From: Zygnema cylindricum
Taxonomy: Eukaryota > Streptophyta > Zygnematophyceae > Zygnematales > Zygnemataceae
Length of the DNA stretch: 64,000 nucleotides
Direction: 5' to 3'
Assembly (NCBI GenBank): GCA_037447655.1
Contig: JBBHKE010000716.1
Span: forward strand, 229,328 to 293,327
The position numbers and the translations under genes are program-made. The first letter of the stretch is position 1; every line of letters starts with the position of its first letter. The notes beneath the pieces were generated by a model. The model ran no database searches and was not told where the DNA came from. It saw only the letters and a list, made by a program, of their open reading frames with translations. This document shows positions 1-64,000 of the stretch, piece after piece.

Positions 1-3000
1 ACAATGATATAGAGCACCAAACAATTCTACAAGCATTCAATTTTTCATTTATCGAAAAATTCTATAAAATAACTTAAAACATTCATTGTAAAGAAACATC
101 TAACATATTCAAAAAAAATTTAGAAATTAAAAAACGTTAACAGAAGATTTTCACAGCCATACATTTTATAATCTTTTCAAAATGTCAAGTGAAAAGCCTT
201 ATACATTGAAATTAAGCTAGTGAACCTTAAGGAAATCAATTACTCGTTCTAAAATGCCACTCCTCCAAAAACGGAGAAATGAAAACAAAAAAAACGTGAG
301 AACAACACCAAAAAAAATAATAGAAAATGTTTGATGATAATATTCAAATTTGATCATTGTATGTTTCTTGCATGAAAAAAGCCAAAAATTCAGTAAGAAT
401 TTGTATTAAATTAAAAAAACGTAAGAGTTGTAATTACTGTATTTTTATATACAAACTATAGCCGTTTCGTCACATATATGTATTATATGTTTATAATTTA
501 TATTTTTTTTGTTTATACAAAATAAAAATATGTAAACAACACAATTTAAACTTATAAAAAGTTTAAGGTTTGGCAAAGACATGCACTTTCAAGTTATTAT
601 TCCAATTTTGAAATCGAGGTTTAATACCTCCAACCATCTTTCACCATACACTAATAAAAATAGGATCGTTGCACTCAAAATATGCACACGGAAGCTTAAC
701 CAAACAATCTCACAATCTCACAACAAAGTACATCGACCATATATATATTTTTCAGCCGAATGCTTTTCCTTTTCCTTTACGAGACTCTCACTAGTACTCT
801 CACTCTTTTTACTCACATCTTCTCACTCCCTCACTTACTCTCACTTACTTCTTCCTTACACTCACTCTCACTTAACTCTTATGCATCACTATTTCAGACG
901 CATGATGCATCTACTACTATAGACGCATAATAATTCCTTACTCATACTTCTCCTTAAGTAAGATCTTAAAATAAAGACTTAGTCTCCACGACTTCTTCCA
1001 CTAACTTCACGCGGACTCCATTCGCACACTTAGGGCTCGAAACAGGAGTGGTCGCCTTATAAAACATAAGTGCGCTGAACTTAATCGTGTGCTGGACATA
1101 AGCACCGTACACAGTCTTACACACTAAGTGACTAATGAATCGTACAGTACCAAGACACGAGTAAATACTTACGTAACACAATGCTCAACGAAACGTAACA
1201 AAGAATTAACTGTGGACATAAACTACACAATAAATAGTGTGAACACAAACTCAAAGTGAATCAAACTTAAACTGAACACACAAACATGAATTTGACCGAT
1301 CCGCCGATTCACCAATTAACTTAACATAGACAGGATTACGATTCCTTCGTAACCATTGAGGCTCCACTAGAGGTACAACTCCACCTCCCAACACACCCAC
1401 TAAAAAATGATTTTTGTCGACATACACTAAACAAATAGAAGGTTGATCGTTGAATTTTGTGTATGGAATAAACGTATTACTACCCACTATATTTTGAGAG
1501 ATAATCACACAAGCCGCTCCAATTGAGTAACGAGAAGTATTGGCATTTCTGGTGTTCGCCGACCATTTATTAGATTTTTGCGAGTCTAGTTTGATAATCC
1601 AGTCGTGAATGCAATTTTTTGAAAATAAAGGTTCCAAACAAATCCTCATAATGCTCACGATTCGCAAGAAGATGTTCAATCTTCAAAATTTGAATCCGAA
1701 CCCAATTGTGTCCAATTCTAAACAATTGGGATGCAATGGCCTTGAAACCACAATTCCCGGCATGACTTCGTGTAATTATGCCAGACAAAATGTTAAATGT
1801 AAAGCCACGATCAAAGAAATAGAAACTCCTTTGCCTAAAATTTTGTCCAATTGAGGAGCTTGTTTGGCAACCTCATCATTCGTTTGAGAACTTTCGTTAC
1901 TCACCCCTTCGTTTGATTGTGAACTCCTCTTCCCCCCCCGTTCATTTGATTCAGCACCTTGTTTCGCCACCTCTTCTTTTGATTTACGGTTTTGCATTTT
2001 GACCCCTTTGTTTGATTGAGGATCTTCTTTGCCATTTCTTTTGTTTTAATTGAAACGTTGGTTTAACTTAGCTAGTCGTTTTCTTAAATATTGCTCTGAT
2101 CTTTACAAAGCGAACAATTTCTATTAACCAAATTTCCTCCCACGTGTTCAAAAATATGATTGGTCTGTTTGGTTGAAGAATCTCGTTTGTTTTTCGCGCC
2201 TAGAGGTATTACGCACGTTTGGCTTTTTTGGGGTCAAAAATGGGGTGTATTTGTGTTTCCGAAATTTTATGTGGTTGAATTGTTGCACACTTTTGATGAT
2301 GGAAACGTCCAAGAGTTGAAATTTTTGTGTAGTTTTCCCAAGCTTGTCATGCATTTCATTTTTTTTTCCTTTTTCAATTTCTTATTAACTTTCAAGTTGA
2401 TGTAGATGCTTGTGTTTGTGGATTTGTTGTAGAACAATGTTTTCTTTTTTTGTTTGCAAATTGAGAACGAAATAACTACATGGGAGCCCCATAGTACTCC
2501 TCAAAGTATGCGTACAAGGAGCTAAATCATAACCACTCTCTAAACTCTTGTTAGCAAGTTCCTTTTCTATATTAACCTGCAAATGAAAAGTACAGCAGAA
2601 AAAAATTAAAAAAAAAAAAAAAGATAAAATGTCTATATTAAAATAACTAAATTATGTTCAAATATAAAGAAAATTTGAAAGTAAGAATTTTTTTTCTTTT
2701 TTTAAATTTAAATTTAAAACAAGATTTAAAAAATGAAAACGTTTCTTTAATTTTAAATGTTATAAAAATACTCAAGATCAAATGGTTTTTATATAGAGAG
2801 AATTTTCTTATAAAAACTGTACACATCATTGAATTATTTTTCAAAAAGCCAAGTTATGGAAATACTGACTATTTATAAAGCGAAATTTGACACGAGAACC
2901 GTTAAATTGAAGAGACCCGTCAAATTGAAGAAAAATGTTTCATGAAAAAAATGTGGAATCCTCACAACATCAGATGCATTACTAGCATTAAACTTTTGGT

Positions 3001-3340
3001 ATTGATTTTTAACCATCATTTCAGTTTTCTCAACAACACTTCAAAATCACCTACACAAATATGCGATTTATTTCAAATCAAGTGAGAGATGCAATTAAAA
3101 ATGACACATTTCCTAATAAAAACTAATATATTCCTAGTTTAAATAACGCAACATCTACTAACAACAAATTCATGACAACATGTAATTCATTTAAAACTAA
3201 TACAATATTACATTTTGTTTTGTTTTTAAAGTTCAATACATGTATATATTAACCATTAACCATTGCGATTTACATTTGTTTAACACCATAATGAATACAT
3301 ATTTGATTAATTAAATTACCACTATCAATGTGGATAACAT
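1..3340. other. AT-rich DNA without recognisable genes
   Basis: I see no gene here. The stretch is AT-rich, with long A and T runs near 2,600-2,860 and a pyrimidine-rich CTCACT-like tract at about 775-880. Short open frames on both strands lack protein-like composition and do not line up into exons. The only internal structure is the 33-bp repeat listed separately at about 1,776-2,036. Confidence 0.6.
1776..2036 (-). repeat. Degenerate 33-bp tandem repeat with open frame
   Basis: Read on the minus strand, about six units of 33 bp follow one another. In one open frame each gives an 11-residue unit of the type A-K-Q-G-A-E-S-N-E-R-G, G-K-R-S-S-Q-S-N-E-G-V, S-N-E-S-S-Q-T-N-D-E-V. The unit length is a multiple of three and the frame stays open, so it may come from a hydrophilic repeat protein. 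No start context, exon partners or known family can be seen. A minisatellite with chance coding potential is equally possible. Confidence 0.45.
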
Positions 3341-3388
3341 TCTTTAAATAACCATTACCACTGTGGATTCTAGACTTTGGCTGTCTGT

Positions 3389-3454
3389 GTAGATAGTAGT
3401 CTTCCTAGCTCGTTCAGAAATGTAGATGGTAGTCTTCCTAGCTCGTTCAGAAAT
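3389..3454. repeat. Two 33-bp direct repeats inside element A
   Basis: A 33-bp unit containing AGTAGTCTTCCTAGCTCG occurs twice head to tail with one or two differences. It duplicates 11 codons in the RNase H tail of element A without shifting frame. It looks like a recent replication-slippage duplication in dead DNA. Confidence 0.75.
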
Positions 3455-6079
3455 GCCCGGGCAGGTAGTCTTGGTTTTATGCACAAACCCTAGCTCATTC
3501 AGAAATGCCCTGAACCAGAGAACCTCGTTCACTTTGGCAGCTACCGCCATATACTCGGCCTCCATGGTCAACAATGCCACAATTTTCTAGAGTTTGCTTG
3601 CCCAGCTTACACTCCAATCGCCAATGTTCACCAGGCAACGGGTGGTTGATTTTTTCCTTGAAACATCCCCTCCCAAGTTAGAGACTGTGAATGCATAAAT
3701 TTTGATGCTTTCTTGAGTTCCGCCAAGTGTCAAAGTGTAGTCTTCTTGAGGTATTTGAGTACTCGTTTCATTGCTGACCAATGTTGTTTTCCTAGCTTTT
3801 TTAGGAACCGAGTGAGAACTCCGATCGCTGTAGCGAGGTCTGGGCGGGTGCAATTCATGGGGTAAATGAGTGCTCCCACTCCTTCACGGTATGGAGCCTC
3901 CACTAGCTTATCGTTAATCTCAAGGTCCTTAATGAATTTTTCCCCTTGCTCTAGAGGTGAGGAGATGCCATTTGCATCTTCAAGCCGAAATAGCAAGCTC
4001 TTCTATGTGCTTTCTTTGAGTGAGACGGATATTTTAATTCTCGCTATCTCTAAATACCTCAATGCCAATTACGTATTTAAGCTCACCTAGATCTTTCATT
4101 TCAAAAGCTTGTGATAGCAAATGCTTAACGTTTGTTGTTTCCTCTTTAGTTTGTCCTAGTATCATCAGATTATCTACATAAATTGTTATGATTATCTTGT
4201 TTTTTGGGTGATAATACAATGAGTGATTTGACTAAATTTTTACAAACCCCTCTCCTTGCAGATATTCATCTATCTTATTGTTCCAATGTTCCATAATCTG
4301 GGAGACTGTTTAAGGCAATAAAGAGCCATGAGATTTTGTAAACGTTATTAGGGTAAATCAAATCCTCATACCCTTTCGGCTGCATCATGTAGAGTTCTTC
4401 CTCGAGTTCTTCGTGGAGGAAGGTTGTCTTCACATCCATCTGCTAGACTTCGAGGTCGAGAATGGCGGCGAGGGAAAGGAGTGCCTGAAATGAGGTAAAT
4501 TTCACAACCGGTGCGAATGTCTCTTTCTAGTCTATCCCCTTTTTTTGTGTGTACCCTTTGATAACCAGCCTTGCGTTGTAACGCTCAACTCTGCCACCTA
4601 CATTTCGTTTTGTTTTAAACATCGACTTACTCCCAATTGACTCTCTCCCATCAGGCTTTTCCTCCAATGTCCATGTGCCATTCTTGAGAATGGAAACCAT
4701 CTCGTTGTTGATGGCTGCCTTCCACTTGTCAGCATCTTCATTTGCAAAGGCACTTTTGAGATTTAATGATTCCTCGTCCTGTGCCATCCCAACAACCCTT
4801 TTCCTTAGAGTCTTTGACGTCTCTAACCACTCACCAAACTTGTTAGGTGGGTTTTGGGCTCGGCTTGGTCTTTCAACTGGTTTTTTTGTCGAGTGTTTCT
4901 TTTTTTCCTTTTCCACCACTATTTTCGTTACTTTCTTCAGCTTGTCGAGTGTTCCACCACTATTTTCGTTACTTTCTTTTACTTGCCACTCGTGTTTGGT
5001 GTATTGTATTCCTTAGCAGGTTTGGCAATCTCCTGCTATAACCGATGTGTTTGTGTTTGTTCAAGATTTTTCGATTCTGGAGGGGTTCATTTGACTCTTT
5101 ATCTAAATCAACATCTTGCAGTGGAGTGTTTGATGGTTTGGGCGATAACAATTGACCTTCTCGTCAAAGGTAAATGCCTCACCTCCGTATTCCCTCCCAT
5201 TCCTCTTGAATAATGTATTTTCACCAAATTTGACGTTTGTGTTGAACATTATGGTCTTAGTAGCGTTGTTCAACACTCTGTATGCCTTCTAATGTTGGTT
5301 CTAGCCTTGAAATGTCCCCTGAATTGCCTAGGGTCCCAATTTCCCACCTTTGTCGTTCTGCTTAAACACGTAGGCTTTGCTCTCAAACACTTACAAGTAG
5401 GACATGTTTGGTTTGATTCCATGCCACTTCTCAAATGGTGTGGCTTTCTAACACATGTGTCAAGCATCCGTTGTGCAAGTACACGGCGGTGCTCATGGCT
5501 ATCTCTCAATATTGTGGCTTTGTATTGTAGACAACAATTATGCTTCTCGTCATCTCATCTAGTGTTCAATTTATTTCTCGGGGACACCATTTTGTTCTGG
5601 TGTCCTTGGTGTTGTTAGATTCTGGTCGATTCCCTCGGCTCTGAGGAAATTCTTGAATTCTCTTGAGAGGTACCTCCACCATTGTCATTTTGCAAACAGG
5701 AGTATAACATGCCATGTTTTTTCTTAAGTGTTGCCTTGTATGCCTTGAATTGAGTGAGGAATTTGCTTTTGTGACTGAGTAAAGACATGTATTTCATCCT
5801 ATTGAAGTCGTCTATGATTATAACTATGTACTGTTTGCCTCCGCAAGACGCAACTTTCGTGGGTTCTTAGACGTTGGAGTGCACCACCTTAAGTGAGCGG
5901 CTAGCTCGGTATGTTGTTGATTGTGGGAAGGGGAGTCGATGGGGCCTTCCCATCGCTCAACCGCGACACGGATCCGGTGAGTCCTTCATGGACGTGAGCC
6001 CGCTCCCTTGTGCCATGTTCCACTTAATCATTTCCCTCGTCCCCTTTGTGTGAAGGTTACCCAATTTGCAATGTCGCAA

Positions 6080-6185
6080 AAATTGGTTTGATGAATTGTG
6101 AGTCTTAATTTCAATGACCAACTTTTGGTTGACGTTGATTTTTGTGTCAATGTCAAAAAAATTGGTTTGATGAATTGTGAGTAAT
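6080..6185. repeat. About 79-bp tandem duplication
   Basis: The segment beginning AATTGGTTTGATGAATTGTG occurs at 6,081 and again at 6,160, with the following 50 bases also similar. Translated on the minus strand it gives two copies of a short unit ending T-H-N-S-S-N-Q-F. It lies upstream of the integrase remains of element A and is not matched to any known domain. Confidence 0.6.
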
Positions 6186-6420
6186 TTCACTAACCATCTT
6201 TTCCTTGACGATGATTTTTGTGTTTTTGGTACATGTAGTTGGTGATGAGTTTACGGTTTGGAGCGTTGATCTCGCAGCGAGTGCAAGTGACTTCATCTTT
6301 GGGTTGCACTTACGAGGGTAAGTGCCATCAGCCATCCGTCCTTTTTTTGCAATGGTTAGTCCCTCCCGCATTAATTTGATAATTCCTCTTTTCTACCACA
6401 CGAGCATGATGCTGATATCT

Positions 6421-7000
6421 TGGGTTTGGGGAATAGAGTATGATAGGATCTCACACAAAAATCAGAGTGCAAGACTACAAAGGAAGCATTCACATAATTC
6501 ACACGAGAAGGAACTGTCCACAAAAGCCAATATATTTCATAGACATTTTCTCCCATAAAAGATTAACTTCCTACTCCCTCTTAGCTACAGTATATAGTAC
6601 ATTTATTGTGGCGTCACTACTTCAAACTACAAATTAACTAAAATCATATAGTGCGCACTAAGTGCGAACAAGTCAAAACGTATCAACAATGAAACACAAA
6701 GAAGCGCCGGAAGAACTCACACGTACAGTCAAAACCAACTAAAGACAAAACGAGCCTACATACCGTACACACCAAACGAAACATAAACTGGTCGTTGTCA
6801 AACTGAATCTCTGCGAAACCACAAAACTACAATCCACTACACGACTAAATAAAACCACCCGGGACCACTAGCTTAACGTAACCACAAATTAGCCAGGCGC
6901 GCGACAGACCGCGTCGGCCGACTACAACTTTGACTGAAAAAGACAAACTAGCCGGCCGCATAACAAACCGCGACGGCCGATTACAAACTTTGACTTAACA
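6421..7000 (-). mobile_element. LTR between copia elements A and B
   Basis: On the plus strand the segment starts TGGGTTTGGG and ends CTTAACA, so it has TG...CA ends and is 580 bp long. To its right lies a purine-rich tract on the minus strand (ACCCCCCTCTC at 7,001-7,011), as expected for the polypurine tract before a 3' LTR of element B. To its left the minus strand reads AGATATCAGCATC, a weak match to the usual plant copia primer site TGGTATCAGAGC, as expected after the 5' LTR of element A. One LTR may therefore be shared by two internal regions. A TATA-like ACTATATG lies at about 6,641-6,650 on the minus strand. Confidence 0.55.
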
Positions 7001-9018
7001 ACCCCCCTCTCAAACTTGTTATCGTCACATCAAACCTAATTTAGGTCTCCCCCTCAAAAGTACATCATGAGCCGCGGCTTTTTTCAACATATCCGCGGCT
7101 TCCTCCAACGTCGAAACATACAAAAACTTAACTTCCTTTGGTGTGACCAAATCGCGTACGAATTGCCACTGCATCCTAATATGTTTTGTCCTTTTGTGAA
7201 AGACAGAATTCTTCACCAATCCCATCAAACTCATGTTGTCAGAAATTATTTTCATACAGCCAATTGAAATCCCCAATTCTCCAAGTAGTTCTTTAATCCA
7301 AATCGACGCCTTAGACGTATGACACGCAGCCATATACTCTGCTTTGGTTAAACTTAATGCGACAGTTGGCTGGAGTCGCGAACTCCAAGAAATTGCCGCG
7401 CCACCAAAGACAAAAGCATATCCAAACGTTGACTTTCCTTTCTCAAAATCTCTACCCTAATCAGCGTCACAATATCCCACGCACTCCAAAGATGTCCGTC
7501 CAGATTGAAATAATTAGCCAATCTCGACCGTACCTGCAAGGTAACGAAATATCCTCTTCACGGCCTCCCGATGAATCTTTTTAGGAGCCTGCCAAAATCG
7601 GCTCACGACAGAAACTGCGGGTGAAATATCCAGTCGCGTGGCCATAGTTAAATACATTAAACTTCCAACGACCTCACAATAGGGCACGTAGACAGTTTCC
7701 TCCTCTTTTCATTTATTACGTAGACAATTTTCGATATTGAAGTTTGGAAGTTAGTTGTGTGAAAAATGGCTTCGAACCTAACATAACAAATTTTGTTAGT
7801 ACTTCTTTACAATATTGCTCTTGTGACAATTTAATATCTCCATTATCGTACCTCAAAACTTCCACTCCAAGAATATATCGTTCATCCCCCAAATTTGTGA
7901 CTTTAAAATGTAGACGTAGGTACTCATTCAATTCCGCGATTCGCGTCAACTTGTCACAACTCATCAAGAAATCATCCACGTAGACAGAAAATATAATTTG
8001 ATCTTCCCCCTCACCTTTTACGTAAACTCCAGAGTCTGAAACTGTTCGGACGAATCCAAATTCGGTAAGGACCTTGTGTAATCGTAAATACCAAGTTCGC
8101 GGTGCCTGTTTTAGTTCGTACAAGGACTTTCGTAGCCGCCATACCTTCCCCTCCTTCGACCCTACTCCTTTCGGAACTTTCATATAAACCTTCTCCTCTA
8201 AGTCACCATTTAAGAACGCTGTCTCTACGTCCATTTGGTGAATGTGCTTCTTGCCGGCAGCGGCAATAGCAAAGATCATTCTCAATGAATCAAACTTAAC
8301 TACCGGTGCGTATGTCTCCGTATAATCTATCCCCTCCCTTTGTTGAAAGCCCGTGCATAGTAGCCAAGCCTTATGTTTTACTACTTCCCCCGATGCACCA
8401 GTTTTGGTTTTAAAAATCCAATTCGCATCAATAGCTTTTTTGGCCTCTGGTAGGCTTACCTCCTCAAATGTTCGGTTGTTGATAATAGATTGAAGTTCTC
8501 GCTCCCATGCCGGTTTCCAATGCTTCTCCCAATTGCATGATTTTTGTGCTTCCACATACGATTACGGATCTCCCGACTTATTTTCACATAATGATTGTTA
8601 TAAAAGAAAATCATCCTCCCTCTCTGCTGAAATAAAATAATATGAATTCTCCACATTCCCCTTACCATCAAAAGAAAGACGAGTCGGTTTCTTACCCCTA
8701 TTTTCCCGCATACTCCTCCTTGGCTCAAATTCTTTCTCCTCCTTTGTCGGTTTCTCCTTAATTGTATTCGGTTCACTTGATTTAGAAGACGAAGATTTCC
8801 TCGTGTCCAAAGACATTCGGGATTTTTCGCTTCGCGAATTCCCACCAATGTTACCAAAGTTTACATTCACCACAATTTTACCTTTCCCCCTCTTAAAATT
8901 GGAGGTGGATTCCGGCTCAATTTCCGAATTAGAACCCTCAATGTCATTAAGATCACCTATTTCAAATTTTTCATGAAAGTCAAGATTAGAATTTCGCTTA
9001 GCTCATCAATAGATTGTG
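7001..9018 (-). pseudogene. Ty1/copia element B, RT and RNase H
   Basis: The minus strand encodes a hinge region (R-R-S-M-R-E-N-R-G-K-K near 8,700) and a long open RT domain at 7,716-8,555. RT carries W-I-F-K-T-K-T, Y-A-P-V-V-K, H-Q-M-D-V-E-T-A-F-L-N-G-D-L and Y-V-D-D-F-L-M, so its catalytic YVDD is intact. The RNase H tail follows at 7,025-7,380 (Y-M-A-A-C-H, then K-R-T-K-H-I). RNase H is interrupted between 7,380 and 7,716. Integrase, protease and gag are missing: near 9,018 the sequence switches abruptly to gag of an unrelated copia family. It is a 5'-truncated, dead element of a lineage distinct from A and from the half-tRNA group. Confidence 0.82.
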
Positions 9019-9566
9019 GATAACAAGCTCATTGCAAAAATCCAACATTTTCCCCCCTTTGTATACATACTCTTTAACTTTCTGATCAGCCTACTGTTGT
9101 TGCTGAATCGTACCACTTCGGTACATCTCAATGAGAGCCATCCACAGATCGAATGCCCTTTCCACTTGCAAATGATCACATGCAAGTCCTTGAGTAAGAT
9201 GGCGTAGGATGAAGTGATTTGCCGCCATATTGTTGAAATCCCAGGTTTTGAGTATCATTCTCCTCAATCCTCAGAATAGGTGGCATAAATGCTGAACCAG
9301 TTGCTATTGATGTGGTCATCTCCTTCTCCGCTCCTTTGTCAACCACCTCTCTCTCCTTTGTCTCCTCTGTTGAAGATGGACCTGGTTTTTTTATGAATTT
9401 GCTTCTTTCAAACCCTGGAGGAATTCTAAGACTTGATGGAAGCCCGAATCGTCCACTCACTATCCCCTAAAATCTTTTTTTGCATAGAGCTCCAATCATT
9501 ATACTTTCCCAGTATATGAAGCTAGTTCCATTAAAGATTGGTACCCAAAAGGGTGGGCCCATAACC
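9019..9566 (-). pseudogene. Family I copia gag start (fragment)
   Basis: This minus-strand piece matches the Gag N-terminal region of the family I copia elements elsewhere in the window. It has the M-G-P-P start encoded by the primer site, then F-N-G-T-S-F-I-Y-W-E and the S-G-R-F-G-L-P-S-S segment, followed by the Thr/Glu-rich stretch. It stops near 9,018 at the junction with element B, so most of gag and all of pol are absent. Frame breaks are present. With the adjoining LTR at 9,567-10,628 it is the 5' end of a truncated insertion. Confidence 0.8.
9552..9566 (-). promoter_or_regulatory. Primer-binding site for half tRNA-iMet
   Basis: The minus strand reads GGTTATGGGCCCACC directly after the LTR end. 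This is the exact complement of GGTGGGCCCATAACC, the anticodon stem-loop of plant initiator tRNA-Met, rather than of the tRNA 3' end. The same 15-mer adjoins the LTRs at 30,863-30,877, 51,668-51,682 and 57,228-57,242. Confidence 0.85.
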
Positions 9567-10628
9567 TGAAACTCTGAGACCTCCATAAGTCCTCAGAGTG
9601 GACAGTTTCCAAGAAGCCTCTAGGATAACTCTGACCCCTTTGTGTTTCAGCAAGATCAAATGACACCCTGGCAGACAAAAACTCTGACCAACTTCACCCC
9701 TGTGAAGGGAAGACTCCCCTGAGTCGATAGCAAAAAGAATCTCTGAATTTGCTCCCCTAAGCAATTAGTTATGGAGGGTCAAAGTTGACCTTTTGTACAG
9801 AAGCTCTTTGGAAGAGAGGGTCCGATCTACCAATTTTTCTAAGTCCTATCCCTCTCACAAACTCTATCTTCTGGTGTATGGCACCAATCATATTAAACTG
9901 TTGTACATAAAAGTACAGCCGCCGGTGTACTTTATGTACGGAAATTGTACGACATGGCCTAAAAGTGGACACATGTCATATCCGGATTCGGTGCCGTAAT
10001 CCCCGTAGACACCGTGATCCAACGCAATTTTGCCACGTATCATCGGATGTGGCGATGACCAAAAACCGCTGAGAATCTCTTCCGCGATCTCGGCTTTCTT
10101 CCCGGTCGTCCGATTAAATGCAGATTTTAATCAGAGCCGTCATAAATACATGCGCGGTATTTGTTTCGTAAAAGAAACAAAATGCGTGGTACTTGTTTTT
10201 TGTCCATGCCGTAATCCGTACGTTTACATAACGGGTTCTATGTAACTGTAAACATCCGCCGTTAAATGAATTTTCCGAGGTCGTAACATATGAATACAAA
10301 TCAAACCTAATAGTATGTATCGGAACTTCTAGACTTAACGGCTAAGGCTACTCGCTACCGGCGCTTAGACGGTCGGCAGGTGTCACGATCAAATCTTGTC
10401 ACCGACATATACCTTTTAGTAAATAAACCTTGCTATCTGTAAATTGAATAATCTATTTCCCGTAAACCTCTGGTTAGCCTAGGTAGCCATGGCTCTAGCT
10501 TCCTCTCCAATTTCTCAGTGACTGCTACAAGTGTGGGAGTTTGAGAGAGAAGGTAGAGGCAAACTTCCTCGGCTTCTTTTTATATTCCAATTTAGACCTA
10601 GAAAATAATGAAATAACCATTGATTTCT
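9567..10628 (-). mobile_element. Family I copia LTR (near complete)
   Basis: Begins TGAAACTCTGAGACC beside the primer site and runs to about 10,628. Family members end in TTTCTACA, but here the last bases are lost (CCATTGATTTCT, then unrelated sequence). It contains the LTR blocks seen in all family I copies: the CTCCCCTGAGC-type block, a GTAC-rich hairpin region, an antisense tRNA-like module and a conserved CCATGG block near 10,488. It is the 5' LTR of the truncated gag piece to its left. Confidence 0.82.
10328..10416 (+). ncRNA. tRNA-like module inside LTR (copy 1)
   Basis: On the strand opposite to the element: a D-arm/A-box-like segment TAGACTTAACGGCTAAGGC, a central stem CTACCGGC paired with GTCGGCAG (one mismatch plus G-T), then a T-arm with loop ATCAAAT, and TTTT at 10,413-10,416. 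The upstream TCAAACCTAATAG resembles the TCAAACCCTATA block of other copies. Pairing of the acceptor stem is not evident, so this is tRNA-like rather than a tRNA gene. Confidence 0.5.
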
Positions 10629-10635
10629 TGGCTAG

Positions 10636-10723
10636 TGGCCAAGCCTTGGCAACTTTGACCGATTGGATGAACAAGGATTCCCGGAAACCGGTCGGAAACT
10701 ATGGGGGAAGGGAGCAGAAAAAT
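10636..10723 (+). pseudogene. Stray plus-strand gag fragment
   Basis: About 88 bp matches the gag stretch Q-A-L-A-T-x-T-D-W-x-N-K-D-S-R-K-P-V-x-N-Y-G-G-R-E of the plus-strand family I element at about 21,400-21,490. It lies only a few bases beyond the outer end of the minus-strand LTR, so an LTR terminus is joined to gag in opposite orientation. This resembles a self-integration product, though three terminal LTR bases are missing. A chance rearrangement is also possible. Confidence 0.7.
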
Positions 10724-10866
10724 CTATTGATTTCCTAGAAATCCGAGATTCGGTATGTCCCTTACTAGGGAAAAGTGAGCCGGCCAAGGCTCAAAACTGG
10801 GACCTCTGTTTTGAGCTGTCAACGCACTTACAACTGTGCCACCAGCGCGATGTAGAGCCTGGCGAG
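10724..10866 (-). mobile_element. tRNA-derived SINE-like segment
   Basis: On the minus strand the segment reads TGGCACAGTTGT, 11 of 12 matches to the A-box consensus TGGCNNAGTNGG. It is followed at tRNA-like spacing by AGAGGTCCCAGTTTTGAGCC, which resembles the T-arm/B-box of tRNA-derived plant SINE heads (GGTCCCGGGTTCGAGCC). A short body follows to about 10,724. No clear tail or target duplication is visible, so the limits are approximate. Confidence 0.5.
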
Positions 10867-11043
10867 TACGTACCTATTTTTTTTAGGCGGGTTCAAGTGT
10901 GACGTATCACATTCTACCCCGTATTGAACCGACATTCACGTGCCAATCCAACAGAGGCGAGGTCGGTTCAAAAGAGGTTTTTAGGGAATGGTTGGCAACG
11001 GAGACGGAGACGAAGATTGTTGGGTCCCAGTTGGATAAGGCGT

Positions 11044-12768
11044 CTATTTTTGGGTACGCCTCCTAGAGGCCTCCAAAGGTGGAGTTCCAGAACTGGTGGA
11101 AAGGGAACGCCTGTGAGGAGGTGAGTAAGCGGGGACGTTGTGTTTGTAAGGTAAAACAGGCGGCTCCTGAGACCCCCTGACTGCTGCAACTGGAGAAACG
11201 GATGGTGAAGGGCATGCCCGAGGCTTTGTAGTAGGACCTGGGGAGTGAGAGGAAAGAGGAGGAGAAGATGGGAGATCTGGAGATGCTCTGAGAGGTGGTG
11301 AAGGGGGTGTTGACGGCCTCAAGGGGATGTGAATCCTCTCGTTCGGTCGTAACTCCACCAAAGCCTCCACTGCTGAAAACACCTCCATCGAGACCAAGGT
11401 TGGCTCTTCACGAGGAATAGTTGTAGACTCCATAGGTAAATCAGCACCCTAACCCCTCCTATTAGGTCATATTGTTTCCCCCTCTTCCCGGTGAAAAAGA
11501 GGCTCTCGGCTAGGCCCTGACGAAGGAATGTCGGGCTGTGTGTTTGCGAGAGGAGAAGTTCCCAGAGTTTGTGCTTCGACATGCGGCTTGGTCTCCGGTG
11601 TACGAGGGGTCTGCCCGTTGAGAATCCCACTTGTCCTATGCTGAGCTTCCTGAATAAGCATCAATTCATTTTCCTATACCTTTCTCCTTTCTACCTCTAA
11701 GGCCTCCCAATCTACGGTGGCAGGTCCGACCCCCGCCGTAGCCTGTCCTTGGGATTTTAGAACCTCCACTAGCTTATTGGCCTTTTCGACCACTCTTGTG
11801 AGATCCGCTATCCCCACCACCGGAATTTCGTGATCATTGGGTATGGTCCGCCACCATCCCTCGGACATATCTTTTGGTCCCGTACCCGAAACCTTTGGAT
11901 TGGTCGGTTTGGATCGCTAGAGCCCTTCGGCAGGGCGGACACAAATTGCTGTAGGAGCAGGTTTCTCGGTTGAGACTGACACAATAGAGGGGGGCGTCTC
12001 CTCTTTGGGAAAAGGTGCGAATCTCCCCTTGTGATCATGGTGGTCAAACCCCTTTCCCCTCAATGGGTCTTGTGCTTTCCTCTCGATACCCCTTTCTCCT
12101 CTACGAGGTCGCGAAGAGGTACGCCCCTGGGAGGGTTTGCTGGCTGCGGTGTCCTGAGAGGAAGATGGGGGAGGGCTAGAATAGGGAGCTCTCTGGGACC
12201 GGTCCTGCACTGACTGTGAAGAGTTACTCTCCGAAGAACTGCTCAAAATATCCACCACCCCTCCCACAGGTTTAACCACTCTAACTTGATCTGTCCGAGC
12301 CACTCTCTGTACCAACTCCTTGTTCACCTTCAGCTCATGGAGGTCGTGAAGGACAAGGAGTTCTTTACGATCAAGGCAATGTGGATCCGCCCAAACCAAG
12401 GTGTCAATCTGAGTCTCGGCCCTTGGTATCTTACATCGGGTATGAAGACCGACATCTGGAAGAGGACCCAAATAGGGCTCCCTATGAGGTATTCTCTTGT
12501 ACCGGGACCTTGGAGACACTCTGTTCCTTTCCTTGGCTTGGAACTTAGCCTCTTTCCTTTCATCAACCTGGGCCATAGCGCCCTCAGTTAAGGATAGGTA
12601 ATGTTCCGAAGTTAAGCTAGGAGGAGATAGCGGAGAGGGAGCCCTTGATGGTTCCTTGGCCGGCGAATCAAAGATGGCCTCCATGGGTACGGATTCCTCA
12701 TACATCTTAGACCCTTCTTCCTGTACACTCTTCTCATGCCTACCCTGCTCTCCAGATCCACTATCTAT
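11044..12768 (-). pseudogene. Unrecognised long reading frame with stops
   Basis: One minus-strand frame runs from about 12,768 to 11,044 without a frameshift. It is broken only by a few in-frame stops (at about 11,917, 11,674, 11,467 and just below). The frame-preserving decay suggests a formerly coding stretch of some 550 codons. The product is hydrophilic, with Ser/Pro-rich parts (D-I-L-S-S-S-S-E-S-N-S-S and P-P-S-P-P-L-R-A-S-P), a charged middle section, and a possible helical segment (L-T-R-V-V-E-K-A-N-K-L-V-E-V-L). A run of ten G on the minus strand lies near its start at about 12,774-12,783. I do not recognise a family. It may be a gag-like or accessory frame of an unidentified retroelement, since a TGTGACGTATCACATTC motif typical of gypsy LTR starts lies nearby at 10,899. 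Confidence 0.45.
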
Positions 12769-12789
12769 AGTCGCCCCCCCCCCATGATG

Positions 12790-15700
12790 GCAAAAGAAGG
12801 AGAGAACAAGTACAATGTGAAACCCTAGCTCCTTTCCAAAAAGAGAACTTCCACAGTCAAGCTCCTATCCCCTAAAGTCTGAGCGGAAAGGTGGCTTTTT
12901 CAGTTCTCTACTTATTCCACTAGAAGTCTTTAACACTTGCTCCCGCAAAACCCACTGTTCTGATCAAATGGGTTTGCAGCTTACTGTGAAAACGTCACGC
13001 CAAAGAAAAAAGGTAACTAGAAACGAAGAAACAAATGCACTAACACGTAGAAATATAGATAGAAATATAATTGGCGATTTTTAGAATTAACAATATCACC
13101 TTGCCCCACAAGATGTGAAATATGGCGAAGCAAGCTCAACATACCCCGACATTTAACGATGACGATGAGAAAAGGCAACACCTCTCCTGATGGTACCGCA
13201 AATAGGTACGATCCTCCCTCACCCTTCGGTGTCCTCAACTCCGAACCGACCGGACTCTTCTCGGTCTCAAAAAGGAAAAGTCCAAAAATCATACAAAAGG
13301 GAAGATAGTGCCAACTACCCGCCCGGACTATGATTTCCCACACAAGACAGATCCAAAACCAAGATGGCAATGGAGTCAAAACAAAACAAAGATTCTCCAA
13401 AGAAGGTTTGTTGGAATTTTTGAGGGATTTCACAGGAGACAAAACTGAAAATGCAACCTGTCTCCTTCGGCCCCAAGTGCTTTATACATCAAAGTTTGTC
13501 AAATTGTAAGTCCAAAAGTCAAAGCTGTACTACGAGCCATGGAGCGGCAACCAAGTGTTATGGAACTGACATAAGACAAATTAATTCGTACTACGCTTTG
13601 GGAAAAACGTTATGTACCGGACTGCAGCTAGATCCACGGCCCGAAGTTATTATTTGTTCCACTATTATAAGACAAAGTACTAAAAAGGACATAAAAGTGT
13701 TTGGCTTTGACCTAAGATAATTAATGGACCAAAAGTCAGTTGAACCTGAACTGAGTTCCTACTGACTGCTAACAGCATAATCTAGACGACAATCGGAAAA
13801 TTTACGTGGCAATCCACAATGTACCCCCCACGAGGGATGGTGTAAACGGGTCCCATGTAACGGAATTGCAATCTGTGAGACGGAAAAACTTGGTCGAACG
13901 GCCTCCGTTAAGCGCGAAATAAAGTGCGTTCCGCTCAGTTTAGAAAAAAGAAGAATCTCATCCGGCTAGGTGCACTTTTTCCTCCGTACTTTGATGACCA
14001 TGCAGGGGAGAAAGGGCCTGGAAATCCTTTGTGATATAAAGGTGTGCTTGGAAAGCACACGAGCTTGACAAAAGCTAAGATGACCCGAATTCTAAAATTT
14101 AAGAGTTACTGGGGTATTATAGCAGGCACTGAATATAAATGTTGTCCATAGCCTTTTTCAGCCATAGATTACCCTTGGAAGCACCAAAGACTACCCCTCA
14201 AACAGTTGTGTTTCAAACAGCACAAATTACTTCACAATAAATAAAATCACCTCAAACTGCAACAATAGGCATTATAATTGAGATATTGAAAGATCCCAAA
14301 GTTAGAGCCAAATCCATCTAGGAATCTAGAAGATATAAGCTCCAGATTTTCACAAGAACAGCTAACAACTTCACAAACTAACCACTTAGACTTCTTATAG
14401 AATCTTACAAATAAAACAGAATTGAATGAAACTGCACACACATATATATTTTTCTATCATAGAATAACTACACAAAGTTTCACATGAAAGCACCAAATAG
14501 GGTGATCACACCAACAGGTCAAAAATGCAGAAAAACAGTTTGCCATTGCTTTGTTAAACTAGACTGTGATAATCAACATATTCTAAGTCCTACAAGTTAT
14601 ACTCCGAGAGCTCACTACTGAATGTACGGAGACAAACCAGCCATACGGTATCTACCATCTACATATGTTATTGTAAGTATGCGAATAGTTTGAGGTATGT
14701 CAGACTAAACAAATCTACACTAATAAACTAATTAGCAAAAAGACAAACCTGTGTTGTACAGAATATTTACACCGACATCTCCGCAATTTTCGTACGTCAA
14801 AAATCAAGCTACCACTAAGCAGCCACTAAAAAAATATCATTACTCAGAATCAATACTAGTCATATTATCTGCAGCTGTGTCAACAGCTTTGTCCGTACAG
14901 ATCATATCAAATTAACTGCAGCTTCGTTGACATGTCTGCAACGCAGCTGCTCCGTACTAGCACCGCGTATTTATACAAAATAGTCGCAGCTGCATTGTCC
15001 TGTCTGCATTACAGCTGCGCCGTACCGGTGGCACCTATTTCAACATTTCCTTTTTATTTCACATCGGATCGCTTCGCGATCCGCCGTCCATTTGTTAATG
15101 CTTGTTCACGCCACTCAAAGAGTCTTTTACGTCACTTAAATTATATCCATCCGTTCGCTCCCCCAATCCGTGAATCAATTCGAACCTCCATATTAAATCC
15201 AATTAGCACTTACGCACGAACTATCGCATACGCACGAAAATGACTTTTCAAAACAACAATAAATCTACTGAATCCCTAACGGCAACAAAAAATGATAGAA
15301 GGGAAGAAGTGGCAGACACATTAATTTTCTAGCAGTGGAAGACCCTCAACTTTTACACATAGTTGAGTTGGATAATCCTAAGGTTATGTGGGATAAACAA
15401 AAGACTGTACATGAGCGTACTAATCCGTCCAATATAATGACATACTCTTTTAGTCTCTCTCTGTGTCCCTTTATTTTTGTGTTATATTTGTCAAACCGAT
15501 ATACCCCTTACTAATTTGTTATCTTTGTCTCTTTTGTGTATCTTAAATTGTCATCGAGGATGAACTTATATTCGACTGCCTGTTGTATTGGAGAGCACCC
15601 ATACGATCGTAAGGAAGAAGAAAATACAAAATTGAAGGTATTCCAGCGTACAAAAGCGCATGGATTATACCTTGAGGAGCCTTTCATGTATCTATATTTC

Positions 15701-16289
15701 TTATCATAAATCGTTGATACTTAGTTAGTGTGTGTAAAATACTAAAATATGAAGGTTTTATTTTTTTTTGAATGAGGAATTATGAGGTAGAAGTAGAAAC
15801 GTTAAGGATTCAATACTATTTAGAGCTTTGTTGACTATTGTAGATTAATAGGCCTTAGATAACTTTTTGTTTTAGTTTAACGTTGTAAATAGATAATATC
15901 ATAAAATATATAATTTTTTTTTTCTTCCATTGATGTTAATGAATGATTTTATGTGTCAACTTTTTATATATTTTTTTTTTCATTGTGTGTTTTTTAAATT
16001 GCTTTCATGTTGTATCGATGACACTATCGTATTTAAATATATTATATGTTATTGGCATTTTTCGTTTGTGAATCATCTGTTTATGCTACAAATATGTCTT
16101 TTTTATTTTATTTCTCACCACGTATCTTTCTTCATCTTTGGTTTTCCTATCTGGAAAACTTTGGTTTGATTTTTCACTACTGTTTTAATGGTTTTTGTCT
16201 AGTTTTTATGTGTTTTTTTATATACGAAATAACCTCTTATTTCGTCTTTAATATAATAATTCCCATATAATATGATAACTGAAATTTCA
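12790..16289. other. No recognisable genes; scattered small repeats
   Basis: The open minus-strand frame at 13,017-13,442 is hydrophobic and matches nothing I know. Around 14,060-14,130 a sequence like AGAGTTACTGGGGTATTA resembles the ends of some plant gypsy LTRs, but no partner is clear. From 14,870 to 15,045 a CAGCTG-rich unit of about 60 bp (GTCTGCA..GCAGCTG..CCGTAC) occurs two to three times in degenerate form. A perfect 8-bp stem, CGGATCGC-TTC-GCGATCCG, sits at 15,065-15,083. The rest, especially 15,700-16,280, is AT-rich with long T runs. Confidence 0.5.
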
Positions 16290-16995
16290 TGAACTAGCGA
16301 CGAAACAACCTCGCCGCTGAAAGGCTATTCAAAGATACAAAAACACAGTAGCAATGGCTTTTATGTTTTGAATTCAACCATTTTAAACTCTTTGTTTTTT
16401 TAGAGATGATGATAAAATTGTTTTGTCGCTGGATTTCAGTCTAGCGACAAAACACCCTCTATACTCTCGGAGTTGATGATGAAGTTGTTTCATCGTCGGA
16501 TTTCCATTTAGTGACGACACAGCCTCTGCTTTGTCGAATATGATAAGAAGGTTTTTTCGCCGCTTAATTTCTGTCCTGCAATGACAAGTTCTCGTAGCTG
16601 AAAGAGCAACCATTACTTTGTGGGGTGTATATGTTGTTTAGGAAACTAACAATTTATCAATTTTCGAGAAAGATGATGAATAAACGACGAATTATAGTCG
16701 TCGCTAGTTAGGATACGATGTACAATGCAACAAAATATATGAGTTCATATTAGAAGCCTAATCAGCGACGAAGCATAGTCGTCGCTGATTAGGGTAGGGT
16801 GTACATAGCAACAAAATATATGAGTTCATATTAGAAGCCTATTCAGCGACGAAGCATAGTCGTCGCTGATTAGGGTATGATGTACATTGCAACAAAATAT
16901 ATGAGTTCATATTAGAAGCCTAATCAGCGAAGAAACATAGTCGTCGCTGATTAGAGTTGGATGTACATTGCAAAAAAATATGAGTTCATATTAGA
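16290..16995. repeat. GCGACGA palindromic array with 81-bp units
   Basis: Degenerate AGCGACGA and TCGTCGCT words are scattered from 16,296. From about 16,680 to 16,995 they form roughly four tandem units of 81 bp (unit starts at about 16,757, 16,838 and 16,919). Each unit holds an inverted repeat of AATCAGCGACGA and TCGTCGCTGATT around a 7-base spacer, then AACAAAATATATGAG. It lies just downstream of the DDE transposase gene. Similar words occur at 19,255-19,440, 32,350-32,680 and 58,450-58,740. Short inverted subterminal repeats of this kind are typical of plant cut-and-paste transposons. Confidence 0.75.
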
Positions 16996-17304
16996 AGCAC
17001 ACTCAAAATTTGAACACCACATTAACAACATCTGAAGGTGAATACATAAGAATTTATAAAAATACATGAAATTCCATGATACACAAGACACGAGAATTTC
17101 AAAATAACCTAAATTGTATTATCCCATAAAAAAACATACACACTTACGAAATCTGTTTTATCCTGTGAAGTCAATGAATACTGGACTCCATTAATTGTCT
17201 ACATTATTCTGGCACAAGTTTAACCGCGTTTCCCACTATATAATTAAACTACCATTCTCAAACTAAAATATATAAAAAAAACAATATGCAATTCTGTAAT
17301 ATTT

Positions 17305-19170
17305 TTAAAACTCATTGCCGCTCATCCCTCCCTCATTGAAAATGCTATCTTGTTGACTGTCGGCATCTTCAATATTTTGGAGGAATTCCCTTGCCCTCGG
17401 ACAAGGGGGTTCCACAACTTCGCCTTCGAAGTGGTTGCGATATTTTCTGATTATGCCTCGCAATTGTTGTGTGAGCATGTCTTCTTCCCACTTTCCGTCG
17501 CGTAGAGACAAGCCACATTGAATCATTGCTTTCCTCGCATAAGTCATTCCGTTTTTGTCTCTCATCGCATTGACCTCTCGGATAGAGTCCCTTGCCAATT
17601 TAAAAAAAAATGCTTTACCGGGTCCAACCAATTTACCGGACCATCCACGGCTAGAAGGTTTAGCCCATTGACCGTTCTCAATTCCTTTCGCCTTCCAACT
17701 GTCCCAAATGCGACCCCACACGTCTTTGATTGTGGAAATCACGAAAGAGTCGGCCGGTTAAACAATATGCGATGCATTAGGTGAAATATAGTGTAACACG
17801 GTGTTTTTGGCCTCTAGAACTCGCTCCAACTCGTCGGACGTGTTGTGACCACCGCAGTTGTCCAAAAATAAAAAAATTTGACGTCCATCTCGACCCCTTT
17901 GGTAAGACCTTGCCTCTTCGACCCATTGTGGGAACACCGTTTTATCATTCCACCCCTTCGGACCAGTACGGTAACAAACGCATGCAAAAATATATAGTAT
18001 ACAAAAAAATGAAATATTTTAACATTTTGTATTGTTTGCTTCTATTTGCATTAGAGGTAAAGCAACTATGTGAACCATAAGGTAACTTATGATAGGTGTC
18101 ATTGTTTGAGATAACAGAAGATGGGAAATTAAAGATCCTAAATTTCCTTATTTTGTAAAAAGACAAAAGGGGAGGAGGTATAAGAGGACAAGGTAGAGAG
18201 ATATAGATTAGACATTGAAACCAATAAACATAGATGGAGAGAAATAGAGAAGCCTTCATCAAAGAGTAAGCAACAAATTTTTTTTTTTTAAACACTAAAT
18301 GAGGAGGATAAAACACACCTGGGACGTTGTCCGGTAAACCTTGTATCGGGTAATTTTGCCACGATTTGCAAAAATTATCATCGGGTTCTCGATACGAGCG
18401 TTCACCGAGAGTCATGGATTCACCTCCTCCGACGACGTCGACGTATTTTACCACATCATCCCCTCGAAACCCCAACGTCTTTCCATTATCGATGTTGACG
18501 ATCATGTGAGTTTCATCCATGTTTTCCATGAGGACTTCGTTGAAAATTCCTGATATACATGCGCCGCCAAACCGAAACAAGCTTAGTTTTTTTTTAGGGT
18601 ATGTCGTCAAGTAGGGAATACAACGAAAATAAAACACAATAAAAAAAAGAGACATCATTATACGTCATTTGTAATGGAAAGAGACTCAACGGATTCAAAC
18701 CCCTGCTTGAAAACGCCCATGTGGAAGGCTAGGGTACGCTCAATGTATTCCACTTTCTCGAGACTACATTGTAATTTCCCCTTTTGCGCACGCACAACGA
18801 TGTTGTGCTTCTCTTTACACCTTTGAACCCACCTTTTATTGATGATTGGATGTATTTCGAACCCGTCATTGTTGAACCATTCTAGGCCGTACTCCTTCCT
18901 CCTTTCTCTTATTATGTCCCTAACGATGTCCCCGAGAATTGAGGTGGACATCTTCATACCCGATTTCTTAAGACGTTCAAAATAGGAAAGCAACTCTTCG
19001 TGTATAAAAGTCACCCAAGCAGCTTCCTTCATTCCTCTTCTCGGCAAAGCCTTGGTAACCGCCACCGATCTTGTCCCAAAACTAAAAGTAGAGAACGTCC
19101 AGGTTGTCTCTCGTATTCCATCAAGCGTGGACCTCCTCTCTACCCACCATCGCTTAGCCTTTTGGTACCC
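17305..19170 (-). pseudogene. DDE transposase (pogo/DDE_1-like), broken
   Basis: A minus-strand, intron-bearing transposase. The first visible exon (19,170-18,664) follows a TTTACAG acceptor and gives a basic, helix-rich DNA-binding part (Y-Q-K-A-K-R-W-W, then W-V-Q-R-C-K-E-K-H). A 114-bp intron, 18,663-18,550, has GT and AG ends. The second exon (18,549-18,319) carries N-M-D-E-T-H, the first catalytic Asp. After a roughly 345-bp insert or intron (GTGTGT start, unclear acceptor), the third part has F-L-F-L-D-N-C-G-G-H-N, the second Asp, and P-N-A-S-H-I-V-stop-P-A-D-S-F. In that last motif a TAA at 17,758-17,760 replaces the usual Gln of QPAD. The open tail runs to 17,305. The stop and lost acceptor make it inactive. 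The fold is DDE_1-like, and the exact superfamily is inferred. Confidence 0.75.
18550..18663 (-). other. Intron in DDE transposase
   Basis: Minus strand: donor GTATAATG after the S-I-T-N-D exon end, and acceptor TATATCAG before G-I-F-N-E-V-L. Removing these 114 bp joins the DNA-binding part to the M-D-E-T-H catalytic part. The intron is T-rich, as in plants. Confidence 0.6.
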
Positions 19171-19254
19171 TGTAAATAATAATCAACGTCAAAAGAATTA
19201 ATGAGATTTTTGAATGGAAAGTCGTATAACAAATTCGAACGACTCTTAAAAGAA

Positions 19255-19440
19255 ACAACAATATTCAGCGACGAAAAGGTGCTGTCGCAGATTTAGCGAC
19301 GACAGAAACTCGTCGTTATATCTGCAAAGTTAACTTTTTTTTATAAACATCGTTGATATGTAGTCAACTGCCGACCACCGATGATAAATCCTCACTTCAT
19401 CGACAAACCAACGACGACCTTGGTCGTCGTTAAGCAGGGA
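19255..19440. repeat. GCGACGA/TCGTCG cluster upstream of transposase
   Basis: Several copies of TTCAGCGACGA, AGCGACGACAG, CTCGTCGTT and AACGACGACCTTGGTCGTCGTT occur within 190 bp. The last is a palindrome with a two-base spacer. The cluster sits just upstream (minus-strand sense) of the transposase exons and mirrors the array on the other side at 16,290-16,995. This supports a transposon bounded or subdivided by such repeats. Confidence 0.6.
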
Positions 19441-19810
19441 AAGAGGATTAACAAACACAATGGCGATATCAACAAAACCAAAGGTATGACTTAAAGTCAA
19501 AATTACATGCATTCGGTGAAAAAAGGGGAGAGAAAATTTAAATTCACACTTGTATGATAAATACAAAAAAAAAACAAAACATTGTGGCACCCAATGTGTA
19601 GAAATTTAAGGTCCTTTTAAGTATTTTCTAGGTCTAAATAGAAATACAGAAATGAGCCGAGGCAATTTATCTCTAACTTCTCTCTCCAACTCCCACACTT
19701 GTCGCAATCACTGAGAAGTTGGATAGGAAGCTAGAGCCATGGCTACCTAGGCTAGCCAGAGGTTTACGAGAAATAGATTAGTTGATTTATTGAATGGTAG
19801 TTTATTTACT

Positions 19811-19902
19811 AAAAGGATTGATGATGCAACCAGGATTTGATCCTAGTACCTGCCGGACGTCAGGCTGCCGGTAGAAGGTAACCTTATCTGTTAGGTCTAC
19901 AT
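19811..19902 (-). ncRNA. tRNA-like module in 5' LTR (copy 2)
   Basis: Minus strand, in order: TAGACCTAACAGATAAGGTT (D-arm-like); CTACCGG paired with CCGGCAG (one mismatch); T-arm loop ATCAAAT (stem CTAGG/CCTGG, one mismatch); and TTTT at 19,814-19,811. The conserved block TCAAACCCTATA lies just upstream at about 19,918-19,929. Base 54 of the T-loop is A, as in eukaryotic initiator tRNA-Met, rather than the usual T. Confidence 0.5.
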
Positions 19903-20290
19903 CTAATGATACATACTATAGGGTTTGATATATATATTTAAACATTACCACGTAGGATATTTCATTCAACGACGACTGCTTACGGAATACATAGAGTCAG
20001 TTATGTAGAAGCACAGACTACGGTACGGATAAGAAACAAGTACCGTTCATTTGTTTCTTTAAACGAAACAAATATCGCGCAAGTATTTATGACCGCTCCA
20101 ATTGAAATCGACATTCAATCGGACGGCCATGAAGAAAGCCGAGATCGCGGAAGAGATTCTCGGCGGTTTGTGTTCATCCCCACATCGGATGACACGTGGC
20201 AAAATTTCGTTGGATAGCGGCATCGCTGGGAATTACATCACCGAATCCGGATATGACATGTGTCGACTTTTAGGCCATGTCGTACAATAT

Positions 20291-20331
20291 CCGTACAAAA
20301 AGTACACCGACATCTGTACTTTTGTGTACGG
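20291..20331. repeat. GTAC-rich hairpin in LTR
   Basis: CCGTACAAAAAGTAC and GTACTTTTGTGTACGG form a 15-bp stem with one bulge around a 10-base loop. It stands 4-10 bases before the TATA-like sequence. Matching hairpins occur at the same place in the LTRs near 25,690, 31,215, 47,065 and 52,015, so it is a conserved family I feature, perhaps a promoter element. Confidence 0.7.
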
Positions 20332-20628
20332 AAGTATAATATGATTCGCTCCGTACGTCAGTAGATAAAGTCTGTGAGAGAGATAAGACTTAGAAAAAAT
20401 TGGTAGATAGGACCATCTCTACCAGAGAGCTTCTGTACAAAAGGTCAACTTTGACCCTCTATAACTTACTGCTCAGGGGAGCAAATACATAGATTCTTTT
20501 TGCTATCGACTCACGCAAGTCTTGCCTTCAAAGGGGTAAAGGTGGTGAGAGTTTTTGTCTGCTGCTGAAACACAAAGGGGTCAGGGTTATCTTAGAGGCT
20601 TCTTGGAAGCTGTCCATTCTGAGGACTT

Positions 20629-23600
20629 ATGGAGGTCTCAGAGTTTCAGGTAATAGGCCCACCCTCTAGGGTACCATTCTTTAATGGAACTGGTTTCATA
20701 TACTGGGAAAGTATGATGATGGGAGCTCTATGCGAGAAAAGGTTTTGTGGGATAGTGAGTGGACGAGTGAGGCGTCCATCAAGTCTTGAATCCCTCCAGG
20801 GTTTGGAGGAAGCAGATTCACCAAGAAAGAGGATCCACCTTCAACGGAGGAGACAAAGGAAGGGGAGGTGTTGGAAAAAGGAAAGGAGAAGGAGACGACC
20901 ACACCAATAGCAAATGGTTCGGCATTCATGTCACCTATTTCAAGGAACGAGGAAAATGATACTAATACCTAGGACTTCAACAATATGGCGGCAAAGCACT
21001 TCATCCTCCGCCATCTTACTCAAGGGCTTGCATGTCCTCATTTGCAGGTAGAAAGGGCATCCGATCTTTGGATGGCTCTCATACATATGTACCAAAGTGG
21101 TACGATTCAGCAACAACAGTTGGCTGATAAAAAAGTTAAGGAGTATGTATACAAAGGGGGGAAGATGTTGGATTTTTGCAATGAGCTTGCTACACTCTTC
21201 AATGAGCTAGAGAGTGTCGGAAAATGTTTTAGTGAAAAAGAAAAGGTTAACTGTTTACTGATGAAGTTACCCGACAAGTTCGAGAACATAGTCAGCCATG
21301 TGCAGGACTTGCCGGACTCAAGGGTGGATATGGAACTCAGTGGTAGGGATGATTCTCGTTCGGGAGAATACGATTGAGATCCGAAGGGGAGGAAAAAGTA
21401 GGCAAGCCCTGGCAACTGCGACCGATTGGAGGAACAAGGATTCCCGGAAGCCGGTCAGAAACTATGGAGGGAGGGAGCGGAAAAATCAGACCGAAGAGTT
21501 CAGACCAACGACTCCTAAAGGTTTATCTCATTTTTGTAAGAAACCGGGGTACTATATGGCAGAGTGCACTAAGCTAACCGAGCTTCGGTTAAAGGAGGGG
21601 CAGGCCGGTGGAACCCCGAGAGGAAAGAAAAAGGCACTTGTGACACAGGTACATGAGGCGGAATCCGAGGACGAGGACGATGAGCTTCTATTGGATGAGG
21701 AGTTGGAGGCGAAAAACGAGGTCCAAATTCCACGAAAGGAGAAATGTATTTACGGTGGATTAAAAGGTGAAGCAGGCTGGATTATAGATTCAGGTGCCTC
21801 CATGCACATGTGTAAGGATAAGCACCTGTTCACTAAGATAAGAAAGATTCCCACTGTAGAGATAGAGTACGGGGATTGGAGGATAGTCACTACTACTCTT
21901 GTTGGATCGGTAGATCTGAAAGTGTTAGTAGAAGGAAAGACATCTATAGTAACATTCTCCGATGTATTGTTTATTTCGGAGCTGAACAAAAACCTCGTCT
22001 CTTCATCTGTATTAGATGAAAAAGGTTTTTTAACTAGCACTAGGGAAGGAGTCTTTACTGCTTGTTTTGAGGAAGAGGTCTATTTCATTGCTGAGAAAGG
22101 TAGCTTACGGATGTTTAGGCTGATTTTAAGTAATGAAACGAAGAAACTTTATCATGCTGGTGTTCATGATATGATGATGTGGCATAAGAGGCTTGGGCAT
22201 GTGAATCTAGATAAGTTAAGAGAGATGAAAAAGATGGGAGTGGTGGAAGGGATTCAGTTCAATAAGAGTGATAATATAAGTGATTGTAGTGGATGTGCTC
22301 AAGGTAAAGCACACAGATTACCCTTTCCTAAAACAGCCACCTATAAGGGAGAAAAAATTCTAGATCTAGTACACACAGATATTTGGGGACCGGCTAAAGT
22401 GCCCTCACCGGGAAGGAAGAGATTTATGATGACTATCACTGATGATTGGTCTCGGTATTCCCGGGTGTATTTTTTGAAAAACAAGTCAGAAGCTCAAGAT
22501 TGTTTTTGACAATATAAAGCATGGAGCGAAAATCTCCATGAAACTCCAATCAAGAGAATAAGGAGTGACAATGGTGGAGAGTATACTTCTAACCAGTTTG
22601 AGGATTTTTTGAGGGAAGATGGGGTCCAACACCAAAAGACAGTTCCAGAAAACTCGGAACAGAATGGGGTAGCTGAAAGGTTAAATAGAACACTAAGTGA
22701 TACTGCTAAAAGTATGTTGTCAGATAAGAAGATAGGAAAAAGGTTTTGGGCACAAGCAATGAACTGTGCTAATTACTTTAAAAATAGAGTTCTTACTTCA
22801 GCTATAAAAGATGAAACACCTTATGAGAGATGGACAGGCCGGAAACCAGACATATCTCACTTAAAGGTTTTCGGCAGTCAAGTATTCAGTCTAGATATTG
22901 ATCGGTCTAATTGGAAGCTAGATCCTAAAAGAAAACCGGGATACTTATTAGGATATGATCAGGATGTTAAAGGATACATAGTTTATGATCTAAAAAAGGA
23001 AGATATAATCTTAGTAAAACATCTAGTAGTTATGGATGAACGAAAGTATGTAGATCCTTTCAAGTATACAAAGTCAGTAAAAATCAGATTTGAGTCAGAA
23101 AATTCCGATGACTTTGAGCTTCCTAACTATCCAGGTTTTAGAGAAGATGACATTCTTGCAGGTACAAATCACACCGAAAAGGACTCGGCTGCGAGAACTC
23201 CAGTGACAACTCTACCCGAAACGGAAGACGTGGTGGAAACTGATTCGGAATCAAGGGACAGGGGAGAAGCCGAGATTGTTCGAAAGAACCCACGAGAACC
23301 ATCTATTCCGGCCACATATTTTGAGGGGGGAAGGAGAAGTAGCAAAAGATTGCAGGAAAAACAGGTTAATAACAAGGTAACAAAACTATCTCATCAAGAT
23401 GAACATCAAACTTATGGAGAGGCGATGACTTTCCTAGAAAAAAACCGGTGGAAGACAGCCATCAATGAGGAGATGGCCTCAATTATGGTAGCAGATACTT
23501 GGGAGCTGGTGGATTGTCCACCTAACCAAAAACGAATCGGTTGTAAGTGGGTTTTCAAATTAAAACTGAACCCATATAACACAATTGAGCGTTTTAAGGC

Positions 23601-24960
23601 CCGATTAGTGGCAAAGGGATTTACACAAAAGGAGGGAATTGACTACAAGGAAACCTTTGCCCCGGTCGTCAGATTTCCCTCCGTCCGCATACTTCTCAGT
23701 TTCGCAGCAGCGGAAGACTTGGAGGTGCACCAGATGGACATCAAGACAACCTTTTTGCATGGAGAATTGGAAGAGGAGATCTTCATGCGACAACCCGAAG
23801 GATTTGTGGAGGAAGGAGAGGAGAGTAAGGTATGCCGGCTTATTAAATCTCTTTATGGTTCGAAACAAGCGCCTCGACAATGGAATAAGAAGCTTGATGA
23901 GTTTCTTATCGTTATGGGATATATCCGGATTAGCTTAGATCACTCAATCTATGTTTTTGAAGATGATGAAGGTGGTATATTTATTGCAATTTTTGTTGAT
24001 GATTTGCTTGTTTTAAGTAAATCAATGGAAAAAATTAATGAACTGAAAACCGATCTTAAGGGGAGATTTGAAATGAAGGATATGGAGGAAGCAAAATATA
24101 TTTTGGGAATTCAAGTAGAAAGAGACCAAAAAAGAAAGATATAAGATTGACTCAAAAGGAAGCAATAGGGAACATGCTTGAAAAATTTCAGATAGATAAA
24201 ACTAATAGTTGTACAACTCCAAAGGAGTTAAAGAAAGAAAGTGAGGGGAGTGAGGAAGAAGGAGTCATAGTCTTAGACGAGGAATTATCTTCTGAAGAAG
24301 AGAAGTTCATGGAGACTATTCCTTACAAGCAAGTAGTGGGAAGTCTAATCTATTTTATGAATTGTACCTGGCCGGATTTAGCTGCAGCTGTAAGAGTGCT
24401 GAGTAGAAGTCTAAATGCTCCCACTAAGAGGGATTGGGAGGCAGCTAAGAGAGTCCTTAGATATTTGATGGGAACTAGTGATCTATGGTTGCATCTGGGT
24501 GGGGAGAATAATGACATCGCTACTTGGAGTGATGCCAGTTATGGAGATGCTCCGATGAGGAGATGTACTTCTGGATATGTATCATATGTGGGTGATGGAG
24601 CTTGCTGTTGGAGTAGCAAACAGCAAAAGGTTATTGCTTAGTCCACCATGGAGGTTGAGTATATGGCCTCTCGCTTTGCTGTAAAAGAATTGATGTGGGT
24701 CAAGTCTTTGCTTGGTGAGCTTGGTCACTTTAAGAGTGGTGTGCAGATTTTTTTTAGGGATAATAAGGAGCAATCGCTATTTTTGCCAATCCTAAACATC
24801 ATTTTAAAGCCAAACAGATGGACATTAGACCCAGCTTTGTTAGAGAGAAAGTAGAAAACAAAATAATCAGTTTAGAGTACCGACCAGATAGCGAGATGGT
24901 AGCAGATATGATGACCAAACCTGTGCCTTCCCCTAAGCTAATATTCTGTAGAGAGAAGTG
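20629..24960 (+). pseudogene. gag-pol polyprotein of element 1, broken
   Basis: Copia polyprotein with ATG at 20,629 inside the LTR. Gag (M-E-V-S-E-F-Q onward) is broken by a one-base frameshift near 20,795 and a TAG at about 20,971. The zinc knuckle near 21,530 has lost its first Cys and its His (S-H-F-C-K-K-P-G-Y-Y-M-A-E-C). Protease keeps W-I-I-D-S-G-A-S (21,780). The integrase HHCC finger (H-K-R-L-G-H...C-S-G-C) and D-I-W-G-P are intact, but a TGA at 22,507 replaces Arg. R-S-D-N-G-G-E-Y has become R-S-D/E-type sequence near 22,570. RT (22,609-24,144) keeps F-V-D-D-L-L-V. A one-A deletion near 24,130 shifts the frame before RNase H, which also has a TAG at 24,641 just before S-T-M-E-V-E-Y. 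At least five lesions make it inactive. Confidence 0.9.
20649..20663 (+). promoter_or_regulatory. Primer-binding site of element 1
   Basis: GGTAATAGGCCCACC, two changes from the GGTTATGGGCCCACC seen in the other family I elements. It complements the anticodon arm of initiator tRNA-Met. The reading frame of gag passes straight through it. Confidence 0.8.
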
Positions 24961-24985
24961 TGGTCTAAAATTAAAGATTGACTAG

Positions 24986-24998
24986 AAAATAAGGGGAG
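24986..24998 (+). promoter_or_regulatory. Polypurine tract of element 1
   Basis: AAAATAAGGGGAG immediately before the 3' LTR. This is the expected primer for plus-strand DNA synthesis. The same tract occurs in reverse at 47,773-47,785. Confidence 0.85.
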
Positions 24999-26066
24999 TG
25001 TAGAAATTTATGGTCCTTTTAAGTATTTTCTAGGTCTTAATGGAAATACAGAAAGAAGCCGAGGCAGTCTATATCTAACTTCTCTCTCCAACTCCCACAC
25101 TTGTTGCAGTCACCGAGAAGTTGGAGAGGAAGCTAGAGCCATGGCTACCTAAGTTAGCCAAAGGTTTACGGAAAATAGATTTGTTGATTTATTGAATGGT
25201 AGTTTATTTACTTAAAGGATTGATGATGCAACCAGGATTTGATCCTGGTACCTGCCGGACGCTAGGCTGCCGGTAGAAGGTAACCCTAAATATTAGGTCT
25301 ACAGCTAATGATACATACTATAGGGTTTGATATATATTTAAACATTACCACGTAGGATATTTCATTCAACGACGACTGCTTACGGAATACATAGAGTCAC
25401 TTACGTAGAAGTACGGATTACGGTACAGATAAGAAACAAGTAATGCGCATTTGTTTCTTAAAACCAAATAAACATCGCGTAAGTATTTATGACGGCTCTG
25501 ATTGAAATCGACATTCAATCGGACTGCCAAGAAGAAAGCCGAGATCGCGAAAGAGATTCTCGGCGGTTTGTGGTCATCGCCACATCGGATGACACGTGGC
25601 AAAATTGCGTTGGATCGCGGCATCTCCGAGAATTACGGGACCGAATTCGGATATGACATGTGTCGACATTTTGGCCATGTCGTACAATATCCGTACAGAA
25701 AGTACACCGGCAGCTGTACTTTTGTGTACGAAAGTGTAATATGATTCGCTCTGTACATCAATCGATAGAGTTTGTGAGAGAGATAGGACTTAGAAAAAAT
25801 TGGTAGATAGGACCCTCTCTCCCAGAGAGCTTCTGTACAAAAGGTCAGCTTTGACCCTCCATAACTTACTGCTTAGGGGAGCAAATTCAGAGATTCTTTT
25901 TGCTATCGACTCACGGAAGTCTTCCCTTCAAAGGGTTGAAGGTGGTGAGAGTTTTTGTTTGCCAGGGTGGCATTTGTTCTTGCTGAAACACAAAGGGGTC
26001 AGGGTTAACCTAGAGGCTTCTAGGAAGCTGTCCATTTTGAGGACTTATCGAGGTCTCAGAGTTTCA
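24999..26066 (+). mobile_element. 3' LTR of element 1
   Basis: Aligned along its whole length with the 5' LTR, from TGTAGAAATTTA to GAGTTTCA. Visible differences include a 16-bp longer GTTTGCCAGGGTGGCATTTG region near 25,960 and scattered substitutions, so the insertion is not very recent. Confidence 0.9.
25214..25301 (-). ncRNA. tRNA-like module in 3' LTR (copy 3)
   Basis: Minus strand: TAGACCTAATATTTAGGGTT, CTACCGG with CCGGCAG, and a T-arm with perfect 5-bp stem CCAGG/CCTGG around loop ATCAAAT. The terminator position reads CCTTTAAG, only three T, so this copy lacks a proper Pol III stop. Confidence 0.45.
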
Positions 26067-26071
26067 CAATG

Positions 26072-27719
26072 TAGGCTGAAGGATGAATCGGGATACCTCT
26101 ATCATGGCGTAAGACGTCGGCGGGTATTATTGATTGATCCCATACTAGTTGTGCCTTTGTGACGTAACAGGTCTGTACGGGAGCGTACAGCGCGAAGTAC
26201 GGACAAGACAGGGACCGGATTATGTACTCATGTGCGGTACAGAGTTAACGCTGTACGTAATCCACATGAAACCAGGCTGCGGAACGACATTTGGATGCCT
26301 AGAACTCAACGGCTCTTAACGGGACAAATGTCAAAGTCGTGGACCCTCGGAGGTTCATGCATTTATTTTTGCTTAGAGTAGGGAGGGATTTTATCTTCGA
26401 GGTGTAGATGTAAAGCATCCCGAGGCGGCCACGTAGCGCCGTCTCTAGGATCTGGCAGTGTTTGAGCATAGAAACCTGCACGCTCACAGACACATAGAAA
26501 TTAGTGTAGCTGTACGGTTAGCACAAAGCACAGGATAAATGCCAAATGGCATGCTAGGATAAATTACAAATTTTAACACGTGAATCCAACATTGGAGCGT
26601 TGTCGCTTTCGGACAAGCTTTTCCCTTGGGATTTGTCGAACTTGTGATACTCAGGGTTTTTCTGAATATTAGTGACAGGCTAGTTCTGAGTTAAGGTTTG
26701 CTTTCCGGACCATAGCTTATGCTGGTATTTGTCTCTGAGCTTCTTATATTTTCCTGTATCAAGTCTTTACCTAATCTACCGGCGTAAGCCAGCCTGCAAG
26801 GTTTCCCTCTAGACTGTTGTCTACTTGCCGTGCTGCATGAATTGTTTGTGCCGATTCGGTGTCTTCTTGTTGTTAGAGCGCAGACTTTGAGGTCCAGCTC
26901 TCTTTTGGTCTGATCTTGTGAATACACAGAATAGACCGAATCGTGGGGGTGGTGTCTATTTGTGAGAATTAGTATATTTCTTGTGTGATTGATTGGTAGA
27001 TCTGGCGGTGGGCATTTGCTCACTGACCTTGATTAGTGTGTGTCATATAGTTGCATCCGAATAGGCCGACTGGCTGGTTACATGCCAACAGACTGGAATA
27101 ATTTACAGTTTCCGGGAGGTACCACTAGAAGCTGGAGTCTTTACCGCGGACCGGCCAGGGATTCCATTCCTGTCGGATCTTCTCCGTTACAGTCTCCCTA
27201 TCCTACCGATCAGTCTCAACTTACGGGTTCAGCCAGATTCAGATCGGGTATCTCTCCAACAGACAGAACTACATCATTTGTGTCTTCGACTTTTTCCCAC
27301 AGTTAGGGGGAAGATTCTGACATAGATTCCCTTTGATATCCGGGATCTAAACTTACCGCCGTCACTCTTTTCGGTGGGTGGAACCATACACACTAATGCA
27401 GGCCCCTTGAATGTGGACATGGCTTCGTCCATGGACACCGGAGGAGGTAAAAATCAGTTTTGTTTTTTGGGTCTCAAGGACAGTATGTCCTTGTCCCATT
27501 TTCGCATGCATTTTGATACGGAGATGCGTGATCTCGCATTCCGGCATCAAGATCGATATGATTTGCGTGTAGTTTTTTCCTTGCTAGGACGATACCTAAG
27601 GGGGTCGGCCCTATCGCTCTACACTCGGAAATATGCAGCAATTTGTGCTATGACTGAAATGATACCCGCCTATCCCGGCTCGCCGGCCATAACTGGCAGC
27701 CCGGATCTCCCTTTTCAAA
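26072..27719. other. Unassigned stretch with gag-like open frames
   Basis: This is the right-hand flank of element 1. Plus-strand frames at 27,040-27,306 and 27,374 to about 27,700 could belong together. The second contains F-S-L-L-G-R-Y-L-R-G-S-A-L-S-L-Y, which has the look of a gypsy-type Gag capsid segment (a helix followed by LxGxA and an aromatic). No zinc knuckle, protease or LTR is seen. It is cut off at about 27,720 by the truncated end of element 2. The gag reading is a guess. Confidence 0.3.
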
Positions 27720-30700
27720 CACGAATCCTTCGGGTTGTCGCAAGAAGATCTCCTCTTCCAATTCTCCATGCAAAAAGGCTATCTTGATGTCCATATGGTG
27801 CACCTCCACGTCTTCCGCTGTTGCCAGACTGAGAAGTATGCGAACGGAGGGAAGTCTGACGACCGAGGCAAAGGTTTCCTTGTAGTCGATTCCCTCCTTT
27901 TGTGTAAATCCCTTTGCCACTAATCGGGCCTTATAACGCTAAATTGTGTTATCTGGGTTCAGTTTTAATTTGAAAACCCACTTACAACCGATTCGTTTTT
28001 GGTTAGGTGGACAATCCACCAGCTCCCAAGTATCTGCTACCATAATTGAGGCCATCTCCTCATTGATGGCTGTCTTCCACCGGTTTTTTTCTAGGAAAGT
28101 CATCGCCTCTCCATAAGTTTGATGTTCATCTTGATGAGATAGTTTTGTTACCTTGTTATTAACCTGTTTTTCCTGCAATCTTTTGCTACTTCTCCTTCCC
28201 CCCTCAAAATCTGTGGCCGGAATAGATGGTTCTTGTGGGTTCTTTCGAACAATCTCGGCTTCTCCCCTGTCCCTTGATTCCGAATCAGTTTCCACCACGT
28301 CTTCCGTTTCGCGTAGAGTTGTCACTGGAGTTTTCGCAGCCGAGTCCTTTTCGGTCTGATTTCTACCTGCAAGAATGTCATCTTCTCTAAAACATAGATA
28401 GTTAGGAAGCTCAAAGTCATCGGAATTTTCTGACTCAAATCTGATTTTTACTGACTTTGTATACTTGAAGGGATCCACAGACTTTCGTTCATCCATAACT
28501 ACTAGATGCTTTACTAAGATTATATCTTCCTTTTTTAGATCATAAACTATGTATCCTTTAACATCCTCATCATATCCTAATAAGTATCCCGGTTTTCTTT
28601 TAGGATCTAGCTTCCAATTAGACCGATCAATATCTAGACTGAATACTTGACTGCCGAAAACCTTTATGTGAGATATGTCTGGTTTCCGGCCTGTCCATCT
28701 CTCATTAGGTGTTTGATCTTTAATAGCTGAAGTAAAAACTCTATTTTTGAGGTATTAGCATTGTTCATTGCTTCGACCCAAAACCTTTTTCTTATCTTCT
28801 TGTCCGACAACATACTTCTACCACAATTACTTAGTGTTCTATTTAACCTTTCAGCTACCCCATTCTGTTCCGAGTTCTATGGAACTGTCTTTTGGTGTTG
28901 GACTCCATCTTCCCTAAGAAAATCCTCTAACTGGTTAGAAGTATACTCTCCACCATTTTCACTCCTTACTCTCTTGATTGGAGTTTCATGGAGTTTTTCG
29001 CTCCATGCTTTATATTGTCTAAAATAATCTTGAGCCTCTAACTTGTTTTTCAAAAAATACACCATGGAATATCGAGACCAATCATCAGTGATAGTCATCA
29101 TAAATCTCTTCCCCCCCGGTGAGGGCACCTTAGCCGGTCCCCAAATATCTGTGTGTACTAAATCTAGAATTTTTTATCCCTTATAGGTGGTTGTTTTAGG
29201 AAAAGGTAATTTGTGTGCTTTACCTTGGGCACATCCACTACAGTCACTTATATTATCACTCTCTTTGAACTGAATCCCTCTACCACTCCCATCTCTTTCA
29301 TCTCTCTTAACTTATCTAGATTCACATGCCCAAGCCTCTTATCCCACATCATAATATCATGAACACCAGCATAATAAAGTTTCTTTGTTTCATTACTTAA
29401 AATCAGCCTAAACATCCGTTGGCTACCTTTCTCAGCAATGAAATAGACCTCTTCCTCAAAACAAGCAGTAATGACTCCTTCCCTTTTGCTAGTAAAAAAA
29501 CCCTTATCATCTAATACAGATGTAGAGATGAGGTTTTTCTTCAGCTCCGGAATAAACAATACATCGGAGAATGTTACTATAGATGTCTTTCCTTCTACTA
29601 ACACTTTCAGATCTACCGATCCTACAAGAGTAGTGGTGACTATCCTCCCATCCCCGTACTCTATCTCTACGGTGGGAATCTTTCTTATATTAGTGAACAG
29701 GTGCCTATCCTTACACATGTGCATGGAGGCACCTGAATCTACAATCCAGCCTGCTTCACCTTTCAATCCACCGTAAGCACATTTCTGCCTTCGTGGAATT
29801 TCGACCTCATTTTTCGCCTCCAACTCCTCATCCAAAAAGAGCTCATCGTCTTTGTCCTCGGATTCTGCCTCAAGTACCTGTGTGACAAGGGCCTTTTTCT
29901 TACCTCTCGAGGTAACACCGGTCTGCCTCTCCTTTAACCGAAGCTCGGTTAGCTTAGTGCACTCTGCCATAGACTGCCCCGGTTTCTTACAAAAATGACA
30001 TAAACCTTTGGGAGCCCTTGGTTCGAACTCGTCGGCCTGTATTTTCTTCTCCCTACCCCCATAGTTTCCGACCGGTTTTCGGGAATCCTTGTTCCTCCAA
30101 TCAGTCGCTGTTGCCAAGGCTTGGCCACTCTTTCCTCCCCTTCGGATCTCAATCGTATTCTCTCGAACAAGAATCATCCCTACCACTGAGTTCCATATCC
30201 ACCTTGAGTCCGCCAAGTCCTACACACGGTTGACTATGTTCTCGAACTCATCGGGTAACTTCATCAGTAAACAGTTAACCTTATCTTTTTCACTAAAATT
30301 TTTTCCAGCACTCTCTAGCTTCATAAAAAGTATAGCAAGCTCATTGCAAAAATCCAACATCTTCACCCCTTTGTATACATACTCTTTAACTTTTTGATCA
30401 GCAAACTGTTGTTGCTGAATCGTACCACTTCGGTACATCTCTATGAGAGCCATCCAAAGATTTGATGCCCTTTCTACCTGCAAATGAGGATATGCAAGCC
30501 CTTGAGTAAGATGGCGGAGGATGAAGTGCTTTGCCGCCATATTGTTGAAGTCCCAGGTATCAGTATAATTCTCCTCGTTCTTCGCAATAGGTGACATGAA
30601 TGCTGAACCAGTTGCTATTGGTGAGGTCGTCTCTTTCTCCGTTGCTTTGTCCACCACCTCTCCTTCCTTTGTCTCCTCCGTTGAAGATGGATCCACTTTC

Positions 30701-30897
30701 CTTGTAAATCTGCTTCCAACAAACCCTGTAGGGACTCCAAGACTTGATGGACGCCCCACTCGTCCACTCAATATCCCCCAAAACCTTTTCTCGCATAGAG
30801 CTCCTATCATCATAATTTCCCGATATATGAAGCTAGTTCCATTACAGATGGGTACCCTAGAGGGTGGGCCCATAACCTGAAACTGTGAGACCTCCAT
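27720..30897 (-). pseudogene. gag-pol of element 2, broken and truncated
   Basis: ATG at 30,897 lies 20 bases inside the LTR, and M-G-P-P-S from the primer site follows in frame. Gag is open to about 30,220. The next frame (to 29,248) has the zinc knuckle C-H-F-C-K-K-P-G-Q-S-M-A-E-C (His replaced by Gln), protease W-I-V-D-S-G-A-S and the pre-integrase H-x-R-L-G-H with M-W-D-K in place of M-W-H-K, so the first zinc His is lost. Integrase pieces follow at 29,128-28,877 (R-S-E-N-G-G-E-Y instead of DNGGEY, so a catalytic Asp is changed). The hinge and RT start (W-E-L-V-D-C-P-P, F-A-S-V-V-R) run to the break. Frame breaks separate the blocks. Not functional. Confidence 0.88.
30863..30877 (-). promoter_or_regulatory. 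Primer-binding site of element 2
   Basis: Minus strand GGTTATGGGCCCACC, a perfect complement to 15 nt of the initiator tRNA-Met anticodon arm. It directly follows the LTR end. Confidence 0.85.
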
Positions 30898-31934
30898 AAA
30901 TCCTCAGAGTGGATAGCTTCCAAGAAGCCTCTAGGATAACCCTGACTCCTTTGTATTTCAACAAGATTAACTGCCACCCTGGCAAATAAAAATTCCGACC
31001 ACCTTCACCTCTGTGAAGGCAAGACTCATTTGAGTCGAAAGCAAAAAGAATCTCTGAATTTACTCCCCTGAGCAGTAAGTTATGGAGGGTCAAAGTTGAC
31101 CTTTTGTACAGAAGCTCTCTGGGAGAGAGGCTCCTATCTACCAATTTTTTCTAAGTCCTATCTCTCTCACAGACTTTATCTACTGACGTATGGAGCCAAT
31201 CATATTACACTTCCGTACACAAAAGTACAACTGCCGGTGTACTTTCTGTACGAATACTGTACGACATGGCCTAAATGTCGACACGAAGTATTTCCGGATT
31301 CGCTCCTTTAATCCCCGGTGATGCCGCGATTGAATGTCTTTCCGCCATGTGTCATCCGATGTGGCGATGACCAAAAACCGCCGAAATCCTCTTCCGCGAT
31401 CTCGGCATTCATTCCGGCCGTCCGATTAAATGCATTTTTAATCGTAGCGGTAATAAATACCTGCGCGGTATTCGTGTCCCTATCGAAACAAATGTGCGGT
31501 ATTTGTTCCTTGTCCGTACCTTAATCCGTACTTTTACATAACTGGATCTATGTATCCCGTAAACAGTTAAATGAATTATCCTACGTAATTATATTTAAAT
31601 AAATATCAAACCCTATACCATGTATCATTAGTCTTAGACTTAATGGTTAGGACTACCGGCTACTGGCTATTTATTATTCCGTAGGTACCAAGATCAAATC
31701 CTCGTTCTGACATCACCCTTTTAGGAAATAACTTATCGGTAAATAAACTAATCTATTTCCCGTAAATCTCTGGATAGCCTAGGCAGCCATGGCTCTAGCT
31801 TCCACTCCAACTTCCTAGTGACTGCGACAAGTGTGGGAGTTGGAGAGAGAAGTTAGAGATAGAGTGCCTCGTCTTCTTTCTGTATTTTAATTTAGACCTA
31901 GAAAATACTTAAAAAGGAACCATCAATTTCTACA
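30878..31934 (-). mobile_element. 5' LTR of element 2
   Basis: 1,057 bp, from TGAAACTGTG (30,878) to TTTCTACA (31,934) on the plus strand. It carries the same ordered blocks as element 1: end block, GTAC hairpin near 31,215, tRNA-like module at 31,632 and CCATGG at 31,787. Confidence 0.9.
31632..31722 (+). ncRNA. tRNA-like module in LTR (copy 4)
   Basis: Plus strand: TAGACTTAATGGTTAGGAC, the best D-arm match of the set with the TGG of the D-loop. CTACTGG opposes CCGTAG. The T-arm contains AAGATCAAATCCT, and TTTT at 31,719-31,722 is 18-19 bases after the B box. TCAAACCCTATA lies just upstream at about 31,606-31,617. Confidence 0.5.
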
Positions 31935-33340
31935 CTTTGTTGCCCCCATCTCATGTATTTCAGCACCCGATTCTTCCCCCTCCCTCAAAACTAGCTCCAT
32001 TCCAGCCCTTTCCCTACCACCCGTTTCCGGTTCCACCCTATTCCCCAACACTCTTTTGGTTGCATCCCTATCCCTCTCTAAGTTCTTCCCTATAGGTGTA
32101 TGACCCCCCATCTCGGTTGTTGTTGGTAGTGGATGATATCGCCGCCGAATGGCAGAGCGAAGTCGCTTGAATGGTCGTCTGCCGCCCTCCATTGAAAAAC
32201 AAATCTTGGTTAACAAGAAAAAAACAATAACACAGTCGACGGAGACAGAAAAACCCTAAAGCACACACTTTTACTCTGGCCTTTACTTAGCTTGTCCAAC
32301 TGAAACGTACTCCACTGTTCACAGTTGGAAAATTAAACCGTTGGTCCTACAACTTAAAACCCGACATTCAAGCGATGACACAATGTCGTCGAGCATTCGA
32401 CTTTATTCGAGTTTCTCAATAGTGAATCAACGAAACAACGTCGTCGTCCGCGAATTCATTTTGAGAATACCAACGTGGGATTGTTTGAACTGATGTCGTC
32501 GGTGGTTTAGTCAAAACGACGAACCACTGTCGTCCGTCATTCGCACTTTTGACCTAACGAGCTATCCTCGTCCATTCAATTATTTTGTCGTACCCATCAT
32601 TGAAGCGACGACATGATGTTGTCGCATACACCGCGACAAAGACACGTCATCGCTAGTACCTTGTCGCCATACAAAAATCGCAAAACACTTGGAAAATAAT
32701 AGTAAAAAACAACAAAACAATGCATAGTAGTCGACAACATAGAAAAACACGCTCTAATGGAGAGTTAGTAAGTCAGTGTGTAGTTTAAGAGAGAAAGGCG
32801 ACGTTCCAAAATAATACTGTACAAATAATTTAAAAGCACAACAAAACTAAAATTTAACAACGCATTGTGAATGAGAATAATAACACAAAAGGAAGGTGGA
32901 AACAAAATCATTTAATAAATGGGAGAACGTTTGGTTGAAATGGCTTACTTGTACCCTACACTCCGGTAAAATGCTCGGGAAACTTCCTTATGGTCCTTGG
33001 AATGAGTTAGCTGAGCCGTTATTTTCACAGTCTTTCATCATCCAGTATATTACTCGCATCCGAGTTGCCGTAGTCGACACGTGTTGAACTTTACGGTGGG
33101 AGACAGGTCCTCTGGTATTGGCCGAGGACAGAAAAAACCCTTCCACAATGGCCGTCGGGTCTACCGACGTTTCGATTTTCCGCCTGACTCTCTTCCTCGT
33201 TCGGAAATGCGTTTTCTTCATCGTTCCTCTCATTTTCCTCATCTTGTTCAACCTGAGCGTTATGGGGATTGTTGTTGTTATTGTCCAGGTTGGCACCCCA
33301 AATTCTATTAAGGGTCGATATTCTCTCAAACACTTAATAT
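31935..33340 (-). pseudogene. Transposon relic with GCGACGA array
   Basis: From 32,350 to 32,680 the words GTCGTCG, GCGACGACA and CGACGAAC recur in degenerate form, like the arrays around the DDE transposase. On the minus strand upstream of it (33,333-33,091) an acidic frame (E-Q-D-E-E-N-E-R-N-D-E-E-N) is followed by relics with stops. The order of acidic frame then array matches the 58.4-59.6 kb locus, so this may be a third, more decayed copy of that transposon. A second short frame at 32,216-31,923 is not recognised. Confidence 0.4.
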
Positions 33341-34764
33341 CACCTAAAAAATAAGAAGTAGGAGCAGCCGAAAAGGAAGAAAGTGGCAACCCAAGCAAAT
33401 GAGGAAGAAGTAGCAATATTGTCGCTGCCATTATCACAAATACATATATATATATAATACACGAGCTGCAAGTGAAAGTGAATTTGCGGTGTAATAATGG
33501 CGGGATTTGGCATTTTGAATTTTTTGTTCAAAATTCAAATTTTGAACTTTAGCATGTCTTTGATTTTAAAAATATTTCAAAACGCGGAAATATAAGCGGG
33601 ATCATGTAAATGTTTATCAGATTGCCAGACTATTTCAAAACTTACGCCGTCGATATAATGTTGATAGCGCCATGGAAACGCCTCCAGCTTACATGTTGTA
33701 CGACAAAAAGATGATGGGAAAAAATGCGGCGTCGTAACCCTGGCAATCGGTTGTTCTAACGTCATCTATGAAACGCGACCAACTTTAGGAATGCGTGGAT
33801 GGTTAACATGCCACGTGTTTTTGGCAACGGCCAATGATAATATTACAACGGCGCCTGACCATCTTTCGTCGCTGAATTACCTCCAATTAGAATTAACATG
33901 TATCATAACAAGTGGTTTTTTTTGTTTTATGTTCAACTAGAATTAACAGTGATACTAAAAAGAGGTTTGTTAGACGTTTGCTATAAGTTAACGCATCCTT
34001 ATTAGACTTATGTCCCAATATTACAATGCATTAATTCTAATAAAGCATCCCATGCGGCACCTTATTAAAGTTAAGGGTCTTTATTTAACGTCACACAACG
34101 TTCGTTCACCCCGCGAACGACAAGGAAATTAAAAACAGTCACATAGTTCAATGTACGTTATGTGAAACGAAACGTAAACATACAATACCTTCCGTTATAG
34201 TTTCGTTGATTGTACAAAACTTATTGGAACTGAATAAACATATTAAAATTGTACGGTTACGTTGCATTATAACGTAATTGCGTTTAACAACCAGATGCAT
34301 GGAATCGATTGTATGACGTGACAATGTACGTTTCGCCTTATGTTGTCCTTGTACCTTTTTTTCTGTTATCAATTCACCGCGTGCGAAACAATCGCTTATT
34401 AGAATCATGAATGAACTTAAATGAAAGTACATTAGCCCGTACTTTTTGACGGTATCCGTACCTATTTTAGTGTATAATTAATTAATTATGAACGGCATAA
34501 TTATTGTATATCCGCAAACCCAAAATAGAATTATGGATATTTACAATAGAAGGACTCGACGCCGTACGGATTGTCATAATTTGTACTTCCACCTATTTTA
34601 ACGTATATGTAATGACGGCGGACTATGTATACGTAAATCAGCGTTATGGAGAAATTACAATTGAACATTTTTTTGAAAATGGGATTGATACACAAATTAG
34701 AATCCATGACACTAATTCTTTATTCGCACTTATAATTTCTATACGCAAATAACGATTCACGGTG

Positions 34765-35445
34765 TAGTGGACAGGTGTCAAAGGCTTAGTCGGCCAAAAG
34801 GTCCATTTCTGAAATAAGGTGAATCTCGCTGCCAAGTCAGTCGGTGAAATGGGACGCACGTCGAAAGGTTCGTCGGCCGACTGTGGAAGGTTTTGAAACA
34901 GTCGGGAGATTTACGAACAAAATATAGTGCGTGAAACAAGATAGTCGAACAGTAGATCTTCAGCAGTGGTTCGATCGAACAAGTGCAATAAAGCGATTTC
35001 CACCGTCCGTTAATGTGATTAATTCTCACCGTCTGCTTCGGCTATTTCTTACATCAAACCGATGTTTATTGAACCGTCTTACTGTCTCAACTTCCTAATA
35101 GATTGACAGTGGCAGTGAATTAATTCAAAGGACGGCCAATATTGCTCTATCGGATTTGGTTTCTATCGGATTTGGTTTCCCAATCGAACGATGGAAACGC
35201 CATTTTGCTGGTGTCTCGTGTGTGCCTTAGATCTACGGAATGCGCGTTTCCTACTCACTTGTTCGCCCACTGTATTCTGTTAGTGAAACACCCGATTGCT
35301 TGGGAAACCCCTATTGTCGGCCGACGGACTTTGTGTCCTGCGTCGCATTTACTTCCCGGCGAGCGTCACATAATTGGCGAAGTGGACTTTTGGGGCGAAA
35401 AAACTTTGACGCCCGTCTACTTCTTAGCTTGTCTTATTTGTCAGA
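34765..35445. repeat. Diverged inverted repeat, arms about 240-270 bp
   Basis: The reverse complement of about 34,765-35,000 aligns with 35,180-35,445. Shared landmarks in order: GATCTAC, ACTTGTTCG, GTGAAAC-like, CCGA(C/T)TG, GTCGGCCGACG, then GTGGACTTTTGG-like. Even the translated arms agree (P-D-C then R-P-T then C-V-x-F). The arms are separated by about 180 bp. It may be a foldback or MITE relic, or an inverted duplication. Confidence 0.6.
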
Positions 35446-35902
35446 GTACTTTTAGTACGTTGAAAAAAATCTTCGTTGTGCCAAATCGAATCACGAGTGT
35501 TCCAAAGTCCAAACTTCCAATACCTCCAAAATATCGATTGTCCAAACGATCATAGATTAAATGTTTTGGCGACGCCGTTCACGACATTAAGGCCTGGCTA
35601 GAATTTCAAGTAAAAGCGTGTACGACTCAGGACCGTTTTCCTCTAACCGTTCTGTCAGATGACTGGCATTCAAAACATAGTTCAAAAGTAGGTGACAGTA
35701 CACCCATACAATATGCCTATTCTACGTAAATTTTACAATACTACCTTAAGACCCATATTTTATTGGCCGCAAAATGAAATAAAATAGTAACATGGTTGAG
35801 TTGCACATGGTTCGATAGAGAATTAAAGGTCATGTCTAAATAAAAAAAAAAAACGGAGCAAAAAAATATTTTTCTGTGAGTTTTGAGCGACTTTTTTTTT
35901 AA

Positions 35903-35929
35903 ACCGTCAGATTCGGATGATCTGACGGT
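35903..35929. repeat. Perfect 10-bp stem hairpin
   Basis: ACCGTCAGAT and ATCTGACGGT around a 7-base loop. ACCGTCAGAT-type words are common in plant repeats. No terminator role is implied. Confidence 0.7.
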
Positions 35930-36789
35930 CGTTGATGAAAGTAACGATCAAAGAAGATCACATGAAAATCCCATAACACAACTTACGACAGGACTATAGT
36001 CAGATTCGTCCGTGGGTTTTTTTATTTTTCTTGGTTTTTCCCGCGCAATGTCATCCTACGTCGTGTCAGTTTGCTAAAAAATTTCGTTCGGCGGCGTGCG
36101 CTGTACTATGAGCATACGTCAGATTTGTACGCTCGTACAGGGGTGTGTACAGCACACACACATACAGTATGGCTACGTTGCGCGAGTTTTGTGCCAAGCT
36201 TTGTGCGCATTCCAAAGGCCTACCATTAATACGCATACTTTTGAACTATGATTCAAAATCTTGAATCGAGATTGAATCGACGAATTTCCGAGCATTATTA
36301 CCTTAAACTACACCGCTCATCGTTATAAGTGCATAAGATTTTAGTGTGCACTCTAATTTAGTGTTCATTACGCTACATTCCAAATTATTATTAAGTATTT
36401 TTATAGTATTTAAGGATGACTTCAGTCCCGGAGCGATATATCGGAGCCTCCGAACTTTCGATATATCGATTATTGCATCCATCGGGATGAAAAATATCCC
36501 GACACACAACACTGTACCGCTAATCTTTATTAAAGTTATCGTTTTTTTCGTTACTAAAAAACATATATTCTTCGTACACACTTGTTTGGTTGTCACTCCG
36601 ATGGTTGTTATTGGAAGGGAAGATTTTCACCTTCTTATTAGACGTTTCCGATTTCACAATCTGACAAGTGTGCAGGGGGGAAAATGTTTTACGTGGCAGA
36701 AAAAACGTAAATAATATTTATAATGATTAGCGTTGCAGTACAAAGCAAAAAAAGCTTGTACAAGCCTATAAAAGAAACCTACAATAAAA

Positions 36790-37050
36790 ATGAGTTGTAA
36801 AGAAAGTTCAAACTATTGGAAAAGTAAGGTGACATCCAAGGGAGCAATGACGTCAGATAATTATGAACCATTTCAGCATCCTTTGTTACAAGGATCATGT
36901 ATTTTCAACAAACATGTGACTACGTGGGAACGCTTCTATAAAACCAACAATATTAATGTAACAAGGTTGTATATGAATATCGACCAATGCGGTCAGTTTA
37001 ATTTTCCTCTCGTAAATGTCGTACAAATAATTGATATTTTACAAAAATAA
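36790..37050 (+). CDS. Small hypothetical ORF, 86 residues
   Basis: An open frame starting M-S-C-K-E-S-S-N-Y-W-K and ending I-D-I-L-Q-K. The sequence CCTATAAAAG, a good TATA box, lies about 25 bases before the ATG, which is a short leader for a plant gene. The product has no signal peptide, membrane segment or recognisable motif. It stands alone in feature-poor DNA. It could be chance, and I give it only because of the promoter-like context. Confidence 0.2.
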   Translation: MSCKESSNYWKSKVTSKGAMTSDNYEPFQHPLLQGSCIFNKHVTTWERFYKTNNINVTRLYMNIDQCGQFNFPLVNVVQIIDILQK

Positions 37051-37254
37051 TTTGAATTAAGTCGACGAGTTTGAGCAAAACTATATTCGACTAATAATGC
37101 TTTAAACATATTCACCACTATGTTATATCAAAGTGTCAAGTTAACAGAACCGAAAATGATTTGGGCCAGATGAAGTCGTAAAACTGGAAGGAAAATGGCG
37201 GCACGTAAGAATCTGTGAGCGCGCAACAAAACAATGTAGATTAATAGAAATTCA

Positions 37255-37315
37255 ATACATATATAGATATATATATATATATATACATACATATACATAC
37301 ATATACCTACATATA
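37255..37315. repeat. (AT)n and (CATA)n microsatellite
   Basis: ATATATAGATATATATATAT is followed by CATACATATACATACATATA and a further CATATA. A simple compound microsatellite. Confidence 0.9.
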
Positions 37316-39109
37316 TTGTGGATTGGGGGTTTCCCAAGTTTATTTGTAGGATCAGGTATTTGAGGTATGCTAAGACCACCATTAAATAATCATATTTGAG
37401 TTCCTTTGCTGTTAGAAGTGGCGTTCTTTTCTAATGAGCTTAGATAGATACTACTGCTTGTTTCTTTTTTTCCAACCTTTTATATGGGGCCCTAAAAAAC
37501 GAAGGGCGACACAATCCCTTTCCACATCGTCTCCAAATAATTTGCGTTCCCGTAACACCTCCCCAAGGTCGTCCCAACCTCTCAACTTGTCTCTTTAACT
37601 AACATCCTCGCACAGTAAACCTTTAACAGAGGCATTCTACTAATAATTGCATGTTGCGATAGATTGTGAAAAACTATCCTTGTCCATTTCACCATAAGAA
37701 ACAATCACATAGATTTGCCTTTATTTTTACATCAAAACCTTCCGTTCATCAACCATCGATTACCATTTATTCAACCTGCGCCCTTCTCTGTCCACCTTAT
37801 TTCAATTATCTTTGCGTAGCATTAACACCCCATTAAATATAGAAACTCTCACGCGAGTCTTTGCTTCGACCCTTTAATCTTCGAGAAAGCTTTATATTCA
37901 CTCTTGTCTATCAATTAAGCTAATTATAGAGTGTTTAAATCTGGAATCCCTCCTCCAAGTAACCATAAACCTTATGTTATTAAATTCCGTTAAAAGAAAC
38001 ATGTGAATGTGTCTAAAACCCATTTTACATTTTCGACTACTCAAGATGTGTATCTCACACAAAGCCCCACTCCTCAACGACATCCTTTATGAGATTATGT
38101 TTGCAACATTAATGTGTTGTCAGTTAGGCTGTATAGTATTGGAAATTAGATATCATATATTCGATCATCTTACTTTTGTTGTTTAAGTTGCGATTTAGTT
38201 TCACCATTGCTTTTTTGATAAAAAACTACAATAAGACACTGTTCATTTTTTGCTTTCAATATCCGTTGGTGTGCATAGTACACGTGAAACATGGTGAAAA
38301 TGCTGAAATTTATTAGGCGATAATTCCAAATCTTTTTAGTAAGACATACTTAACTACTAATTGCCCTAGTTAAAATGGAATTTCTACTTCTACGTCTCAC
38401 ATCCTTCGTATCATGCACCTCTGGTGGTGTGAAAGACTCCATTTTGTTGCTCCTAAGTACGCCTCACCTTTTATCATATCTGTGCGTTTTATTCCAAATC
38501 AAGGTCCCTTAACTAAAATACCGTTTTTTAAATTATTATCATGGGATTGACAACTAGTACTTGTGAAAGCGTCATTCAAGGCAATTATTTATTTTCTCTA
38601 GCTCACCTGCATGCTTTCAGAGAATCAACTACAACTTTCCCAATATGTGTGTTTACAAATGTCGTAACGGTTTTTTTACCTTTTACCATTTTTAAACACA
38701 AATTTCCATGATATGTTCTTCTGTCAAATTCAATGAATATGTCACGCAATCTTTTGTTGAAATGCCATCTCATTGTCCGCCCCCTTCGTGATTTTTTATT
38801 TTTGCTTTCCATGAGGACATTAAAGTTTTATTTTTTCCTATAAGAGCCACAAAATGGTTAATCTTCTCATTAATTATGCTTTGTTGGAGGACCTTACCCA
38901 TTATGAGAACCTTTCGCAAATATTTAACACACAAGTTGCTTCTTTTGTATTAATTCATTATTTAAAACAACAACAAACATCTCATATTTTACCACCCACC
39001 TTCTTTCTCATTTCATCACTTTTAGATTTTGATGATGGTGTATTTGCAATTCCACTTCAGATTATCGACCATGATTTTTTTGATTTCCTAGAAAAACTGT
39101 ATTGAAAAA

Positions 39110-40171
39110 GGTATTTTACATCTTGTCTCTCTCTCTCTCTTTTATGTCTTAAACAGTCTTAGACTCTCACTAAGATAGATAGAGAGAGAAGACCATGGCT
39201 GCCTGTCAAAGAGGCTCAAACAGAAAAAAAAAATGACTCAATTTACCAAAATGGTTAGACCGGCCGAGATTTGAATCTTACAGAGATAGATAGAGAGAGA
39301 GAAGGCCATGGTTGCCTGTCAAAAAGGCTCAGACAATTAAAAAATTTGACTCAATATACCAAAATGGTTAAACAGGCGAGATTTGAACCTGGGTACTACG
39401 CTAATTAATAATGAAATGTTGCCTTATCCGCTAAATCGTTGTAAAAACGTTAATGGTAAAATGCATGGTAAAGTAATGAATGCGAACAAAAACGACTAAT
39501 TCATCTAATGACGCAAACAAACAAATAGCCGTATGTGAACCGACGGCACGCCTTCATATTACGACGTCATGCATAGATGCGAAGCGTAATGCACGAACAC
39601 GAATCTCGACCTTGTAAATATTTATAATCAAACGGACACAGCCGTCAACCCGGAACGATCCTTTTGGCGGCTTTCGGAGTTACCATCACAGAGGGCTACG
39701 TGGCGGCTTATAAATCGACACAGGAGAAGACAGGAGGAGGAACCATGGTTTCCAATCCGACAGATGTCACCGAGAAGGTTTCTACCGTACAGTGGCCGTA
39801 CAATACGTACATCGGACGCTATAATTTTCTGTAGTATACAATTGTGTGATTGGTCTAGGGTTTAAATAGTAGCCAAGTGTAAGTAGGCAGAATAAGACTA
39901 GAGACATTTCTGAGCCGCAACTCTCTGTGCGAGTTTTTGTATATATAGGTCATCTTTAACCATTGATAACTAACTGCTCAAGGGAGCAAATTCAGTGATT
40001 CTGTATGCAGCGGACTTAGGGGAGTCATGCAATCATGCCTTCACTGGGCTGAAGTCGGTCAGAGTCATTGCCTGCCAAGGTGGCAATTATTGTTGGGGAA
40101 ACCAAAGTGGGTTGATGCAATCTTAGAGGCTACTTGTGAACTATGCATTTTGTGGGGCAACGGAGCCCACA
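39110..40171 (+). mobile_element. Diverged solo LTR (family IV)
   Basis: Shares the ordered landmarks of the half-tRNA copia LTRs in plus orientation: GAGAGAGAAGACCATGGCTGCC near 39,180-39,210, antisense tRNA-like module(s), and a GTAC-rich part near 39,790. After these come AACTGCTCAAGGGAGCAAATTC near 39,971 and GCCTGCCAAGGTGGCAATT near 40,071. No primer site or gag follows, so it is a solo LTR. About 110 bp holding CCATGG plus the T-arm is duplicated in tandem (39,176-39,284 and 39,285 on). The ends are approximate. Confidence 0.65.
39361..39442 (-). ncRNA. tRNA-like module in solo LTR (copy 5)
   Basis: Minus strand: GATTTAGCGGATAAGGCAAC, very close to the D-arm of plant tRNA-Arg-type genes. 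Later comes CCAGGTTCAAATCTCGCC, whose GGTTCAAATCT matches the B box GGTTCRANTCC at 10 of 11 positions, and then ATTTTGG with TTTT at 39,364-39,361. A second, partial copy (T-arm plus TTTT) lies at about 39,248-39,283. Confidence 0.5.
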
Positions 40172-41489
40172 GAATTTTAGATTGCTCGTTGTTAAACAAA
40201 CAAATTTACCAGTAATTATTAAAGATATCGGTTTAAGTCTTACCACCATCGTAACGTTAAGAGTTTACCCATAAAGTTGGGGTCCGGTTGTATCTATGAT
40301 CACTTGTTGCTTTTGTTCGACTATTGGTTTTTTTTTGTTGCCATGTCATCTCTATCGCGGACGAGGGTTTGTTACCATAACAACCATAGTTGGTATGTAC
40401 GCGTTCATTTTTGCTGGTTGTGGCGTAATACAAAATTATTTAATTTTTTTCCCTCGTTAAACTAAGTAGGGTAACACCACGTTGTAAAGAAGGTAGTCGC
40501 AATTGATGTTCCTAACCTAGATTGAAGCAGATGTTTTATTTTACTCTTGTTGGGTGAGAATATGATTTTTACCACACTAGTTTTTAACTCTCTCACCCTT
40601 TTTTCCACGTGTGTTATTTTAATTTTTCACCATTCTTGGTTACGCCTCTACATATCGAACCCCTTTGCCTTTAAGCATGCATGGTAACATTTAAAGGTCA
40701 ACCGATATAAGATTTGCGTGTCCCATCCCATTCTGGATTGTCAGACAGGTGGCGAGCAAACAACAACAAACGACTGGTTTGACATGCAATAACTGCAATA
40801 GGGTATTTAGACAAACGCAAGATATTGCATATGCTCCGATCCAAAGTGTGGATTCATATTTTGTGAGGAAATGAAAAAACATAGGATGAGGTAGCTATCA
40901 CAAAACCTTTGGCAATCGTACGTTTCCAAACACTTAACATTGCATACGACGTCACAACTAAGTTCTAGTTGCCTCGAAAGAGAGACATTGCGAGCACCAA
41001 GACCTGATTTTTTTATATATTTTATACTATATTCTATAAACTTGTCATTTTACAACTTGATACGCAACTTATACCAACAATATTTTGAATTTAGTGGACT
41101 CGTTAGCGTTTCCCTACCTCTCGTTTCAAGATTCGACCGCCAACTTTATTTTTGTGTGGCGTTTGGAGGATTTAAATCCACCTGTCCAAAGGCACACGTT
41201 ATCATCGCTTGTGTATGGTGGATTGTATCTAACAATTGTACACGTATAGCTTGTGGCTATTGTCCTCGCTATTGTCTTTCTTGTATTTCTTAAGGAAATG
41301 AGCCTTAAACTAGATGGAATGAGCGATTTCGTCCCATATTCGAAATATCAAAATGTCGAACAATCAATGTTTACGCTTTAAATTGTAGATTTCTAGCAAA
41401 ACGCTATGAAAAAATATAGAGGCACAACTGTACCCCAACTCATCGACCTATCCCATTGTAGCTCATCTTTGACCATGCGCTCTGTTGAA
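40172..41489. other. No recognisable features
   Basis: Intergenic sequence with short frames on both strands that look random. No repeats, motifs or homology that I can support. Confidence 0.5.
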
Positions 41490-41726
41490 CAAAAATAATT
41501 AATATTCACTTCTTAATTTGGACTCTAGAGAGAAGAGAGAGAGAGAGAGAGAGAGTCACCATGGCTGCGCAAATAGTAAGAAAGAAACAGGCAGACAGGC
41601 AGACAGATTGAAAGATGACCAAAATGCTACCTTGGATCGGATTTCATCCTTGGTCAGTGACCTACAAATGAAGACGTACGCCTTATCTATTAATGCGTTA
41701 ACAAAACGATACACGAATGTGGTACG
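41490..41726 (+). mobile_element. LTR fragment cut by element 3
   Basis: A (GA)n run followed by CACCATGGCTGCGC and then an antisense tRNA-like module repeats the order of the start of the family IV LTR at 39,120-39,440. It is broken off at 41,727 where the LTR of element 3 begins, so element 3 probably inserted into it. Confidence 0.5.
41619..41705 (-). ncRNA. tRNA-like module, LTR fragment (copy 6)
   Basis: Minus strand: TTAACGCATTAATAGATAAGGCG (given to 41,705) is D-arm-like. The T-arm has the weaker loop GGATGAAATCC, and the T run is TTTT at 41,622-41,619. It is more decayed than the others. Confidence 0.35.
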
Positions 41727-42720
41727 TGTTTAAATCACTAGATTTAGGGAGTATTATCTAGGTCTGAATAGATAAAAACAAAACGGACAAGGCAACCTGC
41801 CTCCACCTTGTCTATCTAGCCCCCATACTTGTTGTACTCACTAAAGGAGAGAGAGTGTGGTGGAGCCATGGCTGCCTCAGCTTCATAGGCAGGACTAAGG
41901 AGTAACATAAGTCATGCTCAATAAAAGGTGAGTCCGGCAGGACTCGAACTTCGACCGGCAAAGCGAGGCGTAGCTGTCACCTTTAACCGGTCTGTCGTAG
42001 AAGATCGTTAGACTACATAGGGTTTGATTTCTATTTAACACTGTTTAGGAACATTAATCTGATTAGCAAAATTACGTTTAGAGAACATGGAAACAAGTTA
42101 AATTATAGTGCAAACGTGAACCCGCACAAAACAAATGTACAAGACATTTGTTTTCCACGGCTAGTAGTAAAAACCGGTTTGGATCATCGGTTTCGACAGC
42201 TTGCATCATCGCCGAGATCCCTAAATGGTCGCTTTAGCGGTTTTCGGGCGTAACATGACATGGCGCCACATGGCAAGATAGCATTGGGAAGTGAAAATCC
42301 CGAGGAGCATGAGGACAACTCTGAAACTGACATACGTCCACTTAATGGCTTTGTCGTACACAGGTCGTACAAAAAAGACATCGACGATGGTACCTTTTTG
42401 TATTGTGATTGGTTCGTACTTCAGTATATAGGGGTTGTGAGAGGGGTTTAGGACTTAGGGGATTTAGGAGGTAGTCGCCTCTCTCCCAGAGAGCTTGTAT
42501 AAATATTGGTATATTTGGCACCTTATAACTAATCGCCTGGTTGGGCGTCTTTTGTGATTCTTTTTGTGGCAGACTCAAGGGAGTCTAGACTTTACAGTTG
42601 TGCAGTCACATTTTCTATTTGCCTGCTTGGGTAGCACTAGTCTCAATTGAAAGAGGGTTAGTCAAAAACTGCCTAGAGGAATCTTGAATTCAGTAGTCTA
42701 ATGGGGGACACATTATTGCA
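41727..42720 (+). mobile_element. 5' LTR of element 3 (family III)
   Basis: TG start (TGTTTAAATCACTAG) and CA end (ATTATTGCA) with the primer site directly after. About 994 bp. It keeps the group's landmarks (CCATGGCTGCC at 41,867, tRNA-like module, CTCTCCCAGAGAGC near 42,480), but most of its sequence differs from families I and II. Confidence 0.75.
41923..42014 (-). ncRNA. tRNA-like module in element 3 LTR (copy 7)
   Basis: Minus strand: TAGTCTAACGATCTTCTACG (D-arm-like), a long central stem GACCGG/CCGGTC, then AGTTCGAGTCC, 10 of 11 matches to the B box, and CCTTTTATT with TTTT at 41,926-41,923. TCAAACCCTATG lies just upstream at about 42,015-42,026, the same block as in family I. Confidence 0.5.
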
Positions 42721-42735
42721 AGTTATGGGCCCACC
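42721..42735 (+). promoter_or_regulatory. Primer-binding site of element 3
   Basis: AGTTATGGGCCCACC, one base from the group consensus, directly after the LTR. The ATG within it opens M-G-P-P-S-K-V-P-I-F-N-G, the Gag start. No upstream ATG is needed here. Confidence 0.8.
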
Positions 42736-45700
42736 CTCTAAGGTGCCCATCTTCAACGGATCTGGGATCATTTATTGAGAAGCCATGATGGCAGGGGCTT
42801 TGTGTGAAAAACGATACTGGGGTATTGTCAGTGGACAAGTCAAACGTCCATCTTAAGGAATCCCACCAGGGTTTAGTGAAGTGAAGTTTTTGTAGCAACA
42901 TCTGTCCCAACGGAGGAGATAGACAACGAGGACTACATCGTGTCAGAAAAGGGGAAAGGGAAGGAGAAAGGGAAGGAGACACCTCTTACTTCTAGCACCA
43001 CGACACCGAGAGTGGTGGCCGTGAAGACCGAGGAAAACCATATTCAAACGTGGGAATACACAAACATGGCTGCCAGGCATTTCATTTTGAGGCACTTTAC
43101 TCAAGCTAAGGCAACATCTCATCTTCACATTCTCTAGACCGAGGAGTTGTGGGTGACTTTAGTGGAGATCTATAGTGCTAGTACCATACATGATCTCCAG
43201 TTGGCCGAGCAAAGGCTAGGAGATTACACTTACAAAGGGGGAAAAATGTTGGATTACTACAATGATCTCTCTTGTTTGTATATGGAGATAGAGAGTGCCG
43301 GCGGACAGGTACAATGAAGATGAAGGTCAACACCCTCATCACAAAGTTGCTTGATGAGTATGAGAACATAGTGTATCAAGTGTAGGAAATGGATGACAAT
43401 TCTTGGATGTGGAATACAGTGGTTCGGATGAAACCTGTGCAGGAGAACACTATTAAGATTCTGAGAGGAGGAAAGAGCATTCAAGCTCTACCTACCGGAA
43501 CGGACCGGTGGGGGAAGGATTCCAGGAAGCCGTACAACAACTTCAAAGGAGAGAATGGTCGGTTTGGAGGACTAAGGCCCCCAAAGGGTCTTTGTCATTT
43601 CTGCAAAAAGCCGAGACACTTCATAGCGGATTGTAGCAAGCTGTCAAAGCTGAGGCTCTAAGAGAACTGTGGAGGGGGTTCTTTCGGAGGGAAGAAGAAG
43701 GCACTTGTGGTCACATAAGTGAAAGGGGAGACCGATGAGGACGAGTCCTCTGAGGAGGAGAATGGGGAGCTCTTCATGACGAGAACCTGGAGGAGAAGGA
43801 GATCCTTGGGAAACAGAAGTGTGCTCTTGGAGCCATTCGCGAAGCTCCACATGAAAGATGGATCATCGATTCAGGTGCATCCATGTATGTGTGTCGTGAC
43901 AGGCATCTCTTTACCAAGCTAAAAAAAATCCCTACAGTAGAGAGAGTATGGGGATGGGAGAGTACTTAGTACACACCTAGTGGGTTTGGTAGATCTGAAA
44001 GTCTTAGTGGAGGGTAACTCTTCTATACTCATCTTTTCAAATGTACTCCACATTCCTCAGCTAAGCAAAAATCATGTCTCTACCTTTGTATTAGATGATA
44101 AGGAATTTGATACCTTCACTAGAAAAGGAGTATTTATAGCTAAGTATGGGGATGAAGTCTACTTCACAGCAGACAAGGGTAGCCAAGGATTGTGTAGGCT
44201 TGACCTGAGTAATGAAAAGAAGAATGCTTACTATGTTCGAGTCTCGAACTTGATGATTCGGCATTAGCGGTTGGGGCATGTGCACCTTCATAGGCTGAGG
44301 GAAATGAACAATCTTCGTGTAGTGAAAGACATTCAGTTTGGGGATAATGAAATGATGGATAATTGTAGTGGATGTGCCCAAGGTAAGACTCACAGACTCC
44401 CTTTTTCCAAAACTGCCACATATAGAGGTGAGAAAGTACTAGATCTGGTCCATACACACATCTGCGGACCGACAAAAGTACCTTCGGTCAGAGGGAAGAG
44501 GTTTATGTTGACAATTACTAATGAGTGGTCTAGATACTCTAAAGTCTACTTTCTAAAAACAAAGTCTGAAACATTAACTTATTTCAAAGAATATATCGTT
44601 TGGAGTGAGAAGTTGCACGGAACCCCCATTAAGGGAATAAAGAGTGATAATGGGGGAGAATATACCTCTACCCAGTTTGAGGAATACTTGAGGGATAAGG
44701 AAGTTTAACATCAATAAAGTGTGCTGAAAAATCCATAACAAAATGGGGTAGCTGAGAGGTTAAATCGGATTTAGGAGATAGCGTATGTAGTATGTTGGCC
44801 GACAAGAAGAGAGGAAAAAGGTTTAGGGCAAAAGCCATCAACTATGCCAACTACATTAAAAATAGAGTTCTTACCACAACGGTTGAAGGAATGATACCTT
44901 CTGAGAGATAGGTTGGAAGAAAACCAGATATCTCTCACCTAAAAGAATTCGGTAGTCAAGTTTACAGTCTTGACACGGATAGGAAAAACCGGAAACTTGA
45001 TGCTAAGGGGAAACGGGGATATTTTGTGGGAAATCAAAAAATATAGAGTCTATGACTTAGCTAAACAAGATATCGTTCTGGTAAAACACCTTGTTGTCAT
45101 GGACGAAGGGAAGTCATTTGATCCCTTCAAATTTACCAAGAAGATAAGAATCAGTTTTGAGTCCGAGAGTGAGGAGGACTCGGATCTTCTCGGAAGGGAT
45201 ATTAGTGAAAAAATGATTGCATATTCATGGGAGATCTAAGATGGGGTAGATATACCAAAATCTCCCCATATCTCTATACAATCCGAGGAGACAGATGAGG
45301 AGGAGCCTTAACCGACTTCCATGGATGAAGAGCCGATGAGACAGTGAGGAGGAACCTGAAACTTCCCTCCATTCCAGCTTCGAATTTTGAGGGAGGACGA
45401 AGAAGCAACAAAAGGCTATAGGAAAAACAGGTCGCTCACAAGGCAACCAAGCTGTCTCACCCTGATAAGCCTCAGTCATACTCAAAGGCAATGGACAGTC
45501 CGGAGAAAGACAGATGGAGTAGAGCCATAAATGATGAGATGGCCTCCATTTTGGAAGCGAATACTTGGGAGCTGGTGGACTGTCCTCCGGTTAGAAAACG
45601 GATCGGGTGCAAATGGGTGTTTAAAAATAAACTGAACCCAAATAAAACCATTGAGAGATAAAAAGCTCGGTTGGTAGCAAAACGGTTCACCCAAAAGAAG

Positions 45701-45888
45701 GGGATAGATTATGAGGAGACTTTTGCTCCGGTGGTTCGGTTCCCATTCATAAGGATTCTCCTCAATCTACCAGTAGCGGAAAACATAGAAATACACCAGA
45801 TGGATATTAAGACCGCTTTCCTCAACGGTGAGTTAGAGGAAGAAATATTCATGCGGCACCTAGAGGGGTTTGTAGAGGAAGGAGAGGA
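42724..45888 (+). pseudogene. gag-pol of element 3, degenerate, truncated
   Basis: Plus-strand copia polyprotein relic. Gag starts M-G-P-P-S and has a TGA at about 42,776 and further stops. The zinc knuckle C-H-F-C-K-K-P-R-H-F-I-A-D-C (about 43,590-43,635) is intact. Protease has I-D-S-G-A-S-M-Y-V-C near 43,865. The pre-integrase and integrase part (C-S-G-C, then K-S-D-N-G-G-E-Y) runs from 43,980 to 44,700. Hinge and RT start (W-E-L-V-D-C-P-P, F-A-P-V-V-R-F, H-Q-M-D-I-K-T-A-F-L-N) lie at 45,400-45,888. It stops exactly where the LTR of element 4 begins. The YVDD motif, RNase H and 3' LTR are missing. It is older or more decayed than families I and II. Confidence 0.85.
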
Positions 45889-46727
45889 TGCAACTCTGAG
45901 ACCTCCATTGGTACCCAGAGTAGGCGGCCTGGTAGAAGCCTCTAGGATAACCTCAGTTGTTCAATATTTGTCTGAATATTGCTGACACCCTTACATAATA
46001 CACACTGACCAAACATCACCCCTTGGAAGAGCTAACTCCCCTGAGTGTGCCACAAAAAGAATCCTTGAATTTTCTCGCCTGAGCAGTAAATTATCAATGG
46101 TCAAAGATGACCTTTTATATAGAAGCACTCTGGGAGAGAGGCTACTACTCTAACATTTTCTAAGTCTTGAACCCCTCTCTTATCTCTCTACTACTGAAGT
46201 ACGGAGCTAATTAATTAAGTGTACAATACAGAAAGGTACTTGGCCCTGAGTACTTTTTGTACGGCCAGTGTACGACATGGCCAAGAAGGTGACACCTGCT
46301 ATTTCCGGGTTCACCACGATATGTCCCGGAGATGCCGCTATCCAATGTAATTTTGCCACGTGTCATCCGGCGTGGCTGGGGCCGTAAATCGCCAAAACGT
46401 CAATTTCGCGATGCCGACTTCTTTTTTCGTCGTCGGATTGATATCGGTCTTAGTTTATAGCCGTTGAAATACATTTAGATGTGATTCAATCTAACTATAT
46501 CTATGTGATTGTGGTCCGTTCGTCAATTAAATGAACTTTCTTTTTTGTACATCTTTAAGTAGCTATCGTACCCTATATACTTTGACAAAGGTGGTAGGCT
46601 ACATGGTAACGACGTTGGTTTATTCAGACAGACGGTAGGTACCAGTATCAAATCATGGGTTTGTTAACCTTTTTGGTTAGTTTAACAAAGGACTTCCTTC
46701 TGATTATAAGAGCATAGACAACCATGG
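45889..46727 (-). mobile_element. 3' LTR of element 4, larger part
   Basis: Starts TGCAACTCTGAGACC and follows the 5' LTR at 57,243 on, including ACTCTGGGAGAGAGG, the GTAC-rich part and the tRNA-like module. It stops at CCATG|G, where element 5 begins. The remaining 153 bp are at 52,726-52,878. Confidence 0.85.
46578..46674 (+). ncRNA. tRNA-like module in element 4 3' LTR (copy 8)
   Basis: Plus strand: GACAAAGGTGGTAGGCTAC (D-arm-like with GGTGG), then GGTACCAGTATCAAATC with the A-T-C-A-A-A-T loop, and TTTTT at 46,670-46,674. The T-stem is weaker than in family I. Confidence 0.45.
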
Positions 46728-47772
46728 TGAAACTCTGAGACCTCCATAGGTCCTCAGAATGGACAGCTTGCAAGAAGCCTCTAGGATATCCCGGACCCGT
46801 TTTTGTTTCAGCAAGAATAACAACCACCTTTGCAGACAAAAACTCTAACCACCGTCACCCATGTGAAGATAAGACTCCCCTGAGTCGATAGCAAAAAGAA
46901 TCTCTGAATTTGCTCCCCTGAGCAGTAAGTTATGGAGGGTCAAAGTTGACCTTTTGTACAAAAGCTCTTTGGGAGAGAGGGTCCTATCTGCCAATTTTTT
47001 TAAGTCCTATCTCTCTCACAAACTCTATCTACTGATGTACGGAATCAATCATATTACACTTCCGTACACAAAAATATAGCTGCCGGTGTACTTTTTGTAC
47101 GAATACTGTACGACATGGCCTAAATGTCGACACGTGGTATATCCATATTTGCTCCATTAATCCTTGGAGATGCCGCGATCCAATGTCATTCAGCCACGTG
47201 TCATCCCTTGTGGCAATGACCAAAAACTGTCGAAATCCTCTTCCACGATCTCGGCATTCATTCCGACCGTCCGATTAAATACAGATTTAATCGTAGCTGT
47301 AACAAATACTTGCGCGGTATTTGTTTCGCTATTGAAACAAATGCGCGGTACTAGTTTCTTGTCCATACCCTAATCCGTACATTTACATAACCGAACCTAG
47401 GTATCCTGTAAATAGTTTCGTTAAATAATTTTTTTAGCGTAGTAATGTTTAATTATTTATCAAACACAATATACTCTAACACTAGTCATAGACTAAATAG
47501 ATAGAGCAACCGGCTACCGGCGGCTGTGACGGCCGGTAGGTACCAGGATCAAATCATATACCCGACAGCTTACTTTTTGGTAAATCAACTAATCTACTAC
47601 CCGTATATCTTAGGATAGCATAGGCAGCCATGGCTCTAGCTTGATATCCGACTTTCAGTGACTGCAACAAGTGTGGGAGTTGAAGAGAGAAGTTAGAGGC
47701 AGACTGCCTTGGCTTCTTATCTGCATTTTATTTTAGACCTAGAAAATACTAAATGAACCATCAATTTCTACA
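46728..47772 (-). mobile_element. 3' LTR of element 5
   Basis: 1,045 bp from TGAAACTCTGAG to TTTCTACA, followed by the polypurine tract in reverse (CTCCCCTTATTTT, 47,773-47,785). Confidence 0.9.
47482..47578 (+). ncRNA. tRNA-like module in element 5 3' LTR (copy 9)
   Basis: Plus strand: TAGACTAAATAGATAGAGC resembles the D-arm with the GATAGAGC typical of many tRNAs. CTACCGGC pairs with GCCGGTAG perfectly over 8 bp. CCAGGATCAAATC is the B-box part, and TTTTT is at 47,574-47,578. Confidence 0.5.
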
Positions 47773-47785
47773 CTCCCCTTATTTT

Positions 47786-50700
47786 CTAGTCAATCTTCAA
47801 TTTCAGACCACACTTCTCCTTGCAGAAAATAAGCTTAGGAGAAGGCACAGGTTTGATCATCATATCTGCTACCATCTCGCTATCTGGTCGGTAATCTAAA
47901 CTGATTAATTTATTTTTTACTTCTCTCTAACAAAGCTGAGTCTAATGTCCATGTGTTTGGCTTTAAAATGATGTTTAGGATTGGCAGAAATAGCGATTGC
48001 TGCTTGATTATCACAAAAAAAATTCTGCACACCACTCTTAAGGTGACCAAGCTCACCAAACAAAGACTTGACCCACATCAATTCTTTTACAGCAGAGCAA
48101 GAGGCCATATACTCAGCCTCAATGGTGGACTAAGCAATAACCTTTTGCTGTTTGCTACTCCAACAGCAAGCTCCATCACCCACATATGATACATATCCAG
48201 AAGTACATCTCCTCATCGGAGCATCACCATAACTGGCATCACTCCAAGTAGCGATGTCATTATTCTCCCCACCCATATACAACCATAGATCCCTAGTTCC
48301 CATCAAATATCTAAGGACTCTCTTAGCTGCCTCCTAATCCCTCTTAGTGGGAGCATTTAGACTTCTACTCAGCACTCCTACAGCTGCAGCTAAATCCGGC
48401 CGGGTACAATTCATAAAATAGATTAGACTTCCCAATACTTGCTTGTAAGGAATAGTCTACATGAACTTTTGTTCTTCAGGAGATAATTCCTCGTCTAAGA
48501 CTATGACTCTTTCTTCCTCACTTCCCTCACTTCCCTTTTTTAACTCCATTGGAGTTGTACAACTATTAGCTTTATCCATCTGAAATTTTTCAAGCATGAT
48601 CCCTATTGCTTCCTTTTGAGTCAATCTTATAATCTTTCATTTTTGGTCTCTTTCTACTTAAATTCCCAATATATATTTTGCTTCCACCATATCTTTCATT
48701 TCAAATCTCCCCTTAAGATCGGTTTTCAGTTTATTAATTTTTTCCATTGATTTACTTAAAACAAGCAAATCATCAACATAAATTGCAATAAATATAACAC
48801 CTTCATCATCTTCAAAAACATAGATTGAGTGATCTGAGGTGATCCGGATATATCCAAGACCGGTAAGAAACTCATCAAGCTTCTTATTCCATTGTCAAGG
48901 CGCTTGTTTAAAACCATAAAGAGATTTAATCAGCCGACATACCTTACTCTCCTCTCCTTCCTCCACGAATCCTTCGGGTTGTCGAATGAAGATCTCCTCT
49001 TCCAATTCTTTATGCAAAAAGGTTGTCTTGATGTCCATCTGGTGCACCTCCATGTCTTTTGCTGCTGCTAGACTGAGAAGTATGCGGAAAGAGGGAAATC
49101 TGACGACCGGCGCAAAGGTTTCCTCGTAGTCGATACCCTCCTTTTGTGTAAATCCTTTTGCCACTAATCGGGCCTTGTAGCGCTCAATTGTGTTATCTGG
49201 GTTCAGTTTTAGTTTGAAAACCCACTTACAAACTATTGGTTTTCGGTTAGGTGGACAATCCACCAGCTCCCAAGTATCGGCTGCCATAATTGAGGCCATC
49301 TCTTCATTGATTGCTGTCTTCCACCGGTTTCTTTTTGGGCAAGTCATCGCCTCTCCATAAGTCTGAGGTTCATCTTGATGAGACAATTTTGTTACCTTGT
49401 TATTAACCTTTTTTTCCTGCAATCTTTTGCTACTTCTCCTTCCCCCCTCAAAATATGTGGCCGGAATAGATGGTTCTCGTGGGTTCTTTCGAATAATCTC
49501 GGCTTCTCCCCTGTCCCTTGATTCTGAATCAGTTTCCACCACGTCTTCCGTTTTGCGTAGAGTTGTCACTGGAGTTCTCGCAGCCGAGTCCTTTTCGGTG
49601 TGATTTGTACCTGCAAGAATGTCATCTTCTCTAAAACCTGGATAGTTAGGAAGCTCAAAGTCATCGGAATTTTCTGACTCAAATCTGATTTTTACTGACT
49701 TTGTATACTTGAAAGGATCCACATACTTTCGTTCATCCATAACTACTAGATGCTTTACTAAGATTATATCTTCCCTTTTTAGATCATAAACTATGTATCC
49801 TTTAACATCCTCATCATATCCTAATAAGTATCCCAGTTTTCTTTTAGGATCTAGCTTCCAATTAGACCGATCAATATCTAAACTGAATACTTGACTGCCG
49901 AAACCTTTAAGTGAGATATGTTTGGTTTTTGGCAGGTCCATCTCTCATAAGGTGTTTGATCTTTTATAGCTGAAGTAAGAACTCTATTATTGAGGTAATT
50001 TGCACAGTTTATTGTTTCTGCCCAAAACCTTTTTCCTATCTTCTTATCCGACAACATACTTCTAGCACAATCACTTAGTGTCTTATTTAATCTTTCAGCT
50101 ACCCCATTATGTTCCGGGTTTTCTGGAATTGTCTTTTTGTGTTAGACTCCATCTTCCCTCAAAAAATCCTCAAACTGGTTAGAAGTTTACTCTCCACCAT
50201 TGTCACTCCTTATTCTCTTGATTGGAGTTTCATGGAGTTTTTCGCTCCATGCTTTATATTGTCTAAAACAATCCTGAGCTTCTGACTTGTTTTTCAAAAA
50301 ATACACCCTGGAATACTGAGACCAATCATCAGTGATAGTCATCATAAACCTCTTCCCCCTCGGTGAGGGCACTTTAGCCGGTCCCCAAATATCTGTGTGT
50401 ACTAAATCTAAAATTCTTTCTCCCTTATAAGTGGCTCTTTTGGGAAAGGGTAATCTGTGTGCTTTACCTTGAGCACATCCACTACAATCACTTATACTCT
50501 CACTCTCTTTGAATTGAATCCCTTCCACCACTCCCATCTTTTTCATCTCTCTTAACTTATCTAGATTCACATGCCCAAGCCTCTTATGCCACATCAGAAT
50601 ATCATGAACACCAGCATAATAAAGTTTCTTTGTTTCATTACTTAAAATCAGCCTAAACATCCCTTGGCTACCTTTCTCAGCAATGAAATAAATATCTTCC

Positions 50701-51702
50701 TCAAAACAAGCAGTAAAGACTCCTTCCCTAGTGGTAGTAGAAAAACCCTTATCATCTAATACAGATGTAGAGATGAGGTTTTTGTTCAGCTCCCGAATAA
50801 ATAATACATCGGAGAATGTTACTTTAGATGTTTTTCCTTCTACTAACACTTTCAGATCTACCGATCCTATAAGAGTAGCAGGGACTATCCTCCCATCCCC
50901 GTACTCTATCTCTACGGTGGGAATCTTTCTTATCTTAGTGAACAGGTGCTTATCCTTACACATGTGCATGGAGGCACTTGAATCTACAATCCAGCCTGCT
51001 TCACCTTTCAATCCACCGTAAGCACATTTCTTCCTTCGTGGAATTTCAACCTCGTTTTTCGCATCAAACTCCTCATCGAATAGGAGCTCATCGTCCTCGT
51101 CCTCGGATTCTACCTCATGCACCTGTGTCACAAGGGCCTTTTTTTTTCCTCTCGGGTATCTACCTGTCTGCCCCTCCTTTAACCGAAGCTCGGTTAGCTT
51201 AATGCACTCTCCCATACTGTGCCCGATTTCCACTTCGGTATATCTCTATGAGAGCCATCCAAAGATCGGATGCCCTTTCTACCTGCAAATGAGGACATGC
51301 AAGCCCTTGAATAAGATGGCGGAGGATGAAGATCTTTGCCGCCATATTGTTGAAGTCCCAAGTATCAGTATCATTTTCCTCGTTCCTCGGAATCGGTGAC
51401 ATGAATGCTAAACCAGTTGCTATTGGTGTGGTCGTCTCCTTCTCCGTTCCTTTGTCCACCACCTCTCCTTCCTATGTCTCCTTCGTTGAAGATCGATTTG
51501 CTTTCCTTATGAATCTGTTTCCTCCAAACCTTGGAGGGATTCCAAGACTTGATGGACGCCCCACTCGTCCACTCACCATCCCCTAAAACCTTTTCTCGCG
51601 TAGAGCTCATGTCATCATACTTTCCTAGTATATGAAGCCAGTTCCATTGAATAATGGTTCTTTAGAGGGTGGGCCCATAACCTGAAACTCTGAGACCTCC
51701 AT
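47786..51702 (-). pseudogene. gag-pol of element 5, broken
   Basis: Gag begins M-E-V-S-E-F-Q-V-M-G-P-P from an ATG inside the LTR. A deletion of about 430 bp near 51,228 joins the capsid part to sequence just after the zinc knuckle. Protease reads D-S-S-A-S, so the Gly of the catalytic D-S-G is lost. Integrase has an intact HHCC finger and the D-I-W-G-P and S-D-N-G-G-E motifs, then a TAA for Tyr at 50,187. The hinge and RT frame (49,941-48,895) is long and open until a TGA replaces Arg in Q-A-P-R-Q-W. RT YVDD and RNase H relics continue to about 47,850. It cannot make its own particles, but its LTRs, primer site and polypurine tract are intact. Confidence 0.9.
51668..51682 (-). promoter_or_regulatory. 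Primer-binding site of element 5
   Basis: Minus strand GGTTATGGGCCCACC, a perfect match to the group consensus, adjoining the 5' LTR. Confidence 0.85.
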
Positions 51703-52725
51703 AAGTCTTCAAAGTGGACAACTTCCAAAAAGCCTCTAGGATAACCCTTAACCCTTTGTGTTTCACCAAGAACAACTGCCACCTTGGCAGACAAAAACTT
51801 TGAGCACCTTCACTTTTAAGAAGACAAGACTCCCCTAAGTGGATAGCAAAAAGAATCTCTGAATTTGCTCCCCTGAGCAGTAAGTTATGGAGGGTCAAAG
51901 TTGACCTTTTGTATAGAACTCTCTGGGAGAGTGGGTCCTATCTGCCAATTTCTTTAAGTCCTATCTCTCTCACAAACTCTATCTACTGATGTACGGAACC
52001 AATGATATTACACTTCCGTACACAAAAGTACTGATGCCGGTGTACTTTCTGTACGAATACTGTACGACATGGCTTAAATGTCGACACGTGGTATATCCGG
52101 ATTTGCTCCCTTAATCCCGGAGATGCCGCGATCCAATGTCATTCAGCCACGTGTCATCCGATGTGAGGATGACCAAAAACCGCCAAAATCCTCTTCCGCG
52201 ATCTCGACATTAATTATGGCCGTCCGATTAAATGCAGGTTTAATTGTAGCTGTAATAAATACCTGCGCGGTATTCGTTTCGCTATTGAAACAAATGCGCG
52301 GTACTAGTTTCTCATCCGTACCCTAATCTGTACATTTACATAACCGAACCTATGTATCCTGTAAATAGTCTCGTTAAATGAATTTGTCAGCGTAGTAATG
52401 TTTAATTATTTATCAAACACAATATACTCTAACACTAGGCATAGACTAAATGGATTGAGCAACCGGCTACCGGCGGGTGTAACGGCCGGTAGGTACCAGG
52501 ATCAAATCTTGTACCCGACATCTTAATTTTTAGTAAATCAACTAATCTACTACCCGTATATCTCAAGATAGCATAGGCAGCCATGGCTCTAGCTTCATAT
52601 CCGACTTTCACTGACTGCAACAAGTGTGGGAGTTGAAGAGAGAAGTTAGAGGCAGACTGCCTTGGCTTCTTTTCTACATTTTATTTTAGACCTATAAAAT
52701 ACTAAACGAACCATCAATTTCTACA
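51683..52725 (-). mobile_element. 5' LTR of element 5
   Basis: 1,043 bp from TGAAACTCTGAG to TTTCTACA. It is very similar to the 3' LTR (46,728-47,772), with scattered differences. Confidence 0.9.
52435..52531 (+). ncRNA. tRNA-like module in element 5 5' LTR (copy 10)
   Basis: The clearest copy. D-arm-like TAGACTAAATGGATTGAGC. Perfect 8-bp stem CTACCGGC (52,467-52,474) and GCCGGTAG (52,485-52,492) with a 10-base loop. GGTACCAGGATCAAATC, whose GGATCAAATCT differs from the B box mainly by A for T at loop position 54. TTTTT at 52,527-52,531. Confidence 0.55.
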
Positions 52726-52907
52726 CATGGCTCTAGCTTCTTCTCCAGTCTCTAGTGACTACGACAAGTATGGGGCTAGAGAGAGAAGTTAGAAGCAGGC
52801 TGCCTTTGCTTTTCGTTCCTCATTTTAGATTAATTAAAAAACCTAGAAAATACATAAGAAAACCTTTTAATTTCAACACTGCCTTTATTTTGTAGTCATC
52901 TTTTAGT

Positions 52908-53702
52908 TTAAGTCCACACCTCTCTACAAAATATTAATTTAGGAGAAGGCACAGGCTTTGTCATCATGTCTGCCACCATTTCACTATCTGGTCTATATTC
53001 GAGACTTATTATTTTGATCTCCACCTTTTCCCTAACAAAGCTAAGTCTATTATCCATGTGCTTTGCTTTAAAGTGATGTTTAGGATTAGCAGCAATTGCA
53101 ATTGCTGCTTGATTATCACATAATATTTTCTGAATTCCAATCTTAAGATGTCCCAATTCACCAAGCAAGGATTTGACCCGTATCAATTGCGTCAGAACAG
53201 AGCAAGATGCCATATATTCAGCCTCCATGGTGGACTGAGCAATGACCTTTTGCTGCTTACTGCTCCAGCAACAAGCACCATTCCCCACATACAACACATA
53301 TCTAGATATATATCTTCGCATCGGAGCATCCCCATAGCTGGCATCACTCCAAGTGGTGATGTCAGTATTTACCCCACCCAGATACAACCATAGATCCCTA
53401 GTTCCTATGAGATGTCTGAGGACCCTCTTAGAAGCTTCCCAATCCCTTTTGGTAGGAGCATCTAGACTCCTACTTAGCACTCCTACAGCTGCTGCCAAAT
53501 CCGGTCTGGTACAATTCATGAAATAAATCAAACTGCCCACTACCTGTCTGTATGGGATAGTCTGCATGAAATTCCTCTCTTCTGGACCTATTTTATCATC
53601 TAGAATTAGGATGTCTCCTTCCTCGTTCCCCTCACTCTTCTTCTTTAGATCCATGGGAGTTGTACAACTGTTGGCTTTGTCCATCTGAAATTTTTCCAAC
53701 AT
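52908..53702 (-). CDS. Intact copia RNase H frame of element 4
   Basis: 264 residues without a stop, within the broken polyprotein. RNase H motifs: R-P-D-L-A-A-A-V then W-S-D-A-S-Y-G-D (catalytic Asp), S-T-M-E-A-E-Y-M-A (catalytic Glu), C-D-N-Q-A-A-I (third Asp), H-M-D-N-R-L-S-F-V-R. The start is not a true gene start. The frame normally continues from RT, from which it is separated by a frame break near 53,710-53,745. Confidence 0.8.
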   Translation of the reverse strand: MLEKFQMDKANSCTTPMDLKKKSEGNEEGDILILDDKIGPEERNFMQTIPYRQVVGSLIYFMNCTRPDLAAAVGVLSRSLDAPTKRDWEASKRVLRHLIGTRDLWLYLGGVNTDITTWSDASYGDAPMRRYISRYVLYVGNGACCWSSKQQKVIAQSTMEAEYMASCSVLTQLIRVKSLLGELGHLKIGIQKILCDNQAAIAIAANPKHHFKAKHMDNRLSFVREKVEIKIISLEYRPDSEMVADMMTKPVPSPKLIFCREVWT

Positions 53703-56700
53703 GTTTCAATTGCCTCTTCCTGAGTTAGTCTAATTATTCTCTTTTCTATATCTCTCTCTCTACTTGTATTCCCATAGCATATCTTGCCTCCCCTATGTCC
53801 TTCATCTCAAATCTTCCCTTCACATATGTTTTGAGTTTGTTGATTTTCTCCATTGACTTACTTAGAACAAGCAAATCATCAACGTAAATTGCAATAAAGA
53901 TGACACCTTCCTCATCTTCAAAAACATAAAATGAATTATCTGAAGTGATCCGAATGTATCCCAAACCAGTAAGGAACTCATCAAGTTTCTTGTGCCACAG
54001 TTTGGGCGTCTGTTTCAAGCCACAAGGAGATTTGATCAGCCGCCATACCTTACTTTTTTCTCCTTGTTCCACGAATCCTTCCGGCTGTCGCATGAAGATC
54101 TCCTCTTCTAGTTCTCCATGCAAGAAGGCAGTGTTGATGTCCATCTGGTGTACTTCCATCTCTTCTACAGCTGCCAGACTGGGAATTATCCTGACCGAGG
54201 GAAATCTGACGACCGGAGCAAAGGTTTCTTCGTAGTCTATTCCCTCTTTCTGAGTAAAACCTTTAGCCACTAACCGAGCCTTATATCGCTCAATAGTATT
54301 GTCAAGATTTAGTTTTAACTAACCCACTTACATCCAATTGGTTTGCGATCAGGTGGACAGTCCACCAATTCCCATGTATCACCCGCCATGATTGAAGCCA
54401 TCTCTTCATTTATGGCTGTCTTCCTCCGGTTTCTCTCCGGGCAGTTCATTGCCTCTCCATATGTTTGAGGTTCATCCGGATGAGAAAGTTTAGTTACCTT
54501 GTTGTTAACTTGTTTCTCTTGAAGCCTTTTGCTGCTTCTTCTTCCTCCATCAAAATCTGCGGCCGCAATAGATGGTTCCCGTGGATTCTTTCAAATCACC
54601 ATAGCTTCTTCCCTGTCCCCTCGAATCCATATCAGTTTCCACCACGCCTTCCGCTTCAGGTATAGAAGTCATCGGTGTTTCTAGGTCTTCCTCAGTGTGT
54701 TTTGAGCCTGCAAGGATATCTTCCGACCCTGCAAGAGTATCATCTTCTTGGAGACCCGGATAGTTAGGAAGGTGAAAGTCATCAGAATTGTCTGACGCAA
54801 ATCTGATTCTGACAGACTTTGAGGATTTGAAGGGATCTACTGACTTCCCTTCATCCATAGTTACTTAGTGTTTCACTAGAATTATATCTTCTCTTTTCAG
54901 ATCATACACTCTATACCTTTTTACATCCTCATCATATCCTAGCAAGTATCCGGGTTTCCCTTTAGGATCTAGTTTCCAGTTAGATCTGTCTGTATCTAAA
55001 CTGAAGAATTTACTACCGGAAACCTTTAACTAAGATAGATTTGGTTTTCGGCCGGTCCATCTCTCATATGGAGTTTGGTCTTTTACCGCCGATGTAAGTA
55101 CTCTATTTCTCAAATGATTAGCACAATTCATAGGTTCGGCCCAAAATCATTTTCCTATCCTTTTATTTGACAACATACTCTAGGCACTATCATTCAGTGT
55201 CCTATTCAATCTCTTGGCAACACCATTCTTTTCCGGGTTTTCCGAAACTGTCATTTGGTGTTGCACACCATCCTCTCTTAAGAACTCCTTAAACTGATTG
55301 GAGGCATATTCCCCTCCATTGTCACTTGTTACTCTTTTTTTTTGAGGTCTTGTGAAGCTTCTCGGCCTATGCTTTATATTGTTAGAAAAACTCCGAAGTT
55401 CTGATTTGTTTTTCAGAAAGTATACCGGGGAGTACCGAGACCAATCATCGGTAATGGTTAGCATAAATATTTTTCCTCTGGGTGACGGCATTCTTGTCGA
55501 TCCCAAATGTCCGTGTGTACCAAATCAAGGACTTTTTCTCCTTTATAAGTTGCTTCCTTTGGAAATGGTAACCTGTGTGTTTTAACTTGAGCACACCCAC
55601 TGCAATCACTTAAATTATCATGTTCCCCAAAGCGTATCCCTTAAACTACTCGCATATTTTTCATTCTTTTTAGCTTTTCTAGATTCACATGCCCAAGTCT
55701 CTTATGCCACAACATAATATCATTGACACCAATATAGTAAAGTTTGAGTTTTTCATTACTTAAAGCAAGCCTGAATATTCCTTGGCTACCTTTCTCAACA
55801 GTGAAGTACACATTTTCCTCAAAGCTAGCTGTAAAAACTCTTTTTCTATTGCCAGTTTCAAATCCTTTATCATCTAATACAGATGTAGAGATAAGGTTTT
55901 AGTTTAACTCCGGAATAACTAACACATCGGAGAAGGTAACTATTGAGGTTTTTCCCTCCACTACGACTTTCAAATCTATCGATCATACATAAGTAGTGGT
56001 AACTACCCTCCCATCCCCATATTCAATCTCTATTGTAGGAATCTTTCTCGGCTTAGTGAACAGATGCTTATCCTTGCACATGTGCATGGAAGCACCTGAA
56101 TCCACAATCCAGCCTCCTTCACCTTTCAGTCCACCGAAAGCACATTTTTGCTTTCGTGGGATTTTGACTTCAGTCTTTGCCTCCAACTCTTCATCCAAAA
56201 GAAGTTCATCGTCCTCCTCATCCGATTCCTCCTCGAGTATCTGTGTGATAAGCGTATTTTTCTTCCCTCGTGTTTGACCTCAAGTCTGCCCCTCCTTTAT
56301 CTGAAGCTCGGTCAATTTTGAACATTCTGCCATGTAATGCCTGGGTTTCTTACACAAATGAAAAAGCCCCTTTGGTCCCCTTGTTCCGGACTCATCAGAT
56401 TGATTTTTCAGGTCTTCCCCTCCATGACTTCCAAGGGGTTTCCGTGAATCTTTGTTTCTCCAACTTACTCCGGCCGCCAAGGCTTGTCCATTCTTAACTC
56501 CCCTCCGGATTTCGATTGTATTCTCTCGGACGAGAATCATACCAGCTATCGAATCCCATATCCACCTAGAGTCCGGCAGATCCTGTACCCGGTCACAATG
56601 TTCTCATACTCATCGGGTGGTTTCATGAGTAAGCAGTGTACCTTTGCCTTCTCGGTTTCTACTTTTCCAGCACACTCTTACTCCATGAAGAGTATAGCCA

Positions 56701-57227
56701 GGTCATTGCAAAAATCAAGCATCTTCTCTCATTTGTGAAAGTATCCCTGAATCCTTTGATCTGCTACTGTTCCTCAATGGTATTGCTTCGGTACATCTCT
56801 ATAAGCGTATCCCACAGATCGGATGCCCTTTCCACCTGCAAATGAGGACCTGCGAGTCCTTGTGTGAGATGACCGATAACAAAATGCTTGGGCTCCATGT
56901 TGTTATAGTCCCAGGTACCGAAGTCATTCTCCTCATTCCTCAAAATAATAGACATGAAAGCAGATTCGGAAACTATAGGTTTGGTTTTCTCTTTTTCTTT
57001 CCCCTTTTCCATCACGATGCTTTCTCCGTATTCTGAGTCCTCCAATGACGATGGATCTGGTTTCCTACCAAATTCTGATTCCTCCAAACCCTGGAGGAAT
57101 AGCAGGATCGGATGGGCACTTTACTCGCCCACTCACTATTCCCCAAAACCTTTTCTCACATAGGGCTCCCATCATCATACTCTCCAATAAGATGAACCCA
57201 GTCCCGTTAAATATGGGCACCCTAGAG

Positions 57228-57242
57228 GGTGGGCCCATAACC
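57228..57242 (-). promoter_or_regulatory. Primer-binding site of element 4
   Basis: Minus strand GGTTATGGGCCCACC. Here the first in-frame ATG is the one inside this site, because the upstream ATG of family I is out of frame. Confidence 0.85.
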
Positions 57243-58242
57243 GGTAACTCTGAGACCTCATTTTGGTACTCAGAGTAGGCAGCTTGCTAGAAGCCTTTAG
57301 GATAACCTCAGTTCTTTAAGCTTTGTCTAAATATTGTTGACACCCTAACAGAATACGGACTAACCAAAGTGCACCCCTTGGAAAAGCTGACTCCCCTGAG
57401 TCTGCCACAAAAAGAATCCTTGAATTTGCTCCCCAGAGCAGTTATTTATCAGTGGTCAAATGTGACCTTTTAAACAAAAACGCTCTGGGAGAGAGGTTAC
57501 TACCTAATATTTTCTAAGTCCTGAACCCCTCTCTTATCCCTTTGCTACTAAAGTACGGAGCCAATCAATTAAGTGTGCACTACAAAAAGGCACTTGGCTC
57601 GGAGTACTTTCTGTACGGCAAGTGTACGACATGGCCAAGAAGGTGACGCCTGCCATTTCCGGGTTCGCCCTGGTATGGCGCGAAAGATACTGCTATCCAA
57701 TGTAATGTTGCCACGTGTCACTCGGCGTGGCTGGGGCTGCAAACCGCCAAATCCTCCATTCCGCGATACTGGCTTTTTTCTGAGCCGTCCGATTGATATC
57801 GACCTTAATTTATAGTCGTTAAAATACAAGTAGTACTTTTAGATGTGATTCTATATAACTATATTTATGTGATTGTGGTCCGTTCGTCAGTTAAATGATT
57901 TTTCCTATTTGTACATCTTTAACTAGCTATCGTAACCTATATACCTCGACACAGGTGCTAGGCTACATGGTAACGACGCTGGTCTATTCAGACGGACGGT
58001 AGGTACCACGATCAAATCTTGGGTCCGTTAACTTTTTTGGTAAGTTTAACAAAGGACTGCCTTCTGACTTTAGGAGAAGCATATGCAACCATGGCTCTAG
58101 CTTCTTCTTTAGCCTCCAGTGAATACGACAAGTATGGGGCTAGAGAGAGAAGTTAGAAGCAGGTTGCCTCTTTCTTTCCTTCCTCATTATAGATTACTTA
58201 AGAAACTTAGAAAATACGCAAAACAACCTTTTAATTTCAACA
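57243..58242 (-). mobile_element. 5' LTR of element 4 (family II)
   Basis: 1,000 bp. The inner end reads GGTAACTCTGAG, with the expected TG changed. The outer end is TTTCAACA at 58,242. It carries the tRNA-like module, the CCATGG block near 58,090 and the GTAC-rich part near 57,610. Confidence 0.85.
57944..58038 (+). ncRNA. tRNA-like module in element 4 5' LTR (copy 11)
   Basis: Plus strand: TCGACACAGGTGCTAGGCTAC, GTCTATTCAGAC mini-stem, CCACGATCAAATCTTGG (T-arm with ATCAAAT loop) and TTTTTT at 58,033-58,038. Confidence 0.45.
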
Positions 58243-58396
58243 CATGGTAACTCTTTCCTTCCCCTTCCCGGTAACGCCTTCGTTACGGCCACTCTTCTCT
58301 TTCCAAATCCTGCGGAAGATAAGGTGAGAGTAGTCTCCCTTATCCCTCTGAGTAGCGCCACCCTTTATACCCACCACCGCCTCGCTTTCTGGTACT
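58243..58396 (-). pseudogene. Second DDE transposase copy, exon fragment
   Basis: After an ATCGCAG acceptor the minus strand gives Y-Q-K-A-R-R-W-W-V, then G-I-R-E-T-T and V-A-V-T-K-A-L-P. These match the first visible exon of the transposase at 19,170-18,664. One TAA follows R-W-W-V. The exon is cut at 58,242 by the LTR of element 4. Confidence 0.75.
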
Positions 58397-58449
58397 CTGC
58401 GATTGGTGTAAGGAAAAAAAAAATTAGTGACTGAATTCTTATGGAGATA

Positions 58450-58745
58450 AATAACTGAGTTAGGTTGGTCGTCGCTGAATTAGCGACAACAGATTGTCGT
58501 CGCCTAATTCAGCGACGACAGATGCTCGTCAGTGAATTAGGCGACGAAAATCTTTCGTCGCTAATTATGCGACGAGCATCTGTCATCGCTGAATGGAGTA
58601 AAACATGACTCCCCTAAGATTCATGGTTCAGCGACGACTGGAATTCGTCGCTGCTTACGGATGAACCTCTGTCGTCGCTATATTGAACTGGCCCGACTAA
58701 TTAAAAAAAAAAACGTTGCCAGTGTGTATGTTAGCGACGACAAGA
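58450..58745. repeat. GCGACGAC/GTCGTCGC array, second transposon copy
   Basis: At least ten AGCGACGA or TCGTCGCT words on both strands within 300 bp (for example GGTCGTCGCTGAATTAGCGAC and AATTCAGCGACGACAG, with TTTCGTCGCTAATTATGCGAC). Many form overlapping inverted repeats. The array lies just upstream of the transposase exon, as the cluster at 19,255-19,440 does for copy 1. Confidence 0.75.
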
Positions 58746-58799
58746 GAAGAGAGAAAAGAAATTATAATTAATTAGCAAGTAACAAACATACCTATTACT

Positions 58800-59720
58800 G
58801 CAATTTTTTTTTAGACAACTCCCGAGTGAGCATCGCCATTTGTTCTTGATGGGCGGCCAATTGCTCAGTGAGTGCCTTGATTGTTTCGTCGCCATTCCTC
58901 TTCTCTCGGTGGTGGAGGTGGGGTCATCGGACGCTAAACCCGTGGGATTTCACATAAACGCGGTCGCCTCACACGAACATTTCGGAACTTATGTAGAACC
59001 GAGGTACGAGCCGCACGCAAAGCTATTACCTTGGGAGTTATTCGACAATATCTAGGACGGCGTATAGACAAGGGTCCCACGGATGGTAAAGCCGCAATTG
59101 GTGGGGAACATTCACGCGATACCCGCGGTCATAGTGAACAATCCATGAATGTTGTGGATCGGCCGAATCGAATTGCCGTATGTGGGCGAACGTCGAGCCT
59201 CGGTCGTCACCGTCGATGAAGAGCCACGTCGGATGAGCGGGAACATCCGGAGGGATGTCTACATTTTCCGGTCGCGGATTTTCCTTTGGGTTTAGGGAGC
59301 GAGGTTAACCGTACCTCTTGTGTTCATGCCATTCGGCAACCGAAATGTAGTGCTCGATCCGAGGCACAAAACTGTCCATGTCCTCCTCTTACGTGGGAGG
59401 AGGCAAAAACCAATTAGGATCCTCAACTCGGTAGGGAGCTTGAGGACCCAAATTTCCCAATACAACGCCTCTCTCCCTATTTAGTGATGAAGGTACCTCA
59501 AACACGTCGTCATCATCCACGTATTCATCCTCTTGTTGTCGTCCCTCGCTATCCGGACTTTGCTCGTCCTCGGTGGCGGGCTCATCCACATCCTTCCATA
59601 CCCAAATATCCGTGGGATACTCTACCTGAGTGGGGGCTAGATATCCGTGGGGCTAGATTCTCAACCGACGGTTCCTCCCCATCCACAACGCTCTCATCGC
59701 TACAAGAAGTCGAAGGGACG
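58800..59720 (-). pseudogene. Unrecognised frame upstream of transposase
   Basis: One minus-strand frame from about 59,589 to 58,970 with only isolated stops. An acidic start (E-D-E-Y-V-D-D-D-D-V-F-E-V) is followed by H-Y-I-S-V-A-E-W-H-E-H-K-R-Y-G and P-T-W-L-F-I-D-G-D-D-R-G-S-T-F. A coiled-coil-like tail (A-H-Q-E-Q-M-A-M-L-T-R-E-L) is near 58,820. Its place before the array and the transposase exon suggests a companion ORF of the transposon. A relic of similar acidity precedes the array at 32.3 kb. I do not recognise the family. Confidence 0.45.
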
Positions 59721-59789
59721 TAATCTTCATCACTTCAATGAATAACTTTCCGTTTTTCAAGTTTTATTTCCCTCCTCCTCTCTAACCTT

Positions 59790-60530
59790 TTTTGTGCCTC
59801 ACTCCCTCCCCCCTCCTCTCGCTAATGAAAATCCTTTTTTTCCTTTTTTTTATCTTCCTCCTCTCCACTCTTCCCACCGCCTCACTTCCCTCCCCTTCCT
59901 CAACCATCGCCCCATTTCCCCTTCCTTCTTCATCTATCGCCGCCTCCCCTCCTGCCACACCTTCTTCTTCCCTCCCCCTCTCATCAATTTCCTTAATTTT
60001 ATTTGTTATCCTCCTACTCCTCCTCTCTACTCCTCCCCCCCTTTCACTTCCCTCCCCTTACTCAACCATCGCCCTTTTCCCCTTCCTTCCACACCTATAG
60101 CCGCGTCCCCTCCCGCCTCACCAACTTCCTCCTCCCCCCTCTCACCAAAAACCCTAATTTTCCTTTATAGCCTCGTACTCCTCCTTGCTACTCCTCCCCC
60201 CGCTTTACTACCCTCCTCTTCCTCAACCGTCGCCGCCTTTTCCCTTCCTACCTCAGAAAATACCGCCTCCCCCCACCCCTCCGCACTCAATGTGTTACCC
60301 CTCCCCTACCTCGCCTTTTTCCTCCTCCCTACATTTCCTTTTCACTCTCCTTTTCCTCTTCTCTACTGCTTCCCTCGCCTCTCTTTCCTTCTCCCCCTCC
60401 TCAACCGTCGCCTTTTCTCCCTTTCCCCCCTCATCATTTACCTCCTCCACCCTACTCACCTCAACAGATGCCTCCCTTTCGTTCCCTTCTCTTTCTCCTC
60501 CTTCCCTTATCCTCCTTCCCATCCAATGGC
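59790..60530. repeat. Polypyrimidine tandem array, 161-178 bp units
   Basis: About 740 bp that is overwhelmingly C and T on the plus strand. The landmark CTCAACC(A/G)TCGCC recurs at about 59,901, 60,063, 60,224 and 60,402, so units are about 161-178 bp and roughly four. A plus-strand frame (59,794-60,597) stays open, but its Ser/Pro/Leu-rich product simply mirrors the base composition. I treat it as repeat, not gene. Confidence 0.75.
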
Positions 60531-60838
60531 TAACGAGACTGCTGCCTCCCGTTGCCTTGCTAACTCTTCCGCGGTTGCTGTAATAAAGGGAGGATAGCGA
60601 CGACGATGAGCCACCACAGTACGTAATCAAAACACCCTATGGTTGTTATTCCCTCATATGATTTACATTTGTATAGTTCATCGTAAAACTCACCTGAAGT
60701 TGTTCCCAAACTTATAGATAGAGTACAAAAGCTTTATACAACCTTAAACACTCACAACACGACCTTTGCCCGTGTAACGGGCATTGATGTACTAGTAGAG
60801 AAAAATGAAGTTGAACGCCTCGCGGATGAACATCCGAC

Positions 60839-61072
60839 GGTCAGTATTACCTCCAAGACCTTCGGAGAGTATTGGCAAGATTCTCTGTAATGTTGTTTCG
60901 CGTATACAAACAAAATAAGCGGTACGGTTTGGTATGGATAGTCGCGGAATTATTACGGTCAGTATTACCTCCAAGACCTTCGGAGAGTATTGGCAAGATT
61001 CTGTGTAATGTTGTTTCGCGTATACAAACAAAATAAGCGGTACGGTTTGGTATGGATAGTCGCGGAATTATG
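60839..61072. repeat. 118-bp tandem duplication
   Basis: The block starting GGTCAGTATTACCTCCAAG occurs twice head to tail with period 118 bp and one visible base difference (TCTCTG/TCTGTG). Very recent duplication. Confidence 0.9.
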
Positions 61073-61078
61073 TAAACT

Positions 61079-61143
61079 ACCCCACTTTTCGACTGATGGA
61101 ACTTGACCCTTAGGGTGAACCTCCATCAGGCGAAAAGTGGGGT
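61079..61143. repeat. Long hairpin, 22-bp arms
   Basis: Arms 61,079-61,100 and 61,122-61,143 (ACCCCACTTTTCG...) pair with a single mismatch around a 21-base loop that itself contains CCCTTAGGG. It has the size of a small-RNA precursor or a MITE end. The inner part CCTCCATCAGGCG recurs inverted at 61,801-61,813. Confidence 0.75.
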
Positions 61144-61813
61144 CTTTACTGGAAAAAGTATACTTTCTTTCATATAGATCCAGCTCATTTTTGTACAGAG
61201 ACGTACTGATTTTATTTTTATTTTTTTTAAACATGATTACTGTCGGCGCGTCAAGATTCTCCAAACTGCTGGGCGACAACGTCGACCGTCCGATTATGTA
61301 TTTTCGAAGCAAGCGGTCACGTCGTCCAGTGATTAATTACTCTCCTCAGGAGGAGAGTCATCAATCATCGGACGTGTAAAATGTTTAAGCGTGGAAAGGT
61401 GACGTACGAGCCGCGCGCCTTCGGACAGGCGGGAATCAAATCCAACGAAAACCACAAAAAAAAATATTTGTTGAAGAATGTGTCGTGACGCAACCTCCAC
61501 GATCCGCTGACATCCGGAATTTATGGCGCCACGACGAAACAAGAACGACAAAACAGATACAAAACACGAACGTACAAATTGTACATTCACGTAATTTAAT
61601 TTTTCGACTGGATGTACGGATACACGTCTAGACATTGTGCTTTTGGAATCTTTGACTGCTCGTCGTCAGAACATGAACCTACGTGCGTCCAATCGAAAGA
61701 AAGCACGTACGCGATAGATTCCATTGCTGATACGACCTGATGCAGATGTGAACGAACGAAGTATTACTGCCAGTAAACGTTTCCGTACGATTACTGTCGG
61801 CGCCTGATGGAGG
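61120..61813. mobile_element. Possible small element with 13-bp inverted ends
   Basis: CCTCCATCAGGCG at 61,120-61,132 and its reverse complement at 61,801-61,813 bracket about 690 bp. Inside, GATTACTGTCGGCGC occurs at 61,236 and again, overlapping the right end, at 61,789. No coding sequence. The outer 61,079 hairpin complicates the left end. A MITE is one reading. Confidence 0.3.
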
Positions 61814-61836
61814 GCTACCCTTATTGGACTATATTT

Positions 61837-61860
61837 CAAATCACCTCGCGAGGTGATTTG
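61837..61860. repeat. 24-bp perfect palindrome
   Basis: CAAATCACCTCG followed directly by CGAGGTGATTTG, with no spacer. It could be a dimer-binding site or a cruciform. No gene context. Confidence 0.9.
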
Positions 61861-62342
61861 ATTTAAAGTTTGAACATGTGTTGAAAGGACGCGAAAGTGG
61901 GTCGAAATGCGCTAGACGACAAATTGTATTGCGTTAGACGACAAACTATTGTAAGTATAAAGTTTCAAGGTAACGCGTGGTAATTTCTATATTTTGGTAC
62001 GGCTTTTCTCGTTTTTTTCTAAGTTATGGGGGAAAACGACAGAAAATAACTATAACTTTAGCACATGCGAAAGTACCCTAACACCCGACACGTTGATCGG
62101 GTTTTCCACTACGCGAGGAGTAAAAAATGTACGTCATTAGTACAGCTCGTTCATTTGTACTGTACAGTACTATGGTATTTTTGTTCTATGATATCCAATT
62201 CTCGATAGTGCGGCTCTTTCCCCTGCCGCACATTACTTTACAAGGTGGAACGAAGTAGGCGGTGGTACCGAGTGATGGGCGTCAGGTTCCAGCGTCAGCT
62301 GCTTTGGAGTGAACTGGCGGGCATGTCGCCTCGGTCCGTAGA

Positions 62343-64000
62343 GTGGTGTTGCAACCCTCCATGTATTCTGACGATGTCAGACATGCCAAGGTGCGCAAAA
62401 CATCGTCCTGCGATGTCCATCATTCGCCTCTGAAGGTTATGGAAGGAGAGTCGCATATGACAGAGCAGGATCCTGAGAATAGGCTAAACTTGCAGTCTCC
62501 ATCATCCTTTCAGTTGTTTGTGAGTACTTACGAGAATGGACAGTCCATCAAAGTGCGAGCTCTTCCACAAGACACAGTGGAGTCGCTGTTAGAGAAATCT
62601 AGCTGTAAATTGTACCCATATTCTCGAACAGTGGAAGATTTTCTTGTGTATGAAGACAAACAGCTCCAGGTGAGATGTTTGGAGTACAATTTCAATTTTA
62701 ATGTCAATTTCAATTTGAATGTCGAGTGTGTTTGTTTGTACACCCGGTGATGGAAATGCTTCTCTAGTATGTTGTCACTGAAGTTGAACAGCTGCCTGGA
62801 CTTAGTTAGAATAAGAATAAGAATATGGCTGCGTTGATCTTTCACCACAGGTGTTTAAGATAAACTATGGCATACATCATAAGTTTTCTTTGCCAAATTC
62901 GGAGTTTGTAGGTTGGGCGACAAGTTCTTGGCGCATGAACTTGAATTTTGATAAGATTACATCATTTGAATTTCTTTCTTCTTACTGACCAAAGCATGAT
63001 TGGAGGAAAGCCCTTCCGCTTTTTTTTTATTTACATTTGGTGCTTCACCTGGCATTTTCCAGTTCAACAAGACTTTAGAGCAATGCGGCGTCCCCAATGA
63101 TGCCACACTACATCTTGTAACAAGATTCAGACCATCTCCAGTGTGTCGTGGAACGGAAGGTTTGGTGGAGCATGGAATTGTCTTACCTGCGTTCAATCTG
63201 CTTTTTAAGCGGCAGGTTAGAAGACTGCAAAACTCCTCTGTGGATTGCAGACAAAAAAGTCATCATGCATCTACCTGCAGAGCTGAAGACTGCTCCACTG
63301 AGGTAATTATTTCAGGAAGCTGTTGGTCATAATTGGGTCCTTATGACATTCGCATTGGGGAAGTCACTGTGCGAAGCCAACATTGCTGATTTGAGCTACC
63401 TTTTCCACTTGCTAATTAGATGCTGATGTTCTGTTTGGGTGATTTTTATGAGTACTGTTTTCTGAGCATTAATTGGGGCACTAGCTAAGGAGCGACTTGA
63501 CTAAGTAACGAACCCCTGAAGCCCAGCTCGCCATCAATAGTCTCATTCTGTTAAACATTGTTGTGTGTGCATGAACAAATAATTTAAATGTGAAAACCAA
63601 AAATTACTTCACTGCGAAACAAATTAGCATGCCATTGTTCAGATTGCCAAGACCATTTATCTCCATTACGCTATCTTTTTAAACCTTTTTGTCATGTTCA
63701 TCCACAATAAGTTCGTCATCCCGGCAAAAAAAATGGTCAATGTCAGAAAAGTAAGACACTTCTTGAATTTAGGCAAGGACTGTAAGAAGCTGGCATTGAC
63801 ATTTATGGCGTTAAACATAGCTCATGCATATGTATAAAACTCATCTTTTGTTTCGTCGCAGCTTTCGGATGTTAACTCCTCCCAAGCTTTACTGGCTCAA
63901 ATAAAAAGATCGACAGCCAAGTTCATTCTAATGCAGCCCAAGGGAGCAGCTGCGGCGAGACATTTAGAAATTTTCAGAAGCAATGCTGCTTGCAGAGCTT
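62343..64000 (+). CDS. Ubiquitin-like-domain protein, 5' part (UPL5-like?)
   Basis: Spliced plus-strand gene running off the window. Exon 1 (ATG 62,343, or M-E-G-E-S-H-M at about 62,440) ends at CTCCAG|GTGAGA (62,669/62,670). It encodes F-Q-L-F-V-S-T-Y-E-N-G-Q-S-I-K-V, then V-E-S-L-L-E-K and Y-E-D-K-Q-L-Q. Exon 2 begins after TTTTCCAG at 63,063 with T-L-E-Q-C-G-V-P-N-D-A-T-L-H-L-V and ends at ACTGAG|GTAATT (63,300). Exon 3 begins after TCGTCGCAG at 63,862 and stays open to the edge. All junctions are phase 0. The two halves make a ubiquitin fold with the typical D-A-T-L-H-L-V end. K-Q-L-Q...L...C-G-x-x-N-D-A resembles the Ubl domain of plant HECT ligase UPL5, but no HECT domain is in view. 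Other Ubl proteins are possible. Confidence 0.65.
62670..63062 (+). other. Intron 1 of the Ubl-domain gene
   Basis: GTGAGATG donor, TTTTCCAG acceptor, T-rich 3' part. Splicing joins K-Q-L-Q to F-N-K-T-L-E-Q-C-G inside the ubiquitin fold. Confidence 0.65.
63301..63861 (+). other. Intron 2 of the Ubl-domain gene
   Basis: GTAATTAT donor and TTTCGTCGCAG acceptor, T-rich. Reading frame is kept (Glu codon GAG, then CTT-TCG-GAT). An alternative donor at 63,216 (GCAG|GTTAGA) is possible. Confidence 0.55.

What the first reader, a model, noticed from the sequence alone, without database searches (positions are those of the whole stretch)
52435..52531. tRNA-like Pol III-type module conserved antisense in copia LTRs
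Seen: about eleven LTR copies (modules at 10,328, 19,811, 25,214, 31,632, 39,361, 41,619, 41,923, 46,578, 47,482, 52,435, 57,944) carry the same ordered parts on the strand opposite to the element. These are a D-arm-like segment, in most copies a central stem (perfect 8 bp here), and a T-arm with a near-consensus B box. A run of T4-T6 then follows 15-19 bases later (only T3 at 25,214). The LTRs of the families are otherwise strongly diverged, yet position, orientation and order are kept, and both LTRs of elements 1, 4 and 5 have it. Known: Cassandra elements carry 5S RNA promoters in their LTRs. I know of no equivalent tRNA-like case. Inference: the module may drive an antisense Pol III transcript, affecting chromatin, silencing or replication.
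Basis: partly seen in the sequence, partly recalled or inferred. Interest (0 to 1): 0.93.

Follow-up and report, generated by a model that had tools for sequence, protein, structure and literature searches.

The report
Antisense tRNA-like gene in Copia LTRs
In a plant-like genome, a group of Copia retrotransposons carries, backwards inside its long terminal repeats, a worn tRNA-derived stretch that still has the start and stop signals of a small RNA gene, which may let copies make a short antisense RNA, although no transcription has been measured.

Summary
The LTRs belong to coding-type Copia elements. A covariance model built only from 13 host tRNAs, run over the window without filters, returns five of the eleven listed modules as hits 2-6 of 17, all antisense. 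In 20 E1-type LTR copies chosen by another part of the LTR it hits the module in 18, all antisense. In 20 F-type copies chosen likewise it hits 13, nine of them by the T arm alone, but the B box matches at least 8 of 9 consensus positions in 15. A T4+ run follows 13-18 bases after the B box in 12 of 12 family rows.

The module lies in U3, points away from the element and ends inside the LTR, so it is badly placed to make the element's own RNA. The block is not conserved above the LTR; the boxes are in some tests, not in others. Covariation is not shown.

tRNA-like LTR modules are published as Helenus (Kojima 2024) in short non-coding elements. Different here: antisense, own T-run, coding Copia hosts. 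Best reading: an anciently captured Pol III unit, probably still able to recruit TFIIIC. Transcription is untested; a neutral relic remains possible.

The parts
52442..52453 (+). A-box / D-arm-like segment of the focal module (TAGACTAAATGG)
   Evidence: sequence; R1 alignment; in the top 4.8% of LTR windows for conservation among 28 copies
52499..52509 (+). B-box / T-arm segment of the focal module (GGATCAAATCT, 7 of 9 consensus positions)
   Evidence: consensus recalled
52527..52531 (+). T5 run, candidate Pol III terminator, 17 bases after the B box
52438..52517 (+). Focal tRNA-like module in the 5' LTR of the element at 46728-52725 (element on - strand)
   Evidence: R1 14.9 bits, E 0.02
47485..47567 (+). 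Module in the 3' LTR of the same element
   Evidence: R1 9.9 bits, E 0.85
19822..19903 (-). Module in the 5' LTR of the element at 19597-26066 (+)
   Evidence: R1 21.5 bits, E 1.3e-4
25224..25305 (-). Module in the 3' LTR of the element at 19597-26066 (+)
   Evidence: R1 16.7 bits, E 0.0049
31631..31712 (+). Module in the LTR 30878-31936 (-)
   Evidence: R1 10.6 bits, E 0.49
10328..10414 (+). Module in the LTR 9567-10628 (-); degraded B box (6 of 9)
   Evidence: by alignment; not an R1 hit
57944..58036 (+). Module in the 5' LTR, about 57243-58242 (-), of a more diverged family
   Evidence: by alignment; only a shortened 6.7-bit R1 hit
46578..46670 (+). Module in the 3' LTR of that family (LTR split by the nested element into 45889-46727 and 52726-52879)
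   Evidence: not an R1 hit
41918..42011 (-). Module of a second lineage (F) in the LTR 41727-42720 (+); AGTTCGAGTCC B box, T4
   Evidence: relatives; not an R1 hit itself
39361..39453 (-). Module of a third LTR type (LTR about 39.1-40.18 kb, +), TTCAAAT T-loop
   Evidence: not an R1 hit
41619..41715 (-). Weak module, C56 of the B box lost; LTR membership not shown
19597..26066 (+). Copia element with both LTRs (19597-20648, 24998-26066), TSD CAATG, PBS GGTAATAGGCCCACC at 20649; coding frames broken
46728..52725 (-). Copia element with both LTRs (51683-52725, 46728-47773), TSD CCATG, PBS GGTTATGGGCCCACC; coding frames broken
57243..58242 (-). 5' LTR of the element into whose other LTR the 46728-52725 element is nested

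Best explanation
An ancestor of this Copia clade acquired a tRNA-derived Pol III type-2 transcription unit in antisense orientation in U3, about 190-315 bp from the 5' end of a roughly 1-kb LTR, and the families sampled here (E-type, F-type, and the L013 and 39,361 types) inherited it. The cloverleaf has decayed (enlarged anticodon region, weak acceptor), while the order A box, B box, T-run is kept in most sampled copies. SHOWN: tRNA kinship, position, orientation, T-run placement, presence in copies chosen by another part of the LTR. INFERRED: TFIIIC binds the boxes, and Pol III makes a roughly 100-120-nt RNA that starts and ends inside U3, antisense to the 3' end of the element's genomic RNA. 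The likeliest use to the element is at the DNA level: a TFIIIC-bound, nucleosome-poor boundary that keeps the U3 promoter accessible. An antisense RNA that limits copy number or marks the genomic RNA is second.
For: The host-tRNA model finds it in the window, in 18 of 20 E1-type copies chosen by their R/U5 side (E 8e-8 to 0.31, all antisense; L118 only by its A-box half because another sequence interrupts it), in one new LTR as top hit of 47 kb of neighbouring contig and in 13 of 20 F-type copies (4 full-length, 9 T-arm only). B box >=8/9 in 15 of 20 F-type copies, never above 7 on the other strand. T4+ 13-18 bases after the B box in 12 of 12 family rows; within 15 bases of the module end in 13 of 18 E1-type hits, background 5.4%; within 25 bases of the T-loop in 15 of 18 F-type copies, background 19.6%. 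TATA[AT] upstream in 5 of 12 families against 8% background and 63% of 35 host tRNA genes. In the 10 family rows found by LTR similarity, the A+B pair is in the top 4% of equally spaced windows. In E1-type copies D, T and acceptor pairs form in 93, 85 and 71% of cells; 81% overall against 19-50% when slid.
Against: No RNA or ChIP data. No conservation above background for the block; for the B box within E4- and E1-type copies (37% of windows at least as conserved; 87%); for both boxes within F-type (67% and 60%) and in the joint E1+F alignment (29% and 36%). In two other row sets the A+B pair ranks in the top 4.7% and only 10.5%. Covariation is not above shuffles (123/500; 77/500). Six of the 11 listed modules give no full R1 hit. 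A position-chosen LTR in L085 (only its 3' part recognised) has no antisense R1 hit. CAA close upstream is not enriched (1 of 12; background 19%; host 14%), and only 14 of 35 host tRNA genes have T4 within 30 bases, so the host norm is looser than the module. Related rows are not independent events.
Confidence: 0.55

Rival explanations
1. Neutral relic: a tRNA gene or tRNA-derived SINE landed antisense in an ancestral LTR and has been copied passively since; it has no use and may not be transcribed.
For: Block no more conserved than the LTR; boxes not conserved above background in F-type or in the joint set; no covariation; several copies degraded.
Against: A box in the top 3-8% of windows in two E-type samples, B box in the top 3-11% in the four row sets; T-run kept in 12 of 12 family rows; both lineages keep near-consensus B boxes although U3 around them is only 37-47% identical between F and E5 or E4.
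Confidence: 0.35
2. The two conserved segments are binding sites for ordinary Pol II factors or silencing factors, and the tRNA likeness is coincidental.
For: Other stretches of U3 are as conserved or more, including an upstream ATATCAAACCCTATA stretch.
Against: A model made only from host tRNAs picks the module in order, spacing and strand (E down to 2.9e-8, where loci were chosen by the module; 8e-8, where they were not), with a T-run just behind it.
Confidence: 0.06
3. Primer capture: the antisense tRNA-like stretch came from the element's own tRNA primer copied during reverse transcription, since the primer lies on the minus strand.
For: Antisense polarity fits; the PBS matches the anticodon arm of initiator tRNA-Met (tRNA recalled); E-type T-loops have A54 as eukaryotic initiators do (recalled).
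Against: D and central arms do not resemble initiator tRNA (recalled); F and 39,361 modules have T54; best host match for 6 of 8 modules among 13 host tRNAs is an organelle-like tRNA-Asn (no initiator tRNA was in that set); the module is in U3, not next to the PBS.
Confidence: 0.07

Closest known systems
Helenus (TRIMp3), Kojima 2024, PMC10886601 (outline, abstract, parts 1-4 of 6 of the text and find passages seen)
   Same: tRNA-like sequence with A and B boxes inside both LTRs, mostly not a functional tRNA; fungal Helenus is thought to depend on Copia and mostly uses the anticodon loop of initiator tRNA-Met as primer, the primer type inferred here; one plant case (Selaginella).
   Different: Helenus are TRIMs of 311-1263 bp without genes, and the paper supposes that the sequence makes the template RNA. 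Here the elements are about 6-6.5 kb with Copia gag/integrase/RT, the module is antisense in U3 and ends in its own T-run. The paper argues that autonomous partners must use Pol II promoters and are unlikely to share long LTR sequence with TRIMp3.
Cassandra / Ajax (5S rRNA-derived LTR elements; as described in PMC10886601)
   Same: Small-RNA-gene-derived Pol III promoter in the LTR.
   Different: 5S (type 1) promoter, non-coding TRIMs; Cassandra transcription is described as running from the 5' LTR to the 3' LTR, i.e. through the element.
Foamy virus Pol III miRNA genes, in the LTR of a simian foamy virus (search listing and abstract starts seen)
   Same: Short Pol III units inside the LTR of an autonomous retroelement.
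   Different: Animal retroviruses; miRNA precursors; no tRNA-derived antisense unit in what was seen.
tRNA-derived SINEs
   Same: tRNA-like head with kept boxes and decayed cloverleaf (general knowledge).
   Different: I did not find a SINE body or tail around the module by eye; copies outside LTRs were not searched for.
Half-tRNA-Met-primed plant Copia lineages Osser, Bryco, Gymco-II (PMC6317226, find passages seen)
   Same: PBS type (inferred here); 5-bp TSDs.
   Different: No tRNA-like LTR module is mentioned in the passages seen; RT phylogeny not done here.

Membership tests
Helenus (TRIMp3) | tRNA-derived sequence inside the LTRs | tested here: met
Helenus (TRIMp3) | TRIM: short (paper: under 1000 bp screened, up to 1263 bp), no coding capacity | tested here: not met
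   elements of about 6-6.5 kb with Retrotran_gag_2, rve, RVT_2, although the window's copies have broken frames
Helenus (TRIMp3) | Promoter placed so that it could make the element's own template RNA | tested here: not met
   module antisense in U3 and followed by a T-run; the paper infers this role, it does not test it, and orientation is not stated as a criterion in the parts seen
Functional tRNA gene | Complete cloverleaf recognised by tRNA finders | tested here: not met
   ARAGORN none, Rfam none in the window; central arm enlarged (alignments)
Pol III type-2 transcription unit | A box, B box at tRNA spacing, terminator T4+ | tested here: met
   sequence level; A boxes match only 4-7 of 8 specified consensus positions (the consensus is recalled, and the script's label '10 specified' is a slip, it has 8)
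Pol III type-2 transcription unit | TFIIIC/Pol III occupancy and transcript | not testable with these tools
   no RNA or ChIP data on hand
Ty1/copia | RVT_2, copia gag and integrase, 5-bp TSD | tested here: met
   TSDs CAATG and CCATG
Osser/Bryco/Gymco-II Copia lineages | PBS complementary to half tRNA-Met | tested here: inconclusive
   GGTTATGGGCCCACC behind four 5' LTRs and two near variants behind the 19597 and 41727 LTRs fit a recalled plant initiator tRNA; host gene search not answered
Osser/Bryco/Gymco-II Copia lineages | RT/RH/INT phylogeny | not tested
tRNA-derived SINE | Own tail, TSD and copies outside LTRs | not tested
   no genome-wide search for copies outside LTRs was made

The most novel reading that the evidence does not exclude
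A whole clade of coding Copia elements has domesticated a tRNA-derived Pol III gene, placed backwards in its LTR, as a regulatory device: each LTR, solo LTRs included, is a small Pol III locus whose TFIIIC complex and short antisense RNA shape silencing, copy number or chromatin borders, which would make the genome carry a very large scattered set of Pol III sites owned by one retrotransposon clade.
Probability: 0.3. Interest if true: 0.85.

Novelty: new variant of a known kind. Interest (0 to 1): 0.58.

Why it matters
Small-RNA-gene promoters in LTRs were explained as a way for tiny non-coding elements to make their own template RNA. Here the same kind of module sits in large coding elements, backwards and followed by its own T-run, so that explanation does not fit. 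If the unit is active, it gives a direct test of whether TFIIIC/Pol III sites protect or restrain retrotransposons, and it could explain tRNA-like pseudogenes in such genomes.

Tried and rejected
Chance pattern: rejected. Conserved 90-bp block: rejected. Conserved 8-bp central stem: not general, no compensating change. Cloverleaf covariation: not shown; the number of pairs with a change on both sides was reached by 21 of 500 shuffles, the covariation score by 77 of 500, and a +1 slide scores nearly as high (0.104 against 0.106). An alternative hairpin enclosing the T arm (GACGGAC/GTCCGTC in L005 and L011) gave a covariation score reached by 4 of 500 shuffles, but I chose it from these rows, so it is a lead only. 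Rfam tRNA at E<=10: none. Parent tRNA: 6 of 8 modules score best against an organelle-like tRNA-Asn among 13 host tRNAs, two of those six no better than many shuffles (37 and 67 of 200); undecided. Viral contigs and phages: no relatives of one reverse-transcriptase ORF. A genome-wide search with a model of the module was not made, so the share of LTRs with the module is known only for the samples fetched; 'candidates of the first look' (1825, 2401, 4028, 5096) are not copy counts.

Samples and rows dropped: the F-type and E1-type samples are ranks 2-21 of the 41 and 40 matches listed. L099 and L112 were dropped before the F conservation count (interrupted; identical to L111), L132 before the E1 count (no LTR at that place), L118 and L125 before the joint count. 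L013 and W39 (39,361) were chosen through the module; results with and without them are. By-catch LTRs covering the module place: L005, L011, L013, L023 have it; L055 shows an A-box-like part but the LTR match ends before the B box; L085 shows none. In one search the script misplaced the T-loop of L104, which one search places correctly.

Full report
WHAT THE WINDOW IS. The window is part of a 352.8-Mb, 2689-contig genome (G000:C532:229328-293327). The window is packed with Copia elements: Retrotran_gag_2, gag_pre-integrs, Pol_BBD, rve, SH3_retrovirus and RVT_2 domains, in broken frames. Self-comparison, LTR alignment and end checks give LTRs of about 1.0-1.07 kb at 9567-10628(-), 19597-20648(+) and 24998-26066(+), 30878-31936(-), 41727-42720(+), 46728-47773(-) and 51683-52725(-), about 57243-58242(-), and one LTR split into 45889-46727 and 52726-52879(-) by the nested element. 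TSDs are CAATG and CCATG for the two complete elements; the PBS is GGTTATGGGCCCACC behind four LTRs, with GGTAATAGGCCCACC and AGTTATGGGCCCACC behind two more, which fits the anticodon arm of a plant initiator tRNA-Met (recalled). A survey of plant elements reports half-tRNA-Met PBSs in Osser, Bryco and part of Gymco-II (PMC6317226, find passages).

THE MODULE. About 190-315 bp from the 5' end of each LTR, on the strand opposite to the element, lie a D-arm/A-box-like segment, a variable centre, a T-arm/B-box segment and a T-run. To test tRNA kinship without using the module itself, I built a covariance model from 13 host tRNAs. Over the whole window, both strands, no filters, it gave 17 hits at E<=10; hits 2-6 are five of the eleven listed modules. 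One more listed module gave a shortened 6.7-bit hit and five gave none. The top hit (10776-10848, -) is a different tRNA-like sequence outside these LTRs.

SAMPLES. Loci chosen by similarity to the focal module: 27 of 28 are hits (L004 is not), best 33.2 bits, E 2.9e-8; these were chosen by the module, so this shows only that it is tRNA-like. Contig neighbours (47 kb) chosen by position: the top hit is a new LTR's module, antisense; the second is a copy already known as L007; an LTR of which only the 3' part was recognised (L085) has none. Copies chosen by R/U5 sequence that excludes the module, ranks 2-21 of the matches listed: E1-type 18 of 20 hits, all antisense, E 8.1e-8 to 0.31, misses L121 and L132, and two further weak sense-strand hits; F-type 13 of 20 hits at the module, antisense, E 0.013-6.3, four full-length and nine of the T arm only, one pair of copies identical (L111, L112), with four further hits elsewhere. 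In the F-type sample the B box matches at least 8 of 9 consensus positions in 15 of 20, and the opposite strand never exceeds 7. In the E1-type sample 6 of 20 reach 8 of 9 and the opposite strand never exceeds 7.

T-RUN AND UPSTREAM SIGNALS. T4+ begins 13-18 bases after the B box in 12 of 12 family representatives; within 15 bases of the module end in 13 of 18 E1-type hits, background 5.4%; 13-14 bases after the best B-box match in 18 of 20 F-type copies. As a control, only 14 of 35 host tRNA genes have T4 within 30 bases of their 3' end. Upstream, TATA[AT] occurs in 5 of 12 families, 8% of random LTR positions and 63% of 35 host tRNA genes; CAA close upstream is not enriched (1 of 12, background 19%, host 14%). 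Rows are related by descent, so these are not independent trials.

CONSERVATION, FOR AND AGAINST. Twelve LTR rows of several families: B box identity 0.81 (top 2.7% of windows), A box 0.70 (top 12.7%), both at fixed spacing top 0.5%, the stretch between them 0.51, LTR mean 0.58. Without the two rows chosen through the module: A top 10.9%, B top 8.0%, both top 4.0%. Two smaller row sets: both top 4.7% and 10.5%. Among 28 E4-type copies: A top 4.8%, B only 37%. E1-type (19 rows): A top 8.1%, B 87%. F-type (18 rows): A 67%, B 60%. E1+F together (35 rows): A 29%, B 36%. The 97-bp block does not exceed the LTR (0.079 against 0.071 mean minority frequency). Box-level constraint is therefore possible over long times but weak or absent in single samples, most of which are probably old dead copies (the two complete elements have LTR pairs 91% identical).

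STRUCTURE. In E1-type copies acceptor, D and T pairs form in 71, 93 and 85% of cells, 81% overall against 19-50% for slid partners, but changes do not covary above shuffles (77 of 500 reach the score). Across families D, central and T stems give 123 of 500. The boxes outlast the fold, as in SINE promoters (general knowledge).

GEOMETRY AND MECHANISM. TACAAAAGG or similar lies near LTR position 810-845 and might mark the Pol II start; this was not tested. The module is upstream of that, backwards and followed by a T-run, so it is badly placed to make the genomic RNA. The inferred product is a 100-120-nt RNA inside U3, antisense to the 3' end of the genomic RNA. I favour a DNA-level role (TFIIIC-bound open region) over an RNA-level role because the boxes outlast the fold; this is inference.

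PRIOR ART. Kojima 2024 (PMC10886601; outline, abstract, parts 1-4 of 6 of the text and find passages) describes Helenus, TRIMs with tRNA-like LTR sequences in fungi, animals and one plant, notes that 'not a few' Repbase LTRs resemble part of a tRNA, and supposes that the sequences make template RNA; its single use of the word orientation concerns a PBS figure. Foamy viruses have Pol III miRNA genes, in a simian one encoded in the LTR (abstract starts). The listings (capped at 8-20 papers each; 15 of 25 shown, 10 of 13, 12 of 27) showed no title or abstract start on an antisense tRNA-like module in coding Copia LTRs; that is the extent of the claim, and subscription journals are mostly not held.

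VERDICT. A real, widespread, antisense tRNA-derived Pol III-type unit in the LTRs of a coding Copia clade: a new variant of a known kind, with function open.

Noticed in passing
window 10776-10848 (-): Best host-tRNA-model hit of the window (29.4 bits, E 3.6e-7), followed at once by T4; outside these LTRs, perhaps a SINE head. Genome search for it did not complete.
   Followed up: partly
window 39159-39390: Tandem duplication inside an LTR that doubles the B-box/T-run end of the module.
   Followed up: no
L029 761-3109, L017 761-3115 (G000:C1075): Three LTRs in a row 1304 and 1870 bp apart; the first two are 91% identical overall, yet their module stretches differ at one place in the 160 bases printed.
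   Followed up: partly
about 20-45 bases upstream of the module A box in E- and F-type copies: TTTAAATA...ATCAAACCCTATA stretch is among the most conserved parts of the E1-type stretch; contains AAACCCTA, like the plant telo-box (recalled).
   Followed up: no
L098-L117 (F-type LTRs): Long inverted repeat near the LTR 5' end (GGCAGCCATGGCTCCACC ... GGTGGAGGCAGGCTGCC) visible in many copies.
   Followed up: no
window 58479-58594 (-): Strong hairpin with sub-threshold plant miRNA family matches, probably a small inverted-repeat element.
   Followed up: no
window 17305-19182 (-): Broken transposase-like ORFs; one has a weak match to HTH_Tnp_Tc5.
   Followed up: no
window 62313-63332 (+): ORFs, one with a sub-threshold ubiquitin match, resembling a plant UPL5-type gene (recalled), a likely host gene.
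   Followed up: partly
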